Shown here in pieces: positions 1-64,000 of a DNA stretch of 64,000 nt. Source of the DNA: Actinokineospora spheciospongiae (GTDB lineage: Bacteria; Actinomycetota; Actinomycetes; Mycobacteriales; Pseudonocardiaceae); assembly GCF_000564855.1 (NCBI RefSeq), contig NZ_AYXG01000004.1, positions 124,001 to 188,000 of the forward strand, written 5' to 3'. The notes beneath the pieces were generated by a model, which was not told the DNA's origin, made no database searches, and was given only the letters and a program-made list of their open reading frames with translations. Within the stretch, counting starts at the first letter, position 1. Every line of letters begins with the position of its first letter. A program made the translations under genes and the position numbers.

Positions 1-843
1 CTGGTGGTCCTCGGCTGGCGCGGGACCGTCCCCCGCCGTCCTCGCCGCACCCGGACCGCCACCGCCGGCCCACATGACCGCCACCGCGCCCTGCGCATCG
101 CGGTCGCTGTGGCTGCCGGGGTGGGAACCGGTGTGCTCACCGGGTGGGTCGTCGGTGCCGTCCTGGCGGGGTGTGCGGTGTGGGCGTTGCCGCGGGTGCT
201 CGGCCGCGACCCCGAGCACACCTGCCGGGTGGCGCGGATCGAGGCCGTCGCCACCTGGACGGAAATGCTCAGGGACACCCTGACGGCCGCCGCCGGGCTG
301 GAGCAGGCCATCCTCGCCACCGCCCCGCTCGCGCCACCGGCGATCCGCGGCGAGGTCGCCGAACTCGCCGCGGGCATCGAGAACGGGGACCGCCTGGCCC
401 CGGCGCTGCGTCGCCTCGGTGAGCGCCTGGACGACCCGGTCGGTGACCTGGTCATCGCCGCCCTGGTGCTGGCCGCCGAGCAGCAGACCCGCCGCCTCGC
501 CGAGTTGCTCGGGTCGCTGGCCGATGCCGCCCGCGGGCAAGCCTCGATGCGGATGCGGGTGGAAGCCGGACGTGCCCGCACCCGCACCTCGGTGCGCGTC
601 ATCGTCGGCACCACCGTGGTGTTCGCCGTCGCCGTGGTCGTGCTCAACGGCGACTACATGGAGGCCTACGACAGCGCGGGCGGCCAAGTCGTGCTGGCGG
701 GCATCGGGGCGTTGTTCGCCGCCGGGTTCGCCTGGCTGGGCCGCATCGCCCGCGTCACCCAGCCCGACCGGCTCCTCGCCACCGCCGACCTCGACCCGAC
801 AACCGGCCCGGCGCGGGTGCCCGCCGCGGCACGGCAGGAGTGA
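1..843 (+). CDS. TadB-like type II secretion F family protein (5' end probably cut off)
   Basis: This is an inner-membrane platform protein of a Tad/Flp pilus or secretion system, by family the partner that sits beside the TadA ATPase. The reading frame is open from the first base, so the true start may lie outside the window; a GTG at position 4 is the first visible candidate. Visible are an N-terminal hydrophobic stretch (around residues 31-60), a charged cytoplasmic T2SSF-like helical region (about residues 70-190), and two C-terminal membrane segments. The next gene begins directly after it and is a second F-family protein, the usual tadB-tadC order. The assignment rests on fold-like pattern and context rather than on a catalytic motif. 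Confidence 0.8.
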   Translation: MVVLGWRGTVPRRPRRTRTATAGPHDRHRALRIAVAVAAGVGTGVLTGWVVGAVLAGCAVWALPRVLGRDPEHTCRVARIEAVATWTEMLRDTLTAAAGLEQAILATAPLAPPAIRGEVAELAAGIENGDRLAPALRRLGERLDDPVGDLVIAALVLAAEQQTRRLAELLGSLADAARGQASMRMRVEAGRARTRTSVRVIVGTTVVFAVAVVVLNGDYMEAYDSAGGQVVLAGIGALFAAGFAWLGRIARVTQPDRLLATADLDPTTGPARVPAAARQE

Positions 844-848
844 ACACC

Positions 849-1742
849 ATGATCACCTCCATCGTCCTGGGAACCGGTTCCGGGATCGGCCTGTGGGCCT
901 TGGCCGTGTACCTGTTCCCACCGCGCCCTGCCCTCGGCGCGGTGCTGGCCCGCGCCACCGCCGCGCCGGCGGCGGAACCGATCCTGGGCACCGACGACAC
1001 CGGCTGGGCCACCCGGCTCGGTCGACCCGCCGTCGCCGGTCTGCGCGCGCTGGGGCTCCCTGGCCCGCGCCTGGCCCGAGACCTCGCGGTCCTCGGCCGG
1101 TCGACCTCCACCCACTTGGCGGAGAAGGCCGTCCTCACCGTCGCCGGACTGTTGCTGCCCGCCCTGTTGAGCGTGGTCCTCACCGTGGCCGGACTCAACC
1201 CCGGGGTGGAGTTCCCGATCATCGCCGGACTCGCCTTGGCCGCGGTCGGGTTCCTCGTGCCGGACCTGCGTGTCCGCTCCGAGGCCGCGAAACTGCGCAC
1301 CGGGTTCCGCCACGCCCTCTCGGCCTACCTGGACCTGGTGTGGATCACCCTGGCCGGGGGAGCCGGAGTCGACAGCGCCCTGGGCGACTCGGTCACCATC
1401 GGCCGCGGGTGGGCGTTCACCCAACTCCGCCGCGCCCTCGCCACCGCCCGCCTGACCCGCACCACCCCCTGGGCCACCCTGCGCCAACTCGGAGAAGAAC
1501 TCGAGGTCAGCGAGCTGGCCGAACTCGCCGCATCGGTCAGCCTGGCGGGCACCGAGGGCGCCAAGGTCCGCGCCTCACTGGCAGCCAAAGCCCAGGCGCT
1601 GCGCACTCACCAGATCACCGAAGCCGAAGGCGCCGCCCAGGCCGCCACCGAACGCATGAGCCTGCCGGTGATGGCCCTGTTCCTGGGGTTCCTGGTCTTC
1701 ATCGCCTACCCCGCCCTCACCCAGGTCCTCACCGGACTTTGA
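849..1742 (+). CDS. TadC-like type II secretion F family protein
   Basis: This is the second inner-membrane platform protein of the Tad system, about 297 residues. The ATG at 849 is chosen because a good AGGAG lies 8 bases upstream. A GTG at 840 overlapping the previous stop (GTGA) is also possible and would add three residues. The sequence has an N-terminal membrane segment, a paired hydrophobic region at about residues 95-140, a T2SSF-like helical domain with conserved Ala-rich and Glu-rich helices, and a C-terminal membrane segment ending in a short hydrophobic tail. It is translationally coupled to the TadB-like gene and followed by a Flp-like peptide gene. Confidence 0.8.
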   Translation: MITSIVLGTGSGIGLWALAVYLFPPRPALGAVLARATAAPAAEPILGTDDTGWATRLGRPAVAGLRALGLPGPRLARDLAVLGRSTSTHLAEKAVLTVAGLLLPALLSVVLTVAGLNPGVEFPIIAGLALAAVGFLVPDLRVRSEAAKLRTGFRHALSAYLDLVWITLAGGAGVDSALGDSVTIGRGWAFTQLRRALATARLTRTTPWATLRQLGEELEVSELAELAASVSLAGTEGAKVRASLAAKAQALRTHQITEAEGAAQAATERMSLPVMALFLGFLVFIAYPALTQVLTGL

Positions 1743-1784
1743 CCCCCGCGGAAACGTGGAACACGAACGACAAGGGAGAACACG

Positions 1785-1973
1785 ATGGGAACACAGCTGC
1801 AGGCAGTGTGGACCGTGTTGCGGGCACGGTGGGAGGAGTTGCGCCGCCGACCGGAGGCCGGGTACTCCACCGAGACCGTCCTGGTGACCGCGCTGCTGGT
1901 GGTCGCCGCGCTGGCGGTGATCGCGATCGTCATCGCCAAGGTCACCGACAAAGCCAACGGCATCACCCTGTGA
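1785..1973 (+). CDS. small Flp-pilin-like membrane peptide
   Basis: This is a 62-residue protein with a strong ribosome-binding site (AAGGGAG, 6 bases before the ATG). A charged N-terminal half of about 25 residues is followed by AGYSTETVLVTALLVV and a continuous hydrophobic helix, the layout of a Flp/Fap-type prepilin or of the short membrane protein that replaces it in actinobacterial tad loci. The Gly-Tyr-Ser-Thr-Glu segment before the helix resembles a prepilin cleavage region, with Glu in the usual position five residues into the mature end. Its TGA stop overlaps the GTG of the next gene. It is probably the major pilin or a minor subunit; which one is not shown by sequence. Confidence 0.65.
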   Translation: MGTQLQAVWTVLRARWEELRRRPEAGYSTETVLVTALLVVAALAVIAIVIAKVTDKANGITL

Positions 1974-2440
1974 ACGCGGTGAACCCCGCGAACCACCAGG
2001 CGACCAATGGTGCGAGACGGCGGCGCACCGGGTGGTCGAGGCGGTTGCGGCAGGCGGTGCGCGGTGATCGCGGTTCGGTCAGCGCGGAACTGGTCCTCGC
2101 CACCCCATTGTTGTTGCTGATGCTGCTGGCGATCGTGCAGTTCGCGCTGTGGTCGCACGCCACCCACATCGCCCAAGCCGCAGCCGCGCAGGGCCTCGCC
2201 GCCGCACGGGTCCAGAACGGGACCGCCGCGGCAGGCACGGCCAGCGCGCGGAGCCTGCTCGACCAACTCGCCGGTGGTCCGCTCACCGGTTCCGCCGTCA
2301 CCGCCGATCGGGCAGTGGCCTCGGCATCGGTGCGGATCACCGGCACGGCCACCTCGGTGGTGCCGTTCCTGGCCCTGCCCGTGCACGCCGAAGCCGCCGG
2401 ACCCGTCGAGCGCTACGTCCCGGACCTGGCAGGTGGGTGA
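1970..2440 (+). CDS. TadE-like pseudopilin
   Basis: This is a protein of about 156 residues starting at a GTG that overlaps the preceding stop (GTGA). After a basic N-terminus rich in Arg (residues 12-35) comes [19 protein letters not shown] and a hydrophobic helix. This is the TadE/TadG signature of a prepilin-like N-terminal helix with a conserved Glu. The rest is Ala/Thr/Ser-rich and would lie outside the membrane. Minor pseudopilins of this kind help pilus assembly or secretion in Tad systems. The stop overlaps the ATG of the following TadE-like gene, so the two are translationally coupled. Confidence 0.75.
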
Positions 2441-2958
2441 TGACGATGACGACGCCTCGAACACCCGGTGCACGCCCGCGGCGACGCCACGGCCGCCCAC
2501 ACCCCGGCTGGCGGGGCTGGGCGGGGTGGTGGGCCGCTGACGACGGCTCCGTGGCCGCCGAGATCACCATCGCCGCCCCGTTCCTGATCATGCTGCTGGT
2601 GTTCGTCGGTGTGGTCGTCCACCGGGGCGTCGATGCCCGCATCCGCATCGACGACGCCGCCCACCAGGCCGCTCGCGCCGCGAGCATCGAACGCACCCCG
2701 TCCGCTGCCACCACCGCGGCCTCCACCACGGCGGCGAGCGCGCTGTCCTCGGCGGGGGTGGCGTGCGCGTCGTTGTCGGTGAGCGCCTCGACCGGAAGCC
2801 TGCGCCCCGGCGGCACGGTCAGTGTCACCGTGGCGTGCGAGGTGGACTTCGGCGACGCGCTCATCCTCGGCGTCCCTGCGGGCAAGACCCTCTCGGCCAC
2901 CTCGGTCGAACCCGTCGACCTCTGGCGCTCGGCGGCGAACACCGGGAGCCGGACATGA
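2440..2958 (+). CDS. TadE-family pseudopilin
   Basis: This is a protein of 172 residues starting at an ATGA overlap with the preceding gene. It has a basic, Arg-rich, Pro-containing N-terminus, then [19 protein letters not shown], a typical TadE-like hydrophobic helix with the conserved Glu after a charged DDGS turn. The outer part is Ala/Ser/Thr-rich with two Cys (CASLSVS and VACEVDF) that could form a disulphide outside the cell. Its stop overlaps the start of the next gene. Function follows from the Tad context; substrate unknown. Confidence 0.75.
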
Positions 2959-3431
2959 CCCGGGGGCGCCACGCCCGACGCGGCCGGTGGGGCAGGTGGT
3001 GGCGCGCTCGCCTGCGGTGGTGGCGCGCCGACGAAGGGCGGGTGACCGCGTTCGTCGTCGTGCTCACCACCGGCATCCTCGCCCTGGCCGGGCTCACCCT
3101 CGACGGCGGCCTGGCGCTGGCCGCGAAGGTGCGGGCCAGCGGGCAGGCCGAGGCCGCTGCCCGCGCCGGAGCCCAGGCCATCGACCTGGCCACGTACCGG
3201 GCCAGCGGGACCGTGCGGCTGGTTCCTGCCCAAGCGGTCGCGGGCGCCCGAGCGCACCTGGCCGCGGAGGGCGCGACCGGCACGGTGACCGTCTCCGGCG
3301 ACACCGTCACCGTAACTGTGACCGCCTCGCAGCCCACCCAGTTGCTCGGGTTGGTGGGCATCGGCTCGCTGCGGGTGCGGGGCTGGGGAAGCGCGCACCC
3401 GCAGCGCGGGGTGACCTCGATCAATCCATGA
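2955..3431 (+). CDS. TadG-like Tad pilus assembly protein
   Basis: This is a protein of 158 residues, start chosen at the ATG that overlaps the preceding stop. Its Arg/Trp-rich N-terminus is followed by [20 protein letters not shown] and a hydrophobic helix ending [15 protein letters not shown]. That is the pattern of putative Flp pilus-assembly TadE/G-like proteins of actinomycetes, where a DGG/DxG follows the membrane segment. The C-terminal part is beta-rich ([15 protein letters not shown]). It is the last member of the coupled pseudopilin set; about 57 bases separate it from the next gene. Confidence 0.75.
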
Positions 3432-3488
3432 CCACACCGTCGTGACCACACCGTCGTGAAGGCGGCACATCGAGAAAGGGGAACCAGC

Positions 3489-3917
3489 ATGGCAACGCCC
3501 GAGGAGATCCGGCGGCGCGTCGAGAACACCGACACCGCCCGCAGTGCCCGCAGGGCCGCCGCCGCGCAGCGGGTCGGCGACCTCGCCGCGCGCCGGACCG
3601 TCATCGTCGAACAACTGCGAGACGTCGAGCGCGAACTCGGCGACGTGCTCACCGAGGCCCAAGATGTCATCGGAGTCGAGGAGTTGGCCAAGTTCACCGA
3701 CCTCAACGTCGAGGACCTCACCGGATGGCTCGCCGCCCGCAAGTCCACCCGGAGCAAGCGCGGAAAGGCCACCCGCGCCTCCGGCGGGCGAGGCGGCGCG
3801 CGCCGGACCTCCGAACCGGGGACACCGGCGGCCGAGAACACCGGCGACCCGAGCGGGCAGGCGCCTGTCACCGCGGTGCAGGAGGGCCCCGAACGGCTCG
3901 TCGCGCGGGTGAGTTGA
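3489..3917 (+). CDS. hypothetical helical protein in the Tad operon
   Basis: I do not recognise this 142-residue protein. The ATG at 3489 has AAAGGGG 6 bases upstream and is preferred over a GTG 33 bases earlier. Residues about 5-75 are strongly helical with heptad-like Arg/Glu/Leu spacing (possible coiled coil). A central segment (FTDLNVEDLTGWLAARK) could be a short helix-turn-helix-like element. The C-terminal 50 residues are disordered and Gly/Arg/Pro-rich. No signal peptide or membrane segment is visible, so it is probably cytoplasmic. It lies between the pseudopilins and the LysM/regulator gene on the same strand and is probably co-transcribed. Confidence 0.6.
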   Translation: MATPEEIRRRVENTDTARSARRAAAAQRVGDLAARRTVIVEQLRDVERELGDVLTEAQDVIGVEELAKFTDLNVEDLTGWLAARKSTRSKRGKATRASGGRGGARRTSEPGTPAAENTGDPSGQAPVTAVQEGPERLVARVS

Positions 3918-3997
3918 CCTCGCCGGTCTCGCGTGCCGGGCCCGCGGCGCCAGGCGGCGAGCATCACGTCCTGTTCCGCTGAGGAAACGAGCACGCC

Positions 3998-6900
3998 ATG
4001 ACCACAGCAGCGCGTACCGCCCGTCGGCTGCCACGCCGGTCGAGCGGTGTGGCAGGTCGGGTCCGGTCCGGCGCCGGGCGCCTGTGCGGATTCCTCGTCA
4101 GGGTGGTGCGCGGTGGGCTCGCCGCCGTGGTCCTGCTCGCCCTGCTGGTGGGGATGCCGTGGGCGTTGACGCTGTTCGTCGGCTGGCCCCTGCCCGATCA
4201 CCTGCCGTCGTGGGCGCAGGTGCAGGGTGTGCTGCTCGGCCCGATGACGACCACGTTCCTGCTCGACGTCCTGGCCTGCCTGTGCTGGATCACCTGGGCG
4301 GCGTTCACCCTCGACCTCGCGCGCTGCGCGGCGGACCTGGCCCGCGGCGGCTTCGACACCGCCCGACTGCCCGAGTTCACCGCCACCACCCCGGTGCGCG
4401 CGCTGGCGGGCGTGCTGCTGGCGACCGTGCTGCTGTCGGTGTCCGGCAACCGAGCCGCACCGGCCACCTCCTCGTCCACCCCGCTCGGCACCGGAGCGCA
4501 GATCGTGGCGGGCGCTGCGGTCCGGCAGCATCCACCCGCCGCCGAGGTGGTGGTCCACGCCACCCATGCCGCCCGTGCCAGCACCGTCGGCACGCCCGCG
4601 CGTCTGGAGTCGGTGCTCGTGCTGGCACCGCGGAACGGGGTCCACGACTCGTTGTGGCGTATCGCGGCGCGCACCCTCGGCGACGGGGCGCGCTGGCCGG
4701 AAATCTTCGAAATCAACAAGGGAAAACCCCAACCGAACGGGCGAACCCTCACCACGCCCAGCCTGATCTTCCCCGGGGAGGAACTGGCACTGCCACGCGA
4801 AGCACATGCACCGGTGGTGCCGCCGCAGCAGGCGCCCAACCCGGGCCGGTCGGTTCCCGCACCACCAGCCACCTCCGCGCCACCAGTGGGCATCCCCCCG
4901 TCCACACCGGTGACACCGGCGCCACCCACCCGGCAGGCACCACTGGCGACGAACAACACCCCGGCACCAGCGGGGGACGTGGGGTTTCGGTGGGGGGCGG
5001 AGTTGTACGTCGGCTTCGGGCTGATCGCCGCGATCAGCGCGGCACTGCTCACCGTCCGCCGCCGCCACCGCGCCCGGTACCGGCCTGGCAGCGGTGACCG
5101 TGACGACCTGCCCGTGGCCCCGGTCGTCTACCGGCTGCGCCTGGCCCACCTACGCACCGAACAGGACACCACCGGCCTCGACCCCGCCGACCCCGACCTG
5201 GACGCCGCGGACCACGGGAGCCACCCAGGCGGTGAGGAACACGGGCGGGCACGGCGCGTCCCACCACCGTTCGTGGTGGGCGAACCCCACACCGGTGCCG
5301 GACATGACGGTGTCCTGACCGCGGGGCTGGGTGTGCGCGACGGTCGTGAGATCGCGTTGAACCTCGCGACCGCCCGCGGCCTCGGGCTGCTGGGCCCGGG
5401 GGCGGTCGCCGCGGCCCGCGCGCTGCTGCTCACCGCCCTCACCACCGCCCCCGACCACCGAACGCCCCCAATGGGTCAGGTTGTCGTCGCGGCCGACGAC
5501 CTGGCCGCGGTACTCGGACGCGACGCGGCCCGCGGGCGCCTGCCCTCGGCTGTGCGGGTGACCGCCGACCTGGACGCCGCCCTCGACGCGGTGGAAGCCG
5601 AAACCTTGGTGCGCGCCTCAACCAACCGCGGCGCCGGACCGGGGGAGTGGCCACCGCTGCTGCTGGTGGCCACTCCCCCGGCACACCTGCGCCGGTTGCA
5701 AGCGGTCCTGGACAACGGGGCACCGTTCGCCATCACCGGCCTGCTGCTGGGCCAGTGGCAACCCGGGGTGAGCGCCTACGTCCGTGAGAACGGCACGATC
5801 TCAGCCACCAGCCCCGGTGTCGGTGAGGGCCTGCGCGGCACCCGGATGTTCCACCTCGGCGGCGGCGACACCACCGACCTGCTGGACCTGCTGCGCCATG
5901 CCGAACCCGACCCACCGGCCGCACACGACCACGGCGGCACCCCACCGGCACCACGTCCCCGACGCGGGGCGGAACACCCTGCCGCCGAGACCCGCCGGGC
6001 ACCGCAACCGGGGAACGAGGCCCTGTCCACCACACCCCCGGACACCGCCCTGGAAATCACCAGTTCCCCTGACCACTCGCCATCCGGGCCTGGCCACCGG
6101 CGACCCACGGCCATGCGTGAAGTCCCCGACCACCAAGCCGCGCACCAGCACGCGGACCAGGTCGAAGACGAACCCACGCCGACCGCCAAGCCCGCCCCGC
6201 CCGCGCCTGCGGCACCGCCGGCCCTCACCGTCCTCGGCGAGGAAGGCAAGAACCCGACGGTGACGATCACCGTGCTCGGCGGTCTGCGCGTGCACTGGCA
6301 TCCACACCCCGACACCAACGACACCCCGCGGGAAATCACTGAGGCGTTGCAGCCCAGAACCCAGGAGCTGCTGGTGCTGCTGAGCCTGCACCCCGACGGG
6401 GTGACCCGCGACAGACTCGTCTCAGCGCTGTGGAACGAGGAACCCCCGGCCCGCCCGACCAACGCCCTGCACACCGCGCTGTCGCGGATGCGCCATGCCC
6501 TGGCCACCGCCACCGACGCCGCGGTGACCGACATCGTCTCGGTTGGCAACGGCCGCTACCGGCTCGACCCGGCGACCGTGCGCGTGGACTACCACCGCTT
6601 CGCCCGCGCCGTCGCCGCCCGCCGCGCCGCCAGCACCGACGCCGCCCGCATCACCGCCTACCGGGAGGTGATCGACAGCTACGGCGGCCCACTGGCCGAG
6701 GGCATGGAACACGAGTGGATCGAACCCGCCCGCGAGGCCATCCGCCGCGACGCCATCGACGCCGTCGCCGCACTCGCCCGCGCCCTGATCGACTCCGATC
6801 CACACCAGACACTGGACCTGCTGGAAATCGCCCGGTCGTTCGACCCGCACAACGAACTGCTCTACCGCGACATCATGCGCCTGCAGCAACGACTCGGACA

Positions 6901-7078
6901 GCTCGACGCCATCCCCCGAACACTGACCCTGCTGACCACCAGGCTCGCCGAAATCGACACCGCACCCACCCCCCAAGCCCACGACCTCGCCACCCGCCTG
7001 GCCCAACGCCACAACGACAACCCCACCACCGCCACAACGACCACCCCGAACAACCATGGCCACAGCGCGGCCGGTTGA
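3998..7078 (+). CDS. LysM and bacterial transcriptional activator (BTAD) domain membrane protein
   Basis: This is a 1026-residue multidomain protein. The basic N-terminus is followed by membrane segments at roughly residues 35-65, 80-105 and 130-150. A LysM-like peptidoglycan-binding module lies near 207-265 (NGVHDSLWRIAARTLGDG then PSLIFPGEELALP). A Pro-rich linker leads to another membrane segment near 334-354. A long cytoplasmic part then follows, with a C-terminal winged-helix-like domain from about 755 (VTITVLGGLRVHWHP) and a BTAD domain near 858-1000, as in SARP/AfsR regulators. Proteins with this architecture are known in actinobacterial tad loci. It may couple cell-wall state to transcription of pilus genes. 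The wall-sensing role is inference. Confidence 0.8.
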   Translation: MTTAARTARRLPRRSSGVAGRVRSGAGRLCGFLVRVVRGGLAAVVLLALLVGMPWALTLFVGWPLPDHLPSWAQVQGVLLGPMTTTFLLDVLACLCWITWAAFTLDLARCAADLARGGFDTARLPEFTATTPVRALAGVLLATVLLSVSGNRAAPATSSSTPLGTGAQIVAGAAVRQHPPAAEVVVHATHAARASTVGTPARLESVLVLAPRNGVHDSLWRIAARTLGDGARWPEIFEINKGKPQPNGRTLTTPSLIFPGEELALPREAHAPVVPPQQAPNPGRSVPAPPATSAPPVGIPPSTPVTPAPPTRQAPLATNNTPAPAGDVGFRWGAELYVGFGLIAAISAALLTVRRRHRARYRPGSGDRDDLPVAPVVYRLRLAHLRTEQDTTGLDPADPDLDAADHGSHPGGEEHGRARRVPPPFVVGEPHTGAGHDGVLTAGLGVRDGREIALNLATARGLGLLGPGAVAAARALLLTALTTAPDHRTPPMGQVVVAADDLAAVLGRDAARGRLPSAVRVTADLDAALDAVEAETLVRASTNRGAGPGEWPPLLLVATPPAHLRRLQAVLDNGAPFAITGLLLGQWQPGVSAYVRENGTISATSPGVGEGLRGTRMFHLGGGDTTDLLDLLRHAEPDPPAAHDHGGTPPAPRPRRGAEHPAAETRRAPQPGNEALSTTPPDTALEITSSPDHSPSGPGHRRPTAMREVPDHQAAHQHADQVEDEPTPTAKPAPPAPAAPPALTVLGEEGKNPTVTITVLGGLRVHWHPHPDTNDTPREITEALQPRTQELLVLLSLHPDGVTRDRLVSALWNEEPPARPTNALHTALSRMRHALATATDAAVTDIVSVGNGRYRLDPATVRVDYHRFARAVAARRAASTDAARITAYREVIDSYGGPLAEGMEHEWIEPAREAIRRDAIDAVAALARALIDSDPHQTLDLLEIARSFDPHNELLYRDIMRLQQRLGQLDAIPRTLTLLTTRLAEIDTAPTPQAHDLATRLAQRHNDNPTTATTTTPNNHGHSAAG

Positions 7079-7157
7079 AGCGATGACCCCACCCCCGTTC
7101 CGGCCCGGCAACCCCGGCCCGGACCGGGGCCGCACACCGCCCTCACGCGGCATCGGG

Positions 7158-7670
7158 TCAACCGACGGCACCGCCCGCACGGCGCCCCGCGGGAAAGACC
7201 GCATCGGGGCTTGCGGGAACGTCGCGTTCCTCCACGTCGCGCTTGTCCACACTGTCGACAACGGCCGTGTCCGCACCATGGCGGCGGCTGTGCGCCTGAG
7301 CCTGCGCGAGCAGCCCCGGATGCGCACGAGTCCACTCGATCAAAGGCTCCGCCAGCGCCAACGCCTCCACGACCGCCGGGGCCAACGAGTACACGACTTC
7401 CGGCGGAAAAGACTTCCCGCGACTCTCCCGGAAGATGAGTCCCTGTTCCCGCATCTTTTTCAATGTCCGCGCCAGAATGCTATCGTGCAGGACAGCGTGT
7501 TTGTCCGTCCAATTCTCGTCGATGGAAAACGAGTTGACCGTGGAAAGAATCTCCACCCTACGCAGCGGGCCATCCCGGAGCGCCACCAGGATGGCGGGAA
7601 CCCACTTGTCCCCGAAAAGGTTCTTCACGTCGTACAGCCCTCGAAGGACTCTGTCGTCCCGCTCCGTCAC
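7158..7670 (-). CDS. HxlR-family winged-helix transcriptional regulator
   Basis: This is a protein of 170 residues. The GTG start is supported by AAGGAGG 6 bases upstream. The N-terminal 110 residues match the HxlR/MarR-like winged helix: LFGDKWVPAILVALRDGPLR, then ILARTLKKMREQGLIFRESRG (recognition helix and wing) and VVYSLAPAVVEALALAEPL. The C-terminal 50 residues are polar and probably disordered. HxlR proteins bind DNA as dimers and often control nearby redox or resistance genes. Here the gene points away from the accessory block, and an 800-base gap separates them. No effector is evident. Confidence 0.85.
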   Translation of the reverse strand: MTERDDRVLRGLYDVKNLFGDKWVPAILVALRDGPLRRVEILSTVNSFSIDENWTDKHAVLHDSILARTLKKMREQGLIFRESRGKSFPPEVVYSLAPAVVEALALAEPLIEWTRAHPGLLAQAQAHSRRHGADTAVVDSVDKRDVEERDVPASPDAVFPAGRRAGGAVG

Positions 7671-8483
7671 CGCGCCTCCTTGTGTGCACTGACCGGGCCC
7701 CCGAAACGCGCCCGCCCGTCAACTGTCACAGCAGCGTCCTCCCCGTCCACGCCTCAGGTCGAACACGGCTTTCCTTCACGATCGGCCCGTCATCACCGGC
7801 CTCCTCCGGCACGAGGTGTCGAGCCTTCCAGACTACGCCGAACAGCCGAGGGTGCCCACCGTGTTCTCACCCATTCGGGACTCGACGGGGTGTCACACCG
7901 AGTGGTCACATCAAAGATCGACTGCGCGTACGGTCACTTCCGTTGGGGGTTCACATGGGGGATCATCTTGGGGTTCATCTGGGGGATCCTGTTAGAACGC
8001 CACCCCCGTCGGGCGGCGACGGCGCAGGTCAGGGTGCCCACAGGGGGATCCGCTGGTATCCCAGACTCGCTTGCCCACAAGCCGGTGAACACATCGGGGC
8101 GGGCTCATGGTCGTCGCCGAAACCCTCCTGTCACCCCTTTCCTTCCTCTGTCCCCCTTCCTTTCTTATCTCGCCTTTTGCTTGCCCATCGCATCCGACAT
8201 CATTTATTTTCATTCTTTATCGCTTGTCGATCGCCTGTGTTCGCGCATTCCTCGTCCCCCTGACCTGCTGCAACGTCATCGCGTGCCATTCGAAATGTGT
8301 TCACGCGTCGCCCATTTCATGGAAACAGTGACCGGGTGACCGCCCGAAAAGAGTCTTGAAAATGAGCTGCCAACCTATTGCACGACGCGCGACGACGAGC
8401 AATAATTGAACTACCACCGGGGGAACCGGAAATCACATCGAATACCACACCCGGCGCGAGCCATGTCATCCGAGAGGCCGACA
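7671..8483. other. intergenic region with direct repeat and pyrimidine-rich segment
   Basis: This gap of about 810 bases lies between the divergent HxlR gene and the first small gene of the accessory block. It contains a tandem imperfect repeat (annotated separately) and, at about 8130-8330, a stretch that is far richer in T and C than the surrounding DNA. Open frames here lack good ribosome-binding sites and have atypical codon use. One frame through the repeat would encode a short hydrophobic peptide (WGFTWGIILGFIWGILL), but I cannot support it as a gene. Promoters for both flanking genes must lie here; I do not see a clear -35/-10 pair. Confidence 0.5.
7943..7991. repeat. tandem imperfect direct repeat, 25 and 24 bp
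   Basis: Two adjacent units start TTGGGG(G)TTCA and continue TGGGGGATC, at 7943-7967 and 7968-7991. They differ at only a few positions. The spacing of about 25 bases could present regulator sites on nearly the same DNA face, or the repeat could simply be a slippage product. Confidence 0.6.
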
Positions 8484-8726
8484 ATGTCCATTCCTGACAA
8501 TTCCCGAAAAACGCGTCTCGGTGCGTTGTCCGCCGCCCTGGTCGCTGCGGGACCGGTGCCGCCCCCGGAAGTCCTCGACCGGGCGATCACCCCCGACGAC
8601 GTGCGGGCGTTTCCCGCCTACTTCATCACCGGTCCCGGAAGGGAACGCGCATCCGCCACCCTGTGCGCGCACGGATACACGTTGATCAGCAGTTGCCCCG
8701 GATGCGACGCGGCGGCGGACCGATGA
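8484..8726 (+). CDS. hypothetical protein, 80 residues
   Basis: I do not recognise this protein. ATG 8484 is preferred over the in-frame ATG 8463 because GAGAGG lies 8 bases before it. It has a helical N-terminal half (LGALSAALVAAGPVPPPEVL), an acidic DDVRAF motif and a C-terminal Cys cluster (C-AHGYTLISS-CPGC) that might bind metal. No signal peptide or membrane segment is visible. The stop overlaps the ATG of the next gene. It opens the run of small + strand genes that precede the AAA ATPase. Confidence 0.55.
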   Translation: MSIPDNSRKTRLGALSAALVAAGPVPPPEVLDRAITPDDVRAFPAYFITGPGRERASATLCAHGYTLISSCPGCDAAADR

Positions 8727-8983
8727 CCCCGCCCACCTCGGCACCCATGACCGTGGACGAGGTCTTGGTCTACCTCGGCGGGTGCGGTTTCGGGGCTACG
8801 CCGAGTCGGCGTGTGCACCAGCACCACGCCTCGGGTGCCCGTGTCGTGATCACCGACGCCCGCGCTGGGGACATCACCGTCCACGCCTACGGCGGGGCAT
8901 GGAAGGCGCGGCTCACCCGTGCGCCGGTCGCTGTGGTCACCGCCACCATCACCGCCGTACTCGCCGAACGCCCGACCCGCTGA
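8723..8983 (+). CDS. hypothetical protein, 86 residues
   Basis: I do not recognise this protein. It starts at an ATGA overlap with the preceding gene, so translation is probably coupled. The sequence looks like a small alpha/beta fold: TVDEVLVYLGGCGFGATPSR, then ARVVITDARAGDITVHAYGG and a C-terminal helix (VAVVTATITAVLAER). It has no membrane segment. Together with its neighbours it forms a set of short, high-GC accessory genes with good ribosome-binding sites. Confidence 0.55.
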   Translation: MTPPTSAPMTVDEVLVYLGGCGFGATPSRRVHQHHASGARVVITDARAGDITVHAYGGAWKARLTRAPVAVVTATITAVLAERPTR

Positions 8984-9010
8984 CCTGACCCCCTGAACGG
9001 AGGACCCACG

Positions 9011-9250
9011 ATGACCACCCCAGACGCCGCGACGTTGGCCGCACGCATCGACGACGCCGCCGAGATCGGTGCCTTCAACGGGTGGAACGACGCCGAGTTG
9101 ATGACGCGATACGGCGCATCGTTCCCGGTGCCGACCGACCCGCCGACCCTGCCGCTGCGCTACCACGCGCACCCCGAAGTCGCCGCCGCGTACACCGCCG
9201 CCTACCGCGAACAGTTCGCCGAGTTCCTCGACGACCGCGCCAAGTACTAG
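9011..9250 (+). CDS. hypothetical protein, 79 residues
   Basis: I do not recognise this protein. It is preceded by ACGGAGGACCCACG, a strong ribosome-binding site. It is an acidic protein with predicted helices at both ends (AATLAARIDDAAEIGAFNGW and AAAYTAAYREQFAEFLDD) and a central Pro-rich turn. No Cys, membrane segment or known motif is visible. It sits 60 bases upstream of the AAA ATPase and is probably in its operon. Confidence 0.6.
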   Translation: MTTPDAATLAARIDDAAEIGAFNGWNDAELMTRYGASFPVPTDPPTLPLRYHAHPEVAAAYTAAYREQFAEFLDDRAKY

Positions 9251-9313
9251 CAACCACCCACCCCGCCCCGGCACACGCCCACCCACGCCCGAACGCAACG
9301 AGAGGACACCGTC

Positions 9314-10576
9314 ATGACCACGCCCGCCGCCACGCCCACCCCGGCATCCGCCACCACCCCCGCCACCCCGGCGCCCGCCGCCACGCCCGCCTCGGCGGGT
9401 GGGTCGGAGGCGCGGTTGCGCAGTGGTGAACTGCGCGCGATGGTCGCCAAAGTCCTCGCCGACGCCGGTGCCGACCTGACCCCGCGCACCATCGCGCACA
9501 CCCTGAACCGGTCCTCGGGGGCGGTGGGCAACGCGTGCAAGGTGTTGGCTGATCGGGGTGAGGCGGAGGTCGCCTCGTCCGCGCCGTTGGCCTATCGGGC
9601 GACCGCGACCACGGCGGCGGTCGCGGCGTCCACGATCACCCCCGCCCCACCGCGCACGCCCCGCCCGAAGACACCGAAACCGACCACCAGCGCACCGACC
9701 GCCGCGCCCACGGCCGCCCCCGCCAGGTCCGGGGTGGGTGGGTCCGCCACCGGGGCGGTGGGCGTGGTGACGGGTCCGGTGAAACGTCCGAACGGGATGG
9801 ACTACCACCCCCGGTTGCTGTCCGGGATGCCGGATGTGACCGCGTTGCGGCGGTTGCGTGACGCGGGGGTCGCCGCCCTGTTGTACGGGCCTCCGGGGAC
9901 GGGGAAGACGTCGGTGGTGGAGGCGGCCTTTCCGGATTGCATCACCGTGCAGGGTGACGGGGACACCGTGGTCGCCGACTTCGTGGGCGACTACACCAAG
10001 ACCCCGGACGGGGAGTTCGTGTTCGTGCACGGTCCGCTGATCCGCGCCATGCGTGAGGGGGTGGCGTTGTTCATCGACGACGCGACCCTGATCCCGCCGA
10101 CCGTGCTCGCCGTGGTCTACCCGGCGATGGACGGGCGCCGCCAGATCGTGATCAAGGCCGCCGGGGGTGAGGTCGTCGACGCCGCGCCGGGGTTCTACGT
10201 GATCGCCGGGCACAACCCCGGCGTGCACGGGGCGGTGCTCACCGACGCCCTGTCGTCCCGGTTTTCCGTGCAGGTGCGGGTGTCCAGCGACTATGCCCTC
10301 GCCGACCAGTTGGGGGTCGACAAGAAGGCGGTGCGCGTGGCGCGCAACCTCGCCACCCGGCAGGACAAGGGCGAGATCGGGTGGGCACCGCAACTGCGCG
10401 AGTTGTTGGCGTTCAAGAAGATCGCCGCCGTGTTGGGTATCGACGCCGCTGTCGGGAATCTGGTGGGCATCGCCCCGGAAGAGGACCGCGCCACCGTCGC
10501 CGCCGTGGTGCGCGACGCGTTCGGGCGCACCGTTGCCCCACTGGCCCTCGGTGCCCGCATCACCGCCAAACCCTGA
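9314..10576 (+). CDS. AAA ATPase, MoxR/CobS-like, with N-terminal helix-turn-helix-like domain
   Basis: This is a 420-residue protein with AGAGGAC before the ATG. Residues 35-95 look like a winged helix (LRAMVAKVLADAGADLTPRT, then HTLNRSSGAVGNACKVLADR). A Pro/Thr-rich linker (100-150) leads to an AAA domain with Walker A GPPGTGKT at 192-199, Walker B ALFIDDA at 251-257 and a sensor-1-like AGHNPG near 299-304. MoxR/CobS-type ATPases remodel protein partners and usually pair with a von Willebrand A protein. Here the next gene encodes one, 50 bases downstream. The fused DNA-binding-like domain is unusual for the family. Substrate unknown. Confidence 0.85.
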   Translation: MTTPAATPTPASATTPATPAPAATPASAGGSEARLRSGELRAMVAKVLADAGADLTPRTIAHTLNRSSGAVGNACKVLADRGEAEVASSAPLAYRATATTAAVAASTITPAPPRTPRPKTPKPTTSAPTAAPTAAPARSGVGGSATGAVGVVTGPVKRPNGMDYHPRLLSGMPDVTALRRLRDAGVAALLYGPPGTGKTSVVEAAFPDCITVQGDGDTVVADFVGDYTKTPDGEFVFVHGPLIRAMREGVALFIDDATLIPPTVLAVVYPAMDGRRQIVIKAAGGEVVDAAPGFYVIAGHNPGVHGAVLTDALSSRFSVQVRVSSDYALADQLGVDKKAVRVARNLATRQDKGEIGWAPQLRELLAFKKIAAVLGIDAAVGNLVGIAPEEDRATVAAVVRDAFGRTVAPLALGARITAKP

Positions 10577-10628
10577 TCACTCAACCCGCCCGACCACCAA
10601 CCGCGACCGTTGCGAAAGGACCGAAACC

Positions 10629-12377
10629 GTGAGCACCCACTTCACCGCCGACCCGTCCGCCACCGGTGCCGCCGTGTTCCCCACCCGCCCGGAATGGTTG
10701 ACCCTGTCCGCCGCCTTCGCCGAGGAGGTCCCGGTCATCGCCGACCGCGACGACCTGTTGGTCAGCGTCGCCCCCGGCGCGGGCGGGGGCGCCCCGGCGT
10801 GTTTCTACCCCGCCCGCGCGCTGATCGAGGTCGACGGGAACCACCTCGGGGTGGACCCCGCCACCGTGGACCCGGCGAACCTGTCCGACCGCCCCCGCTA
10901 CGCCCCGGCGTGGGGTGCCCTGACCCACGAGTGCGGACACGCCAAACACACCGCCTGGGAACCCCCACCCGACGCCCCGCCCGGCGTGGTCGCCGCCGCC
11001 ATGCTGTTGGAAGAGCCGCGCATGGAAGCCGCGCAAGTCCGCCGCCGCCCGGATGACCGGCACTGGTTGCGGGCGTGCGTGAAGGGCATCGTCGCCGCCG
11101 ACCTGCACCTGTTCGCCGACCCCGCCACCGCCCCGCAGATGACCCCCGCGCACGCCGCGCACACCGCCGCCCTGCTGCTGGGGCGCGCGGACGGCGGGGT
11201 ACTCACCCACACCGAGGTCGCCCCCCTCGCCCGTGTCATCGAAGGCGTCCTCGGAGCCGAGGTGTTGGGCACGTTGCGGGCGGTGTGGCGCACGGCGTTG
11301 CGCACCGCCGACGACGACGGCGACACCATGCTCGACCTCGGACGGCAGTGGTGCGACATCCTCGGCACCGACCCGGACACCGACCCCGACACCCCCACCG
11401 GTCCTGACGCGGCACCCGACCCGTCCGGCGCTCCCGACCCGTCGCCGTTGGCGGACGCGGTCGCCGCCGTGCTGAACGGGGTGGCGGCGTCGGTGTCGCG
11501 GGAGAAGGCACCCGAGGACCCCGCCGCCGTCGCCGCCGCCGACAAGGCGGACGCCGACGCCGCCGACAAGGAGGCGCGGACGGCGGCACGCGACGTGTTC
11601 GCCGCCGGTGGTCCCCGGACCGGTCTCACCCGCACGGCGGGCACCCGCCCACCCACACCGCAGGAGCGCACCGCCGGGCGGGTGTTGGCGCGGGCGTTGG
11701 ACACCGCCGGGGTGAGGGAACGGGTCGCGGTGCGTTCCGCCTCGGAGGTCCCGCCGGGGCGGTTGCGGATGCGCGGGGTGCGTGCCGCCGAAGCCCAACG
11801 TGCCGCCGGGGCGGTGGTGACCGCGCAACCATTCACCCGCACCACCCGCACCCCGGTCACCGCCCCGCCGTTGCGGGTCGGGGTGGCGTGCGACGTGTCC
11901 GGGTCGATGCGGTGGGCGTGCGAGCACGTGGCCTCGGCGGCGTGGATCCTGGCCGACGCCGCCCGCCACACCAGGGTGCCCACCGAGACCGCGAGCGTGA
12001 TCTTCGGGCACCACGTGCGCCCACTGACCCACCCCGGCAAGCCACCCGCCGAGGTCACCGAGTTCGACTCCAACGACAACTACGAGGACATCCCCACCGC
12101 CCTCGACGCCCTCGACGGCGCCCTCGGACTGTCCCGCCCCGGCGCGGCACGGCTGCTGGTCATCGTGTCCGACGGCGGCTATCGCCACCAGCCCCGCCTC
12201 GACGGGCAGCGCAAACTCGACCGGTTGCGCGCCTGCGGGTGCGCGGTGCTGTGGCTGAGCACCAGCGCGTACGACACCCCGCTCGCCGGAGCGACCGTGC
12301 ACATGTTGGCCGACCCCACCACCACCGCCCGCGCCATCGGGCACGCCGCCACCGCCGCCCTGCGCGCTACCCGCTGA
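10629..12377 (+). CDS. von Willebrand A domain protein with HExxH metallopeptidase motif
   Basis: This is a 582-residue protein, GTG start with GAAAGGA upstream. Residues 95-140 contain THECGHAKH (H100, E101, H104) followed by LLEEPRMEA, a plausible gluzincin-type zinc site with a downstream Glu as third ligand. A variable middle region, partly Asp/Pro-rich (about 255-275) and Ala/Asp-rich (290-325), leads to a C-terminal VWA domain with MIDAS DVSGS near 422-426 and VIVSDGG near 515. This layout recalls COG3864-like proteins (putative metallopeptidase plus VWA-like domain) that accompany MoxR ATPases. Here it follows such an ATPase directly. The two probably form one chaperone or protease complex; the target is unknown. 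Confidence 0.85.
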   Translation: MSTHFTADPSATGAAVFPTRPEWLTLSAAFAEEVPVIADRDDLLVSVAPGAGGGAPACFYPARALIEVDGNHLGVDPATVDPANLSDRPRYAPAWGALTHECGHAKHTAWEPPPDAPPGVVAAAMLLEEPRMEAAQVRRRPDDRHWLRACVKGIVAADLHLFADPATAPQMTPAHAAHTAALLLGRADGGVLTHTEVAPLARVIEGVLGAEVLGTLRAVWRTALRTADDDGDTMLDLGRQWCDILGTDPDTDPDTPTGPDAAPDPSGAPDPSPLADAVAAVLNGVAASVSREKAPEDPAAVAAADKADADAADKEARTAARDVFAAGGPRTGLTRTAGTRPPTPQERTAGRVLARALDTAGVRERVAVRSASEVPPGRLRMRGVRAAEAQRAAGAVVTAQPFTRTTRTPVTAPPLRVGVACDVSGSMRWACEHVASAAWILADAARHTRVPTETASVIFGHHVRPLTHPGKPPAEVTEFDSNDNYEDIPTALDALDGALGLSRPGAARLLVIVSDGGYRHQPRLDGQRKLDRLRACGCAVLWLSTSAYDTPLAGATVHMLADPTTTARAIGHAATAALRATR

Positions 12378-12481
12378 CCACCCCGGTCCGGGGGCGGACC
12401 CACCCCGCCCCCGGACCCCATCACCGGACAACCGCCACACCGCACAGCACCCGACCGAACGCGCAACCCGAGAAGGTCACG

Positions 12482-12736
12482 ATGACCGACACCGCCGCCA
12501 TGACCGTGGGCGACCTGATCGCCGCCCTGAGCGTCCACGACCCCGCCGCCCCCGTCCGCTTCGCCACCCAACCCGGGCACCCGATGGAACACGTTCTCGA
12601 CCGGGTCGTGTGCACCCCCGACGACGCCGAGAGCGACGGCACTACACCCACCGACCCGCCCGTGGTGTGGATCGGGGTGGGCGAGCAGATCGGGTACCTG
12701 CCCGCATCCGCCGCCGACGCCCTCCGGTGGTCGTGA
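12482..12736 (+). CDS. hypothetical protein, 84 residues
   Basis: I do not recognise this protein. It begins at ATG 12482 with GAGAAGG 6 bases upstream. The N-terminus (MTVGDLIAALSVHDPAAPVR) has the look of small actinobacterial and phage proteins in which 'TVGELIAAL...DPDAPVR' precedes a beta-rich region. The remainder (VVWIGVGEQIGYLPASAADA) is consistent with a compact alpha/beta fold. It lies 100 bases after the VWA protein gene on the same strand. Confidence 0.6.
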   Translation: MTDTAAMTVGDLIAALSVHDPAAPVRFATQPGHPMEHVLDRVVCTPDDAESDGTTPTDPPVVWIGVGEQIGYLPASAADALRWS

Positions 12737-12803
12737 CGACCACACTCACGACGTTTCGCGCAACTGTGCCCGCATCGCGCACACAGATCCCAGGAGAGCA
12801 CCG

Positions 12804-13148
12804 ATGACATCCCAGGACACACCCGACATCGAGATCGATGTCCGCCGGTTCACCGTGGACGACTGCGAGGTCACCGTGGTCGTAGCCGATCCCCTCGACG
12901 CCCAACAAACCCTCTACGGCACCGTCACCCGGCACGGCGTGCTCGTCGGCAGCTACTACTGCGCCGACCGCATCCGACAGCGCGAGTGGCGCGTCGTCCC
13001 CGCCAACACCCACGACCTCACCGTCGACGGCCGCCCCGTGCACCCGGTCGACGAAGCAGCCGCCGTGCTCGTACTGACCAACGTCCTCACTGCACCCGCG
13101 CACGAAATCGACCAGCGCCTGCGCGAGGTGACCCGCCCCGCGCAATGA
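12804..13148 (+). CDS. hypothetical protein, 114 residues
   Basis: I do not recognise this protein. CAGGAG precedes the ATG by 7 bases. It is an acidic protein with several beta-strand-like segments (IEIDVRRFTVDDCEVTVVVA, LYGTVTRHGVLVGSYYCADR) and a C-terminal helix. Two separated Cys are present. It has no signal peptide or membrane segment. It is one of the series of small genes downstream of the ATPase/VWA pair. Confidence 0.6.
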   Translation: MTSQDTPDIEIDVRRFTVDDCEVTVVVADPLDAQQTLYGTVTRHGVLVGSYYCADRIRQREWRVVPANTHDLTVDGRPVHPVDEAAAVLVLTNVLTAPAHEIDQRLREVTRPAQ

Positions 13149-13279
13149 CCGCACCCGCGGTCAAGGCCGCCCTCACGCGACCTCGACCGCCGAACCCGCC
13201 CGTACGGGAACGGGGCCGCGCTCTCTACCTCCGACACCCTCGCCATCACCCTCGTTGACGACCTCCAGTGGAGGACATC

Positions 13280-14119
13280 ATGACCACCGACGCCCACGAC
13301 ACCACACCGACCGACCACCTTCGCCGAATCCTGCCGCCCGCGACGGTGCTGCTCGCCCCGGCGCCGCCGCACACCGTGCCCTTGCGCGCACCCGCCGGGG
13401 TGTGGGGGCTGGTCGTGGTGGCGGTGCGGATGACCCCCGCCGCCGGCGCCCCGGTGCGGTTCGCCGGGGACGACCCCACCCCTGACCCCGCGCACACCGA
13501 CACCACCGACCTGATGGCGGGAGTCTGGTTGCTGGCGCCCCCACCGGCGGACCTGCACACCGGGGACGTGGTGGTGCGCCTGCACCCGCTCGCCGACGCC
13601 GACCCCGACCTGGTTGACGTCGAGGTCCTCGCCGCCACGAAAGGCCAGTGGCAGCCCCTGCGCACATGGCACGGCGTGGACGCGCGTTGGCCGCACCACA
13701 TCGCGGAGTCGGTGGCGTTGCACATGACCTACCTCGCCGAGTGCGCCCTCAGCGACGCCCAGTGGGCGATCGTGGCCAGGCCCATGGCCTCGGCCATGCC
13801 CGGCTGGCAGGAGTTCGGGCTCGAACCCGCCGAAACCCCCGGCGTCGCCCCCGACCGCCCCGCCCACGACGCCCTCGCCGCCCTGATCACCGCCGGCCTG
13901 ATCGGCGAGAACGAGCGACTCGAACTCAACCATCACAAAGCCATCGTGGGCGCGGGCGGCGGGGTGTACCTCAAGCGCACAAACCCCTTCGACGTCGGCA
14001 CCCTCACCTACCTGGCCGCCGAGTTGTGCGGGTGCGCGGTCAACGGCTGGCACCTGTGGCGCCGCGCCGACGACCACCGCCTCCTGGCCGACCTGCGCAC
14101 CGAACTCGCCACCCACTGA
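13280..14119 (+). CDS. hypothetical protein, 279 residues
   Basis: I do not recognise this protein. ATG 13280 has GGAGG five bases upstream and is preferred over the GTG at 13268. The first 110 residues are beta-rich (VLLAPAPPHTVPLRAPAGVW, LVVVAVRMTP, VVVRLHPLADADPDLVDVEV). The middle contains MTYLAECALSDAQWAIVARP, and the C-terminal third a helical region ending WHLWRRADDHRLLADLRTEL. It has no evident catalytic motif, signal or membrane segment. It is the largest uncharacterised gene in the block and probably belongs to the same transcription unit. Confidence 0.65.
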   Translation: MTTDAHDTTPTDHLRRILPPATVLLAPAPPHTVPLRAPAGVWGLVVVAVRMTPAAGAPVRFAGDDPTPDPAHTDTTDLMAGVWLLAPPPADLHTGDVVVRLHPLADADPDLVDVEVLAATKGQWQPLRTWHGVDARWPHHIAESVALHMTYLAECALSDAQWAIVARPMASAMPGWQEFGLEPAETPGVAPDRPAHDALAALITAGLIGENERLELNHHKAIVGAGGGVYLKRTNPFDVGTLTYLAAELCGCAVNGWHLWRRADDHRLLADLRTELATH

Positions 14120-14192
14120 CCCACACCACCACCACCCCGCCGGGGGCGATACGCCCCGGCGGGCACCCCGACACCACAGAAAGGACTCCGCC

Positions 14193-14819
14193 GTGACCAC
14201 AGGGATCGTCGAACGCACCTGCACCGCCGAAGCCCACAGCGACGGCTACGGGTTCACCCGCTGCGTCGACATCGGTGGGCGCGTCGTGCGCGCCACGCTC
14301 ACCCGTGATGTCCACGAAGGTCGCAGCCGCGCCCAGGTCGAGGTGCTCGACGACGACAGGACGTGGACGCACCTCGCCGAGGAACCCACCAGCGCGTGGT
14401 GGGCGCACACCCCGCCCCCGCGACTCGGGCTCGATGACGCCGTCGCCGTACTCACCCCGGTCACCGACCGGCTACTCGCACGCGCCGCCGACATCCTCGC
14501 CCCGCCCACGACCGCGCCCGTCCCGCCGACTGTGTCCGCCTCGCCCCTGTCCGTGTCCGCCCTGCCACCACGCCTGCGTGAGGCGGTGAGCGCGTTGCTG
14601 CTCATCACCTACGGGTCCGACGCCGAAGGCAGCATCGGACCCGAAGACATCGCCCAAGACCAGGCCTGCAGCCGCCCGTTGCACGTCATCGAGTTTCCCG
14701 ACGGGAGCGTCGTCTTCACCAAAGCCCACCGCCCCACCTGCCCGTTCATCACCAGCGCCGAGGACTGCGACAAGCACCAGTGCTCACCGCACCACCGCCC
14801 CCCACACCGGACCCGCTGA
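14193..14819 (+). CDS. hypothetical protein, upstream member of a tandem paralogous pair
   Basis: This is a 208-residue protein, GTG start with AAAGGA upstream. It is clearly related to the next gene: both have an N-terminal beta-rich part (FTRCVDIGGRVVRATLTRDV here), a central TPVTDRLLARAADILA segment, and near the C-terminus the shared FPDGSVVFTKAHRPTCPFIT followed by a Cys/His-rich tail (DCDKHQCSPHH). Those Cys and His residues could bind zinc. A Pro/Ser-rich linker of about 20 residues separates the halves. The family is not one I recognise. It may be an adaptor or inhibitor within the ATPase/VWA block, but that is speculation. Confidence 0.65.
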   Translation: MTTGIVERTCTAEAHSDGYGFTRCVDIGGRVVRATLTRDVHEGRSRAQVEVLDDDRTWTHLAEEPTSAWWAHTPPPRLGLDDAVAVLTPVTDRLLARAADILAPPTTAPVPPTVSASPLSVSALPPRLREAVSALLLITYGSDAEGSIGPEDIAQDQACSRPLHVIEFPDGSVVFTKAHRPTCPFITSAEDCDKHQCSPHHRPPHRTR

Positions 14820-14901
14820 CCCCGCCACCCCCCACCCCGCCGCCGCGACACCACCCGACACAGCACCCACAACCCGTAGGAGACCGGCGATTACCGCGAA
14901 C

Positions 14902-15495
14902 ATGACCGACCGCGACGAGACCACAGCCACCACCACAGACCGCTACCACTACACCCGCGTCGTCGACATCGACGGACGCACCGTGCGGGCCCGCGTCGAC
15001 CGCGACCGCTACATCAACCGCAGCCTCGCCGTCGCCGAGGTCCTCAACGAACACCTGACCTGGACCACCCTCGCCGCCGAAGCCCCCAGCACCTGGTGGC
15101 ACGACACCCCGAACGCCACCAGCCGAGTAGCCGCCGCTGACCCCGCCAGGTTCCTGCGACCCGTGACCGACCCGCTCCTGCGCCGCGCCGCCACGATCCT
15201 CGCCTCACCACCGACCACCACGACGATCTCCCCGCACCTGCACGGCGCGATCGCCGCCCTGTTGGCCACCTCCCACGGCTACAACGCCGAATACCACATC
15301 GACCCCGACGACATCACCTGGGCACACACCCACGGCGGCGCGCTGCACATCATCGAACACCCCGACGGCAGCGTCGTCTTCACCAAAGCCCACCGCCCCA
15401 ACTGCCCATTCATCACCAGCGCGGGCAGCAGCGACTGCGACGAGGACTGCTACTTCCCCCACCCCGCCGACCACCACCACGACCTCGACGATTGA
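14902..15495 (+). CDS. hypothetical protein, downstream member of a tandem paralogous pair
   Basis: This is a 197-residue paralogue of the preceding protein. Shared features are YTRVVDIDGRTVRARVDRD, RPVTDPLLRRAATILA and HPDGSVVFTKAHRPNCPFIT, then a Cys-rich acidic and His-rich end (DCDEDCYFPHPADHHHDLDD). The first ATG is at 14902, but the only good AGGAG (14878-14882) sits 7 bases before an in-frame ATT at 14890, so a non-standard start four residues upstream is possible. The gene pair has probably arisen by duplication, with the N-terminal half more diverged than the C-terminal motif. Confidence 0.65.
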   Translation: MTDRDETTATTTDRYHYTRVVDIDGRTVRARVDRDRYINRSLAVAEVLNEHLTWTTLAAEAPSTWWHDTPNATSRVAAADPARFLRPVTDPLLRRAATILASPPTTTTISPHLHGAIAALLATSHGYNAEYHIDPDDITWAHTHGGALHIIEHPDGSVVFTKAHRPNCPFITSAGSSDCDEDCYFPHPADHHHDLDD

Positions 15496-15583
15496 CCCGC
15501 ACCGATCGGCACGCCGCCACGGCTGCCGGCAGGGGAGAACTCTGCACGACGCGCACAGCCATCGACGAGAGACCCGACAGCCA

Positions 15584-15778
15584 TCAGCGATCGATGTCAC
15601 GGCGCCACAAGATGTTTTCGCGGCGGCGGACCAAACGGCGCCGGAGCCGCCCCTCACCCTTGCCGTTGTGGGCACGGCCACGCTTGAAACCATAGGCACG
15701 GTAATGGCCGTCGTCGAAGTGGTCACCATCCACCTTCAACACACCACGATGACGACGGCACGCACTCATCCCCGGCAT
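15584..15778 (-). CDS. small basic protein, opposite strand
   Basis: This is a 64-residue protein not on the strand of its neighbours. The ATG (complement of 15776-15778) has AAAGAGGA 6 bases upstream. It is highly basic, with the sequence KVDGDHFDDGHYRAYGFKRG followed by a long Arg/Lys-rich tail (RRRLVRRRENILWRRDIDR). The size, charge and His/Asp content would fit a small nucleic-acid-binding protein or toxin, but I recognise no family. The local DNA is less GC-rich than the neighbours. Moderate certainty that it is a real gene. Confidence 0.45.
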   Translation of the reverse strand: MPGMSACRRHRGVLKVDGDHFDDGHYRAYGFKRGRAHNGKGEGRLRRRLVRRRENILWRRDIDR

Positions 15779-16172
15779 GAGTTTCCTCTTTCGACAGCTC
15801 GATTCCTCGGCCTTCACCGTTCCGACACACACCGCGCTGTGGGTGCCGTTCGGGAATCACACCACCATCGACGCTCCGTCGGCCGAAGAAGTCAAGCGCC
15901 GCATCGAAAAGTCTGATGTCTGCTGTGGATGCTCACCGGTTCCGGTGTCGCACCGGATCGAACGGGTCCATTCCACAAGGCGTCGCCTGTCGGTATTGAC
16001 ATCCCCGCGCACAGGAAGCATCCATACACATCAGCCGACCGACACAACACCCCGAACCACCCAACATCGCCCCGCCGTCGAGGTGTCATACCCCGCCCCG
16101 CGCCCGATCCCCTCGACATGACCGCCGAGCCGTCACAACCACCCCCCAACTCACGGAAAAGGAAAGAGCACC
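15779..16172. other. intergenic region, no supported gene
   Basis: About 390 bases between the divergent small basic gene and the Cys-rich 96-residue gene. It should hold both promoters. Open frames here have no convincing ribosome-binding sites. I see no strong inverted repeat. Confidence 0.4.
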
Positions 16173-16463
16173 ATGTCCGACCCACACGCATCCCGGTCGT
16201 GGTGCCCGGACTGCGCGGTCCCGGTCGGCCGCCCGCACATCGACCGCTGCGACGTGGCGAGATGCCTGCGCACCGGGCTGCAACGCCTGGACTGCGAGGC
16301 CGCCCACGACTGCGGGACCGACACCTGGACCGGCCGCTGGCCAGGTGAGGCCGACTGCGAACGCCTGGGCTGGATGATCGGACCCGACTTTCCCGATCTC
16401 AATCGGCTCTACACCCAGGCAACCTGGAACCCCACCACACACCACTGGGACGCCCACGCCTGA
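16173..16463 (+). CDS. hypothetical Cys-rich protein, 96 residues
   Basis: The ATG is preceded by AAAGGAAAGAGCACC. The N-terminal third has WCPDC, then HIDRCDVARC and a further LDCEAAHDCG, an arrangement that could bind one or two zinc ions. The rest contains Trp-rich turns (WTGRWPGEADCERLGWMIGP) and ends NPTTHHWDAHA. Short proteins of this general shape are common near actinobacterial mobile or phage-like genes, but I cannot name a function. A strong hairpin lies 36 bases past the stop, so it probably ends a transcript. Confidence 0.6.
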   Translation: MSDPHASRSWCPDCAVPVGRPHIDRCDVARCLRTGLQRLDCEAAHDCGTDTWTGRWPGEADCERLGWMIGPDFPDLNRLYTQATWNPTTHHWDAHA

Positions 16464-16498
16464 ACACCCGCCAACCAGGGCAGTACCACGCGCCTTGA

Positions 16499-16529
16499 CC
16501 GCCAGTGACCCCGAAGGGGTCGCTGGCGG
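16499..16529 (+). terminator. hairpin terminator after the Cys-rich protein gene
   Basis: A 14-bp stem (CCGCCAGTGACCCC against GGGGTCGCTGGCGG, one G-T wobble) with a GAA loop. There is no T-run, as is common for GC-rich actinomycete terminators. Confidence 0.65.
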
Positions 16530-16900
16530 CCCTCCACCGGCCAATCCCCGCCGACAGGGTGCGCCTCACTCGTTGGACGGAAGTCCCCGGCATGAAGAAC
16601 GCCAAGCCCTGGCCTTGGGGGCAGACTCGACAGCGTGAGCACCGACGCCGACTCCACCGCGCTGCTGCCCGACCGGGACGACCTGTCGTTGCGCGTCACA
16701 GCGTGCAACCACCGCAACGCCCGCGACCGCACCGGCCGACACCAACCCCCACACCCACCCGAACAAGCCGGTCACCGCCCGGGATCCCACGGTGTCCGCC
16801 TCCGGCACCACCGAGCCGAACCGCACACCGTCGAGACCCATATGCCCCGCCAGGCCCCCGCCCCTGCCTCGACCGGGCCGCTGACCTCACCGGGGACACC
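16530..16900. other. intergenic region, weak open frame only
   Basis: About 370 bases between the hairpin and the next small gene. An 89-codon frame starting with GTG at 16635 exists, but its product is His/Pro/Arg-rich without a fold-like pattern and it lacks a ribosome-binding site, so I do not call it. Confidence 0.4.
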
Positions 16901-17143
16901 ATGAGCACCACAACCCACGCCGGTGCGATCAGCCGCACCGACCTCGACCAAGCCCTCCGCGAGATCACCCACCTCCTCGACCAAGCCCGCGAAGCGGGCG
17001 GGGACTCCGACCCGGACGGTGAACACCGAGCACTGCGCACCGCCCGCGCCAAACTCGACGACCTCGACCAGCAGCTCGGCGACCGCATGGACAAACTCGC
17101 CGAGGACCACTCCCACCGCCCCAACTTCGGCACCGACGGCTAG
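16901..17143 (+). CDS. hypothetical coiled-coil protein, 80 residues
   Basis: A short acidic protein, predicted almost entirely helical, with heptad-like repeats: ISRTDLDQALREITHLLDQA, then HRALRTARAKLDDLDQQLGD and RMDKLAEDH. It would form a coiled coil, possibly a dimer. The ribosome-binding site is weak (GGGGACACC). It has no signal peptide. It lies at the end of the block of small accessory genes and is followed by a strong hairpin. Function unknown. Confidence 0.5.
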   Translation: MSTTTHAGAISRTDLDQALREITHLLDQAREAGGDSDPDGEHRALRTARAKLDDLDQQLGDRMDKLAEDHSHRPNFGTDG

Positions 17144-17254
17144 CCATCCCACACCACGGAGTCATCACCGGCGCCCAGCGCCCGACGAATCTCCATGCCA
17201 CCCCACACCTGACGGCGACAAACAGCCTGTACCAGGGTGACCGCCGCCTGACGC

Positions 17255-17298
17255 GAAGGTCTCCACCACGCACCTCCGTGCACGTGGTGGAGACCTTC
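17255..17298. terminator. hairpin terminator, 16-bp perfect stem
   Basis: GAAGGTCTCCACCACG at 17255-17270 pairs perfectly with its complement at 17283-17298 around a 12-base loop. It marks the end of the small-gene block at about 17.1 kb. Confidence 0.7.
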
Positions 17299-17729
17299 CG
17301 TATCGCCCCGATTATCGTCCGGCCAGCGTGAAACGCGCCGAAATGCTCAACACCGACCCACGTTTCCGCTGGTCAGCAGGTCGCAGTTCTGTTGGGTGCC
17401 CCCGGGAGGGCACCACCCTGCGCGAGATCGTTGTGCGGAGGGCCGGACCTCGGGCGGGAGTACCAAAGGAAGGGAACGGGATTGACCTGGTGATTCGTAC
17501 CGACGGCTTAGTTGTGGAGGCGCGCTTCGCGCTGGCGAGGCCGGATGTGTCAGGAGGTGGCGGAGGGCAGGTGCTGACCCGCTCGGCAGGACCAGTCGTT
17601 ACGGACAGGCCTTGGTTCCGCGTGCCGTGAACGTCCGCTTCTGTCGACGAGCGGATGTTGCCGACCTATCCGGTTTGATTGGCCTGGTCGAACTCGGTCA
17701 CCGTCGGCCGTCTGGAATGCTGCCACACC
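17299..17729. other. intergenic region before the nuclease gene
   Basis: About 430 bases. A 100-codon frame starting with GTG at 17328 is present but has no ribosome-binding site and no recognisable motif. The promoter of the following Mrr-like gene should lie in the right part; base composition here is lower in GC than to the left. Confidence 0.4.
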
Positions 17730-18899
17730 GTGGAGCTTGACGATCTACTGAACGCCATGGATCGAGCCGCTGCCAACCTGGCCAAGCTCGAGGACGTCTG
17801 GCGACGCGCCGGGGCGTTCATACCGACCGGGCCAGCGCGGGGTTCCCACCCCGAGTACGACGATCTGCGACGCGCGTGGTCGGACCTTCTGTCTGGCCTA
17901 CCACGGATCGACGGCTGGACGATCATGAACGATTTGCCGGATATCGACGAGATCGGGCAGATGTTCATCGACTACTTCGAGATCAGCGAGCCACCGATCG
18001 GGGCGTTCGAAGCAGGCGAGCAGCCAGCCAAGGACTTGGCCGAGTACCGGTACCGGCTCAACCGCGCTCGACGCCGAGCCGCCCGTGAACGGCTCGCCCA
18101 ACTGACCACGGTCATCGACGCCTCGTTGCCACGCCTGCTCGTCGACGCGGCACGCGACTCGCAAGCACGGCTCGAAGGTCCGGAGGTGGACCAGATCACG
18201 ACGGCAGTCGACGAGATTGAGCGGCTGCTCGGCGACACCGCCCAACGTCGCGGCCGATGGAGCGACCTCCACCGCCACCTGCACTTCGGGCAAGGACACG
18301 ACTGGCACGACATCGCCGAGTTCGACTGGCCCAGCGTTCGCCCGGACATCGAGGCCAGCACACTCGCAGACTCCGATCCACTCCCAGTCCCCGATATCGA
18401 CCTAGGCCAAGCCGCTGCGGGTCACCTCACCGGCACAGCCACCACCGCCCTGCCGTGGGACCGTCTTGACGACGACGGTTTCGAACGCCTGCTCTACGAC
18501 CTACTCCGAAGCTTCCCCGAACACGACAATGTGCAATGGCTCATGCAAACCCGAGCCCCTGACCGCGGTCGGGACCTCTCCCTGGACCGCGTCCTGCGCG
18601 ACAGCACCGGCAGCGCACGCCACGAGCGGGTCATCGTCCAAGCCAAGCACTGGCGCAAGAAGTCCGTCGGTCCAGCGGACGTGTCCAATACGCTTACCGT
18701 TGCCAGACTGTGGGAACCACCCGTCATCCGAGGTCTCATCATCGCCACGACCGGCCGCTTCACCGCAGACGCCGTGGACTGGGCAGAAAAACACAACAAC
18801 ACAGGCGCGGCACCGCTCATCGAACTCTGGCCCGACAGCAGGCTGGAAAGCCTGCTCGCCCAGAAGCCTCATCTCACAGCGAGCCACGGCCTTCGATAA
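17730..18899 (+). CDS. Mrr-like restriction endonuclease domain protein
   Basis: This is a protein of about 389 residues. The start is uncertain: GTG 17730 is chosen, but an in-frame TTG at 17679 or GTG at 17697 is possible. The N-terminal 230 residues are helical without a known motif. The C-terminal 150 residues match the Mrr/PD-(D/E)xK nuclease pattern: LDDDGFERLLYDLLRSF, then DRGRDLSLDR (catalytic Asp) and VIVQAKHWRK (QxK), followed by the usual helix and IIATTGRFTADAVDWAEK. Mrr nucleases cut modified or foreign DNA. It is the first of several defence-type genes in this region and is followed by a tiny membrane-protein gene. Confidence 0.75.
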   Translation: MELDDLLNAMDRAAANLAKLEDVWRRAGAFIPTGPARGSHPEYDDLRRAWSDLLSGLPRIDGWTIMNDLPDIDEIGQMFIDYFEISEPPIGAFEAGEQPAKDLAEYRYRLNRARRRAARERLAQLTTVIDASLPRLLVDAARDSQARLEGPEVDQITTAVDEIERLLGDTAQRRGRWSDLHRHLHFGQGHDWHDIAEFDWPSVRPDIEASTLADSDPLPVPDIDLGQAAAGHLTGTATTALPWDRLDDDGFERLLYDLLRSFPEHDNVQWLMQTRAPDRGRDLSLDRVLRDSTGSARHERVIVQAKHWRKKSVGPADVSNTLTVARLWEPPVIRGLIIATTGRFTADAVDWAEKHNNTGAAPLIELWPDSRLESLLAQKPHLTASHGLR

Positions 18900-18920
18900 A
18901 GTGATCCATCACCGTTGGGC

Positions 18921-19091
18921 ATGAGCAAAAACAAGAAGCAGCGCACCCTGGCTGGCAAGATTCGCTCGGCCCTGACCTCGACCATCTCCGTTGCCCAGGC
19001 CACCACCAGCCTGATCTGGGCAGTCCGCCGACTGGCCTCCGAGGTGGCGCTCACCGCGTCCGTGGCGGCAGTGCTGGTCACGCTGATCTAG
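18921..19091 (+). CDS. small membrane protein, 56 residues
   Basis: A short gene 21 bases after the nuclease, starting ATG AGC AAA AAC AAG AAG CAG. The N-terminus is strongly basic (MSKNKKQRTLAGKIRSALTS), followed by a Ser/Thr/Ala-rich helix and a C-terminal hydrophobic segment (LTASVAAVLVTLI), so one membrane helix with the basic end inside is likely. A terminator hairpin follows the stop by 6 bases, which supports this being the true end of the transcript. It could be a partner or guard of the nuclease; function unknown. Confidence 0.5.
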   Translation: MSKNKKQRTLAGKIRSALTSTISVAQATTSLIWAVRRLASEVALTASVAAVLVTLI

Positions 19092-19097
19092 CTCTGA

Positions 19098-19127
19098 GCG
19101 CCGGTCCCGGCATACCGAGACCGGCGC
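19098..19127 (+). terminator. hairpin terminator
   Basis: GCGCCGGTCCCGG and CCGAGACCGGCGC form a 13-bp stem with one mismatch around CATA, immediately after the 56-residue gene. It may also serve the converging gene on the - strand. Confidence 0.65.
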
Positions 19128-19195
19128 CCTGCCCTGCAGCGCTGGACGAGAAACCGCCGTTGTGGGTGTTCGTGAACTGCGGACAGGCCGGACGA

Positions 19196-20398
19196 TCACC
19201 AATCCATGTTCATGGCCTGGTCCAGCCGGTAGCTCATCGCCTCCAGGTAGGCGTCGAAGGTGCCAGCGTTCGCTGCGACTTCGGCACGCGACCTGGCGTC
19301 GAAGGCGTAGTCCATGCCGTGCTCGATCCACATGATGGCGTTGCGGTAAGCGCCTGCGGCGATCCAAGCGTCGAAGTCATCGAGGACCGCGCAGATCCGG
19401 TTGTAGTCCTCGACGACGGCGGGCACGAGGCCGAAGTGCGGGGTCTTGCTGATCTTGCTGAGCGTCGCGGGGATGACACCGACCCCTGGAACGTGGAAGT
19501 GCACGGTCGCGCCGCGCTTGTCGAACCCGCCGTGGCCGTAGGTGTTGCGGTAGGTCTCGGCGAGGTCCCGCAACGCCTCATACTTTTTCTGGGCGACCAG
19601 GTCGGCGTCCAAGTCGAAAAGACGCTTGAACTTGTCACCCCAGTTCAGACCGATGAAGCCGGTGACGGTCTCCTCTTCGGGGTCGAAGTCGGCGAACGCC
19701 AGGCACCCGACAAGGGTGTGCTCAAGCAGGCTGAAGTACGCCATGATCATGGCGAACGTGTTCCACCAGCCCTCCGCGTCAGCATTCGCCTGGCGGCGCC
19801 ACTCCGCGAGAGCGCCGCGAAGGATGTTGGAGGCGTCATCCGCGTCCCTCTGCACCTCCACACGCCCGTCGCCCCGGAAGGCGATCTCCGCGCCGTCGCG
19901 GAAGTAGAGATAGGCCTCACGCAACCGGTGATACTGGTTGCCAACCACGACGTCCCCCGCATTGACCTGCTCCTTGCCGATCGGCTCCAGCAGCTCCTTC
20001 TCAACCACCTTCTGGCCCTTGACCGTGGCCTGCAGGATGCGCTGAAACAGCTTCTCCGCCTCGACCTCGTCGGCGACGCTGTCGCGGTCGACGTAGACGC
20101 GAAGCCCGAACTTCTCCGACGCGATCGAGCAAGTCGTCTCCTCGACTTGAAAGACGAACTCCCAATCCATCTTCTCCGCACGGCCCAGGTCGTGACACCC
20201 GAGGAAGAGGTAGATCAGCTTGACCACGGGGCTCAAGGGCAGCGATTCGCGGTCGACAAAGAAGCGCCACGCGGTCGTAGCGCTGGACCGGGCGAACCCG
20301 GGCGCGCTGGTCTCGACAGGACCGAACCCGCGCATGACGAGGTTCAGCCTCGCCCGCACCTCATCTCGCATCTCGCTGGCACCGTCACCTTCAGACAT
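19196..20398 (-). CDS. hypothetical protein with HEPN-type Rx4H motif
   Basis: This is a 400-residue protein; ATG with AGGAG 8 bases upstream. No family name is recognised with certainty. The C-terminal half is all-helical and contains ETYRNTYGHGGFDKRG, in which R284 and H289 form the Rx4-6H motif of HEPN ribonucleases. An upstream helix (WWNTFAMIMAYFSLLEHTLV) resembles the first helix of such domains. The N-terminal half (LIYLFLGCHDLGRAEKMDWE) is mixed. HEPN proteins act in toxin-antitoxin, abortive-infection and other immune systems, usually by cutting RNA. The neighbours (Mrr-like nuclease, type I restriction system) fit a defence role. Confidence 0.6.
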   Translation of the reverse strand: MSEGDGASEMRDEVRARLNLVMRGFGPVETSAPGFARSSATTAWRFFVDRESLPLSPVVKLIYLFLGCHDLGRAEKMDWEFVFQVEETTCSIASEKFGLRVYVDRDSVADEVEAEKLFQRILQATVKGQKVVEKELLEPIGKEQVNAGDVVVGNQYHRLREAYLYFRDGAEIAFRGDGRVEVQRDADDASNILRGALAEWRRQANADAEGWWNTFAMIMAYFSLLEHTLVGCLAFADFDPEEETVTGFIGLNWGDKFKRLFDLDADLVAQKKYEALRDLAETYRNTYGHGGFDKRGATVHFHVPGVGVIPATLSKISKTPHFGLVPAVVEDYNRICAVLDDFDAWIAAGAYRNAIMWIEHGMDYAFDARSRAEVAANAGTFDAYLEAMSYRLDQAMNMDW

Positions 20399-20411
20399 CA
20401 GCCGCTCCTGT

Positions 20412-20785
20412 TCATGTCGACTCTTTCTCGATCACTCCGGCGAGGCTCGGCGTTACCCACTTCACCCATCCAGTTGACGACGCGACGCTTCCGGTGTTCT
20501 CGGTGTAGGCGATGGCGGTGCCGGGGTCGTCCAAGGCGCGGGCGATGCTCACCCGGTAGAGGTCGACGCCGGTGGGCCCGAACGTGATGCCCCGGTGGTT
20601 GGTGTCACCGACCTGGCTGGCGGCGTCCGCGGCCTCGCCGATGAGGGTGCTTGCGGTGTCGCGGTCGCCGCCGACGGCGGCTGTGTAGGCGGCGGTGGAC
20701 AGCAGCGACCCGTACACCTCACCGTGCCCGTGCAGCGCGAGGACATCCCCATGACCTTAGCCACGCCGATCGAGTCCGTCGGGTA
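20412..20785 (-). pseudogene. remnant of a helix-turn-helix regulator (C-terminal repeat region)
   Basis: Translation on the - strand gives a fragment (LLSTAAYTAAVGGDRDTAST, then GDTNHRGITFGPTGVDLYRV and SIARALDD) that resembles the C-terminal tetratricopeptide-like part of actinomycete XRE-type regulators. The DNA-binding domain is missing. The frame is also broken: the upstream DSIGVAKVMGMSS and the downstream ALHGHGEVYGSLL are in different frames around 20745-20755. The sequence after ALDDPGTAIAY diverges into an unrelated tail. It is a decayed gene, probably not functional. Confidence 0.6.
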
Positions 20786-20787
20786 GG

Positions 20788-21293
20788 TCAGGCGACGCGC
20801 ACGCCGTGCTCGCACAGGGCGGTGACGCCTTGACGGGCCGCGTCCACCGCCACGGCGAGCCGGTCGGCCAGCAGCGGTTTGACCTTCTCCCGCGCCTGCT
20901 CGATCGTGTGGAACCCGGCGGAGAGGACCTCGCCGTCGGAGAAGGTCAATCCGGTCAGGTCGGCCTCGTCCAGGACACCGCCGTCGAAGACGAACACCAC
21001 CCCTCGGGCCTGCTGTCCTGCGGGCGCACGTAGTCGACCACCAGCAGCCCACCCGACGACCGGTGCAGCCCCAACTCCTCGACCAGTTCCCGCGACGCCG
21101 TCGCCCACGGCGACTCATCCGCCTCCACCGCACCACCCGGGATCTCCCAGTTCGGCTTGTACGACGGCTCGACCAGCAACACCCGGTCATCCCGATCACG
21201 CAACAGCACCCCGGCGGCCATCCGCTTGCGGGCCAGCCCGGCAACGTAGTCCTGGACCGGGAGAACTCCGGCCGGTCGCGGCGACACAGTCAT
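20788..21293 (-). pseudogene. NUDIX hydrolase gene with a single-base frameshift
   Basis: The ATG at 21293 opens a frame with a canonical Nudix box, GAVEADE followed by REL and VEELGL (G-x5-E-x7-REL-x-EE-x-G). After YVRPQDSRPEG the frame is lost, and the rest of the domain (VVFVFDGGVLDEADLTGLTF ... GVTALCEHGVRVA) continues in the next frame. One missing base in a G-rich run near 21000 explains this. The 506-base span is one short of a multiple of three. Nudix enzymes hydrolyse nucleoside diphosphate derivatives. Either the gene is inactivated or this is a sequencing error in a homopolymer. Confidence 0.75.
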
Positions 21294-21392
21294 CCGCAGC
21301 ACCCTAATCACCCGTCCCCGGGCCGACTCATCGGGTTCGACCACGGTGGACCGGCCCTCGGTGACTCTCGCTGCGAGGACGGCCCTCAACAC

Positions 21393-22019
21393 CTAACCGC
21401 TTGACCCGAGGACCGCGATCAGCGTGCCTGCCAACAGAGCCGGTCCGGCTGGCGCCTTCCGGTCGTGTTTCACCGATCCCAGCCGGAACACCAGAAGGAG
21501 TATCACCCATCCGAGGGTCATGCTCGCCAGCAGCACCGACCAGCTTTTCCATGCCGAGGTCATCCCGAGCAACCCGCCCAGCTTGACGTCTCCGCTTCCG
21601 AGTCCGCCGGTGCACAGTGCGACACCGAGGTACGTCACGGTCACCACCGCGCACCCGACGGCGGCTCGTCCGAGCCCGGTGCATTCGCCGCGTGCCACTG
21701 CTGCGGCGACCACACAGGTCCCCACACCCAGGTAACCAGCAGCCAAGAGCGGATTCGGGAGCCGCATCTCGACCATGTCGATGACAGCCAGCGGGATCGC
21801 GACCACCACCAGGCAACTCAGCATGACAAGGTCCTCGATCGGTGACCCTTGCTGGCCGAACGCGCCGAACAGGACCGAGGTCGCCAGCGCGCCGGTCCGC
21901 GTCGAGTACAGCCCGATGTCGTCGCTGCTCGTCGCGAGCATGCGGGTGCCGAGGTTGCCGACGGCCCCGGTCACGGCGCCCAGCACGCCCCAGATCAGTG
22001 GGTGAGTCCAGTGGTCCAT
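21393..22019 (-). CDS. A24 family prepilin peptidase (TadV/CpaA-like)
   Basis: This is a 208-residue multi-span membrane protein. The ATG at 22019 (MDHWTHPLIWG) is chosen because the extra upstream sequence is not hydrophobic and looks non-coding. The two Asp-containing loops of the aspartic A24 family are visible: VIDMVEMRLPN near residue 85-95 and GLGSGDVKLGG near 145-155. Such enzymes remove the leader of type IV prepilins and Flp pilins, cutting on the cytoplasmic face. It is not in an operon with the Tad genes about 18 kb away, though it could serve them. Confidence 0.8.
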   Translation of the reverse strand: MDHWTHPLIWGVLGAVTGAVGNLGTRMLATSSDDIGLYSTRTGALATSVLFGAFGQQGSPIEDLVMLSCLVVVAIPLAVIDMVEMRLPNPLLAAGYLGVGTCVVAAAVARGECTGLGRAAVGCAVVTVTYLGVALCTGGLGSGDVKLGGLLGMTSAWKSWSVLLASMTLGWVILLLVFRLGSVKHDRKAPAGPALLAGTLIAVLGSSG

Positions 22020-22249
22020 GCTCTTACCACTAACTCGGACGCGACCAACTGGTCGTGTTACGAGGTTGTGCACGGCTTGGTGATCGTGAGGACCGCCTCT
22101 TATCCCGACCACCTCGTCAGGTGCCGGCGGCAGGTCAGGGGCTGGGGACCGCGCCGAGGTAGATCGTGCCGTCGTTGGCGCTCCCATGTGCTCTATGACC
22201 TCAATTTCTTCAACTACCTGTCACTCGCAGGTGACAGATACCGTCCGGT

Positions 22250-22975
22250 TCAGTCAGACCATTCCTCTGCCGCGAGGGGCGCGTCGTTCAGCTCATCGCG
22301 ACGGGAGCGCCAGTCTGGTAGGTAGTAATCCATCAACTCGATGAAACGAGGGCCGTGGCCCCGCTCGTGGAAGTGCACCAACTCGTGGACGACGATGTAC
22401 TCCAGGCATCGCGGGTTCTTCTTCGCCAGCTCGGGGTTGAGCCAGATGGCGCCTGAGTGAGGAACGAACGTCCCCCACTTGGTCTTCATTCGTCGGACAA
22501 CAACCTTGGCTGCCTCGATACCGATCGCAGGCTGCCATTTGTCGAGGAGCGCGGGCAGAGCTGCTTTCAGCTGACGCCGGTACCAGCGGTCGAGCGTTGC
22601 ACGCCGGGCATCTGCATCAGCACCGGGTGGGGTAACAACCCAGAGGGTTCGCCCCTTGGTCTCAACGCTGTGGTGACCACTTCGACGTGAGACATCCAAG
22701 AGGTAGCGCTGACCCCATACGTAGTGGGTCTCGCCCGACTCCATCTCCCGCTTCGTCTGCCGATCCGCGTTCTGCAGTTGCTCCCGCTGACGCTTGATCC
22801 AGGGCAGGCGCTGCACGATCGCCAGCCGAATGGTGTCCTCGTCGGTGCGCTCCGGCGCAGCGACGCGCACGCGGCCCATCGGCGGGTAAACCGAGATGTG
22901 CAGGTTCTTGATGTCCTTGTAAATGACATCGACGCCGAGACCCGCCACCGTCAAATAGGCGTTAGCGGTACTCAT
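22250..22975 (-). CDS. YgjP-like M48-type metallopeptidase
   Basis: This is a 241-residue protein of the YgjP/DUF45 metallopeptidase-like family. The zinc motif VHELVHFHERGHGPRF (HExxH near residue 196, with a further His) lies in the C-terminal third, followed by the typical PDWRSRRDELN end. The N-terminus is beta-rich (LHISVYPPMGRVRVAAPERT). Its start lies 14 bases inside the end of hsdR, so it is translated from the same mRNA. Family members often sit directly after type I restriction operons, as here. Their role there is unknown. Confidence 0.85.
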   Translation of the reverse strand: MSTANAYLTVAGLGVDVIYKDIKNLHISVYPPMGRVRVAAPERTDEDTIRLAIVQRLPWIKRQREQLQNADRQTKREMESGETHYVWGQRYLLDVSRRSGHHSVETKGRTLWVVTPPGADADARRATLDRWYRRQLKAALPALLDKWQPAIGIEAAKVVVRRMKTKWGTFVPHSGAIWLNPELAKKNPRCLEYIVVHELVHFHERGHGPRFIELMDYYLPDWRSRRDELNDAPLAAEEWSD

Positions 22976-25900
22976 CGTGCACCTTCAAGAGAGCGATGAG
23001 CCGCTTTAGATCGTCAGGATCGCATCCTTTCGGCAGTGCCTTGATCAGCGCCCGCGCCAGCGCGCGCTCCTTCATCGGGTTCCCGGCCCAACCATGCTCC
23101 TTGGAGCTCTGGATGACGTCGTGAAGGTACTCAGGGTCTACGGCTGAACCCTGTGGCCAGCCGAAGTCGACCAGCGCTCGACGAGCTGGCGTTCTAGCCC
23201 AAGCCGGGTAGGCAGCCGTCGACTCGCCCGTGCCCACCTGCTGGGCCAGATCGATGAGCTGATTGAGGAAATCAGCGTACTCGATCGCCGCTTGGTTGCG
23301 CTGCTCGACTAGTGCGTCCAGTAGCGCGGACATGCGGTCGTAGTACTTCGGGTTGAGGACGCGCTCGTCAACGATGGTCCTGCGTACGTTGTTGACGATG
23401 GTCTCCGCGACGGCTTGTGGGTTCTCCCTGATGCGCGGAGGCAGAGCTCCGAGCGCCCCGATGCCCTGCTCGACGATGAGGTGCACGAGACCTTGATCGA
23501 AGGCGGCTACCTGCTCTGCAGGATCGGCCTGGATATAGGTGTCGAGCAGCGCGCGCATCCCTGCCTCGAACTGCTTCATGTCGACGTTCTCACGCGCGCC
23601 GACTTCGACCTCGTTGCGAACCGCTACGTAGTGCTTGACCTCAATTGCTATGGATGCGGCGTCAGCCTCGCTGTACCCGGCAGCATCCATGTCGTTGGCC
23701 AGCACGGCGTACGCACGCACCAGGGCAGCTACCGACTTGTACAGCTCGACCCGCTTCGGCTCGTTAGCCTTGATCTGATCGGCATCGCCGGGGATGGTCG
23801 AGACGAAGTAGTGCTGGTACTCGACGATGCCCTTGGGAGGAGCGACCGGCTCGCAGAGTGCCCGGATGCGTTCCAGCGCCTCATCGAGATCCATGCGGTC
23901 CTGCTCGACACGGTCCTTCAAGAGGCCTTCGATGTCTTCCTCGGCGTAACCGTCCAGCGCCTCGCCGGTGTACGCGGTGATGGCCTTATCGATAGACTTG
24001 AACAGGTCCCGGTAGTCAATGACGTAACCGTAGGTCTTGTCATCGCCATCCAAGCGGTTGACACGGCAGATGGCCTGAAAAAGACCGTGGTTTCGCATGG
24101 TTTTGTCGATATACAGGTAGGTGGCACTCGGGGCGTCGAAGCCGGTTAGCAGCTTGTCGACGACGATGAGCAGGCGCATCTGGCCGGGTTCCTCAATGAA
24201 CCGCCTCTTGACCTCGGCCTCGAACTCCTCGATCCGTTTCACGGCCTTATCGGCAGGCTGGTTGAAGTAGTCGGCGAGCATCTGCCGGTAGATGTCGTAC
24301 TTGCGCAACTCCTCGTTATCGCCTTCGCCAGCGTCCTCCTTTGAGACGGCTGTGGCGTTTGGCATGTAGCTCGTGACGATGGCGACCTTGCCCTTGAACC
24401 CCGCTTGCACGAACAACTCATAGAACTTGCACGCCTGGTAGACGCTGTCACCGACCAGCATGGCGTTGCCGCGGCCCGAGATGAGACGCGGCTCGCGCTC
24501 GAAGTCCATCAGGATGTCCTGCACGATCATCTCGGCGCGCGACTTGGCCGAGACGACCTTTTGCATGGTGCCCCACCTCTCCTTGAGACGGGCCTTGCTG
24601 AGGTCGGTGAGTCCCTTGGTCTTGAGGTCGAACCACTTGTCGATCTGCGCGGCGCCCTTGAGCTCCTGGTCGATGTTACGCGCCTCGTAGCGCAGGTCGA
24701 GAACCACGCCGTCACGCACCGCTTCGTCATACTTGTACTCATGAATGAAGCTTCCGAAGGTCCTGGTACTGGTCTTCTTGTCGGCCTTGAGCAGCGGCGT
24801 GCCGGTGAATCCAATGAACATCGCCTCCGGCAGCAGCTCCTTCATGGCACGGTGTATTTTGCCGCTCTGGGTGCGATGTGCCTCGTCGACGAAGACAAAG
24901 AGATTGCCCTTGGCCCGGAAGCCTGCGGGGATCCTTGCGTGGAGCTCGCGAATGAACTCGTCGCCGACCTCGTCACGATCCTTATCGTCGTCCGAGCCGC
25001 GGAACTTGTGAACCAGCGAACACATGAGCCACGGACGACTCTGGTTGAGCAGTGTGACCATCTCGGCGCCCGAGCCTGTGCGGGTGATTCGCTCGTTGAC
25101 GCCGCCAAAGACCTTCTCGATCTGCTCGTCAAGTTCGGTGCGGTCGGTGATGATCAGGACCCGGGGGTCGGTCTGGTTCTCTTGGATCCACTTGGCGAGC
25201 CACACCATGGTGAGGCTCTTACCGGAGCCCTGAGTGTGCCAGATGATGCCGCCCTCACGAGAGCGGATGCGCTTCTGAGCGGCCTTGACGCCGAAGAACT
25301 GGTTATGACGGGCGGTCTTCTTGACGCCCGAGTCGAAGACGATGAAATCGTGAATGAGCTCGAGGAAGCGATCCTTGCCAGCCATCTGCGTCAGGGTTCG
25401 ATCAAGCGGGTTGGCGATGTCTGCCCCGACCGGACTACAGTCCGGCTCTCTCCACGTGAGCCAGTACTTCTGCGGTGTCTCGATCACACCGTAGCGCAGA
25501 CCCTCGACGTCGTTGCCAGCGAAGAGCAGTTGCACCGTGGTGAAGAAGGACCGCACGAAATGCTGCTTCTGGTTGCCGATGTTCTGTCGGATGCCCTCAC
25601 TAACGCTCACGTAGGAGCGCTTCAGCTCGATGACGCCTAGGGCGATGCCGTTGACGTAGAGCACCAGGTCGGGGCGCTTGGTGTGTTCACCTTTAATGGT
25701 GACTTCCTCGGCCACGACGAAGTGATTCGCCGTCGGGTTGTCCCAGTCGATCAGCCGAACCGTCTCGTAGGTTTCGCCCACGTCACGCTTGACCTTCACG
25801 CCGTAGCGGAGCAGGCTATATACCTTGCGGTTGACGTCATAGAGCGACTGACCTGCGGCCAACGATACGGTAGTCAGTAGCTGCTGAACAGCGCGACCGA

Positions 25901-26072
25901 CGATCTCGTCGTCGTAGCCGCGAGCGAGCAGGTTCTGACGCAGCAGCGTCTCGTCGACGTTGGAGTTGTCGTAGTCCTCGCGGTTGCCACCGTAATCGTA
26001 CTCCAATTGGTCGACGAACAGATTGACGATGCGGTTCTGCGTCTCGCGCTCTCGTTGGCCGACGTCACTCAT
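22962..26072 (-). CDS. hsdR: type I restriction enzyme, R subunit
   Basis: This is a 1036-residue motor and nuclease subunit. An N-terminal PD-(D/E)xK nuclease (RPDLVLYVNGIALGVIELKR, key ELK near residue 148) is followed by a superfamily 2 helicase with Walker A GSGKS near 281 and DEAH near 396. A second RecA-like domain has the LLIVVDKLLTGFDAP region. A long helical C-terminus contacts the methylase. It cuts DNA lacking the host methylation after ATP-driven translocation. The gene overlaps hsdS by 4 bases and the metallopeptidase gene by 14. All motifs seem intact, so the system is probably active. Confidence 0.95.
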   Translation of the reverse strand: MSDVGQRERETQNRIVNLFVDQLEYDYGGNREDYDNSNVDETLLRQNLLARGYDDEIVGRAVQQLLTTVSLAAGQSLYDVNRKVYSLLRYGVKVKRDVGETYETVRLIDWDNPTANHFVVAEEVTIKGEHTKRPDLVLYVNGIALGVIELKRSYVSVSEGIRQNIGNQKQHFVRSFFTTVQLLFAGNDVEGLRYGVIETPQKYWLTWREPDCSPVGADIANPLDRTLTQMAGKDRFLELIHDFIVFDSGVKKTARHNQFFGVKAAQKRIRSREGGIIWHTQGSGKSLTMVWLAKWIQENQTDPRVLIITDRTELDEQIEKVFGGVNERITRTGSGAEMVTLLNQSRPWLMCSLVHKFRGSDDDKDRDEVGDEFIRELHARIPAGFRAKGNLFVFVDEAHRTQSGKIHRAMKELLPEAMFIGFTGTPLLKADKKTSTRTFGSFIHEYKYDEAVRDGVVLDLRYEARNIDQELKGAAQIDKWFDLKTKGLTDLSKARLKERWGTMQKVVSAKSRAEMIVQDILMDFEREPRLISGRGNAMLVGDSVYQACKFYELFVQAGFKGKVAIVTSYMPNATAVSKEDAGEGDNEELRKYDIYRQMLADYFNQPADKAVKRIEEFEAEVKRRFIEEPGQMRLLIVVDKLLTGFDAPSATYLYIDKTMRNHGLFQAICRVNRLDGDDKTYGYVIDYRDLFKSIDKAITAYTGEALDGYAEEDIEGLLKDRVEQDRMDLDEALERIRALCEPVAPPKGIVEYQHYFVSTIPGDADQIKANEPKRVELYKSVAALVRAYAVLANDMDAAGYSEADAASIAIEVKHYVAVRNEVEVGARENVDMKQFEAGMRALLDTYIQADPAEQVAAFDQGLVHLIVEQGIGALGALPPRIRENPQAVAETIVNNVRRTIVDERVLNPKYYDRMSALLDALVEQRNQAAIEYADFLNQLIDLAQQVGTGESTAAYPAWARTPARRALVDFGWPQGSAVDPEYLHDVIQSSKEHGWAGNPMKERALARALIKALPKGCDPDDLKRLIALLKVHDEYR

Positions 26073-27298
26073 GAGGCAGCCTCCTTACGAGCCAGGTGGG
26101 TTCGACCGGTGAGCAGCTGTTGCATCATGCCTTTCTTGATGGCGCGAGCGGTTCGGAGGCGCCGCTCGAGGGCAGCGAGCTCGACATCTGTGTCCGCCAA
26201 GACAGCAACAATCGCTGCCTGCTCATCGGAGCTTGGCACGCGCACTCGAACTCTTCCTAGCGAGCCACCATTCGTTAGTGCTCGGGTCGTGTACGACGCT
26301 GTCGCGACAACCTGGCGCCGCACAGACGGCAGCTGGAACTGGTAGGCAAGAAACGTCGTGTTGACGGGGGCGATGGGACGGCCGCGGAGGACGAATCCGC
26401 TGAATACGGCGTCGCGAACATCGCCGACGAGGACGGCTGCGGTTCCGATCTCGTCAACACTCTCAGATGTTCGGGTGAAGAACATGTCCCCCCGACGCGC
26501 CGAGAATCGAGAAATCTCGTCCCGGCTCAAGCTGACGAGTCCTTTAACCCGGTTGGCAGTGATCACGGGTGCTCGCATCACGTCCATGAAGTTGACGATC
26601 GGCGTGCCATGCCCAAAAAACTGGCTGGCCTTGTTTAGGCCATTCTTGAACTCCAGAAGCTCCGACACGGGCTGCTCAATCCAAGCCTCACTGTATCCCG
26701 GCAGGCGGACTCGACCGGTGAGCAGTTCCTGCATGACACCCTGCTTGATCGACCGCTTCTTCGCGATCTGGCGGCCGAGCAACTCGATGAGATCATCCGC
26801 ATCAGCGAGCGCTCCAGCAATCCGGCGTTGCTCGTCCAGGCTCGTTGGAACCCTAAGCGAGATCGACCGTAGCTGCCCGGAGTTCAACGACGGCAGCGCC
26901 GTGGTTGCCGCCAAGCTGGACAGCCTTAAGTCCGTGAGAAGGTAGTGTGCAAACCTTCCGTCCAACTGCTCTGTATCCACGACGTAGGCAGCCATGTTGT
27001 TGTCAATACAGCTGTCTTGTGTAAGGATGCGCTTCCGCTCAAGGAAGACCGCCGCGCCGACCTTCGCGAAAATTATGGCTCCAGCAGGTATACGTGTCGC
27101 TCCGAGTTGCTTGCGCACGCTCTCGGAGATGTAGTTATTGGCGCGACACATGAAGATTTCGTTTCCTGGCAGGTTCATGTCCGAGACCTTGAAGAAGGGC
27201 AACTCCCCAGACTTGACGCCTTGGAACCTCGTCGGGAAGCCGCTACCCCCCTTGAAGTAGCCGACGTCCCCAGCAGGTCGATTCGAGGCGACAGTCAT
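26069..27298 (-). CDS. hsdS: type I restriction-modification specificity subunit
   Basis: This is a 409-residue DNA-recognition subunit. It shows the expected two-fold pattern: two variable target-recognition domains, each followed by a conserved helical region. The first helical region (DEQRRIAGALADADDLIELL, then GVMQELLTGRVRLPGY) and the second (DEQAAIVAVLADTDVELAAL, then GMMQQLLTGRTHLARK) are clearly homologous and pack against HsdM. The two recognition domains define a bipartite DNA site that cannot be read from sequence alone. Overlaps with hsdM and hsdR by 4 bases (ATGA) show translational coupling. Confidence 0.9.
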   Translation of the reverse strand: MTVASNRPAGDVGYFKGGSGFPTRFQGVKSGELPFFKVSDMNLPGNEIFMCRANNYISESVRKQLGATRIPAGAIIFAKVGAAVFLERKRILTQDSCIDNNMAAYVVDTEQLDGRFAHYLLTDLRLSSLAATTALPSLNSGQLRSISLRVPTSLDEQRRIAGALADADDLIELLGRQIAKKRSIKQGVMQELLTGRVRLPGYSEAWIEQPVSELLEFKNGLNKASQFFGHGTPIVNFMDVMRAPVITANRVKGLVSLSRDEISRFSARRGDMFFTRTSESVDEIGTAAVLVGDVRDAVFSGFVLRGRPIAPVNTTFLAYQFQLPSVRRQVVATASYTTRALTNGGSLGRVRVRVPSSDEQAAIVAVLADTDVELAALERRLRTARAIKKGMMQQLLTGRTHLARKEAAS

Positions 27299-29745
27299 TC
27301 GGAGACTCCCATCGCCACCAGATGTCCCCGCAACTTCGCTGCCAGCTCCTCGGCCTTGGCATCAAGATCGCTGGCGGTGAACTCATACCTCTCTGCCAGA
27401 GTTAGTAGTCTTGCAACGAGAGCTTGGCCCAGTGCCGTGACCTCCGCGCCGATCCGGCTGCTGATCGTCCCGCCCCACTTGTCATCGATGATGAGCGCTT
27501 GGATGTCCTCGGTAGTGAGCTTGCCGTAGTGCGCGAGGGCCTGCTCGTGGAGCTTGATTGTCGCTTCCTTGACGGCCTTCTTCGTGGCAGCCTCGGCAGC
27601 GAACAGTTTTATCACGTGATTGAGCGCTTCGATCTCCTCGGCCTCGGCCTTCTCGGCCTTCGCAGCCTTGAGGCGATCTTTGGCGAGTTTGGCCGAGACC
27701 TTGCCCTCATCATCTGCCGCATCCCAGAGCAGACCGTCCTCGACGACTTGCTCCTCGATGTATTCCTCGATGGCCTGGGCAGCGGCCTCCTGCTCGACGA
27801 CGAGGTCATCGAGGTTGACCTTCTCTTCGGGAAAGAACCGGGCGATGACGTACTCCGGCGGGATCAAGTCCATGACCCAGCGCTTGGCATTCGCGCCGGT
27901 GCCGAACACGAAGTGGGAGTCCTCGTACTTGGTCTTGTTGTTCTTGTCCTTCCAGGTGCGAGCCGCGCGCGGCTTGGCTACGGGGTCCCAACCCTCACCC
28001 ACGATCAGAACCACGTCGTCGTGCATCGAGGCGTTCCAGTAGCTCATGAGCTGCTCGTACACGCCGTACTCATCGATGAGCGGTCGGGGACGGAAGGCCT
28101 CCAGCAGCGCTTCAGAGACTTCTTCGATCAGGTCGTTCGGTCGGGTCGTTCTGGTGATGTCGGCCAGCACCTTTCGGCGCGAAGCCCACCACTCGGCAAC
28201 GGTATCAGTCGTACCTGCAGCAAAGGCCTGGTACTCGCTTGAGTCGGTGATGGTCGTCTGGATGTCGGCTTTTTCGACTGCCAGCTCAGAATAGCCGTCG
28301 TGTAGCGGTTTGAACAGCTCGGCGCGCAGGCTGGGGAAGGCATCCCAGTAAGGTTGCAGTGCGTCCAGGTCCCGGTTCGGGATTCCGCCCTGGAGATGGG
28401 CGCGCAGGTCCTGAATGTCTTCGAGCTCGGAGCTGTCGATGTAGCGCGAGATGTTGAGGTTGTAGTCGTTCTTCGGGTCGGCGATCTCCTTGAGCGGCAC
28501 CATGCGTGAGAACCGCTGGATCTCCTTCTGGTTGACGAAGGCGTCGACAATCTTGTGCATGTCGCGCGATCGAAGGCGATTCTTCGGACCGTCCTTCTCG
28601 AATCCCTTGGAAGCGTCGATCATGAAGGTCCCGGTCCGACTGACAGCATCCTTCTTATCGAGCACGATGAGACAGGCGGGGATGCCGGTGCCGTAGAAGA
28701 GGTTGGCTGGCAGACCGATGATCGCCTTAATGTAGCCTCGCTTGACCAACTCCTGACGGATCTTCGCCTCGGTGTTGCCGCGGAAGAGCACACCGTGCGG
28801 CATGACCACGACACCCTTGCCGGTGGACTTCAGCGACTTGACCATATGCAGCAGGAACGCGTAGTCGCCGTTCTTGTCTGGAGGGGTGACGAAACCGTCG
28901 AAGCGGCCATAGTCCTTCTCAACGCCGTTCTTCCATGTCTTCACAGAGAAGGGCGGATTGGCGACTAGATAGTCGAAGGTGTCCAGCCGGTCGTTCTCAC
29001 GGAACTTCGGGTCGGCCAAGGTGTTACCCTGTTCGATCACGTGGGTCTCGTTGCCGTGCAGGATCATGTTCATGCGGGCCAGCGCCCATGTGGCGTTGTC
29101 GTTCTCCTGGCCGTAGATGGTCAGGCCATGCGGAGCTGCATCAACAACCTTGATCAGCAGTGATCCAGATCCACAGGTGGGGTCATAGACCGTAGTGGCC
29201 TTCGGCGTGCTGGCCGGGATCTGGAGCAGCTGCGCCATAACACGAGACACCTCGGCAGGGGTGTAGAATTGACCCTTGCTCTTGCCCGACTGCGTGGCGA
29301 AGTGACGCATCAGGTACTCGTAGGCGTCGCCGAGCAGATCGTCGCCCTCCGCCTTTGAGCCGGAGAAGTCCATGTCCTGGAAGATGCCGATCAGGTTCGA
29401 CACCTTGTCCTGAAGGTCCTTGCCGGAGCCAAGCTTGGTTGGGTCGTCAAAATCAGCGTTGTTGATGACACCTTGCAGGTTGTTCGCCTCCGCGAGTTTG
29501 CGGATGGCGACGTTGACCCTCTCGCCGACGTCTGGCCGGCCCTTGAGCGTGATCAGGTAGTCGAATGAGCCGTCCTCGGGCACGTCAATGAGTGCATACG
29601 GATCGGCCTTAGCCTTGTCTGACACGTACTTCACGAACAGCAGCGTCAGGACGTAGTCCTTGTACTGACTGGCGTCCATGCTGCCGCGGAGCTCATCGGC
29701 ACTGCTCCAAAGAGAGCTGTACAGGTCTGACTTTTTGAGAGCCAT
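27295..29745 (-). CDS. hsdM: type I restriction-modification methyltransferase subunit
   Basis: This is an 816-residue N6-adenine methyltransferase. The ATG at 29745 (MALKKSDLYSSLWSSADELR) follows a GAAAGGG 10-12 bases upstream and matches the usual HsdM N-terminus. The S-adenosylmethionine motif (DPTCGSGSLLIKV, near residue 187-199) and the catalytic NPPF (near 262) are intact. The C-terminal 250 residues are longer than the E. coli type and end in a helical, Lys/Glu-rich segment, as in many actinobacterial HsdM proteins. It is the first gene of the hsdM-hsdS-hsdR operon, so host methylation is made first. Confidence 0.95.
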   Translation of the reverse strand: MALKKSDLYSSLWSSADELRGSMDASQYKDYVLTLLFVKYVSDKAKADPYALIDVPEDGSFDYLITLKGRPDVGERVNVAIRKLAEANNLQGVINNADFDDPTKLGSGKDLQDKVSNLIGIFQDMDFSGSKAEGDDLLGDAYEYLMRHFATQSGKSKGQFYTPAEVSRVMAQLLQIPASTPKATTVYDPTCGSGSLLIKVVDAAPHGLTIYGQENDNATWALARMNMILHGNETHVIEQGNTLADPKFRENDRLDTFDYLVANPPFSVKTWKNGVEKDYGRFDGFVTPPDKNGDYAFLLHMVKSLKSTGKGVVVMPHGVLFRGNTEAKIRQELVKRGYIKAIIGLPANLFYGTGIPACLIVLDKKDAVSRTGTFMIDASKGFEKDGPKNRLRSRDMHKIVDAFVNQKEIQRFSRMVPLKEIADPKNDYNLNISRYIDSSELEDIQDLRAHLQGGIPNRDLDALQPYWDAFPSLRAELFKPLHDGYSELAVEKADIQTTITDSSEYQAFAAGTTDTVAEWWASRRKVLADITRTTRPNDLIEEVSEALLEAFRPRPLIDEYGVYEQLMSYWNASMHDDVVLIVGEGWDPVAKPRAARTWKDKNNKTKYEDSHFVFGTGANAKRWVMDLIPPEYVIARFFPEEKVNLDDLVVEQEAAAQAIEEYIEEQVVEDGLLWDAADDEGKVSAKLAKDRLKAAKAEKAEAEEIEALNHVIKLFAAEAATKKAVKEATIKLHEQALAHYGKLTTEDIQALIIDDKWGGTISSRIGAEVTALGQALVARLLTLAERYEFTASDLDAKAEELAAKLRGHLVAMGVSE

Positions 29746-29856
29746 TACCACGCCACCCTTTCGCTCAACCCGAGACCTGAGCCTGCCCGAATCCCTGCGG
29801 CGAGGCGTGCATGTGACCTGTCCATCCTTGACACCTGTCTCTATGTAACGTAACGT

Positions 29857-29889
29857 GCAACAGTTATTACAAAGAGTGATGACTGTTGC
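29857..29889. promoter_or_regulatory. inverted repeat upstream of hsdM, possible operator
   Basis: GCAACAGT at 29857-29864 and ACTGTTGC at 29882-29889 form a perfect 8-bp inverted repeat with a 17-base spacer, about 110-145 bases before the hsdM start. On the - strand a TTGTAA (in the spacer) and a TACATA downstream could be promoter elements, but their spacing (about 19) is poor. A regulator bound here could control the restriction operon; none is encoded nearby. Confidence 0.4.
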
Positions 29890-30210
29890 GAGCGTTCTCA
29901 CGATAGCGCCGTGCACCGACGAAGCAGCTCATTGGTACGGATCGGCTCTGGTGCCGCTGTTCCTGTAGCTCAGCGGCGGACTGGCGCCGGTTGTGCTCGG
30001 ACCCCGCGCGCTGGAGCAGGGCCTGTGAGCAGCGTCTGCCCCGTTCGACCTCGATATGCTGGCCCTCGGGCCTGGTGGCCACGAGGAGCGGTTACTCGAC
30101 GTGACCCGACACTAGGGTGCATCCCTGGCCTTCGCGCGCTGACGACAGCGTCTGGCCCCAGCGAGGACGGGGTCTGTCAAACGAGCGGTGTAACTCTGGG
30201 TTGAAAGGGG
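29890..30210. other. intergenic region, no supported gene
   Basis: About 320 bases between the hsdM promoter region and the transposase remnant. No frame has a good start site or a recognisable product. It probably contains debris from insertion events. Confidence 0.4.
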
Positions 30211-30352
30211 TTACTTGCGTCCGGCGGCGAGGCGGCCGTCGAAGGCGAGGTCGAAGGTGTTCATTGCTGGTTTCCAGCGCATGGTCCAGCGGCGGCGTCC
30301 GGTGCCGGTCGGGTCGAGACTCATGACCGCGAGGTAGACGCACTTAAGCCGA
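30211..30352 (-). pseudogene. C-terminal remnant of an IS256-family transposase
   Basis: On the - strand the fragment begins LKCVYLAVMSLDPTGTGRRR and runs through WTMRWKPAMNTFDLAFDGRL to AAGRK and a stop. This matches the end of IS256-type transposases, where 'AALKCLYLAV' precedes 'SLDPTGKGRRRWTMRWKPAL'. The frame is closed by a TGA a few codons upstream of the match. Only about 45 of roughly 400 residues remain, so it is a dead relic of an insertion at the edge of the defence region. Confidence 0.75.
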
Positions 30353-30652
30353 TAATGCGTGATCAGGCTTCATCGAAGCTCAACTCACCGACAACGCCAC
30401 CACCCCGACCCAACGGTGCCCAACCACGACCAACGGGCCCAAAGCGAGTTCGGCTACGCGTCTGACCTGGGCGGATGCGGCAGGTTCGGGAAGGTTGGCG
30501 AAAATCACCCGATCGGGAAGATCAATCCTGACCCCTCAACGAGATCAACAGCCAGCAGGAGGAGTTGATCTCCAATTTTTCTCCTTACCGGCGGGTAGGA
30601 CGATCTTTCCCTCCACAAGGGACGATCAACACCACGCGGTCCCGGAAAGATC
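30353..30652. other. intergenic region between the IS remnant and tRNA-Pro
   Basis: About 300 bases with lower GC than the neighbours. No supported gene or integrase is visible. It lies on the 3' side of the tRNA gene, where integrative elements commonly insert. Confidence 0.4.
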
Positions 30653-30696
30653 AAAACGCCCGCCGACCTGCGAGTTCTCGCAGAGTCGACGGGCGT
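30653..30696 (-). terminator. rho-independent terminator of tRNA-Pro
   Basis: Read on the - strand, CGCCCGTCGAC and GTCGGCGGGCG pair around an inner CTGCGAG/CTCGCAG hairpin and are followed by TTTTGATC. It starts about 11 bases after the tRNA 3' end. Confidence 0.75.
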
Positions 30697-30706
30697 CTGA
30701 CGACCG

Positions 30707-30780
<74 letters not shown>

Positions 30781-30988
30781 GCCACAGTCGCTCTCGCGGC
30801 TGCCGGGTAAGAGTAGCGCACGCCTGTGTGGGGGTTTCGGCGGGGCTGGGTCACGGTGTTCGGGGTGCGACCAGGATGTTTGCGAACGCTTGACCTGGGG
30901 ATTTGGGTGGCTGGCTTGCCGCTTGCCCTGATCGGGGAGTCGGTGGTGCGCTGCTGTGGTCGCGGCAGGTTCTGTCTGGGGGCGGGGG

Positions 30989-32194
30989 CTACAGGCGGCC
31001 GGTGGGGAGGTGGCCTGCGGTGAGGGCTTCGACCTGTTCGGGGGTGAACGGGGGGTTGAGCAGGATTTCGTGGGTGGCGTAGCAGCGGAACATGTCGGCT
31101 ATGTAGTGCATTCGGTCTGGGAGGTCGGACCAGTCTTCGGCGGCGGTGTCCAGGGGGCTGTCGGGGGTGGGGTCGACCTGGTGGAGGAGGGCGAGGAGGT
31201 CGGGGTTGGTGAGGTGGGTCAGGGGGGCGGGGTAGGTGGCGGTGAGGTCGTCGCTGAGGTCCAGGTGGGTGTTGTTGGGGAGGGTGAGGGTGAGGAGGAG
31301 TTTGGTGATGGTTTTGCGGGTGAGGGTGCGGGCTGGTTCCAGGAGGGTTTCGACAGTGGCGCGGAGGAGGGTGATGAGGGGGAGGGCGATGTGGGGGAGA
31401 GGAGATGGGGTGCGGGGGCGGGGGGATGGGGTGTGAGGTAGGGGGCTGGAGGTGTGGGGCGGGAGCTCGTGGGTCAAGAACTGGGGGGTTCGGATGGGGG
31501 TGGTCAGGGCGGCGGTGATCTCGGGTTGCAGGCGGGTTTGTTCGTGCAGGCCGACCTCGATGTTGGCCAGGAGCAGGAGTTCGGTTCGGGCCTTCGGGTC
31601 CTCGGTGAACCTGGCTCGGTAGTAGTGGGTGAACGCCTGCTGGAGGTAGTGCTGGCCGTTGGGGGGCGGGCCGGGGCGGAGGGTGGCGCAGAAGGCGGCG
31701 ATTCGCTGGTCGTCGGGGGTTTGGGTGTGGGCGAACTCGGTCAGGAAGCGGGCGAACTCGTGGGCGATTTCGGCGAAGACCTTGAGGTTGCCTCGTGCTC
31801 CGGCCTCGCTGGCTGCTTCGAGGCGGGTGAGGGTGGCGATGGGGTGGTGGACCAGGCGTTCGGCGACTTGGTGGGGGAGTGCTCGGCGTAATGCTTCCGC
31901 GAGCAGGGCGGCTATGGCGGAGGACTGGGGGGAGGCGGTGAGGAGTCTTTCGGCCAGGCGGCGGGGGTCTTCCTGGCGGATGGTTTGGCCGACCTGTTTT
32001 GAGGCCCACACCGCGAAGGTGCACCAGTTGGCCGAGCCGCCGGTGAAGTCGGTGAGGGCTCGGGACAGGGCGTGGTAGCAGTGGGTGATCATCAGGTTGC
32101 GGATGATCGGGTCGGGATGGGCGGCGATGCGGGTGACGTCGGCGACCGTCGGGGTGGGGGGTTCCTGCACGTCCGCGCGGAGGGGGGTGGTCAT
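30989..32194 (-). CDS. hypothetical protein, 401 residues, family common in actinomycetes
   Basis: The ATG at 32194 (MTTPLRADVQEPP) is preferred because GGAAGG lies upstream; longer starts lack one. The N-terminal half contains MITHCYHALSRALTDFTGGS followed by ANWCTFAVWASKQVGQTIRQ, and the middle has THYYRARFTEDPKARTELLL and ANIEVGLHEQTRLQPEI. I know this pattern from uncharacterised streptomycete-type proteins but no function. Around residues 255-285 there is a Pro/Thr/Ser/His repeat-like insertion. It has no signal peptide. Whether it belongs to the lanthipeptide locus beside it is uncertain; a gap of 280 bases separates them. Confidence 0.75.
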   Translation of the reverse strand: MTTPLRADVQEPPTPTVADVTRIAAHPDPIIRNLMITHCYHALSRALTDFTGGSANWCTFAVWASKQVGQTIRQEDPRRLAERLLTASPQSSAIAALLAEALRRALPHQVAERLVHHPIATLTRLEAASEAGARGNLKVFAEIAHEFARFLTEFAHTQTPDDQRIAAFCATLRPGPPPNGQHYLQQAFTHYYRARFTEDPKARTELLLLANIEVGLHEQTRLQPEITAALTTPIRTPQFLTHELPPHTSSPLPHTPSPRPRTPSPLPHIALPLITLLRATVETLLEPARTLTRKTITKLLLTLTLPNNTHLDLSDDLTATYPAPLTHLTNPDLLALLHQVDPTPDSPLDTAAEDWSDLPDRMHYIADMFRCYATHEILLNPPFTPEQVEALTAGHLPTGRL

Positions 32195-32476
32195 CGAGGG
32201 GGCCTTCCTGTCCGGGGTTCGCAGGGCCATGACAGGTGTCGCGCGGGTGGGGGTTGTTGTTAGGGGTGATCTGTCGGTGTTCGCGCGGCTGGGGTTGGGG
32301 GAGTTGGCTGGGGGGTAAGGGGGAGTCGGCTGTCGGGCTTCGCTGGTGTGGTTGCTTGGGGCGGGGGTGGTCGGGTTGCGGGGTTTCGGTGGGGTGGGCA
32401 TTCAAGAGTTGGCGACCGGGCTCCGCTGGGGTGCTCGGTGCCGGAGGGAATTGGCTGCGGGGGATTGGTGGGGTGG

Positions 32477-33397
32477 TCACTTGGGGCAGGGGCAGTCCGG
32501 GGTGAAGCCGGTCAGTCGGGTGCAGAGCAGTACCGGGCCGGAGGATGAGCTGACCTGGAGCGTTCCGTCGGAGCGGGTGGTCAGGAGCACGGTCACCGCC
32601 TCGGCTCCCTGGTGGGGCTCGGTCGACTTGCCGTCCAGGTTGTGGTCGCGGGTGCGGTGGTTGAACGCGTACAGGCCCGCCGCGGCGGCCAGGGCCAGCC
32701 ACAGGATGCCGAGTAGCAGGTAGCGGAGCGTCAGGTCCTCGGTGAACGCCGCGGCCACGGCGCTCTGCATGGCTCCGAACGTCGGGAGGAGGGTGACCCC
32801 GCCGCCCGCTGAGGACGGGGTGATGATCGGGTTCTGGACCATCACGTCGACCAGGCTGATCATGATGATCAGGAACATCCCGGCCAGTTCCGTGCGGAAC
32901 ACCATTGCCAGGACGATCCCGATGCCGCCGTAGGTCAGGCCGCTGACGGACAGGCTCACCAGCAGCAACACGAACTGCTCGGGGCGCCAGAACAGCAGTA
33001 GCAGCAGGGAGGCGTACAGGGCGACCACCCCGGCGGCGGCGAGCAGGGCGAGCAGCTTGGCCAGCAGCAGCGCCGAGCGGGGGAAGCCCGCCAGGACCAG
33101 GCGGCGGTCGAAGTCGGCTGAGCGGCGGACGGCGGTGAACATCATGAAGCCGACGATCAGGGTGACCGCGTTCATCGCCCCGGAGATCATGCCCAGCTCG
33201 TTGGCGTCCACCGGGATGGTCCGGCCCGCTGGGCGGGAGTGGAAGTCGACGGGTTCGCTGGGGATGATCACGTTCACCAGCAGCAGCCACACCGGGATGA
33301 ACACCAGCACCAGGGCGAGGGCGACCCGGTTGCGGGAGTGCTGGGTGATCTCGTGCCTGGTGGCGTCGGACAGCGAGTCCGACCAGGTCGCCGTCAT
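32477..33397 (-). CDS. ABC transporter permease with Ser/Cys-rich C-terminal tail
   Basis: This is a 306-residue ABC-2-type membrane protein with six predicted helices between residues 25 and 245 (VALALVLVFIPVWLLLVNVI first). It pairs with the ATPase gene upstream, which it overlaps by 4 bases. The pair probably exports the lanthipeptide or protects the producer from it. An unusual soluble tail of about 50 residues follows the last helix and ends SSSSGPVLLCTRL-TGFTPDCPCPK, with three Cys. That tail is not a normal part of such permeases. The gene ends the lanthipeptide operon. Confidence 0.85.
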   Translation of the reverse strand: MTATWSDSLSDATRHEITQHSRNRVALALVLVFIPVWLLLVNVIIPSEPVDFHSRPAGRTIPVDANELGMISGAMNAVTLIVGFMMFTAVRRSADFDRRLVLAGFPRSALLLAKLLALLAAAGVVALYASLLLLLFWRPEQFVLLLVSLSVSGLTYGGIGIVLAMVFRTELAGMFLIIMISLVDVMVQNPIITPSSAGGGVTLLPTFGAMQSAVAAAFTEDLTLRYLLLGILWLALAAAAGLYAFNHRTRDHNLDGKSTEPHQGAEAVTVLLTTRSDGTLQVSSSSGPVLLCTRLTGFTPDCPCPK

Positions 33398-34242
33398 GCC
33401 CCGGTCACCTTCCGCGCCGTGGCGGCGGCTCGGCCGACGGTCTTGCGGACCGCGCCGACCGTTCGGGCCGCGGGGGGTTCAGGGCGCCGCGTGGCGCCCG
33501 TGGCCTTGGCGGTCGCGGTCCTGGTGCCCTTCTGCGTCGAAGGCTTGCCGACGGCGGGTTCCCCGTCCGCGGTGGCCTGCTCGATCGCGGTCCGCTCGAG
33601 TGCCGGCGCCCCGACCGCGGGCGGGTCGACGGCCTCCTCGGTGGTGAGGCGGCCCTCGCGGAGTTTGTGCAGGCGGTCGAAGCGGGCGGTGTCGTGGGCC
33701 AGGTGGGAGATGATCAGGACCGACCGGCCGCGGTCGCGCAGTTCCTCCGCGATGGACCAGAAGTTGAGGTAGTTGTCCCAGTCGAAGCCCTGGTAGGGCT
33801 CGTCCATCAGCACCACGTCGGGGTCGTGCATGAGGGCGATCGTCAGGTTGAGCTTCTGCCGCGTCCCGCCGGAGAGCAGGCCCGCCTTGACCGACCGGTG
33901 CCGCTCGTAGCCCAGCCGCTCCACCAGTTGGTTCGCGTGCTCCAGCGAGCGCAGCCCGTAGGCCCGCCGGAACAGGGCCAGGTGCTGGTCGGGGGTCAGC
34001 TCGTCGTTCAGCACGATCTTCTGCGGGCAGTAGCCGAGCCTGCCCGCGTAGAGCGCGTCGCCGCGGTCGGCGGGGAGTTCGCCCGCCAGGACCCGCAGCA
34101 GGGGCGACTTGCCCGCGCCGTTCTCGCCGATGATCCCGAACAGCTCGCCGGGGGCGAGGTCGAACTCGACGCCGCGCAGCACCTCGTGGCCCCGGAAGGA
34201 CTTGTGCAGGTCGACCACCCGCAGTACGTTTCTGTGCTCCAT
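33394..34242 (-). CDS. ABC transporter ATP-binding protein
   Basis: This is a 282-residue ATPase partner of the following permease. GGGAGGACC precedes the ATG. Walker A is GENGAGKSP (a Pro replaces the usual Thr/Ser), the Q loop lies in GRLGYCPQKI, the signature is LSGGT and Walker B is VVLMDEP, then a His switch in ISHLAHD. The C-terminal 70 residues are a Pro/Ala/Thr/Lys-rich extension without fold. The gene lies between lanC and the permease gene, the usual place for an export or immunity transporter in such loci. Confidence 0.9.
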   Translation of the reverse strand: MEHRNVLRVVDLHKSFRGHEVLRGVEFDLAPGELFGIIGENGAGKSPLLRVLAGELPADRGDALYAGRLGYCPQKIVLNDELTPDQHLALFRRAYGLRSLEHANQLVERLGYERHRSVKAGLLSGGTRQKLNLTIALMHDPDVVLMDEPYQGFDWDNYLNFWSIAEELRDRGRSVLIISHLAHDTARFDRLHKLREGRLTTEEAVDPPAVGAPALERTAIEQATADGEPAVGKPSTQKGTRTATAKATGATRRPEPPAARTVGAVRKTVGRAAATARKVTGA

Positions 34243-34275
34243 TTCGGTCCTCCCAGGACATCGGGGTCAGGGCGG

Positions 34276-35472
34276 TCAGGTCAGGGCGAGGCAGCGCAGC
34301 CAACCCCGGTCGGCGCCCGCGGTGGTCAGCAGCGCGGCCAGCACCCCGGTGGCCCCGGACAGCAGGGTGGTGTCGGTGCCCGCGAGGCGCGCCACCCGGT
34401 CGAGTCGGTCGTGCAGGTGCCCGGTGAGCCAGTCGCGCAGCGCGGCGGCGGGTGCTGACCCGGTGTGGCGGGCGAAGGCGTCGGCCACGAGCAGCACCCC
34501 GGCCGCGCCGTGGCAGACCCCCAGCCGGTCGCTGTCGCGGTCGCCGTCGAGGTGCACGTCGGCGTCGTAGCCCCCGCACAGCGTCCCCACCGCCCGCACC
34601 GCGAGGTCGCACAGGTCCTCCCCACCGGGGGCGCCCGCGCGGACCAGTGCCCGCCCGGCCGCCCACAGCGCCCAGCTCACCCCGGGGTTGCCGTAGCACC
34701 AGCCCTGCCGGTGGGCGACGGCTTCCGGTTCCCCGCCCGCGGCGTACCGCCAGGACACGATCCCGGCGCCGTCGACGTAGAGCCCGGCGACCAGCCAGGT
34801 CGACAGGTGCGCCACGGCGCGGACCGCCTCCTCGGTGGGGTCCACCGCCGACAGCGCGGCCAGGACCCCGGCGGCGCCGTGCGCCAGGCCGGTGACGACG
34901 TCGCCCTGGGTCCAGCCGACCAGCGGGTGGTCGCGGTGGGCGCCGATCCGCAGGCCCGCCAGGTCGGGTTCGGCGGCGAGGGCGGCCAGGTGCGCGGCCG
35001 CGCCCCCCGGGGGTGTTCCGGCGGGCTGCGCCAGCAGCGTTCCGGCCGGGCCGCTGACCAGGTCGTAGTCGGTGAAGCCCACGGCCGAGGTGCGCCACGG
35101 CCTGCGGTCGGCCGCGGTGGCCAGTGACCGCGCGGCCCGCTGCGCCGCGGGGCCGACGTCGGGTCGGACCCCCGCGATCAGGCCCAGCCCGGCCACCAGA
35201 CCGGACAGCCCGTCGTGCAGCCCGGTCCCCGCCCGGCCGCGCAGGCCGGTGCGCAGCCACAGGTCGGTGGCCTCGCCGCAGGTCCGGCGCTGCTCCCCGG
35301 TGGCGTCGGGGTGCGCGGCCACGAGGGTGGAAAGCACGGCCGGACCCAGGTCGGGTCCGGCCGTGCCCATCGGGTGACGAGCCGTCCAGGAGGTGAGCAC
35401 GTGGTCCGCGACCAGCAGCAGGTCCCGCGTCGAGGCGTTGCGCGGGGTGGTCAACACGTCGGGAACCACCAT
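34276..35472 (-). CDS. lanC: lanthionine synthetase C-like cyclase (LanC)
   Basis: This is a 398-residue zinc enzyme that joins Cys thiols to dehydroalanine or dehydrobutyrine, forming the thioether rings of a class I lanthipeptide. The zinc ligands are seen as C259 (QGWCYGNPG) and C320-H321 (LGVCHGAAG); H198 lies in GLAHGAAG, the conserved histidine region. The alpha/alpha-barrel repeats (GxxG motifs such as LSGLVAGLGL and GAAGVLAAL) are clear. GGAAAGGAG precedes the ATG. The gene follows the precursor peptide gene by 24 bases. Length is normal for the family. Confidence 0.93.
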   Translation of the reverse strand: MVVPDVLTTPRNASTRDLLLVADHVLTSWTARHPMGTAGPDLGPAVLSTLVAAHPDATGEQRRTCGEATDLWLRTGLRGRAGTGLHDGLSGLVAGLGLIAGVRPDVGPAAQRAARSLATAADRRPWRTSAVGFTDYDLVSGPAGTLLAQPAGTPPGGAAAHLAALAAEPDLAGLRIGAHRDHPLVGWTQGDVVTGLAHGAAGVLAALSAVDPTEEAVRAVAHLSTWLVAGLYVDGAGIVSWRYAAGGEPEAVAHRQGWCYGNPGVSWALWAAGRALVRAGAPGGEDLCDLAVRAVGTLCGGYDADVHLDGDRDSDRLGVCHGAAGVLLVADAFARHTGSAPAAALRDWLTGHLHDRLDRVARLAGTDTTLLSGATGVLAALLTTAGADRGWLRCLALT

Positions 35473-35495
35473 CTCCCGCTCCTTTCCGGCTCAGC

Positions 35496-35654
35496 TCAGC
35501 AGTACCAGTGCCAGGACCAGCCGCCGCCGCAGCCGCCGCTGCACAGGAGCAGTGACACGGCCTCCCCGCGGTCCGCGGAGTCCAGTTCGGTGATCTGCGC
35601 GTCGAGTTGCTCGACAAGTTCGTCGAGGTCGGCGAGTTCCACTGTGGATTGCAC
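35496..35654 (-). CDS. lanA: class I lanthipeptide precursor peptide
   Basis: A 52-codon gene read directly from the - strand; GTG start with GAAGGAG 6 bases upstream. The leader (residues 2-30) is acidic and helical with ELADLDELVEQLDAQITELD. The C-terminal part ends SLLLCSGGCGGGWSWHWYC (residues 34-52). It has exactly three Ser and three Cys, arranged S34-C38, S39-C42 and S47-C52, so three lanthionine rings are possible. It is preceded by the dehydratase gene and followed at 24 bases by lanC. The leader cleavage site is not obvious; no protease is encoded in the locus. I recognise no known peptide with this core. Confidence 0.85.
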   Translation of the reverse strand: MQSTVELADLDELVEQLDAQITELDSADRGEAVSLLLCSGGCGGGWSWHWYC

Positions 35655-35721
35655 GGTGTTCTCCTTCGCTTGACTGACTTCCCCACCGGTGGACCCGGTG
35701 GTGCTCGGGGGCGGGTCGGCG

Positions 35722-38193
35722 CTACACCGCCGTCACGAAGCGGTTCGCCGCCTCGGTGGGCGGGCTCAGGCCGCGCCACGCCCTGGCCGCCCGGTCGGCC
35801 ACCCGGGCCAGCCCGGGGTCCGCTGGGAGGCGGATGACCAGTTGGGCGGCGAGGCCCTGGCCGAGTTCGTCGCGCACCGGCAGGTGCTCCGGGTCGGGCA
35901 GCATCTCCTCCAGCACGAGCGCGGGGACAGCGGGGTCGGCGAGCAGGCGGTCGAACACGCGCAGCGCGGTGACGCTGTCCAGGTCGACCGGTCGCGGTCG
36001 CCGCCCGCCCGCCGCCCGCACGAAGTTCCAGCGCGGGGCGCCGGTGGCCGCGCGCAGGTCCGCCAGCCTGCGCACCCGCTCGACCACCGGGTCGCCGGGG
36101 CTCGGCAGGGCCGCGCGTTCGACGCGGACGGTGGCCCCGGCGATCACCAGCCCGCCGTCGAGCACCAGTCGGGGGGTGCGGGCGCGGCCGGGGAAGGCGG
36201 CGGCGGGGTCGCCCAGGAGCAGCGGTGCGGCCAGGTGGCCGATGGGCGCGGCGGCACTGAGCAGCGCCACCACGACGTCCCACGGTGCCATCGGCGTCCG
36301 GGTGGCGTGGCAGACCGGCCACAGCGGCTTGCCGTCGGCGTCCTCGGCGACGACCCGCCCGTCCCGCCTGCGCACCAGGACACGGTCCAGCGGCAGGTAG
36401 CGCCCCGGTCCCGCCTGCCCGGCGAAGTAGGTCGACAGGTCGGCGTCGCCGGTCCAGGTGCGGGTGTAGCGGGGTCTGCGGACCGCGTTGGCGCTGCGGT
36501 CGTCCTGCGGGGGCACCAGGACCTCGACGACCTCCGCCCCGCACCGGGTGGTGACCTCGGCCAGGAAGCCGCGGTAGTCCTCGACCTGCGGCACCCGGCC
36601 GTGCAACTGGTGCAGCGCGTCGGCGAATCGGGCGTCGAGCACCCCGGCGGGCAGCACGGCCTCCAGCACCGCCACCGGCCCGTCGCCGGGCAGCGGCCGC
36701 ACCAGGCAGTCGACCGGCCACGGTGGCAGCGCCGCGGGTGGGGCGCCGACCCGGTCGAGCGCGGCGGCGTCGATGTCGACCTCGTCGGCGTCGGCGTGCC
36801 CGGCGAGCCAGTCGGCCAGCCGCTGGTAGGCGCCGCCCGGCCGCGGTTCGGGCCACTCGGTGGCGGGCGGGGTGGGCGGGCGGTGCTCCGCGCCGTCGAG
36901 GAATTCCGCGACGACCTCGGAGGCGGGCCGGGGTTCGGGGCCGACCAGGTCGAGCACCGGGTGGCCGCCGCCGGTGCCCCCGGCGTCCTCGGCCAGGACC
37001 GCGCCGAGCCTGCCCGCCTGGGCGACGAGCCCGGCCAGCCGGGTCACCGCGGCGGCGGGGACGTGCCCCCGGCCGCGGCGGTAGACGTCGACGAAACCCC
37101 TGTCCGCCACCACCCCGCGCGGGTTGGGCGACCAGTCCCGCAGGTTCGACACCGGCTGGGCGGAGAGCTGGAGCACGCCCAGCCCGGCCAGGTGGCGCAG
37201 GAACGCCCGCACCGTCGGGTGGTGCCGGTCCTCCGGGGCGAGCAGCCGGACCACGTCGGCGGTCCGCAGCGCCCCCGGGCCGAGCAGGTGCCGGACGGCG
37301 TCCACCGCCGGGGTGCGGCGGACGCGCACCAGCCGCAGGCCCTTGGTGCTGTCGTGGTCGGCCACCCAGCAGCACAGCCGGGCCCCCCGCACCCAGTGCA
37401 GGCCGGTGATGCTCAGCCAGGCGTCGGGCAGGTCGGCGGCCGTGGCCAGCACCCGGCGGTCGGCCTGGATGTTCGACAGCGAGTGCACGGCGTAGTCGGT
37501 CACCTCGAACCCGGGCAGCAGCCGGGTGTCGCGGTCCGGGGCCACGCCCACGAGCGCGACCTGCCCGAGCCAGCCGCGCGGGGTCGTCTTCAGCGCCGCC
37601 CGCGACAGCAGGCGCAGCAGGTAGTCCGCGCGCTGGCGCAGCCGCTTGTCGGTCCACCGCTCGCCCGCGGCCAGCCTGCCGCGGATCTCGTCGAGCACCT
37701 CGGGGGCGGTCTGGGAGACCACCCTGGCGGCGGTGGGGGAGTCGGTGACCAGTTCCCACGGCAGCGCGGCGAGCCTGCTCCGCTCGGCGAGCACCGCGTC
37801 CGCGCACTCCGCGCGGGCGGTGGTGAGCGCGGTCGACCAGGTCGCCGCCCGGACCAGGTCGTCGGTCAGCGCCTGCGGCACCCCGAGGGCGACGCCCACG
37901 ACGGCCAGGCGCCTGCACTGCGGCCCGTCGACCGGTTCGCCGCGGGTGAGCTGTCTGCGCAGGGTGATCGCCGAGGTCCGCACGGGCGCGGACAGGTCGG
38001 GGTGCGGCACCAGTTCGGCGCTGACCCGCTCGGCGAGCGCGGCGGCGAACGACCGGTGGTCGGCCTCGTCGCGGCTCAGCCGCCGCAGGGCGTCGAACAG
38101 CCCGGGGTTGCCCGCTTCGGCGACCAGGGCGGCCGGGACACCGGAGACGCGCAGCAGCCCGGCGGGGCCCTCGGGGCGGAAGTCAGCGGACAT
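35722..38193 (-). CDS. lanB: lantibiotic dehydratase, glutamylation protein of a split LanB
   Basis: This is an 823-residue protein of the LanB N-terminal family. It activates Ser/Thr of the precursor by transfer of glutamate from glutamyl-tRNA. Typical segments are FDALRRLSRDEADHRSFAAA, RLRQRADYLLRLLSRAALKT and TTPRGWLGQVALVGV near residues 180-210, and RYLPLDRVLVRRRDGRVVAE near 600. Full-length LanB enzymes are about 1000 residues and include an elimination domain. Here that domain is a separate protein encoded immediately upstream, overlapping by 11 bases. The split form is known from thiopeptide loci and some lanthipeptide loci. Confidence 0.92.
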   Translation of the reverse strand: MSADFRPEGPAGLLRVSGVPAALVAEAGNPGLFDALRRLSRDEADHRSFAAALAERVSAELVPHPDLSAPVRTSAITLRRQLTRGEPVDGPQCRRLAVVGVALGVPQALTDDLVRAATWSTALTTARAECADAVLAERSRLAALPWELVTDSPTAARVVSQTAPEVLDEIRGRLAAGERWTDKRLRQRADYLLRLLSRAALKTTPRGWLGQVALVGVAPDRDTRLLPGFEVTDYAVHSLSNIQADRRVLATAADLPDAWLSITGLHWVRGARLCCWVADHDSTKGLRLVRVRRTPAVDAVRHLLGPGALRTADVVRLLAPEDRHHPTVRAFLRHLAGLGVLQLSAQPVSNLRDWSPNPRGVVADRGFVDVYRRGRGHVPAAAVTRLAGLVAQAGRLGAVLAEDAGGTGGGHPVLDLVGPEPRPASEVVAEFLDGAEHRPPTPPATEWPEPRPGGAYQRLADWLAGHADADEVDIDAAALDRVGAPPAALPPWPVDCLVRPLPGDGPVAVLEAVLPAGVLDARFADALHQLHGRVPQVEDYRGFLAEVTTRCGAEVVEVLVPPQDDRSANAVRRPRYTRTWTGDADLSTYFAGQAGPGRYLPLDRVLVRRRDGRVVAEDADGKPLWPVCHATRTPMAPWDVVVALLSAAAPIGHLAAPLLLGDPAAAFPGRARTPRLVLDGGLVIAGATVRVERAALPSPGDPVVERVRRLADLRAATGAPRWNFVRAAGGRRPRPVDLDSVTALRVFDRLLADPAVPALVLEEMLPDPEHLPVRDELGQGLAAQLVIRLPADPGLARVADRAARAWRGLSPPTEAANRFVTAV

Positions 38194-39139
38194 GGCCGTC
38201 CGTCCCGGCGAGCGCGGTGGCGATCAGTGCCTGGGTGCCCGGGCTCAGCGCGGCGCGGTTCCAGTGGAAGATCGTGTGGTAGCAGGCCGCTTCACGGGGG
38301 CCGATGACGGCGCGTTCGGTGCCGAAGTACTCCGCCCACCACCGCTCGCACAGCGGGCGCACCCGTTCGGCGTGCCGGTCGGCCAGCGCGCGGACGTCGG
38401 CGGGCAGCGCCGCGGCCAGTGCGTCGGGGTCGGCCCAGTGCCCGCGCAGCCGCGCGGTGACCGGGCCCTCGACCGGGGCCGACCCCGGGGGCGTGCGGCG
38501 GCCGGAATCCGCCACCCGGCCCCAGACGTCGCGATCCTCCCAGCCGACGACCCGCAACCCGTCGAACACCGCGCGCAGCATCAGCAGCGACAGCGCCCAG
38601 GCGGGGGTCTCGCGCGCGGTGGCGTGGTGCTCCAGCCAGGTCAGCGAGTCCACTGTGAACAGGCGGTGCACGTGCGGCATGGACTCGTTCCCGCCGAACA
38701 GGTGCGCCTCCGGCTCGTAGACCGCCGAGCGCACGCCCCGGACCAGCCCGGCCGCCCGCCACCGCTCGGCGTGGCGCCGGACCTCGGCGCGGACGAACTG
38801 GCCGTGGCCGCGGGCCGGGGCGAAGCGGACCCGCAGCCCCGGCGGCTTGTGCATGAAGAAGAACTCCGCGGCCGCCCCGCCGTCGAGCAGTTCGTGCGCG
38901 GTCGCGGCCAGCTCCGGGTACAGCGCGGACAACCCGCCGGGCGCCACCTCCAGGCCGAGCTGCACCCACTCGCCGCCGCGGGCCGCGCGCAGCGCCGCCG
39001 TGCCCGCGGCCAGGAACGTCCGCTGCGCGTCGGTCAGCTCGCCGCCCGCGACGTCGGAGAGCGCGCTCGCGCAGTCGGCGAGGAACGCCGCCATGGGGGC
39101 CACCCCCTCGGCCGGGGGCGCGGTGGTGGGCAAGGACAT
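38183..39139 (-). CDS. thiopeptide-type dehydratase elimination protein (split LanB C-terminal part)
   Basis: This is a 318-residue protein of the 'thiopeptide-type bacteriocin biosynthesis' (SpaB C-terminal) family. It removes glutamate from the activated Ser/Thr and leaves dehydroamino acids. Diagnostic segments are WVQLGLEVAPGGLSALYPEL, then FFFMHKPPGLRVRFAPA and a C-terminal FHWNRAALSPGTQALIATAL. It is encoded directly before the glutamylation protein, so the two probably act as one complex. The start at ATG 39139 is supported by context; an alternative Met 15 residues in is possible. Confidence 0.9.
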   Translation of the reverse strand: MSLPTTAPPAEGVAPMAAFLADCASALSDVAGGELTDAQRTFLAAGTAALRAARGGEWVQLGLEVAPGGLSALYPELAATAHELLDGGAAAEFFFMHKPPGLRVRFAPARGHGQFVRAEVRRHAERWRAAGLVRGVRSAVYEPEAHLFGGNESMPHVHRLFTVDSLTWLEHHATARETPAWALSLLMLRAVFDGLRVVGWEDRDVWGRVADSGRRTPPGSAPVEGPVTARLRGHWADPDALAAALPADVRALADRHAERVRPLCERWWAEYFGTERAVIGPREAACYHTIFHWNRAALSPGTQALIATALAGTDGHVR

Positions 39140-39230
39140 GTCGACTCCACTCGGGGTGCGGGAGGTGGTCGGGGGAGCGGTGGTGCGGAGTGGACCGGTG
39201 GGGCCGGGGTCACTGCCGCCGCGGTGGGCC

Positions 39231-39518
39231 TCAGGAGGCGTCGTCCGGCTCCACGTGGATCAGCAGCCAGCCGCCTTCGCACTTCCACGATTCCTCTTCC
39301 AGCGCCTCGGACTGCTGGGCCATCGTCCCCACCTGCGTGCAGAAGCCCTCGGTGCCGAAGAAGAACACCGGGAACCACATGCCCTCGGGCGTGGGCGCGG
39401 ACGCCGCCGCGGGCGCGGGCGGGTTGCCCGCGGGGGCGGGCTGCGCGGTGGCCGAGCCCGCCGAGCCGACGGCGAACGCGGCCGTGAGCAGGGACGCGGC
39501 GAGGGCGGTGCGGATCAT
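39231..39518 (-). CDS. small secreted protein of the lanthipeptide locus
   Basis: This is a 95-residue protein with a clear signal peptide (MIRTALAASLLTAAFAVGSA, then GSATAQP with cleavage after ATA). The mature part of about 68 residues has a Pro/Ala-rich start, then EGMWFPVFFFGTEGFCTQVG and a helix ending EESWKCEGGWLLIHVEPDD. Two Cys could form a disulphide outside the cell. An AGGAGG precedes the ATG. It is the first gene of the locus on this strand after the prenyl synthase gene and has no match I recognise. It may be an immunity or maturation factor. Confidence 0.75.
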   Translation of the reverse strand: MIRTALAASLLTAAFAVGSAGSATAQPAPAGNPPAPAAASAPTPEGMWFPVFFFGTEGFCTQVGTMAQQSEALEEESWKCEGGWLLIHVEPDDAS

Positions 39519-39585
39519 CTTTTTCCTCCTGTTGGGATTTCACGGCCCGCCTGCGGTGCGCAGGCGGTTGTCGGTGGTGTGCCGG

Positions 39586-40689
39586 TCAGCGGTCGCGGTG
39601 GACCACGGTGTCGGCGAGGTCGGCGAGCACCCCCCGGACGGGGTGGGGGATCGCGCTGTCGGCCAGCGCTGAGAGCGCCTGCTCGGTGCGGTCGGCGATC
39701 AACCGCTCGACCAGCGCCGCCGCGCCGGTGCCGTCGATCACCGCGCGCAGCGCCGCCGCCCCCGCCTCGTCGAGCAGCGGGTTGCCGTACAGCTCGCGCA
39801 GCACGGCCCGCTGCGCGGCGGTGGCGCGCTGCCCGGCCACCGCGACGAGCACGGTCGGCTTGCCCTCGCGCAGGTCGTCGAGCACCGGTTTCCCGGTGAC
39901 CGCCGGGTCGCCGAACACGCCGAGCAGGTCGTCGCGAAGCTGGAACGCCTCGCCAAGCGGGCGACCGTACTCGGCGCACCGCCGCGCCAGCTCGGCGTCA
40001 CCACCGGCCAGGGCGACGCCGATCTGCAACGGGCGCTCGACGGTATAGCGGGCGGTCTTGAGCCGGACGACCCGCCAGGCGTGGGCGAGGGCGTCGCCCG
40101 CGGGCCGGTGGTGCAGGTCCAGGTACTGCCCGGCCATGACCTCGGTGCGCATCGCGTCGAGGAACGGGCGCGCCGCGGCCACGCGGTCGGCGTCGAACCC
40201 GGTGCCGTGCAGCAGTTCGTCCGACCACACCAGGCACAGGTCGCCGAGCAGGATCGCCGCGTTCTCCCCGAAGCGGTCGGCCGCGACCGCGGCGGTGCCC
40301 CCGGCCCGGTCCGGGCAGCGGGCGGCCGGCTCGCGGTGCACGGTCGGGTTGCCCCGCCGCAGGTCGGAGCCGTCCATCAGGTCGTCGTGGATGAGGGCGA
40401 AGGAGTGGAACAGCTCCAGCGCCGCGCCCACCGCCGCCACCGCGCGCTCGTCGGGGTCCCCGCCCGCGGCGAGCCAGCCGCAGTGGCAGAAGACCGGCCG
40501 CAGGCGCTTGCCGCCCGCGACGAACCGGCGCACGGTGTCGACCACCGGCGGCAGGCACTCGTCCGCGGCGTTCGCCGCCTTGCCCGCCAGGAAACCGTCG
40601 AGCACGACGTCGACCTGGCGCCGGACGGCCGCGGCCAATGCCTTCCCGGAGACCGGTGAATGCGGTTCCATTTGCGTGGCGAGTGACAT
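39586..40689 (-). CDS. polyprenyl (isoprenyl) diphosphate synthase
   Basis: This is a 367-residue trans-isoprenyl diphosphate synthase. ATG 40689 with GGGAGG 5 bases upstream is preferred over a GTG 24 bases earlier. The first Asp-rich motif is IHDDLMDGSDLRRG (D102, D103, D106), followed by RRGNPTVH. The second is QLRDDLLGVFGDPAVTGKPV. The residue five before the first Asp is Phe97, which in some families limits chain length to about geranylgeranyl, but the product cannot be read with certainty. It condenses isopentenyl diphosphate with allylic diphosphates. The DXS gene divergently next to it would feed the same pathway. Confidence 0.9.
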   Translation of the reverse strand: MSLATQMEPHSPVSGKALAAAVRRQVDVVLDGFLAGKAANAADECLPPVVDTVRRFVAGGKRLRPVFCHCGWLAAGGDPDERAVAAVGAALELFHSFALIHDDLMDGSDLRRGNPTVHREPAARCPDRAGGTAAVAADRFGENAAILLGDLCLVWSDELLHGTGFDADRVAAARPFLDAMRTEVMAGQYLDLHHRPAGDALAHAWRVVRLKTARYTVERPLQIGVALAGGDAELARRCAEYGRPLGEAFQLRDDLLGVFGDPAVTGKPVLDDLREGKPTVLVAVAGQRATAAQRAVLRELYGNPLLDEAGAAALRAVIDGTGAAALVERLIADRTEQALSALADSAIPHPVRGVLADLADTVVHRDR

Positions 40690-41163
40690 TTGCCCTCCCA
40701 GGCGTGCTTTCACGCCACGGTTGGAGAAAGGCGGCGGTCGGCGCTGTCGGCAATTGCTTCACGAACGTAACACTCGCCTGGGGCATCGTCAGTACGACTA
40801 CCGGCCCTTTTGCCCTGCCAGCCGTTAGCGGGATGCCCTTCTACCGATCGGGGTGTATGACCGGTCGGAAGACACCGTCCGTGTCCAGGGCGTTCGCCTG
40901 ATGGTGCCGCGATTTTTTCTGGTTCTGGATGTTTGAACGGACAAGTCAAGTCCCCGACCAGGAGACCACCTGTCGAGGCGAGGCGGAAACAGGCTTTCGA
41001 GTGAGAATCCCGAACCCGGCCGGATTTCCGGTTGAACGCGGCGCAGGCTGTCGTATGGTGGAGATCATTCCTGATCCCGGACTCCTCCTGGCGACCCGGG
41101 TGCCTGCCTCCTCTTTTCCCCCGGCTCGCCCAGGATCATTCGACGACGCCCCAGGACGCGATC
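40690..41163. other. divergent promoter region between prenyl synthase and dxs genes
   Basis: About 470 bases, less GC-rich than the genes. It must hold promoters for both divergent genes. Open frames here start without ribosome-binding sites. I see no clear operator or riboswitch. Confidence 0.45.
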
Positions 41164-43074
41164 ATGAGTGGACAGATCCTCACCGGCCCGGCACTCCCCC
41201 TCGGCCGGGGCGGGCCGGTCCCCGAGACCGCCGCCCCCGCGTTCCCGGACGCCCTGCTCGACCGCGTGCGCGGCCCGGCCGACCTGCGCGGGCTGACCGC
41301 GGCGGAGCTGCGCGGCCTCGCCGCGGAGATCCGGGAGCTGCTGGTCGAGGTGGTCACCCGGGTGGGTGGGCACCTCGGGCCCAACCTGGGCGTGGTGGAG
41401 CTGACGATCGCGCTGCACCGGGTCTTCGACTCCCCGCGCGACGCGATCGTGTTCGACGCCGGGCACCAGGGCTACGTGCACAAGCTCCTCACCGGCAGGC
41501 GCGCGGAGTTCGCGCTGCTGCGCCAGGCGGGCGGGCAGTCCGGCTACCCGAGCCGGGCCGAGTCGCCGCACGACCTGGTGGAGAACTCGCACGCCTCCAC
41601 CGCCCTGTCCTACGCCGACGGCCTGACCCGCGCGTTCGCGGGCAAGCGCGGCAAGCGGCACGTGGTGGCCGTCGTCGGCGACGGCGCGCTGACCGGCGGC
41701 ATGTGCTGGGAGGCGCTGAACAACATCGCGGTCAGCGGTCGCCCGGTGGTGGTGGTCCTCAACGACAACGGCCGCTCCTACGCCCCGACCGCAGGCGCCG
41801 TCGGCAGCCACCTCGCCCACCTGCGCGAGGACGCGGGCGGCTACCACCTGTCGGTGTTCGAGAGCCTGGGCATGTCCTACGTCGGCCCGGTCGACGGCCA
41901 CGACGTCGGGGCGCTGGAGGCCGCGCTGGGGAAGGCGCGCGCCCTCGGCCGCCCGGTCGTGGTGCACTGCGTGACCACCAAGGGCAAGGGGCACCCCCCG
42001 GCCGAGCGGGACGAGGCGGACCGCCTGCACACGGTGCCCCCGGCGAACGCCGAGAGGCCCGCGGGCCCCACGTGGACGTCGGTGTTCGCCCGGGAGGTCG
42101 TGGAACTGGGCAGGCGGCGCCCGGACATCGCCTGCCTCAGCGCGGCGATGCTGCGGCCCACCGGGTTGCAGGCCTTCGCCGAGGAGTTCCCGGAGCGGAC
42201 CCACGACGTGGGCGTAGCCGAGCAGCACGCGGTCACCAGCGCCGCCGGGCTGGCGATGGGCGGGCTGCACCCGGTGGTGGCGGTGTGCTCGACGTTCCTC
42301 ACCCGGGCGCTGGACCAGGTGCTCATGGACGTGGCCCTGCACGCGCTGCCGGTCACCCTCGTGCTGGACCGGGCCGGGGTCACCGGCGACGACGGCCCCA
42401 GCCACCACGGTGTGTGGGACCTGTCGCTGTTGCAGGCGGTGCCCGGCCTGCGGATCGCGGCCCCCCGCGACGGCGAGCAACTGCGCGCGCTGCTGGGCGA
42501 GGCCGTGCGGGTCGACGGGCCCACCGCGCTGCGCTTCCCCCGCGGCGAGACCGGCCCCGCGGTGCCTCGGCTGCGCGCGGAGGGCGGGGTGGACGTGCTG
42601 TTCGAGTCCGGCCGCCGCGACGTCGCGCTGGTGACGGTCGGCCCGATGGCGCTGCCGGGGGTGCGCGCCGCGCTCCGGCTCGGTGAGCGGGGCACTGGGG
42701 TCACCGTGTGCGACCCGCGCTGGGTGAGCCCACCGAGCCCGGCACTGGTCGACCTCGTCGCCCGGCACCGGGTGGTCGTCTGCGTCGAGGACGGCGTCCG
42801 GGTCGGCGGGGTCGGCGCCCGCCTCGCCCAGGCGGTGCGCGACGCCGGGCACGACACCCCGGTGCACGCCCTCGGCCTGCCCGCCGAGTTCCTGCCGCAG
42901 GGCCCGCGCGCCGACATCCTGCGCCGCCACCGCCTCGACGCGGTGGGCCTGGCCAAGACCATCACCGCGCTGGTGGAAGGAGACCACTCCCGGGGTGCCG
43001 ACCCTGCCGCCGAGGCGGAGGTGCCGCACCCGCGCGGTCGGGGCGGTGATGCCCGGCCCCGGTCCGGTCGGTGA
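41164..43074 (+). CDS. dxs: 1-deoxy-D-xylulose-5-phosphate synthase
   Basis: This is a 636-residue thiamine diphosphate enzyme. It makes 1-deoxyxylulose 5-phosphate from pyruvate and glyceraldehyde 3-phosphate, the first step of the MEP isoprenoid route. Family marks are GGHLGPNLGVVELTIALHRV, FDAGHQGYVHKLLTGRR, the cofactor motif GDGALTGG...ALNN (near residue 173-190), DGHDVGALEAAL, and the transketolase middle domain with AEQHAVTSAAGLAMGGLHPV. ATG 41164 lies in the ATCATG context; the upstream region is not conserved. The C-terminal 25 residues are a basic tail. It is probably an extra copy serving a specialised pathway next to the prenyl synthase gene. Confidence 0.93.
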   Translation: MSGQILTGPALPLGRGGPVPETAAPAFPDALLDRVRGPADLRGLTAAELRGLAAEIRELLVEVVTRVGGHLGPNLGVVELTIALHRVFDSPRDAIVFDAGHQGYVHKLLTGRRAEFALLRQAGGQSGYPSRAESPHDLVENSHASTALSYADGLTRAFAGKRGKRHVVAVVGDGALTGGMCWEALNNIAVSGRPVVVVLNDNGRSYAPTAGAVGSHLAHLREDAGGYHLSVFESLGMSYVGPVDGHDVGALEAALGKARALGRPVVVHCVTTKGKGHPPAERDEADRLHTVPPANAERPAGPTWTSVFAREVVELGRRRPDIACLSAAMLRPTGLQAFAEEFPERTHDVGVAEQHAVTSAAGLAMGGLHPVVAVCSTFLTRALDQVLMDVALHALPVTLVLDRAGVTGDDGPSHHGVWDLSLLQAVPGLRIAAPRDGEQLRALLGEAVRVDGPTALRFPRGETGPAVPRLRAEGGVDVLFESGRRDVALVTVGPMALPGVRAALRLGERGTGVTVCDPRWVSPPSPALVDLVARHRVVVCVEDGVRVGGVGARLAQAVRDAGHDTPVHALGLPAEFLPQGPRADILRRHRLDAVGLAKTITALVEGDHSRGADPAAEAEVPHPRGRGGDARPRSGR

Positions 43075-43104
43075 CCACCACGCCGACAGCCGACGCGGTC
43101 TCCG

Positions 43105-43150
43105 GGAACGGCGAGGCCACCCGCACCGGTGCGGGTGGCCTCGCCGTTCC
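43105..43150. terminator. terminator hairpin, 21-bp perfect stem
   Basis: A perfect 21-bp inverted repeat with a CCGG loop lies 30 bases after the dxs stop and 12 bases before the end of the converging gene, so it can stop transcription from both sides. Confidence 0.85.
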
Positions 43151-43161
43151 ACGGGCGGGTC

Positions 43162-43443
43162 TCACGGGTCCAGCCGGTCCCACCACCACGCGATCGCCGG
43201 GATCGGCGGCGGGTCCGCGCGAGTGTCGCAGGGCTGGTCGGTGACCACGATGGGCACCTTTGACGGCACGCCGTCCGGGGTGTCCGCGGCGAGGCAGCGG
43301 GGCACGTTCGCCGCCCAGTCGATGTTGCCCCGGATCGCGTGCCCGAGGCAGTCGAGGTGGCGGGCCAGTTCGGCGCTCGCGCGAGCGCGGACCCGGTCGC
43401 GCAACCACAGGAACCGACCCATGATCCGGTCGCGCAGCGCCAC
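43162..43443 (-). CDS. hypothetical protein, 93 residues
   Basis: I do not recognise this protein. The N-terminal half is basic and helical (MALRDRIMGRFLWLRDRVRA, RASAELARHLDCLGHAIRGN) and the C-terminal half is Pro-rich, ending PPPIPAIAWWWDRLDP. The GTG at 43443 has no convincing ribosome-binding site; an ATG 21 bases downstream is the alternative. The convergent terminator beyond the stop supports it as a real gene end. Confidence 0.5.
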   Translation of the reverse strand: MALRDRIMGRFLWLRDRVRARASAELARHLDCLGHAIRGNIDWAANVPRCLAADTPDGVPSKVPIVVTDQPCDTRADPPPIPAIAWWWDRLDP

Positions 43444-43531
43444 CGCAGTGGAACGGCGGGGGGCGGAAGCCGACGCCCAGCGCGGTCACGGGCGGGCCTT
43501 CCCGGTCGTCGATCCCATTGCTCTCTGCTGT

Positions 43532-43576
43532 CTGCTGTGGGCAGGCGGCGGGAGGAGTGCCGCCTGCCCACAGCAG
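43532..43576 (-). terminator. terminator hairpin after the UvrA-like gene
   Basis: CTGCTGTGGGCAGGCGGC and its exact complement form an 18-bp stem around a 9-base loop, about 145 bases downstream of the uvrA-like stop. Confidence 0.7.
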
Positions 43577-43719
43577 GAGGAGTCCACTGCGGACTCGATC
43601 GGTGTTTTTCCCTTTCGCCCGAAGGAGACCGGTTCCCGGTGGGGCCGCGCCCGTTCACCGGATCAACTGAGCCAGTGCGCGGAACCGGTCCGGGACCGTC
43701 ACCCGCGGGCGTGGCCCGA

Positions 43720-46104
<2,385 letters not shown>

Positions 46105-46132
46105 GTCGTCGTCTCCATCCGTGGGGCGGGGC

Positions 46133-46543
46133 TCAGCGCAGTTCCTGGATGCGGACCAGGTTGCCCGCGTCGTCGCGGACGGCGCAGTCGCGGACCCCGT
46201 AGGGCTGCTCGGTCGGCTCCTGGACGATCTCGACGTCGGTGGCCTGCAACCGGGCGAAGGTGCCGTCGAGGTCGGGGGTGGCCAGCAGGACCGCGGCGTA
46301 GCTGCCCTTGGCCATCATCTCGGTGATGGTGCGGCGCTCGTCCTCGGTGACACCGGGGTCGGCGGCGGGCGGGTGCAGCACGATCGACGTCCCCGGCTGG
46401 CCCACCGGGCCGACGGTGATCCAGCGCATGCCGCCGTAGCCGACGTCGTTGCGGACCTCGAAGCCCAGGGTGTCGCGGTAGAAGGCCAGGGCGGCCTCCG
46501 GGTCGGTGTGCGGGAGGAAGCTGGAGTGGATGGTGATGTCCAT
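46133..46543 (-). CDS. VOC family (glyoxalase-like) protein
   Basis: This is a 136-residue protein of two beta-alpha-beta-beta-beta units. [20 protein letters not shown] with [20 protein letters not shown] forms the first, and [20 protein letters not shown] with [20 protein letters not shown] the second. The ATG at 46543 is preceded by TAGCGTGAGCGCC, a weak site. Family members are metal-dependent dioxygenases, glyoxalases or binding proteins; this one cannot be placed more finely. Coding runs in the same direction as the AraC-type gene upstream, 5 bases away, so the two are probably co-transcribed. Confidence 0.85.
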
Positions 46544-46548
46544 GGCGC

Positions 46549-46998
46549 TCACGCTAGGTGCGGCTCGGGCACCCGCGCTTCTCGATTCCTGACCGGTCTG
46601 GTGACCTGCTTGGCCACGCACGAAGGCATCCCCGCCGTCGCCTGCGCCGCCTGCCGCCGGTAGGTGCTCGGCGGCACCCCGACCAGCTCGGTGAACCGGG
46701 TGCTGAACGTGCCCAGCGACGAGCACCCCACGGCGAAGCACACCTCGGTCACGCTGAGGTCGCCGCGGCGCAGCAGCGCCATCGCCCGCTCGATCCGCCG
46801 CGTCATCAGGTAGCCGTACGGCGACTCCCCGTAGGCGAGCCGGAACTGGCGGCTCAGGTGCCCGGCCGACATGTGCGCGCCCCTGGCCAGCGCCTCGACG
46901 TCCAGCGGCTGCGCGTACTCCCGGTCGATGCGGTCGCGGACGCGGCGCAGCCGCGCGAGGTCGCGCAGGTGCCGCGCTTCATCGGGTCTGCTGGTCAC
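46549..46998 (-). CDS. AraC-family transcriptional regulator
   Basis: This is a 149-residue protein that is nearly only the DNA-binding domain. Two helix-turn-helix motifs are visible: LDVEALARGAHMSAGHLSRQ with FRLAYGESPYGYLMTRRIER, and LSVTEVCFAVGCSSLGTFST with RFTELVGVPPSTYRR. The GTG start is chosen from AGGA upstream and the family start. It overlaps the end of the WYL regulator gene by 20 bases and leads directly into the VOC gene, which it may control. No ligand-binding domain is present. Confidence 0.88.
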   Translation of the reverse strand: MTSRPDEARHLRDLARLRRVRDRIDREYAQPLDVEALARGAHMSAGHLSRQFRLAYGESPYGYLMTRRIERAMALLRRGDLSVTEVCFAVGCSSLGTFSTRFTELVGVPPSTYRRQAAQATAGMPSCVAKQVTRPVRNREARVPEPHLA

Positions 46999-48019
46999 GG
47001 GCGAATCCTGCCACGCCGCGACCCGGGGGGTCACCGTCCACAGGAAACCGCCGCCGCGCGTCCCCGGCGTGGGCGTAGCGGCGGGCGAGGTGGGCGAAGG
47101 CGTCGCGCAGCTCGGGCGGGCCGACGACCTCGATGTCGGTGTCGAACCGGCCGAGCGCGGTGGCCAGACCGGTCCAGGACCACGAGCCCAGCAGGAGCCT
47201 GCACCGGTCCGGGCCCAGTTCCTCCACGACGCCGTCACCGCTGTAGGCGGACACCACGGCGGCGGGGAGGTCGAGGATGACCTCGCCGCGGCAGGGCCAG
47301 CCGCCGGTGGGGTCGGTGCCGCGGAAGCGGTTGGCCACGAAGGCGGGCACGTCACCGCCGGGCAGCTCGCGGGGGGTGAAGCGGGGGCCGGTGGGGGTGC
47401 GCGGGGTGATGCGGTCGGCGCGGAAGGTGCGCCAGTCGTCGCGGTCGAGGTCCCAGGCGAGCAGGTACCAGCGGCCCGCGCGGGTGACGAGGTGGTGCGG
47501 TTCGACCCGGCGCGGCGGGGGATCGGCCCGCTCCGGCGGGGTCGCGGGGGTGTAGTCGAAGCGCAGCACCTCGCGGGCGTGGACGGCGGCGCTGAGCGCG
47601 GTGAGCACGGCGCTGTCGACCCGGGCGTCGGACCGGTCGACGGCGGTGACCCGCAGGGTGTCGATCCGGTGGCGCAGCCGGGCGGGCATGACCTGCCGGA
47701 CGGTGTTCAGCGCCCGCGCCGCGGCCTCCCCGATGTCCGCACCGGAGGCGGCGGCGAGCTGCAGGGCCACGGCGAGGGCGACGGCCTGGTCGTCGTCGAA
47801 CAGCAGCGGCGGCAGCTCCGCGCCCGCGTCGAGCCGGTAGCCGCCGTCGGGGCCCTTGACCGCCGCGATGGGGTAGCCGAGTTCGCGCAGGCGGTCGACG
47901 TCGCGGCGCACGGTGCGCGCGCTGACGTCCAGCCGCTCGGCCAGCAGCGCCCCCGGCCAGTCCCGGCGCGCCTGCAACAGCGAGAGCAGTGCCAGCAGGC
48001 GGGCGGAGGTCTTCGGCAT
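46979..48019 (-). CDS. WYL-domain transcriptional regulator (YafY-like)
   Basis: This is a 346-residue regulator. The N-terminal winged helix (SARLLALLSLLQARRDWPGA, LLAERLDVSARTVRRDVDRL) is followed by a WYL domain (RRVEPHHLVTRAGRWYLLAW, DRDDWRTFRADRI) and a WCX-type C-terminal extension (ANRFRGTDPTGGWPCRGEVI). WYL domains sense small ligands or nucleic acids. A palindrome (GCGGACA and TGTCCGC) lies in the 61-base gap to the divergent DinB-like gene, so the regulator probably controls both. Start at ATG 48019. Confidence 0.9.
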   Translation of the reverse strand: MPKTSARLLALLSLLQARRDWPGALLAERLDVSARTVRRDVDRLRELGYPIAAVKGPDGGYRLDAGAELPPLLFDDDQAVALAVALQLAAASGADIGEAAARALNTVRQVMPARLRHRIDTLRVTAVDRSDARVDSAVLTALSAAVHAREVLRFDYTPATPPERADPPPRRVEPHHLVTRAGRWYLLAWDLDRDDWRTFRADRITPRTPTGPRFTPRELPGGDVPAFVANRFRGTDPTGGWPCRGEVILDLPAAVVSAYSGDGVVEELGPDRCRLLLGSWSWTGLATALGRFDTDIEVVGPPELRDAFAHLARRYAHAGDARRRFPVDGDPPGRGVAGFARDQQTR

Positions 48020-48040
48020 GTCCCCATCCTGCCCGCAGAA

Positions 48041-48059
48041 GCGGACACATCCTGTCCGC
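48041..48059. promoter_or_regulatory. probable operator between WYL regulator and DinB-like gene
   Basis: GCGGACA-CATCC-TGTCCGC, a perfect 7-bp palindrome with 5-base spacer, in the 61-base gap between divergent genes. The position fits autoregulation by the YafY-type protein. Confidence 0.6.
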
Positions 48060-48080
48060 CACCCCTGCCACTGTTGCCCC

Positions 48081-48668
48081 ATGCCGAACGACGTCAAGAC
48101 GACCACCACCCTCGACGCCGAGCGGGCCGACCTGCTCGCGGCGCTCGCCAAGGCCCGCGCGGCCCTCATCGCCACGACGAGCGGCCTCGACGACGAGCAG
48201 GCGGCCGCGCGCCCGACCGTCAGCGAGCTGTGCCTGGGCGGGCTGGTCAAGCACGTCACCGCCGTGGAGGAGGGGTGGCTGGGCTTCGTGGTCGACGGCC
48301 CGGTGGGGATGTCCTACGACCTGCCCGACGGCGTCACCTGGGCCGACGTCATGGCCGGGACCGCTCGCGAGTACCCGGAGTGGATGATCGAGCACCGCGA
48401 GGGCTTCCGCATGGGGCCCGGCGAGACCCTGGCCGGGGTGGTCGAGCGCTACGAGCGGGTTGCCGCCAGCACCGCGGAGGTCGTCGCCGCCATCCCCGAC
48501 CTGTCGGTGACCCACCCGCTGCCGGACGCGCCGTGGCACGAGCCCGCCGGGGGTGTGCTCAGCGCGCGCGGGGCGCTGCTGCACGTCCTCGCCGAGACCA
48601 CCCAGCACGCCGGGCACGCCGACATCCTCCGCGAAACCCTCGACGCGCGGAAACCGCTGGGAGCATGA
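48081..48668 (+). CDS. DinB-family protein (DUF664-like)
   Basis: This is a 195-residue four-helix protein. Metal-ligand histidines are likely in LVKHVTAVEEGWLGF and in AETTQHAGHADILRETLD (the usual HxxxH pattern of DinB/mycothiol-transferase-like proteins). DinB-like enzymes in actinobacteria often use mycothiol to modify or detoxify small molecules. It is divergent from the WYL regulator and 4 bases upstream of the next gene, so both downstream genes probably respond to that regulator. Confidence 0.85.
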   Translation: MPNDVKTTTTLDAERADLLAALAKARAALIATTSGLDDEQAAARPTVSELCLGGLVKHVTAVEEGWLGFVVDGPVGMSYDLPDGVTWADVMAGTAREYPEWMIEHREGFRMGPGETLAGVVERYERVAASTAEVVAAIPDLSVTHPLPDAPWHEPAGGVLSARGALLHVLAETTQHAGHADILRETLDARKPLGA

Positions 48669-48672
48669 CCCG

Positions 48673-49770
48673 ATGACCGTGTTGGAAACCCGGGCGCTCA
48701 ACCGGGCCACGCTCGCCAGGCAACTGCTGCTCGACCGCGCCGACGTGCCCGCCCTCGACGCCGTCGCGCACCTCGGCGGGGTGCAGGCGCAGGAACCGCA
48801 GGAACCGTTCACCGGGCTGTGGTCCCGGCTGCGCGGGTTCGACCCGGCTGCGCTCTCGGACCTGCTGACCGGGCGGCAGGTGGTGCGCACCCACCTCATG
48901 CGCCGCACCGTCCACCTGGTGACCGCGGCGGACGCCCTGGCCTGGCGCACCCGCCACGACGCCATGCTGCTCCAACGGGTGCTCGGCGCCTACCGCCGCG
49001 AACTCGCCGGGGTCGACCTCGACGCGCTCGCGGCGGCGGGCCGCGCGGTCCTCGCCGACGGCGAACCCCGCTCGATGGGCGACCTCGCCAGGGCGGTGGT
49101 CGAGCGCTGGCCCGCCGCGGGCCCCCGGCCGCTGGGGGAGGCGCTGGTCGCCGCCCTCATCCCGGTGGTGCAACTGCCGCCGCGCGGCCTGTGGCGGGTG
49201 CGGGCGGGCGCCCGGTACGCGCCGATGTCCACCTGGCTGGGGCGCGCGGTCGACCCGGCGGGGGATGGTCCTGACCTCGTCGGTCAAGCCCTGGTCCGGC
49301 GCTACCTGGCCGCTTTCGGGCCTGCTGCCACGGCCGACGTGCGGGCCTGGAGCGGTCTCGCGGGTCTTCCGGCCGCGGTGACGGCCCTTCGTGGGGAGCT
49401 GGTCACCTTTCGTGACGAGCGCGGCCGGGAACTGCTGGATCTCGCCGACGCCCCGCGCCCCGACCCGGACACCCCGGCCCCGGCGCGGTTCCTGCCCGCG
49501 TTCGACAACGCACTCCTCGGCTACGACGACCGCGGTCGCATCGTGGACACCGCTCACCGCGGCCTGTCGGTGGCGGGGGAGCGGGCGGTCCTGGTGGACG
49601 GGCGGGTCGCCGGGACCTGGACCGTGGAGGCGGGCACGGTGGTCGTCGCCCCGCTGCGCCGCTTCTCGCGGGCTGAACGGGACGCGGTCACCGAAGAGGG
49701 GCAGGAACTCGCGGTGTTCCTGTCCGACAAGGAGAGCGATCGCGTCCGGATCGCCGATCCGGCCCGCTGA
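48673..49770 (+). CDS. winged-helix DNA-binding protein, AlkX/YcaQ-like
   Basis: This is a 365-residue protein of the HTH_42 family, whose members include DNA glycosylases such as YcaQ and AlkX that remove alkylated bases. The N-terminal LARQLLLDRADVPALDAVAH with LGGVQAQEPQEPFTGLWSRL, the VRTHLMRRTVHLVTAADALA segment and the C-terminal FLPAFDNALLGYDDRGRIVD are typical. It lies 4 bases after the DinB-like gene. Whether it repairs DNA is an inference from the family. A hairpin shared with the converging glycyl-tRNA synthetase gene follows. Confidence 0.85.
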   Translation: MTVLETRALNRATLARQLLLDRADVPALDAVAHLGGVQAQEPQEPFTGLWSRLRGFDPAALSDLLTGRQVVRTHLMRRTVHLVTAADALAWRTRHDAMLLQRVLGAYRRELAGVDLDALAAAGRAVLADGEPRSMGDLARAVVERWPAAGPRPLGEALVAALIPVVQLPPRGLWRVRAGARYAPMSTWLGRAVDPAGDGPDLVGQALVRRYLAAFGPAATADVRAWSGLAGLPAAVTALRGELVTFRDERGRELLDLADAPRPDPDTPAPARFLPAFDNALLGYDDRGRIVDTAHRGLSVAGERAVLVDGRVAGTWTVEAGTVVVAPLRRFSRAERDAVTEEGQELAVFLSDKESDRVRIADPAR

Positions 49771-49810
49771 GCGCCACGAGCGGTGCACGGTGGACACCCG
49801 GTCCCCGGGC

Positions 49811-49841
49811 GAGGCGGCACCCGATCTCCGGGTGCCGCCTC
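49811..49841. terminator. bidirectional terminator hairpin
   Basis: A 13-bp perfect stem (GAGGCGGCACCCG and its complement) with a 5-base loop lies between two converging genes, 40 and 8 bases from their stops. Confidence 0.75.
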
Positions 49842-49848
49842 GGACCGG

Positions 49849-52878
<3,030 letters not shown>

Positions 52879-53296
52879 CGGTTCCGAACCCCTCGTACGA
52901 CCTGGTCGGTTGAACCTCTCGGTTCATTCAGGAACGGCATTCTGCCACGTGGCGGATCGCCTCCCGGCGCCCGCCGCTGCCGCGCCCGAGCTGGTCGCCA
53001 CCGCCCCGACCGGGGACAACCGGCGTCACCGCATCGGAGGACCCGGTTCCCGCGGGCATCACCGCGCGCAACGCCACGACCCGGCGGACCTCGCCCCATC
53101 CGGGCACCGCCACCGGTCCTCGCCCGGCCGGGCGAATCGACGTGGCCGGGTGCGGAGATCCTGTGCCACATTGGGTGGTGCGGGGTTCCCCGTCCGGCCC
53201 GACGGCCCGGCCACCCCGAGCGCCCGGCCGATCGAGCCCCTCGGCCGCACTCAGCGGGCAACCCGCCCACCGACCTCACTCACCCCGAGGACCACA
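52879..53296. other. divergent intergenic region
   Basis: About 420 bases between the divergent glycyl-tRNA synthetase and ABC exporter genes. It should contain both promoters. I see no T-box-like leader upstream of the synthetase and no clear gene. Confidence 0.45.
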
Positions 53297-55069
53297 GTGA
53301 CCACCCGCACCGACAGCCCGTCCGCCCTCAGCGTCCTGGTCGGCTACGCCCGCCCCCACCGCGCGGTCCTGCTCGGCAGCCTGCTCCTGGTCCTCGTCGC
53401 GGGGGCCGCGGGGCTGGTCCAGCCCCTCGTCGCCCAGCACGTGCTGGAGTCCCTCGGCACCGAGGGGGCCGTGCTGCCGTGGGTGCTGTTCCTGGCGGCG
53501 CTGGTGGTGGCGGGGGCGGTGCTGACCGGCGTGCAGTCCTGGTGGCAGCAGCGGACCGCCGAGCGGGTGGTCCGCCACGTGCGGCAGGACCTGGTGTTCC
53601 GCCTGATCCGGCTGCGGGTTCCCGAACTCGACCGCCGTCCGCCCGGTGACCTCACCGCCCGCATCACCTCCGACAGCACCCTCGTGCAGAACGCCGCCAC
53701 CGAGGGGCTGGTGCAGGTGGCCAACGGCATCCTGATGACGCTCGGGGCCGTCGTGCTGATGGGCGTGGTCAACATCGTGCTGCTGGGGGTCACCGCGTCG
53801 GTGATCCTGGTCGTGGCAGTCCTGCTCGGGTTGGTCCTGCCGCGCATCCGGGCCGCGGTGGCGCGCGCCCAGGAGTCCGTGGGCGCGATCGGCGCGGCAC
53901 TGGACCGGACGCTGGGCGCGTCCAGGACCGTCAAGGCCAACGGGGCCGAGGCCAGGGAGACCGAGACCGCCAACGCCGCGGTGGAGCAGGCCTACCGGGC
54001 TGGTCTGGTCGGTGCCCGGTACGTCGCCGTGGTGAAGGTGCTGTCCGGGGTGGCCATCCAGGCGGCGTTCCTCGCGGTGCTGGGGGTCGGCGGCGCCCTG
54101 GTGGCCTCCGGGGACATGTCGGCCCCGGCGCTGATCGCCTTCCTGCTCTACGTCTTCTACCTCACCGGTCCGCTGGCGTCCCTGGCCGGTGGCCTGGGCA
54201 CCCTGCAACAGGGGCTCGGTGCCGTCACCCGGATCGACGAGGTGGCCAGGATGCCCATCGAGACCGACGTGGACGTCGAGGTCGAGGCGGTGGCCGGGGC
54301 CGCGCCGCTGGTCGAGTTCGACCGGGTGGAGTTCGCCTACCCCGGTCGCGGGCCTGCGCTGCGCGGCGTGTCCTACACCGTGCCGCCGGGGACCAAGACG
54401 GCGCTGGTCGGGCTGTCCGGGGCGGGCAAGACCACCATGTTCGCCCTGTTGCAGCGGTTCTACGAGCCCACGGCGGGTGCGATCCGCATCGACGGCGTGG
54501 ACATCGCCACCCTGCCGCGCGCCGAGGTGCGCAGGCGCATCGCCTACGTCGAGCAGGACGCGCCGGTGATGGCGGGGACCATCCGGGCCAACCTGCTCTA
54601 CGCGGCCCCGGACGCCTCCGCCGCCGAGATCACCGAGGTGCTGCGGGTGACCCGGCTCGACACCTTCGTCGACCGGCTGGAGCACGGCCTCGACACCGAG
54701 GTCGGCGCCCGCGGGGTCACCCTCTCCGGCGGTGAGCGGCAGCGGTTGGCCATCGCCCGCGCGCTGCTGCGCAAGCCGGGGGTGCTGCTGCTCGACGAGG
54801 CCACCGCGCAGCTCGACGCGCGCAACGAGCACGCCCTCGGCGAGGTCGTCGACCAGGCGGCCCGCCGGTGCACGGTGCTGCTGATCGCCCACCGGCTGTC
54901 CACGGTCACCGGCGCCGACCAGATCATCGTCCTGGAGCACGGCCAGATCCGGGCCCAGGGCACCCACCGGGAACTGGTGCGCACCGACCCGCTCTACCGC
55001 GAGCTGGCGGCGACCCAGATGCTCGTCCCCGCCGATCCCGAGCCCACGGGCCTGGCGGGTGTGGGCTGA
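53297..55069 (+). CDS. ABC exporter, fused permease and ATPase
   Basis: This is a 590-residue half-transporter. Six membrane helices lie within about residues 20-300. The nucleotide-binding domain has Walker A GLSGAGKTT, Q loop YVEQDAPVM, signature LSGGERQRLAIARALL, Walker B VLLLDEATAQLD and the H-loop in LLIAHRLSTV. It would act as a homodimer to export lipids, drugs or peptides. The GTG at 53297 has GAGGA 6 bases upstream. It stands alone and is followed by a strong hairpin, so it is not part of the lanthipeptide or tetronate operons. Confidence 0.92.
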   Translation: MTTRTDSPSALSVLVGYARPHRAVLLGSLLLVLVAGAAGLVQPLVAQHVLESLGTEGAVLPWVLFLAALVVAGAVLTGVQSWWQQRTAERVVRHVRQDLVFRLIRLRVPELDRRPPGDLTARITSDSTLVQNAATEGLVQVANGILMTLGAVVLMGVVNIVLLGVTASVILVVAVLLGLVLPRIRAAVARAQESVGAIGAALDRTLGASRTVKANGAEARETETANAAVEQAYRAGLVGARYVAVVKVLSGVAIQAAFLAVLGVGGALVASGDMSAPALIAFLLYVFYLTGPLASLAGGLGTLQQGLGAVTRIDEVARMPIETDVDVEVEAVAGAAPLVEFDRVEFAYPGRGPALRGVSYTVPPGTKTALVGLSGAGKTTMFALLQRFYEPTAGAIRIDGVDIATLPRAEVRRRIAYVEQDAPVMAGTIRANLLYAAPDASAAEITEVLRVTRLDTFVDRLEHGLDTEVGARGVTLSGGERQRLAIARALLRKPGVLLLDEATAQLDARNEHALGEVVDQAARRCTVLLIAHRLSTVTGADQIIVLEHGQIRAQGTHRELVRTDPLYRELAATQMLVPADPEPTGLAGVG

Positions 55070-55186
55070 CCCCCGGAGCGGTGGGTGTGCTGTTTGACGT
55101 GACGCGAGAACCTGAATTCCGGTGGAGTCGGGCCGCGGTCTGTGGTGTGGTCAGTGGCGAGGACTTTCCGTGGGTGGACGGGCGCG

Positions 55187-55237
55187 GTCCGCGGGGGTGT
55201 CTGCCCGAGGGGGGTGCGGGCAGGCACCCCCGCGGAC
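55187..55237 (+). terminator. terminator hairpin after the ABC exporter gene
   Basis: A 21-bp stem with one G-T pair and a 9-base loop, 118 bases downstream of the exporter stop. Confidence 0.75.
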
Positions 55238-55301
55238 ATCCCCGCCGCGCGGGTGCTCGCTAACCTGGGGTGCGCTCGGCACACCACGGGAGGCGGCGGC
55301 G

Positions 55302-55997
55302 TTGGCTGAACGCGTCTGGCTCGACGTCCCCTACCGCGACAAGGACGAGGCGAAGTCCGAGGGCGCGCGGTGGGACCCGGCGGCCAAGCGGTGGTACGCC
55401 CCCCGCGCGGGGGTGCCGGGCCTGAGCCGCTGGGAGGCGCTGCCCGACGTCCCCGACCTGCTGCCCGGCGAGGACCGGGGGTTCGGCGCGGGCCTGTTCG
55501 TCGACCTGGTGCCGAGTTCGTGCTGGTTCACCAACGTCCGCTCCTGCGTCGACCCCCGCGACTGGGAGCGGCTGCGCCGGATGGTCACCCGCCGCGCCGG
55601 GCAGCGCTGCGAGGTCTGCGCCCGCCCGGAGGCCAGGGCGGAACAGCGCTGGCTGGAGGTCCACGAACGCTGGTCCTACGACCCCGACCGGCGGGTGCAG
55701 TCCCTGCGCCGCCTGATCTGCCTGTGCACCGACTGCCACCGCACCACCCACTTCGGGCTGGCCCAGGTCAGGGGAACCGACGGCGTGGCGCTCGCGCACC
55801 TCATGTCGGTCACCGGCTTCTCCCGGCCGCGGGCCGAACAGCACGTGCGCGAGGCGTTCGCCACCTGGGACCAGCGGTCCCGCACCCACTGGTCGCTGGA
55901 CCTGGACATCCTGACCGGTGCGGGAGTCACCGTCGTACCCCCGCCGGACCCGGCGGCCCGCTCCCGCGCGGCGGGCGACGCGCTCGGGCGGGGCTGA
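55302..55997 (+). CDS. DUF5710-like and HNH-type zinc domain protein
   Basis: This is a 231-residue protein. TTG at 55302 is chosen for its GGGAGG, about 9 bases upstream, and because homologous sequence starts at VWLDVPYRDKDEAKSEGARW, the DUF5710 motif that continues DPAAKRWYAPRAG. The middle is QRCEVCARPE, then a conserved WLEVHERWSYDPDRR and LICLCTDCHRTTHFGLAQ, that is two CxxC pairs with His as in HNH endonucleases. A helical segment and Pro-rich tail follow. It may cut or bind nucleic acid. The stop lies 4 bases from a converging gene. Confidence 0.75.
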   Translation: MAERVWLDVPYRDKDEAKSEGARWDPAAKRWYAPRAGVPGLSRWEALPDVPDLLPGEDRGFGAGLFVDLVPSSCWFTNVRSCVDPRDWERLRRMVTRRAGQRCEVCARPEARAEQRWLEVHERWSYDPDRRVQSLRRLICLCTDCHRTTHFGLAQVRGTDGVALAHLMSVTGFSRPRAEQHVREAFATWDQRSRTHWSLDLDILTGAGVTVVPPPDPAARSRAAGDALGRG

Positions 55998-56001
55998 GCG
56001 C

Positions 56002-56409
56002 TCACCCGGTCGCGGCGCGGTGGACGATGCGGGCGACCAGGTCCGGGTTCCACTGGACGTACTCCACCACCACGCCGTCGGGGTGGCGCAGGTGGTACCC
56101 GAAGCCGGTCGCCGACTCGAAGCGGCTCACGGTGGTGGCACCGAGGTCGAGCAGGACCCGCCGGGCGGTCTCGACGTCCTCGACGACGAGCGGCCCGTGG
56201 CTCTCGCGGTAGCGGGGCAGGTCGGCGGCGGGCGCGGCGATCAGCAGGACGTCGCCCACGGCGGCGAGTTCGGCGTCCTCGAAGGGGAAGCGCAGGTCGG
56301 CGGGGCGCCCGACGACGTGCTCGAACACCGGAAGGGAGGTGTCGAGGTCGTCGACGAACACGCGGGCGTAGGTCTTGAGGACGGTGATCTTCTGCGGTGC
56401 GTCGGTCAT
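56002..56409 (-). CDS. VOC family (glyoxalase-like) protein
   Basis: This is a 135-residue protein with a ITVLKTYARVFVDDLDTSLP first unit and a YRESHGPLVVEDVETARRVL second unit ending YHLRHPDGVVVEYVQWNPDL. The ATG at 56409 is the natural family start. It is a small metal-binding or ligand-binding fold, possibly with a role in resistance or metabolism that cannot be narrowed. It converges on the HNH-like gene, and the LysR gene lies 53 bases upstream. Confidence 0.85.
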   Translation of the reverse strand: MTDAPQKITVLKTYARVFVDDLDTSLPVFEHVVGRPADLRFPFEDAELAAVGDVLLIAAPAADLPRYRESHGPLVVEDVETARRVLLDLGATTVSRFESATGFGYHLRHPDGVVVEYVQWNPDLVARIVHRAATG

Positions 56410-56462
56410 GGTCACACCCGATCGCGAACCACCCACGCCCGTCCGCCCCGATACCGGAGCGG

Positions 56463-57413
56463 CTACTGCTCCGATACCTCCCGGGTATGGGGGCGGCCGA
56501 GGCGTTCGAGGTGCCTGCCGGTGTCGGGGCAGTGCACGGCGACCGTGGCCAGGAACGCGTCGAGGACGGGGGAGCGGTCGTCGGCCCGGAAGCTGAGCAC
56601 CAGGTCGGGCAGGGGCAGCGCCGGTTCGACCTCCAGGACCCAGGTGTCCGCGCGGGCCGCCGCGCGAGCGCACGAGGGCAGCAGCCCGATGCCGACCCCG
56701 CAGGCGGCCAGGCCGACGGTGGTGTGCACGTCACGGGCCCGGGTGACGGTGGCCGGGGCGCGGCGCGCGTCGTCGAGCAGGGAGCGGATCGCGTGCGCGG
56801 TGGCGGGTTCCTCGGCGTCCGGCGCGGCGATCAGCGGTTGGGCGCGGAGCTGGTCGAGGTCCACCCGGCGCTGCCCGCTGAAGGGGTGGGCCAGGCCGCA
56901 CACCGCGATCAGGTGGTCGTGCGCCACCGGGATCGCCGAAAGCCCCTCCGCCCCCTTGCCGCGCGGCGCCCCCCGGGTGATGGCGACGTCGGCCTCCCCA
57001 CCGAGCAGCGCCGCACCTCCGCGCCGCGTCGACGCCTCCTCCAAGTCCAGGGTGACCGCCGGGTGCCCGCCGCGGAACCGGGCGAGCAGGGACGGCAGCA
57101 GCTCCAGCAGCGCCGAGCCGATGAACACCACCCGCAGGTGCCCCACCTCCCCCCGGGCGGCCCGCCGCGCCTCGGCGGCCCCGGCGTCGACCTCCCCGAG
57201 CACCCGCCGCGCCCGCCCGACGAACACCGCCCCTGCCGCAGTGGTCCTCGCCCCGCGCGCCACCCGCTCGAACAGCACCACCCCCAACTCCCGCTCCAAC
57301 GCGGCGATCTGCCGCGACAGCGGGGGCTGGGCGATCCCGAGCGCCTCGGCCGCCCGCCCGAAGTGCCCGTGCTCGGCGACCGCCACGGCGTAGCGGAGGT
57401 GGCGCAACTCCAT
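56463..57413 (-). CDS. LysR-family transcriptional regulator
   Basis: This is a 316-residue regulator. The N-terminal winged helix (MELRHLRYAVAVAEHGHFGR, AAEALGIAQPPLSRQIAALE, RELGVVLFERVARG) is followed by the two-lobed substrate-binding domain (VGHLRVVFIGSALLELLPSL, DLEEASTRRGGAALLGGEAD, VHTTVGLAACGVGIGLLPSC). Effector unknown. It is encoded upstream of and in the same direction as the VOC gene, which it may control. Confidence 0.93.
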   Translation of the reverse strand: MELRHLRYAVAVAEHGHFGRAAEALGIAQPPLSRQIAALERELGVVLFERVARGARTTAAGAVFVGRARRVLGEVDAGAAEARRAARGEVGHLRVVFIGSALLELLPSLLARFRGGHPAVTLDLEEASTRRGGAALLGGEADVAITRGAPRGKGAEGLSAIPVAHDHLIAVCGLAHPFSGQRRVDLDQLRAQPLIAAPDAEEPATAHAIRSLLDDARRAPATVTRARDVHTTVGLAACGVGIGLLPSCARAAARADTWVLEVEPALPLPDLVLSFRADDRSPVLDAFLATVAVHCPDTGRHLERLGRPHTREVSEQ

Positions 57414-57659
57414 CAGCCCACCCTAGGCCGTGCCCTGTCCAGGGCCGGGGGTTCGGTGGGTGTTCCGACGGCACAGCCGGGCAGGCGGCAACCAGCCGCC
57501 AAGAACCCCACCGGCGCAGCCGCCGACCGCCAGTCCGGCTACGGGTCCACCCCACCAGGGCACACCCCGAAGATCCCAGGCTCTTGGAACACGGCCACGG
57601 TCAACCAGGGTTGACGAGGCGGGCCGTCGGGCGGAGGTCGAATCCCGAGTGGACAGCGC

Positions 57660-57706
57660 AACGGCCGGTCGAGCGGAGTGCCTGCGGCTCCGCCCGACCG
57701 GCCGTT
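57660..57706 (-). terminator. terminator hairpin after the secreted protein gene
   Basis: A 19-bp stem with one mismatch, built on AACGGCCGGTCG, with a 9-base loop lies about 55 bases beyond the stop of the 136-residue gene. Confidence 0.75.
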
Positions 57707-57761
57707 GTGGGCCGGAAGCGTCTCGGTCTCCCCGAGCGGTGTCCGGGGCGCCTGCCGGTAC

Positions 57762-58172
57762 TCACCCGGCACGGTCCTCCGTGCTGGTGGGCCTGGTGGT
57801 GGAGGACGGGCACTGCGTCGCCGAGGAGGACGAGGTCTCGCTCGGTTCCTCGGTGGGTTCCACCCGCTCGACCTCAGCGGCTCGCGGGCGCTCGGTGAGC
57901 CGGACCGGGGCGGCCTCTTCCACCGCCGCCGCCGCGCCCATCCGGTTCTCCTCGTCCTCCTCGTCGTCGTCATCGGACGGTTGGGTGGAGGTGGTGCAGC
58001 TCGGCGGGAACGACGACGGCGGGGTGGAACTGGACGTCGGCGCGGCGCGGTCGGATGCCGTGGGGATCGGGTCCTCGGGCGCTGCCGTGGCGAGCGCGAC
58101 GGAGACACCGGCCAGGGACACGACGGTCGCTGCGGCGAGAGCGGCGGCGAGCCGGGTGGCCTTACGACTCAT
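57762..58172 (-). CDS. secreted acidic hypothetical protein
   Basis: This is a 136-residue protein with a signal peptide (MSRKATRLAAALAAATVVSL, then AGVSVALATAAP). The mature part is low-complexity: Ser/Thr/Pro-rich, with an acidic DDDDEEDEEN block and two Cys (SFPPSCTTST and ATQCPSSTT). AGAAAGG precedes the ATG at 58172. Not a recognised family. It could be a disordered wall-associated or metal-binding protein. Confidence 0.65.
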   Translation of the reverse strand: MSRKATRLAAALAAATVVSLAGVSVALATAAPEDPIPTASDRAAPTSSSTPPSSFPPSCTTSTQPSDDDDEEDEENRMGAAAAVEEAAPVRLTERPRAAEVERVEPTEEPSETSSSSATQCPSSTTRPTSTEDRAG

Positions 58173-58585
58173 GTGGCGGGCCTTTCTCGGTGGTCGGGAT
58201 CGCTGTTCAAGACCTACCAAGAAGCACGCCCGCCGACGAGTGGATCATCCGGCCGGGCTGCGCTGAGCGTGTGGGTTTCAAACGGGATTTTCCGGGTCCC
58301 CGTCTCGGAAGGATGAGGTACAAGGTCCCATTTCGCGGTGCGTGACGGCCGACTGGCGAGGGGGTGCGCATTCGGGGAATCGTCACCCGGATGGTTCGGG
58401 TTGGTCGAATTCCTCCGAATCGGGCGTCCCGCTTCCGGTGGACGTCGACCCGGGTAGGCGCCACCCGGGTCAGCGGGTGATGGCGGGCAGGCAGGTACGC
58501 CGCCTGCCGCGCGGCGTGGAAGAGAGCTGGGCGGCGAACAGGCACACCCCGGCCGCTGGCGCACCCCCCGCAGACACGGGTGGGG
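58173..58585. other. intergenic region between the secreted protein and the tetronate operon
   Basis: About 410 bases. A 9-bp hairpin (GACCCGGGT and its complement at 58447-58471) may be a weak terminator for the operon to the right. No gene is supported; the promoter of the secreted protein must lie here. Confidence 0.45.
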
Positions 58586-59308
58586 TCAGCCGACGGGGAC
58601 CTGGGTGTGGCGGCGGGTGAGGGTGAAGACCTGGTCGCGGAGGTCGGAGTCCTTCGCGGTGACCATGAAGTGGCCGCCGGGGAGGAAGCTGAGGCCGAAC
58701 TCGGCGGTGGTGTGGTCGCTCCAGGCGGCCAGTTTCTCCATCGTCACCAGGGGGTCCTGGGTGGCGCCGAAGGCGTGCAGGGGGATCGGGAGGGGGGTGG
58801 CGGCGGTGGCCGGGTGGCTGGCGCAGACGCGGAGGTCGTCCTTGACCACGGCCAAGAGGGGGCCGAGCCACTCGGGGCGGCGGAGGAATTCCGGGTGCAT
58901 GCCGTCGATGTCGCAGAGGGTCCTGGCCAGGTCCAGGTCCGATAGCTGCTCCAGGGCGAGGCGGATGGGTTCGATGTGCGGGGCGACGTAGGCGGCGACG
59001 ATGAGGGCGGCGGGGTCGCGCAGGCCCAGTTCGAGGCGGCGCTGGGCGAGGCGGTAGGCGATGAGGGCGCCCATGCTGTGCCCGAAGAGGACGTGCGGTC
59101 CGGCGAGGACCGGTTCCAGCTCGGGTAACAGCGACTCGACGAGCGTGTCGAGGTCGGTGTGGCGGGGTTCGGCGATGCGGCTCTCCCGGCCCGGCAACTG
59201 CACCGGGTGGATGTCGAAGTCGTCGGGGGCGTTCTTGCGCCAGTCGCGGAACGTGGACGCCGTGCCGCCCGCGTGGTGGAAGCAGACCAGGGTGGGGCGC
59301 TGGCTCAT
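58586..59308 (-). CDS. type II thioesterase
   Basis: This is a 240-residue alpha/beta hydrolase of the editing thioesterase family that removes wrong acyl groups from polyketide or nonribosomal carrier proteins. Visible are LVCFHHAGGTASTFRDW (oxyanion region), VLFGHSMGALIAYRLAQ with the nucleophile Ser, and the catalytic FLPGGHFMV His near the end. Its start overlaps the hydrolase gene by 4 bases (ATGA), and it is the last gene of the operon. It supports a polyketide pathway beyond the right edge. Confidence 0.92.
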   Translation of the reverse strand: MSQRPTLVCFHHAGGTASTFRDWRKNAPDDFDIHPVQLPGRESRIAEPRHTDLDTLVESLLPELEPVLAGPHVLFGHSMGALIAYRLAQRRLELGLRDPAALIVAAYVAPHIEPIRLALEQLSDLDLARTLCDIDGMHPEFLRRPEWLGPLLAVVKDDLRVCASHPATAATPLPIPLHAFGATQDPLVTMEKLAAWSDHTTAEFGLSFLPGGHFMVTAKDSDLRDQVFTLTRRHTQVPVG

Positions 59309-60399
59309 CGGGCTCTCCTCAGGGTGGTGCGCAGGCGCAGCGCGGCGCCCAGGGCGGCGGTGGCCGGGCCGGTGCCCCGGCTCCACGCGATCAGCGACCG
59401 GACGATCCACAGCTTGGTGTCGGTGAGGTGCGCGGGGGAACCGTGCACGTCGTCGAAGCGCAGCCGGTCGAGGTTCGGCAGGATGGCGGCGAGCAGGGTG
59501 CTGTCGGCGGAGGGGACGATCTCGTCGCGGGCGCTGACCACGTAGCCCACGGGGATGCGGACGTTCGCCAGTTCCTCACGGGTGAGCGCGTACGCGGGCA
59601 GCTCCGCCGCCAGGTCCTCCTGCGGCAGGCCGGTGACGTGGGCCAGGGTGCGCTTGGTCGTCTCGGGGACCCGCTGCCACCACTGCGGGTCGGTGAAGAA
59701 CGAGCGCACGGGGGCGCCCACGGTCAGGATGCCGCGCACCCTCGGGTCGCGGGCCGCCCAGCCCAGGGCCATGGTGCCGCCGAAGCTCATGGCCACCGCG
59801 TAGACGTCCCGGTACGGCGTCAGCTCGGCCACCGCGTCGGCCAGGGCCGAGAGCATCCGGTGCGAGTCCGGGCGGTAGCGCAGCGGGTTCTCACCCACAC
59901 CGGGCATCTCGGTGACGACCACGGCCATGCCGAGCCTGCCCGCCGCCGTGAGGAACTGGCCCCACTGCTCCTTGATGGAGACGATGCCGCCCATGATGAC
60001 CAGCAGCGGTTTGCGCGCGGTGGTGTCCAGGCCGCTGGTCCACACCGGGAGCTTGGCGCCGAGGACGTCCAGCTCGCGCCGCTGGATGCCGCCCACCCCG
60101 GTGCGCCACTCGTCGAACGCCGCCACGCAGGCCGCGCCCGCCGCGCGCTGGCCGTCGGTGTCCGGGTAGGGGAAGCGGGCCAGGTTGTAGCGGCGGCAGG
60201 CGTTGAGCGGATCGCCTGCAGCCAAGGCCGCGTCGCCCGCCGTGGTCCAGGCGTGCGACCAGGAGCCGGGGGCGTCGTCGCCGAGGCGGCGGGCGTCGGC
60301 GAGGATCGCGCGGGCCTGGGCGGGGGTCATGCCCTGCGCCCGGGCGTGCAGCAGGACGAGGTCGGCCACCTCGTCCACATAGGACAATGTTGACGTCAC
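59305..60399 (-). CDS. alpha/beta hydrolase, FrsA-like (probable Agg5-type elimination enzyme)
   Basis: This is a 364-residue protein. The GTG at 60399 has GAAGGA upstream. A helical N-terminal part (AADARRLGDDAPGS-like, residues 1-110) is followed by the hydrolase fold (PLLVIMGGIVSIKEQWGQFL, AVVVTEMPGVGENPLRYRPD, VYAVAMSFGGTMALGWAARD, VVSARDEIVPSADSTLL). The nucleophile elbow is AMSFGG. In tetronate pathways an alpha/beta hydrolase-like enzyme eliminates acetate from the acetylated intermediate to leave an exocyclic double bond. Position next to the acyltransferase supports that role, which is inference. Confidence 0.8.
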   Translation of the reverse strand: MTSTLSYVDEVADLVLLHARAQGMTPAQARAILADARRLGDDAPGSWSHAWTTAGDAALAAGDPLNACRRYNLARFPYPDTDGQRAAGAACVAAFDEWRTGVGGIQRRELDVLGAKLPVWTSGLDTTARKPLLVIMGGIVSIKEQWGQFLTAAGRLGMAVVVTEMPGVGENPLRYRPDSHRMLSALADAVAELTPYRDVYAVAMSFGGTMALGWAARDPRVRGILTVGAPVRSFFTDPQWWQRVPETTKRTLAHVTGLPQEDLAAELPAYALTREELANVRIPVGYVVSARDEIVPSADSTLLAAILPNLDRLRFDDVHGSPAHLTDTKLWIVRSLIAWSRGTGPATAALGAALRLRTTLRRAR

Positions 60400-61016
60400 G
60401 CTGTTTCCTTCTCCCAGGGTCCCAAGGCCGTCGTGAGCCGGTAGCGGTCCGCGACGACCTCCGTGTGCACCCGCCAGCCCGGCGGCGGGCGGTCCGCGCG
60501 CACGGTGCGGAAGTCGAGCAGCAGGCCCTCGCCGCGCGCCTTGGCGATGGCCTCCTTCACCGTCCACAGCCGCACCGGGTCGTCGGTGGGCTCGGCCGGG
60601 TGGCAGGCGCGGGCGCGGAACGCGGGGGAGTCGACCGGCCGGTCGCGCACCTCCACGTCCACCCCGACCCGGCCCGCCCGCGACACCGCGACCGCCAGCA
60701 CGTCGCCGGTGTGCGCCAGGCTGAAGTCGACCCCGGGCACCGGCTGCCCGTCCTGGTCTGCCAGGCCCGGTTTGCCGCGTGCGTCCTTCACCAACCGCAC
60801 CGGGTGCCCGAGCACCCGGAACGCGAACCACTTGGCGAAGGCGCGCGAGGCGACCAGCCGGTCCCGGAACGTGCCGTCGCGCGCCCGCTGGTGGCGGTCG
60901 AACTCCCCGTCCAGCAGGTTCGCCAGCTCAGGCCGGTTGCGGTTCGCGGTCTGCCACGTGCTCGACAGCGCCCACGCCGTCCACGTGCCCGGCAGGGGTG
61001 GCGGCTCCGGTGACAT
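60396..61016 (-). CDS. 4'-phosphopantetheinyl transferase
   Basis: This is a 206-residue Sfp-type enzyme that transfers phosphopantetheine from coenzyme A to carrier-protein Ser. The motifs are VDFSLAHTGDVLAVAVSRAG, then RVGVDVEVRDR (metal Asp/Glu) and RLWTVKEAIAKARGEGLLLD (the WTxKEA motif). It overlaps the hydrolase gene by 4 bases (GTGA) and the acyltransferase gene by 89 bases. It would activate the carrier protein in this operon and the polyketide synthases nearby. Confidence 0.92.
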   Translation of the reverse strand: MSPEPPPLPGTWTAWALSSTWQTANRNRPELANLLDGEFDRHQRARDGTFRDRLVASRAFAKWFAFRVLGHPVRLVKDARGKPGLADQDGQPVPGVDFSLAHTGDVLAVAVSRAGRVGVDVEVRDRPVDSPAFRARACHPAEPTDDPVRLWTVKEAIAKARGEGLLLDFRTVRADRPPPGWRVHTEVVADRYRLTTALGPWEKETA

Positions 61017-61758
61017 CGCAGTCCTCCAGCGCGGTCTTGAGCGCGGCGAGCAGGTCGGCGGCCATCGCCCCGTCGATCACCCGGTGGTCGAAGGTCAGGC
61101 TCAGCGGCAGCAGCGGCCGGACGACGACCTCGCCGTCGCGGACCACGGGTGTGGGCGTGATCCGCCCCAGCCCGATGGTCACCGTGGTGCCGCCGTGGGA
61201 GAAGAACCGGTGGACGGGGGCGTGGCCGAGGGAGGTCAGCGCCACCGTGCCCATCCGCCGGTGCCGCCCGGACAGGCCGTTGGCCAGCCGGAACGCCAAC
61301 CGGCCCAGGGGGATCGGCAGCTTCTGGAGCTTGCGCACGCCGTCGAGTTCGCGGATGTCCGCGACCGGGGTGTCGCGCAGCCGCTCCACGGCGTTCTGTA
61401 GGTGGTCGAGGGTGCAGCCGTCGACGTCGGGCAGCACGACCGACAGGACCGAGCGCACCCCGTCGACCCGCTTGTCCAGGGTCAGCTTGACGTCCACCGC
61501 GGCGTGCCGGGCCGTGCGCGGGCGCAGCGACCCGGCGAAGGCCGCGTTGGCCTCCGGGAACCCCGGCAGCACCCGGCCGAGGACGAGCATCGCGTAGCTG
61601 ACCACCGAGTACTTGCGTCCGAGCTGCCGGTGCGCGAGGAGGGCGGTGGCGTCGACCTCGGTGTCCAGGTAGACCGGGGCCGCCGCCCCGGCGAACCGCA
61701 GGAAGTGCAACGTCTGCCTGCGGGCCGCCGGGACGGGCACGATCTCCGGGGTGCTCAC
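60928..61758 (-). CDS. 2-oxoacid dehydrogenase-type acyltransferase (probable Agg4-type acetyltransferase)
   Basis: This is a 276-residue stand-alone catalytic domain of the E2 acyltransferase family, without lipoyl domains. The catalytic motif is TFDHRVIDGAMAADLL (His and Asp) near the C-terminus; the TVALTSLGHAPVHRFFSHGG and TTVTIGLGRITP segments also match. The GTG at 61758 overlaps the ACP gene's stop (GTGA). Enzymes of this type acetylate the glyceryl-derived hydroxyl of a tetronate before elimination. The 89-base overlap with the phosphopantetheinyl transferase gene is unusually long. Confidence 0.85.
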   Translation of the reverse strand: MSTPEIVPVPAARRQTLHFLRFAGAAAPVYLDTEVDATALLAHRQLGRKYSVVSYAMLVLGRVLPGFPEANAAFAGSLRPRTARHAAVDVKLTLDKRVDGVRSVLSVVLPDVDGCTLDHLQNAVERLRDTPVADIRELDGVRKLQKLPIPLGRLAFRLANGLSGRHRRMGTVALTSLGHAPVHRFFSHGGTTVTIGLGRITPTPVVRDGEVVVRPLLPLSLTFDHRVIDGAMAADLLAALKTALEDCDVTGAATPAGHVDGVGAVEHVADREPQPA

Positions 61759-61988
61759 GCCGCGACCGCGGCGCAGGCCGCCGCGTGCAGGTCGCCGAGC
61801 GACTTCGCGTCCAGCAACTGGGCGATCCGCAGGGTGATGCCGTGCTCGGCCTCCAGCGCCGAGAGCACCTTGAGCAGGTGCACCGAGTCCCACCCGGGCA
61901 GGTCGTCGAACCCGGTGGCCAGGTCGGCGGTGTCCAGCGGCAGGCCGGTCTCGGCCTCGACCAGCTCGACGAAGTCGGTCTCGGTCAT
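61755..61988 (-). CDS. acyl carrier protein
   Basis: This is a 77-residue carrier protein. The phosphopantetheine attachment Ser lies in LPGWDSVHLLKVLSALEAEH; the N-terminus (MTETDFVELVEAETGLPLDT) and the DAKSLGDLHAAAC end fit the four-helix fold. It would hold the glyceryl unit made by the FkbH-like enzyme. It lies between the FkbH-like and acyltransferase genes, and an 11-base gap separates it from the former. Confidence 0.93.
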   Translation of the reverse strand: MTETDFVELVEAETGLPLDTADLATGFDDLPGWDSVHLLKVLSALEAEHGITLRIAQLLDAKSLGDLHAAACAAVAA

Positions 61989-61999
61989 CGCGCAACTCC

Positions 62000-63853
62000 T
62001 CAGACGGTCGTGAGTGTCTTCAGCTCGACGTGCTGCACCGGGGGCGGCAGCTCCGCCAGGTCGTGGGTGAACTCCCGCGAACCGCCACCAGGCTCCCCGA
62101 CCGCGCTAAAGCCGCTCTTGGCGTAGAAGTCGGCCACCGCACCGTTCTTGGCGGTCGGCCGGTGGGCGGCGTGCAGCGCTGGTGCGCCTGCCGCCTTGGC
62201 CTGGGCCAGGAGGGTGCGCAGGACCGCGTCCTCGACGCCGCGGGCGAGCACCCGGCAGGACAGCAGGAAGTTGTCCACCCGCCGCGCGCCGTCGGCCTCG
62301 GTGCTGGTGAACACCGCGCCGACGATGCCGTGGTCGCCGAACTTGTCCGCGCAGCGCACCCCGTACACCGCGCGGTCCGGGTCGGACAGCGCGGCGGTGA
62401 CCGCCGCCACGTCCAGCCGGATGGTGGTGAGGTTGAACTGGTTGGTGCGCTGGGTGATCTGCGCGATCCGCCCCACCTCGGCCTCACCGGGCACGAACAG
62501 CTCCACTGTGGTGCCGAGCTGGGCGAGGTAGTCGCCGAGGGAGTCGGCGCGCTCGCGGAACTCCATCCGCTTGCGCTCGGTGCGGTAGCGCTCGCCGCGC
62601 ACCCGGTCCTCGTCGGTGACCCGCTGGGTGGTGAACCAGCCGTCGGCGAGCAGCCGGTGCAGGTGCAGGGCGGGCTCGTCGGCGTCCACGGCGATCACCG
62701 GGACCTGCGGCAGGTTCGCCGCGACCAGGCCGCGCTCGCTGGGGGAGTCGTCGATGAAGACCAGGCTGTCGATGCCCAGGTTGAGCTGCTCGGCGATCTG
62801 GCGCAGGTTGTCCGGCTTGGCGCCCCAGTTGGCGACGAGTGCCACCAGGTCGTCCTCGCGCAGGGTCAGGTCCGGGTTGTCGCGGAAGGCGATCCGGACC
62901 TTGTCCTCGTCGTTCTTGCTGCACACGGCCAGCAGCGGACCCTGGGAGGCGAGCTGCTTGGCGGCCTTCTGCACGGCGGTGAACGCCTCGCCCACCGGGC
63001 CCTCACCGGTGGTGATGCCGAGCGGGCCCTCCTCGACCAGGACGCCACCCCAGGTGGTGTTGTCCAGGTCGAGGACGAGCACCTTGCTGGTCTTGCCGCG
63101 CAGCGCCCTGGCGATGTGGCCGACCTCCCGGGCCAGCGCGGCCAGCACGCCGTCGGCGAACTGGACGCCGGTGTAGGCGGCCAGCCGGGGGTCGAGCAGC
63201 GGACCGGCGACGCCGACCAGCGGTTCCATGTCCACCACGAACACCCCGGTGTGCTCCACGGCCAGCCGCAGCAGTCGCGCCTCGAACTCGCGCCAGGCGA
63301 TGCCCAGTTCGGCGCGCGAGCGCAGGTCGACGAGCTGCGCGGCCCAGTGCCGGGGCAGCGGCAGCGTGGTCAGCACCAGCGCGCCCGCGTGGTCGGCCCG
63401 GTGGGCGGTGACCAGGGCCTCGATGTGCTCGGCGTGCTCGGTGAGGGCGTCGCGCACGTCGGCGGCGGTCCACGGGGTGTCGAGGTGCTTGAAGACCTCG
63501 TCCGCGTCCAGCACGCACACGGTCAGGTCCGGCTCGACGTCGAACAGCGGCGAACCCGGGTCGCGCAGCTCCATGCCGTACTGCTTGTACCCGCCCAGCC
63601 GCACGTCCGGGACGAACCCGTGCCGGGCGAGCTGCGCGGTCAGCGGCGCTTCCAGCGGCTGCAAAGCCGAGGACCCGGCGACCGCCACGGTGAACCGGGC
63701 GCCGTCGACGTCAGCGGCGTCCACTCGGGCCAGCAGCATCCCCGCCCGCCGCAGACCGGTCTCGTCGAGCCCGGCCAGCAGCGACGGAACTTCGCCGTAG
63801 TTCTCCGCGAGCTTCCCGGCCCGGGAGAGTTCCTTCACTCGGTCGAGACTCAC
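62000..63853 (-). CDS. FkbH-like HAD-family glyceryl transferase
   Basis: This is a 617-residue protein. The GTG at 63853 follows GGAGGGGCT and overlaps the upstream stop (GTGA). An N-terminal domain of about 250 residues is followed by a HAD-type phosphatase domain (KVLVLDLDNTTWGGVLVEEG, AVCSKNDEDKVR, SLVFIDDSPSERGLV) and a C-terminal GNAT-like domain (RVLARGVEDAVLRTLL). FkbH proteins convert 1,3-bisphosphoglycerate to a glyceryl group on an acyl carrier protein, used for methoxymalonate or tetronate units. The gene order here favours tetronate. Confidence 0.92.
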   Translation of the reverse strand: MSLDRVKELSRAGKLAENYGEVPSLLAGLDETGLRRAGMLLARVDAADVDGARFTVAVAGSSALQPLEAPLTAQLARHGFVPDVRLGGYKQYGMELRDPGSPLFDVEPDLTVCVLDADEVFKHLDTPWTAADVRDALTEHAEHIEALVTAHRADHAGALVLTTLPLPRHWAAQLVDLRSRAELGIAWREFEARLLRLAVEHTGVFVVDMEPLVGVAGPLLDPRLAAYTGVQFADGVLAALAREVGHIARALRGKTSKVLVLDLDNTTWGGVLVEEGPLGITTGEGPVGEAFTAVQKAAKQLASQGPLLAVCSKNDEDKVRIAFRDNPDLTLREDDLVALVANWGAKPDNLRQIAEQLNLGIDSLVFIDDSPSERGLVAANLPQVPVIAVDADEPALHLHRLLADGWFTTQRVTDEDRVRGERYRTERKRMEFRERADSLGDYLAQLGTTVELFVPGEAEVGRIAQITQRTNQFNLTTIRLDVAAVTAALSDPDRAVYGVRCADKFGDHGIVGAVFTSTEADGARRVDNFLLSCRVLARGVEDAVLRTLLAQAKAAGAPALHAAHRPTAKNGAVADFYAKSGFSAVGEPGGGSREFTHDLAELPPPVQHVELKTLTTV

Positions 63854-64000
63854 AGCCCCTCCAGGGTGAAGCCGCCCTTGAGCCACTTGCTGGACTCGAT
63901 CGCCACGGCCGCCGCCCGCTGGCCCGCGCGGATCTGCGGCGCCAGCGCGTCCAGTTGCAGGAACGGCAGCGCGTTGCCGTTGTTGCCGGTGTCGGCGACC
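63850..64000 (-). CDS. 3-oxoacyl-ACP synthase III-like protein, C-terminal part (5' end outside window)
   Basis: Only the last 49 codons are present: VADTGNNGNALPFLQLDALA, then IRAGQRAAAVAIESSKWLKG and GFTLEGL before the stop. The GNNGNALP segment corresponds to the Asn region of the KAS III active site. KAS III-like enzymes of tetronate pathways join the glyceryl-ACP and the polyketide chain to make the ring. The 4-base overlap with the FkbH-like gene shows they are translated together. Confidence 0.8.
   Translation of the reverse strand, partial: VADTGNNGNALPFLQLDALAPQIRAGQRAAAVAIESSKWLKGGFTLEGL

Follow-up and report, generated by a model that had tools for sequence, protein, structure and literature searches.

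The stretch of Actinokineospora spheciospongiae DNA analysed here (64,000 nucleotides, called the window below) contains a small gene, lanA, that very probably encodes the precursor of a class I lanthipeptide of the SapT type with a divergent core, for which a route of biosynthesis and export and a surface-active or morphogenetic role can be proposed. SapT itself, the product of the spt genes of Streptomyces lavenduligriseus Tu901, is a surface-active morphogen (PMC9011353), which aids the aerial growth of its producers. The gene, its family, the kinship of its leader with SapT-like precursors, the enzyme families beside it, their active-site residues and their co-occurrence are read from sequence; the function of the peptide is proposed by analogy with SapT and is the part of which we are least sure. 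The original prediction described lanA as a 52-codon gene with a GTG start and an AAGGAG ribosome-binding site between the LanB genes and lanC, and its coordinates, start and sequence agree on re-examination, the strand being minus. More exactly, lanA has lanC directly on one side and the glutamyl-transferase half of a split LanB on the other. Its translation from the GTG in the window's list of open reading frames is MQSTVELADLDELVEQLDAQITELDSADRGEAVSLLLCSGGCGGGWSWHWYC (52 aa), in which the numbering originally given for three Ser-Cys pairs (S34-C38, S39-C42, S47-C52) is correct. The gene and its surroundings are as follows.

32477..33397, minus strand: permease of the ABC-2 type, possible exporter (PF01061 at E 1.7e-4, below its cut-off; a homologue lies next to the lan genes in locus L033 of the set described below)
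33394..34242, minus strand: ABC transporter ATPase, possible exporter (PF00005; also next to the lan genes in L033)
34276..35472, minus strand: lanC, cyclase, 398 aa (PF05147 above cut-off; motifs GLAHGAAG, WCYGNPG and VCHGAAG)
35496..35654, minus strand: lanA, 52-aa precursor peptide (starts at GTG; coordinates include the stop codon)
35499..35555, minus strand: core S34-C52, SLLLCSGGCGGGWSWHWYC, with predicted rings 34-38, 39-42 and 47-52
35556..35654, minus strand: leader, codons 1-33, containing the conserved ELxxLDxLVxxLD box (border before S34 assumed)
35661..35666, minus strand: ribosome-binding site AAGGAG of lanA
35722..38193, minus strand: lanB1 (SptBa-like), 823 aa, half of the split LanB for glutamylation from glutamyl-tRNA (placed through its family)
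38183..39139, minus strand: lanB2 (SptBb-like), 318 aa, glutamyl lyase on its own chain (TIGR03891, PF14028; K98, R103, R105, E144, L147)
39231..39518, minus strand: 95-aa protein, secreted-looking by eye (L033 has a homologue at this position, between prenyl synthase and lyase)
39586..40713, minus strand, as the lan genes: prenyl-diphosphate synthase, pps (PF00348; also in L033)
41164..43074, plus strand, divergent: second dxs, 1-deoxy-D-xylulose-5-phosphate synthase (TIGR00204 above cut-off; beside the lan genes in four loci)

The order of transcription is pps, the 95-aa gene, lanB2, lanB1, lanA, lanC, the ABC ATPase and the permease, with dxs divergent. A promoter scan gave nothing, and terminator-like sites occur at chance frequency. 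The 95-aa protein has no curated match above cut-off in Pfam or NCBIfam, and among the fetched loci the ABC pair adjoins the lan genes in two only, the window and L033. Beyond the permease, a 470-aa frame at 30989-32401 matches no Pfam or NCBIfam model above cut-off, and none of the fetched lan loci has a homologue of it. Type I restriction-modification genes (R, S and M, 22962-29916) border the lan region, and about 0.8 kb separates them from a tRNA-Pro gene at 30706-30780.

The two activities of a class I LanB are found here on separate chains, encoded at 35722-38193 and 38183-39139. The assignment of LanB1 was made through its family: taken by itself, the window protein matches nothing in Pfam or NCBIfam at E<=1, 18 of 22 aligned family members match the LanB glutamylation domain PF04738 at E<=1 (best 5.5e-12), and the family profile matches TbtB (PDB 6ec7, E 1.9e-15), which we take to be a glutamylating enzyme, as its sole PDB match. 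The predicted structure of LanB1, with a pLDDT of 39, was set aside. Peptide aminoacyl-tRNA ligases (PEARLs) add an amino acid to the C terminus of a peptide, and one might suppose that LanB1 is such an enzyme and that LanB2 and LanC do something else, given that LanB1 is a stand-alone protein of the LanB-N type that lacks a curated match of its own and that 13 of the 22 precursors described below end in Cys. The match to TbtB, the travelling of lyase and LanC with the precursor, and the presence in the precursor of gene-encoded Cys with Ser upstream all argue against this, and we give it a very small probability.

The second half, LanB2, carries the glutamate-elimination domain, with TIGR03891 at 86.8 bits and PF14028 at 64.5 bits, both above cut-off, and in its sequence FFFMHKPPGLRVRF (K98, R103, R105, E144, L147) it bears the marks of a syn-lyase. 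These are a conserved Lys at the position of a Tyr in NisB and, in SptBb, a Leu for Arg826 of NisB (PMC9011353, PMC9486935); SptBb produces (E)-dehydrobutyrine by net syn-elimination (PMC9890492). Both marks are present in the window protein, as K98 and as L147 in place of an Arg. Likewise, K98, R103 and R105 have the same spacing as Lys46, Arg51 and Arg53 of CoiSA(ED), in which the K46A change makes glutamylated peptide pile up and R51A and R53A lose little (PMC9486935). A comparison within the same contig sets a stand-alone lyase, FFIRKNPCWRLRF, beside a full-length LanB, WWFLRYQDPEPHLRLRF, which has Tyr at the place of the Lys. Across 19 aligned lyase rows the Lys is found in 16 (Gly in L047 and L049, Gln in L067) and the two glutamate-binding Arg in all 19; position 147 is Leu in 15, and the mark is not uniform, with Arg in L033, L036 and L037 and Lys in L035. 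Counted by locus, the Lys is present in all 22 readable cases among the 23 loci with lanC (L067 not being readable), and Gly stands in its place in all four readable loci that lack lanC (L046-L049).

Could LanB2 instead be a pyridine-forming [4+2] cyclase of the thiopeptide kind? TIGR03891 is named 'thiopeptide-type', and TbtD turns up as a weak match when a poor model of LanB2 is compared with known structures. That model (built from two sequences, mean pLDDT 53) places MibB, MadB and NisB above TbtD in a Foldseek search, which lends weak support to a lyase; together with the retention of both glutamate-binding Arg in all 19 rows and the agreement of the Lys and its spacing with the characterised CoiSA lyase (PMC9486935), this makes the cyclase reading even less probable than that of a ligase, and we continue to regard LanB2 as a glutamyl lyase. 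A tblastn search of plasmids with LanB2 returned four Streptomyces records with a best identity of 44%, two of which were inspected and are by annotation not of the SapT type. The cyclase LanC of the window has all three motifs (the Zn ligands Cys and Cys-His, and the catalytic His); by pattern search the first Cys motif occurs in 18 of 18 lanC calls, the Cys-His motif in 17 and the His motif in 13, one call being a duplicate.

The same contig holds a second class I lanthipeptide cluster (L071; G000:C4:88000-107000, at about 6327-11817). It lies about 24 kb before the start of the window, 60 kb away from lanA, and combines a LanB of full length and a LanC with a stand-alone lyase that has the Lys; a small frame there encodes an FDLD leader and a Cys-rich end. 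For LanA itself an FxLD-type leader was considered and ruled out: the peptide has no Phe, and no NCBIfam model matches it above cut-off. Neither Pfam nor NCBIfam holds a curated family that LanA matches above cut-off.

The standing of lanA as a gene was examined through its relatives. LanB1 is matched in 32 of 390 genomes of the window's family and in 11 of 46 genera; the relatives that could be named are Kutzneria viridogrisea and, by a short match, Saccharothrix deserti. The resulting set of 36 loci comprises the window and 35 stretches (32 of them of 20 kb) from 30 other genomes, a 47-residue match in G059 having been left out. A precursor profile grown from ten seeds and run on the small frames of these loci found 18 precursors at E<1e-4, in which L031 and L043 are one locus counted twice, and five more (L035, L038, L041, L056 and L057) were read downstream of lanB1. 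The final set, from which divergent candidates in L063 and L067 were left out, holds 22 peptides and counts the window among its 20 loci. Nine of the 22 were aligned, and in these L10, L13, L17, D18, C38, C42, W48 and C52 are invariant.

The precursor occupies the slot between lanB1 and lanC in 20 of the 36 loci, and its presence follows that of lanC, being found in 20 of the 23 loci with lanC (itself a weak call in L036) as against none of the 13 without. Fisher's test gives p 2.4e-7, a value that overstates the association because several of the loci belong to one genus. A search that was not anchored on lanB1, in which the nine-row alignment was run on the 390 genomes, returned 24 matches from 20 genomes and 8 of 46 genera, 22 of these matches being at most 3 kb from the coordinate of a lanB1 match; two of the matches (G222 and G073) cross a stop codon, and the search is not exhaustive, because it missed G075, where the profile run on small frames had found two precursors. 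It also bears on the possibility, raised as a refutation of the original prediction, that close homologues occur apart from lanB and lanC partners: only two matches lie away from lanB1, and both are weak (G376 C12, E 2.5e-4; G377 C4, E 3.7e-4). The co-occurrence and the unanchored search thus uphold the view of LanA as a class I lanthipeptide precursor serving the split LanB and LanC. The two distant matches (L123, G376:C12:366222-366320, and L124, G377:C4:31872-31988) are perhaps orphan precursors or chance.

In G+C-rich DNA a short open reading frame may of course arise by chance, and 54 frames of at least 40 aa overlap 31000-40000 of the window. Such an origin has next to no probability for lanA, given homologues in the same slot in so many loci, their recovery without an anchor across eight genera, and a dN/dS below 1 in all eight precursor pairs tried (0.30-0.93). 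The G+C content of lanA by codon position is 0.71/0.46/0.85. On this sequence evidence we regard lanA as a real gene and not a chance frame.

The enzymes are not always paired with a recognisable precursor, since 13 of the 36 loci with lanB1 lack both lanC and precursor and six of the 14 Streptomyces-like genomes discussed below gave none. Five loci of Kutzneria (genus g23; L044 and L046-L049) have lanB1 and lanB2, no lanC or recognisable precursor, and Gly for the lyase Lys, readable in four of the five; here the lanB1/lanB2 pair possibly has another use. In L050, L052, L053, L060 and L066 a lanB1 homologue stands in the stretch, where no lanB2, lanC or precursor was found. In L065 (G222:C1:1858000-1877999) lanB1 is in pieces and the precursor match crosses a stop codon, so that the locus looks like a decaying cluster.

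It is instructive to set LanA beside the precursors of SapT-like systems. When the lanB1 profile was run on 394 genomes drawn from the class, it matched the window's own genome and four of one genus (g71); within g71, 12 of 295 genomes then matched the window protein, and the two draws together make 14 g71 genomes. We infer that g71 is Streptomyces and that its locus L084 is close to SptA, for which it stands in here. A precursor profile built without g71 found precursors in eight of these 14 genomes (E 1.8e-13 to 1.2e-8); none passed in G562, G855, G816, G828, G851 and G1031, where the locus is in four cases a short piece and in G562 yielded no more than a leader-like match of 25 residues. 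In the reverse direction, a profile of the first 30 residues of the eight g71 precursors ranked lanA first of 1093 stop-to-stop segments of the window, at E 2.8e-4 with the next at 0.072. These reciprocal matches place the LanA leader with those of the SptA kind. The core of L084, with Thr, Ser, Thr, Thr and four Cys, fits SapT, because the latter has one lanthionine and three methyllanthionine rings (PMC9011353).

The likeness to SapT hence covers a split LanB with LanC, a lyase with the conserved Lys and a Leu at the place of NisB Arg826, a related leader, the sight of no protease in the cluster, and Ser/Thr-Cys rings in a row. The core, however, departs from the SapT type, with its Thr/Ser-Cys rings, aliphatic residues and four Cys: that of LanA has no Thr, three Cys, a last ring rich in Trp, His and Tyr, and a lower mean hydropathy (0.38 as against 1.56 for one SapT-like core). 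With no Thr in the assumed core, the D-allo-L-methyllanthionine of SapT cannot form in the product of LanA. The host is also not a Streptomyces, and dxs and a prenyl synthase adjoin its lan genes. The original prediction held the peptide to be unlike any known lanthipeptide, and this stands for the core, which is new; it does not stand for the kind, since the leader, the split LanB and the lyase residues place LanA with SapT.

These differences matter most for the proposed function. The same biosynthesis might lead to an antibacterial or a signal in place of a surfactant or morphogen, a possibility of some substance though the lesser one: the hydropathy of the core is low by comparison with the SapT-like core, which weakens the surfactant reading and speaks against a simple transfer of the function of SapT; the core is aromatic and Gly-rich; and core sequences vary strongly between loci as the leaders stay. 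Against it stand the leader and the type of enzyme, which are shared with SapT, and we retain a surface-active or morphogenetic peptide as the favoured proposal. Among the 22 cores, 15 have no Thr, 19 have at least three Cys, 13 end in Cys and 13 contain an S..W..C arrangement; the Ser-Trp pattern of the last ring occurs in 12 precursors from five genera (g1, g5, g10, g11 and g23), L062a being excluded as its Trp precedes the first Cys. Acidic tails are present on the precursors of the relatives L036 and L037.

Other known systems share single features with the window. The coi system of S. coelicolor (CoiA1) has the same Lys-Arg-Arg spacing in its lyase but uses a full-length LanB with a syn-lyase fused to a methyltransferase, whereas LanB is split here. 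In the pinensins and in the thiopeptide enzymes TbtB and TbtC, glutamyl-transferase and lyase are likewise on separate chains, yet the precursors are of other kinds, and thiopeptides differ in their chemistry as well. The class III peptide SapB (AmfS), also a morphogen, has a first ring of sequence SLLLC, like the predicted one of LanA, a likeness that is at most convergence: the window has a split LanB and LanC, and no LanKC matched above cut-off among nine scanned neighbouring proteins, which rules out a class III lanthipeptide of the SapB type. Histidine crosslinks as in noursin were also set aside, as they need a special class III cyclase (PMC10206099).

Isoprenoid genes also adjoin the locus. 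The genome of the window has two dxs genes, one of them at the lan locus; in searches of five other genomes, the best match to the latter adjoins the lan locus in G012, G040 and G041 (71-76% identity; that in G041 crosses one TGA) and lies elsewhere in G073 and G115, so that dxs is beside the lan locus in four loci of two genera. A prenyl-diphosphate synthase lies beside the lan genes, on their strand, in only two loci of two genera, the window and L033 (G040). Prenylation is known from class II lanthipeptides that bear a geranylated Trp (PMC12715784), and with Trp in its core and isoprenoid genes nearby the window resembles the MppE/MppC system; the second dxs and the prenyl synthase might then form, together with the lan genes, one unit for an isoprenoid-bearing class I lanthipeptide whose Trp-rich ring is prenylated by an unrecognised enzyme. 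We think this improbable and give it little weight because L033 has a terpene synthase beside its dxs, which suggests an ordinary terpene set, and because Trp_DMAT homologues are unlinked, being present in three of the four genomes searched, none on a lan contig and none in G040. No terpene synthase was found on the window's contig, and a search for PTase_Orf2 matched nothing anywhere and is hence uninformative. The MppE/MppC system moreover uses a class II synthetase and an ABBA prenyltransferase (PMC12715784), and of the Trp_DMAT homologues none was found linked to the lan genes here.

Returning to a SapT-type class I lanthipeptide, the pathway may be pictured as follows, its dehydration, ring pattern, leader removal and export being drawn from characterised relatives; production of SapT in E. 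coli has been demonstrated for the spt enzymes, which share this arrangement (PMC9011353). The leader box ELxxLDxLVxxLD would be the likely docking site, LanB1 would transfer glutamate from Glu-tRNA onto serines of the core, and LanB2, as a separate lyase, would remove the glutamate to leave dehydroalanine. LanC would then add the three cysteines to give three small rings in a row (34-38, 39-42 and 47-52), a pattern predicted from composition and from the conserved positions of Ser and Cys. Cleavage before S34 and three dehydrations would yield a core of 2016.82 Da. Export would perhaps use the adjoining two-gene ABC transporter, the leader would be trimmed by a protease from outside the cluster, as reported for spt, and the product would act outside the cell, most likely as a surface-active or morphogenetic peptide, which is the least certain part.

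By its sequence LanA thus has a new core in a kind already known from SapT, that of its leader, split LanB and lyase type. The published SapT search found SapT-like clusters in Streptomyces only (PMC9011353). By antiSMASH, class I lanthipeptide clusters have been reported from Kutzneria (PMC10232511) and from Crossiella (PMC9415966), the terms 'SapT' and 'LanB' being absent from the text of either paper, and in the open literature, so far as its text was accessible, no paper describing this precursor group was seen. The present loci extend a system of SapT leader and syn-lyase beyond the Streptomyces scope of the earlier work (PMC9011353) to the family that includes Kutzneria and Saccharothrix, where the cores rely on Ser. 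Given that syn- and anti-elimination of Ser both lead to dehydroalanine, this clade allows one to ask whether a syn-lyase is kept for reasons beyond stereochemistry. The loci in which the loss of lanC goes with that of the precursor and of the lyase Lys provide a natural contrast, and the five genera with a Ser-Trp ring a natural series of variants in which function may be approached.
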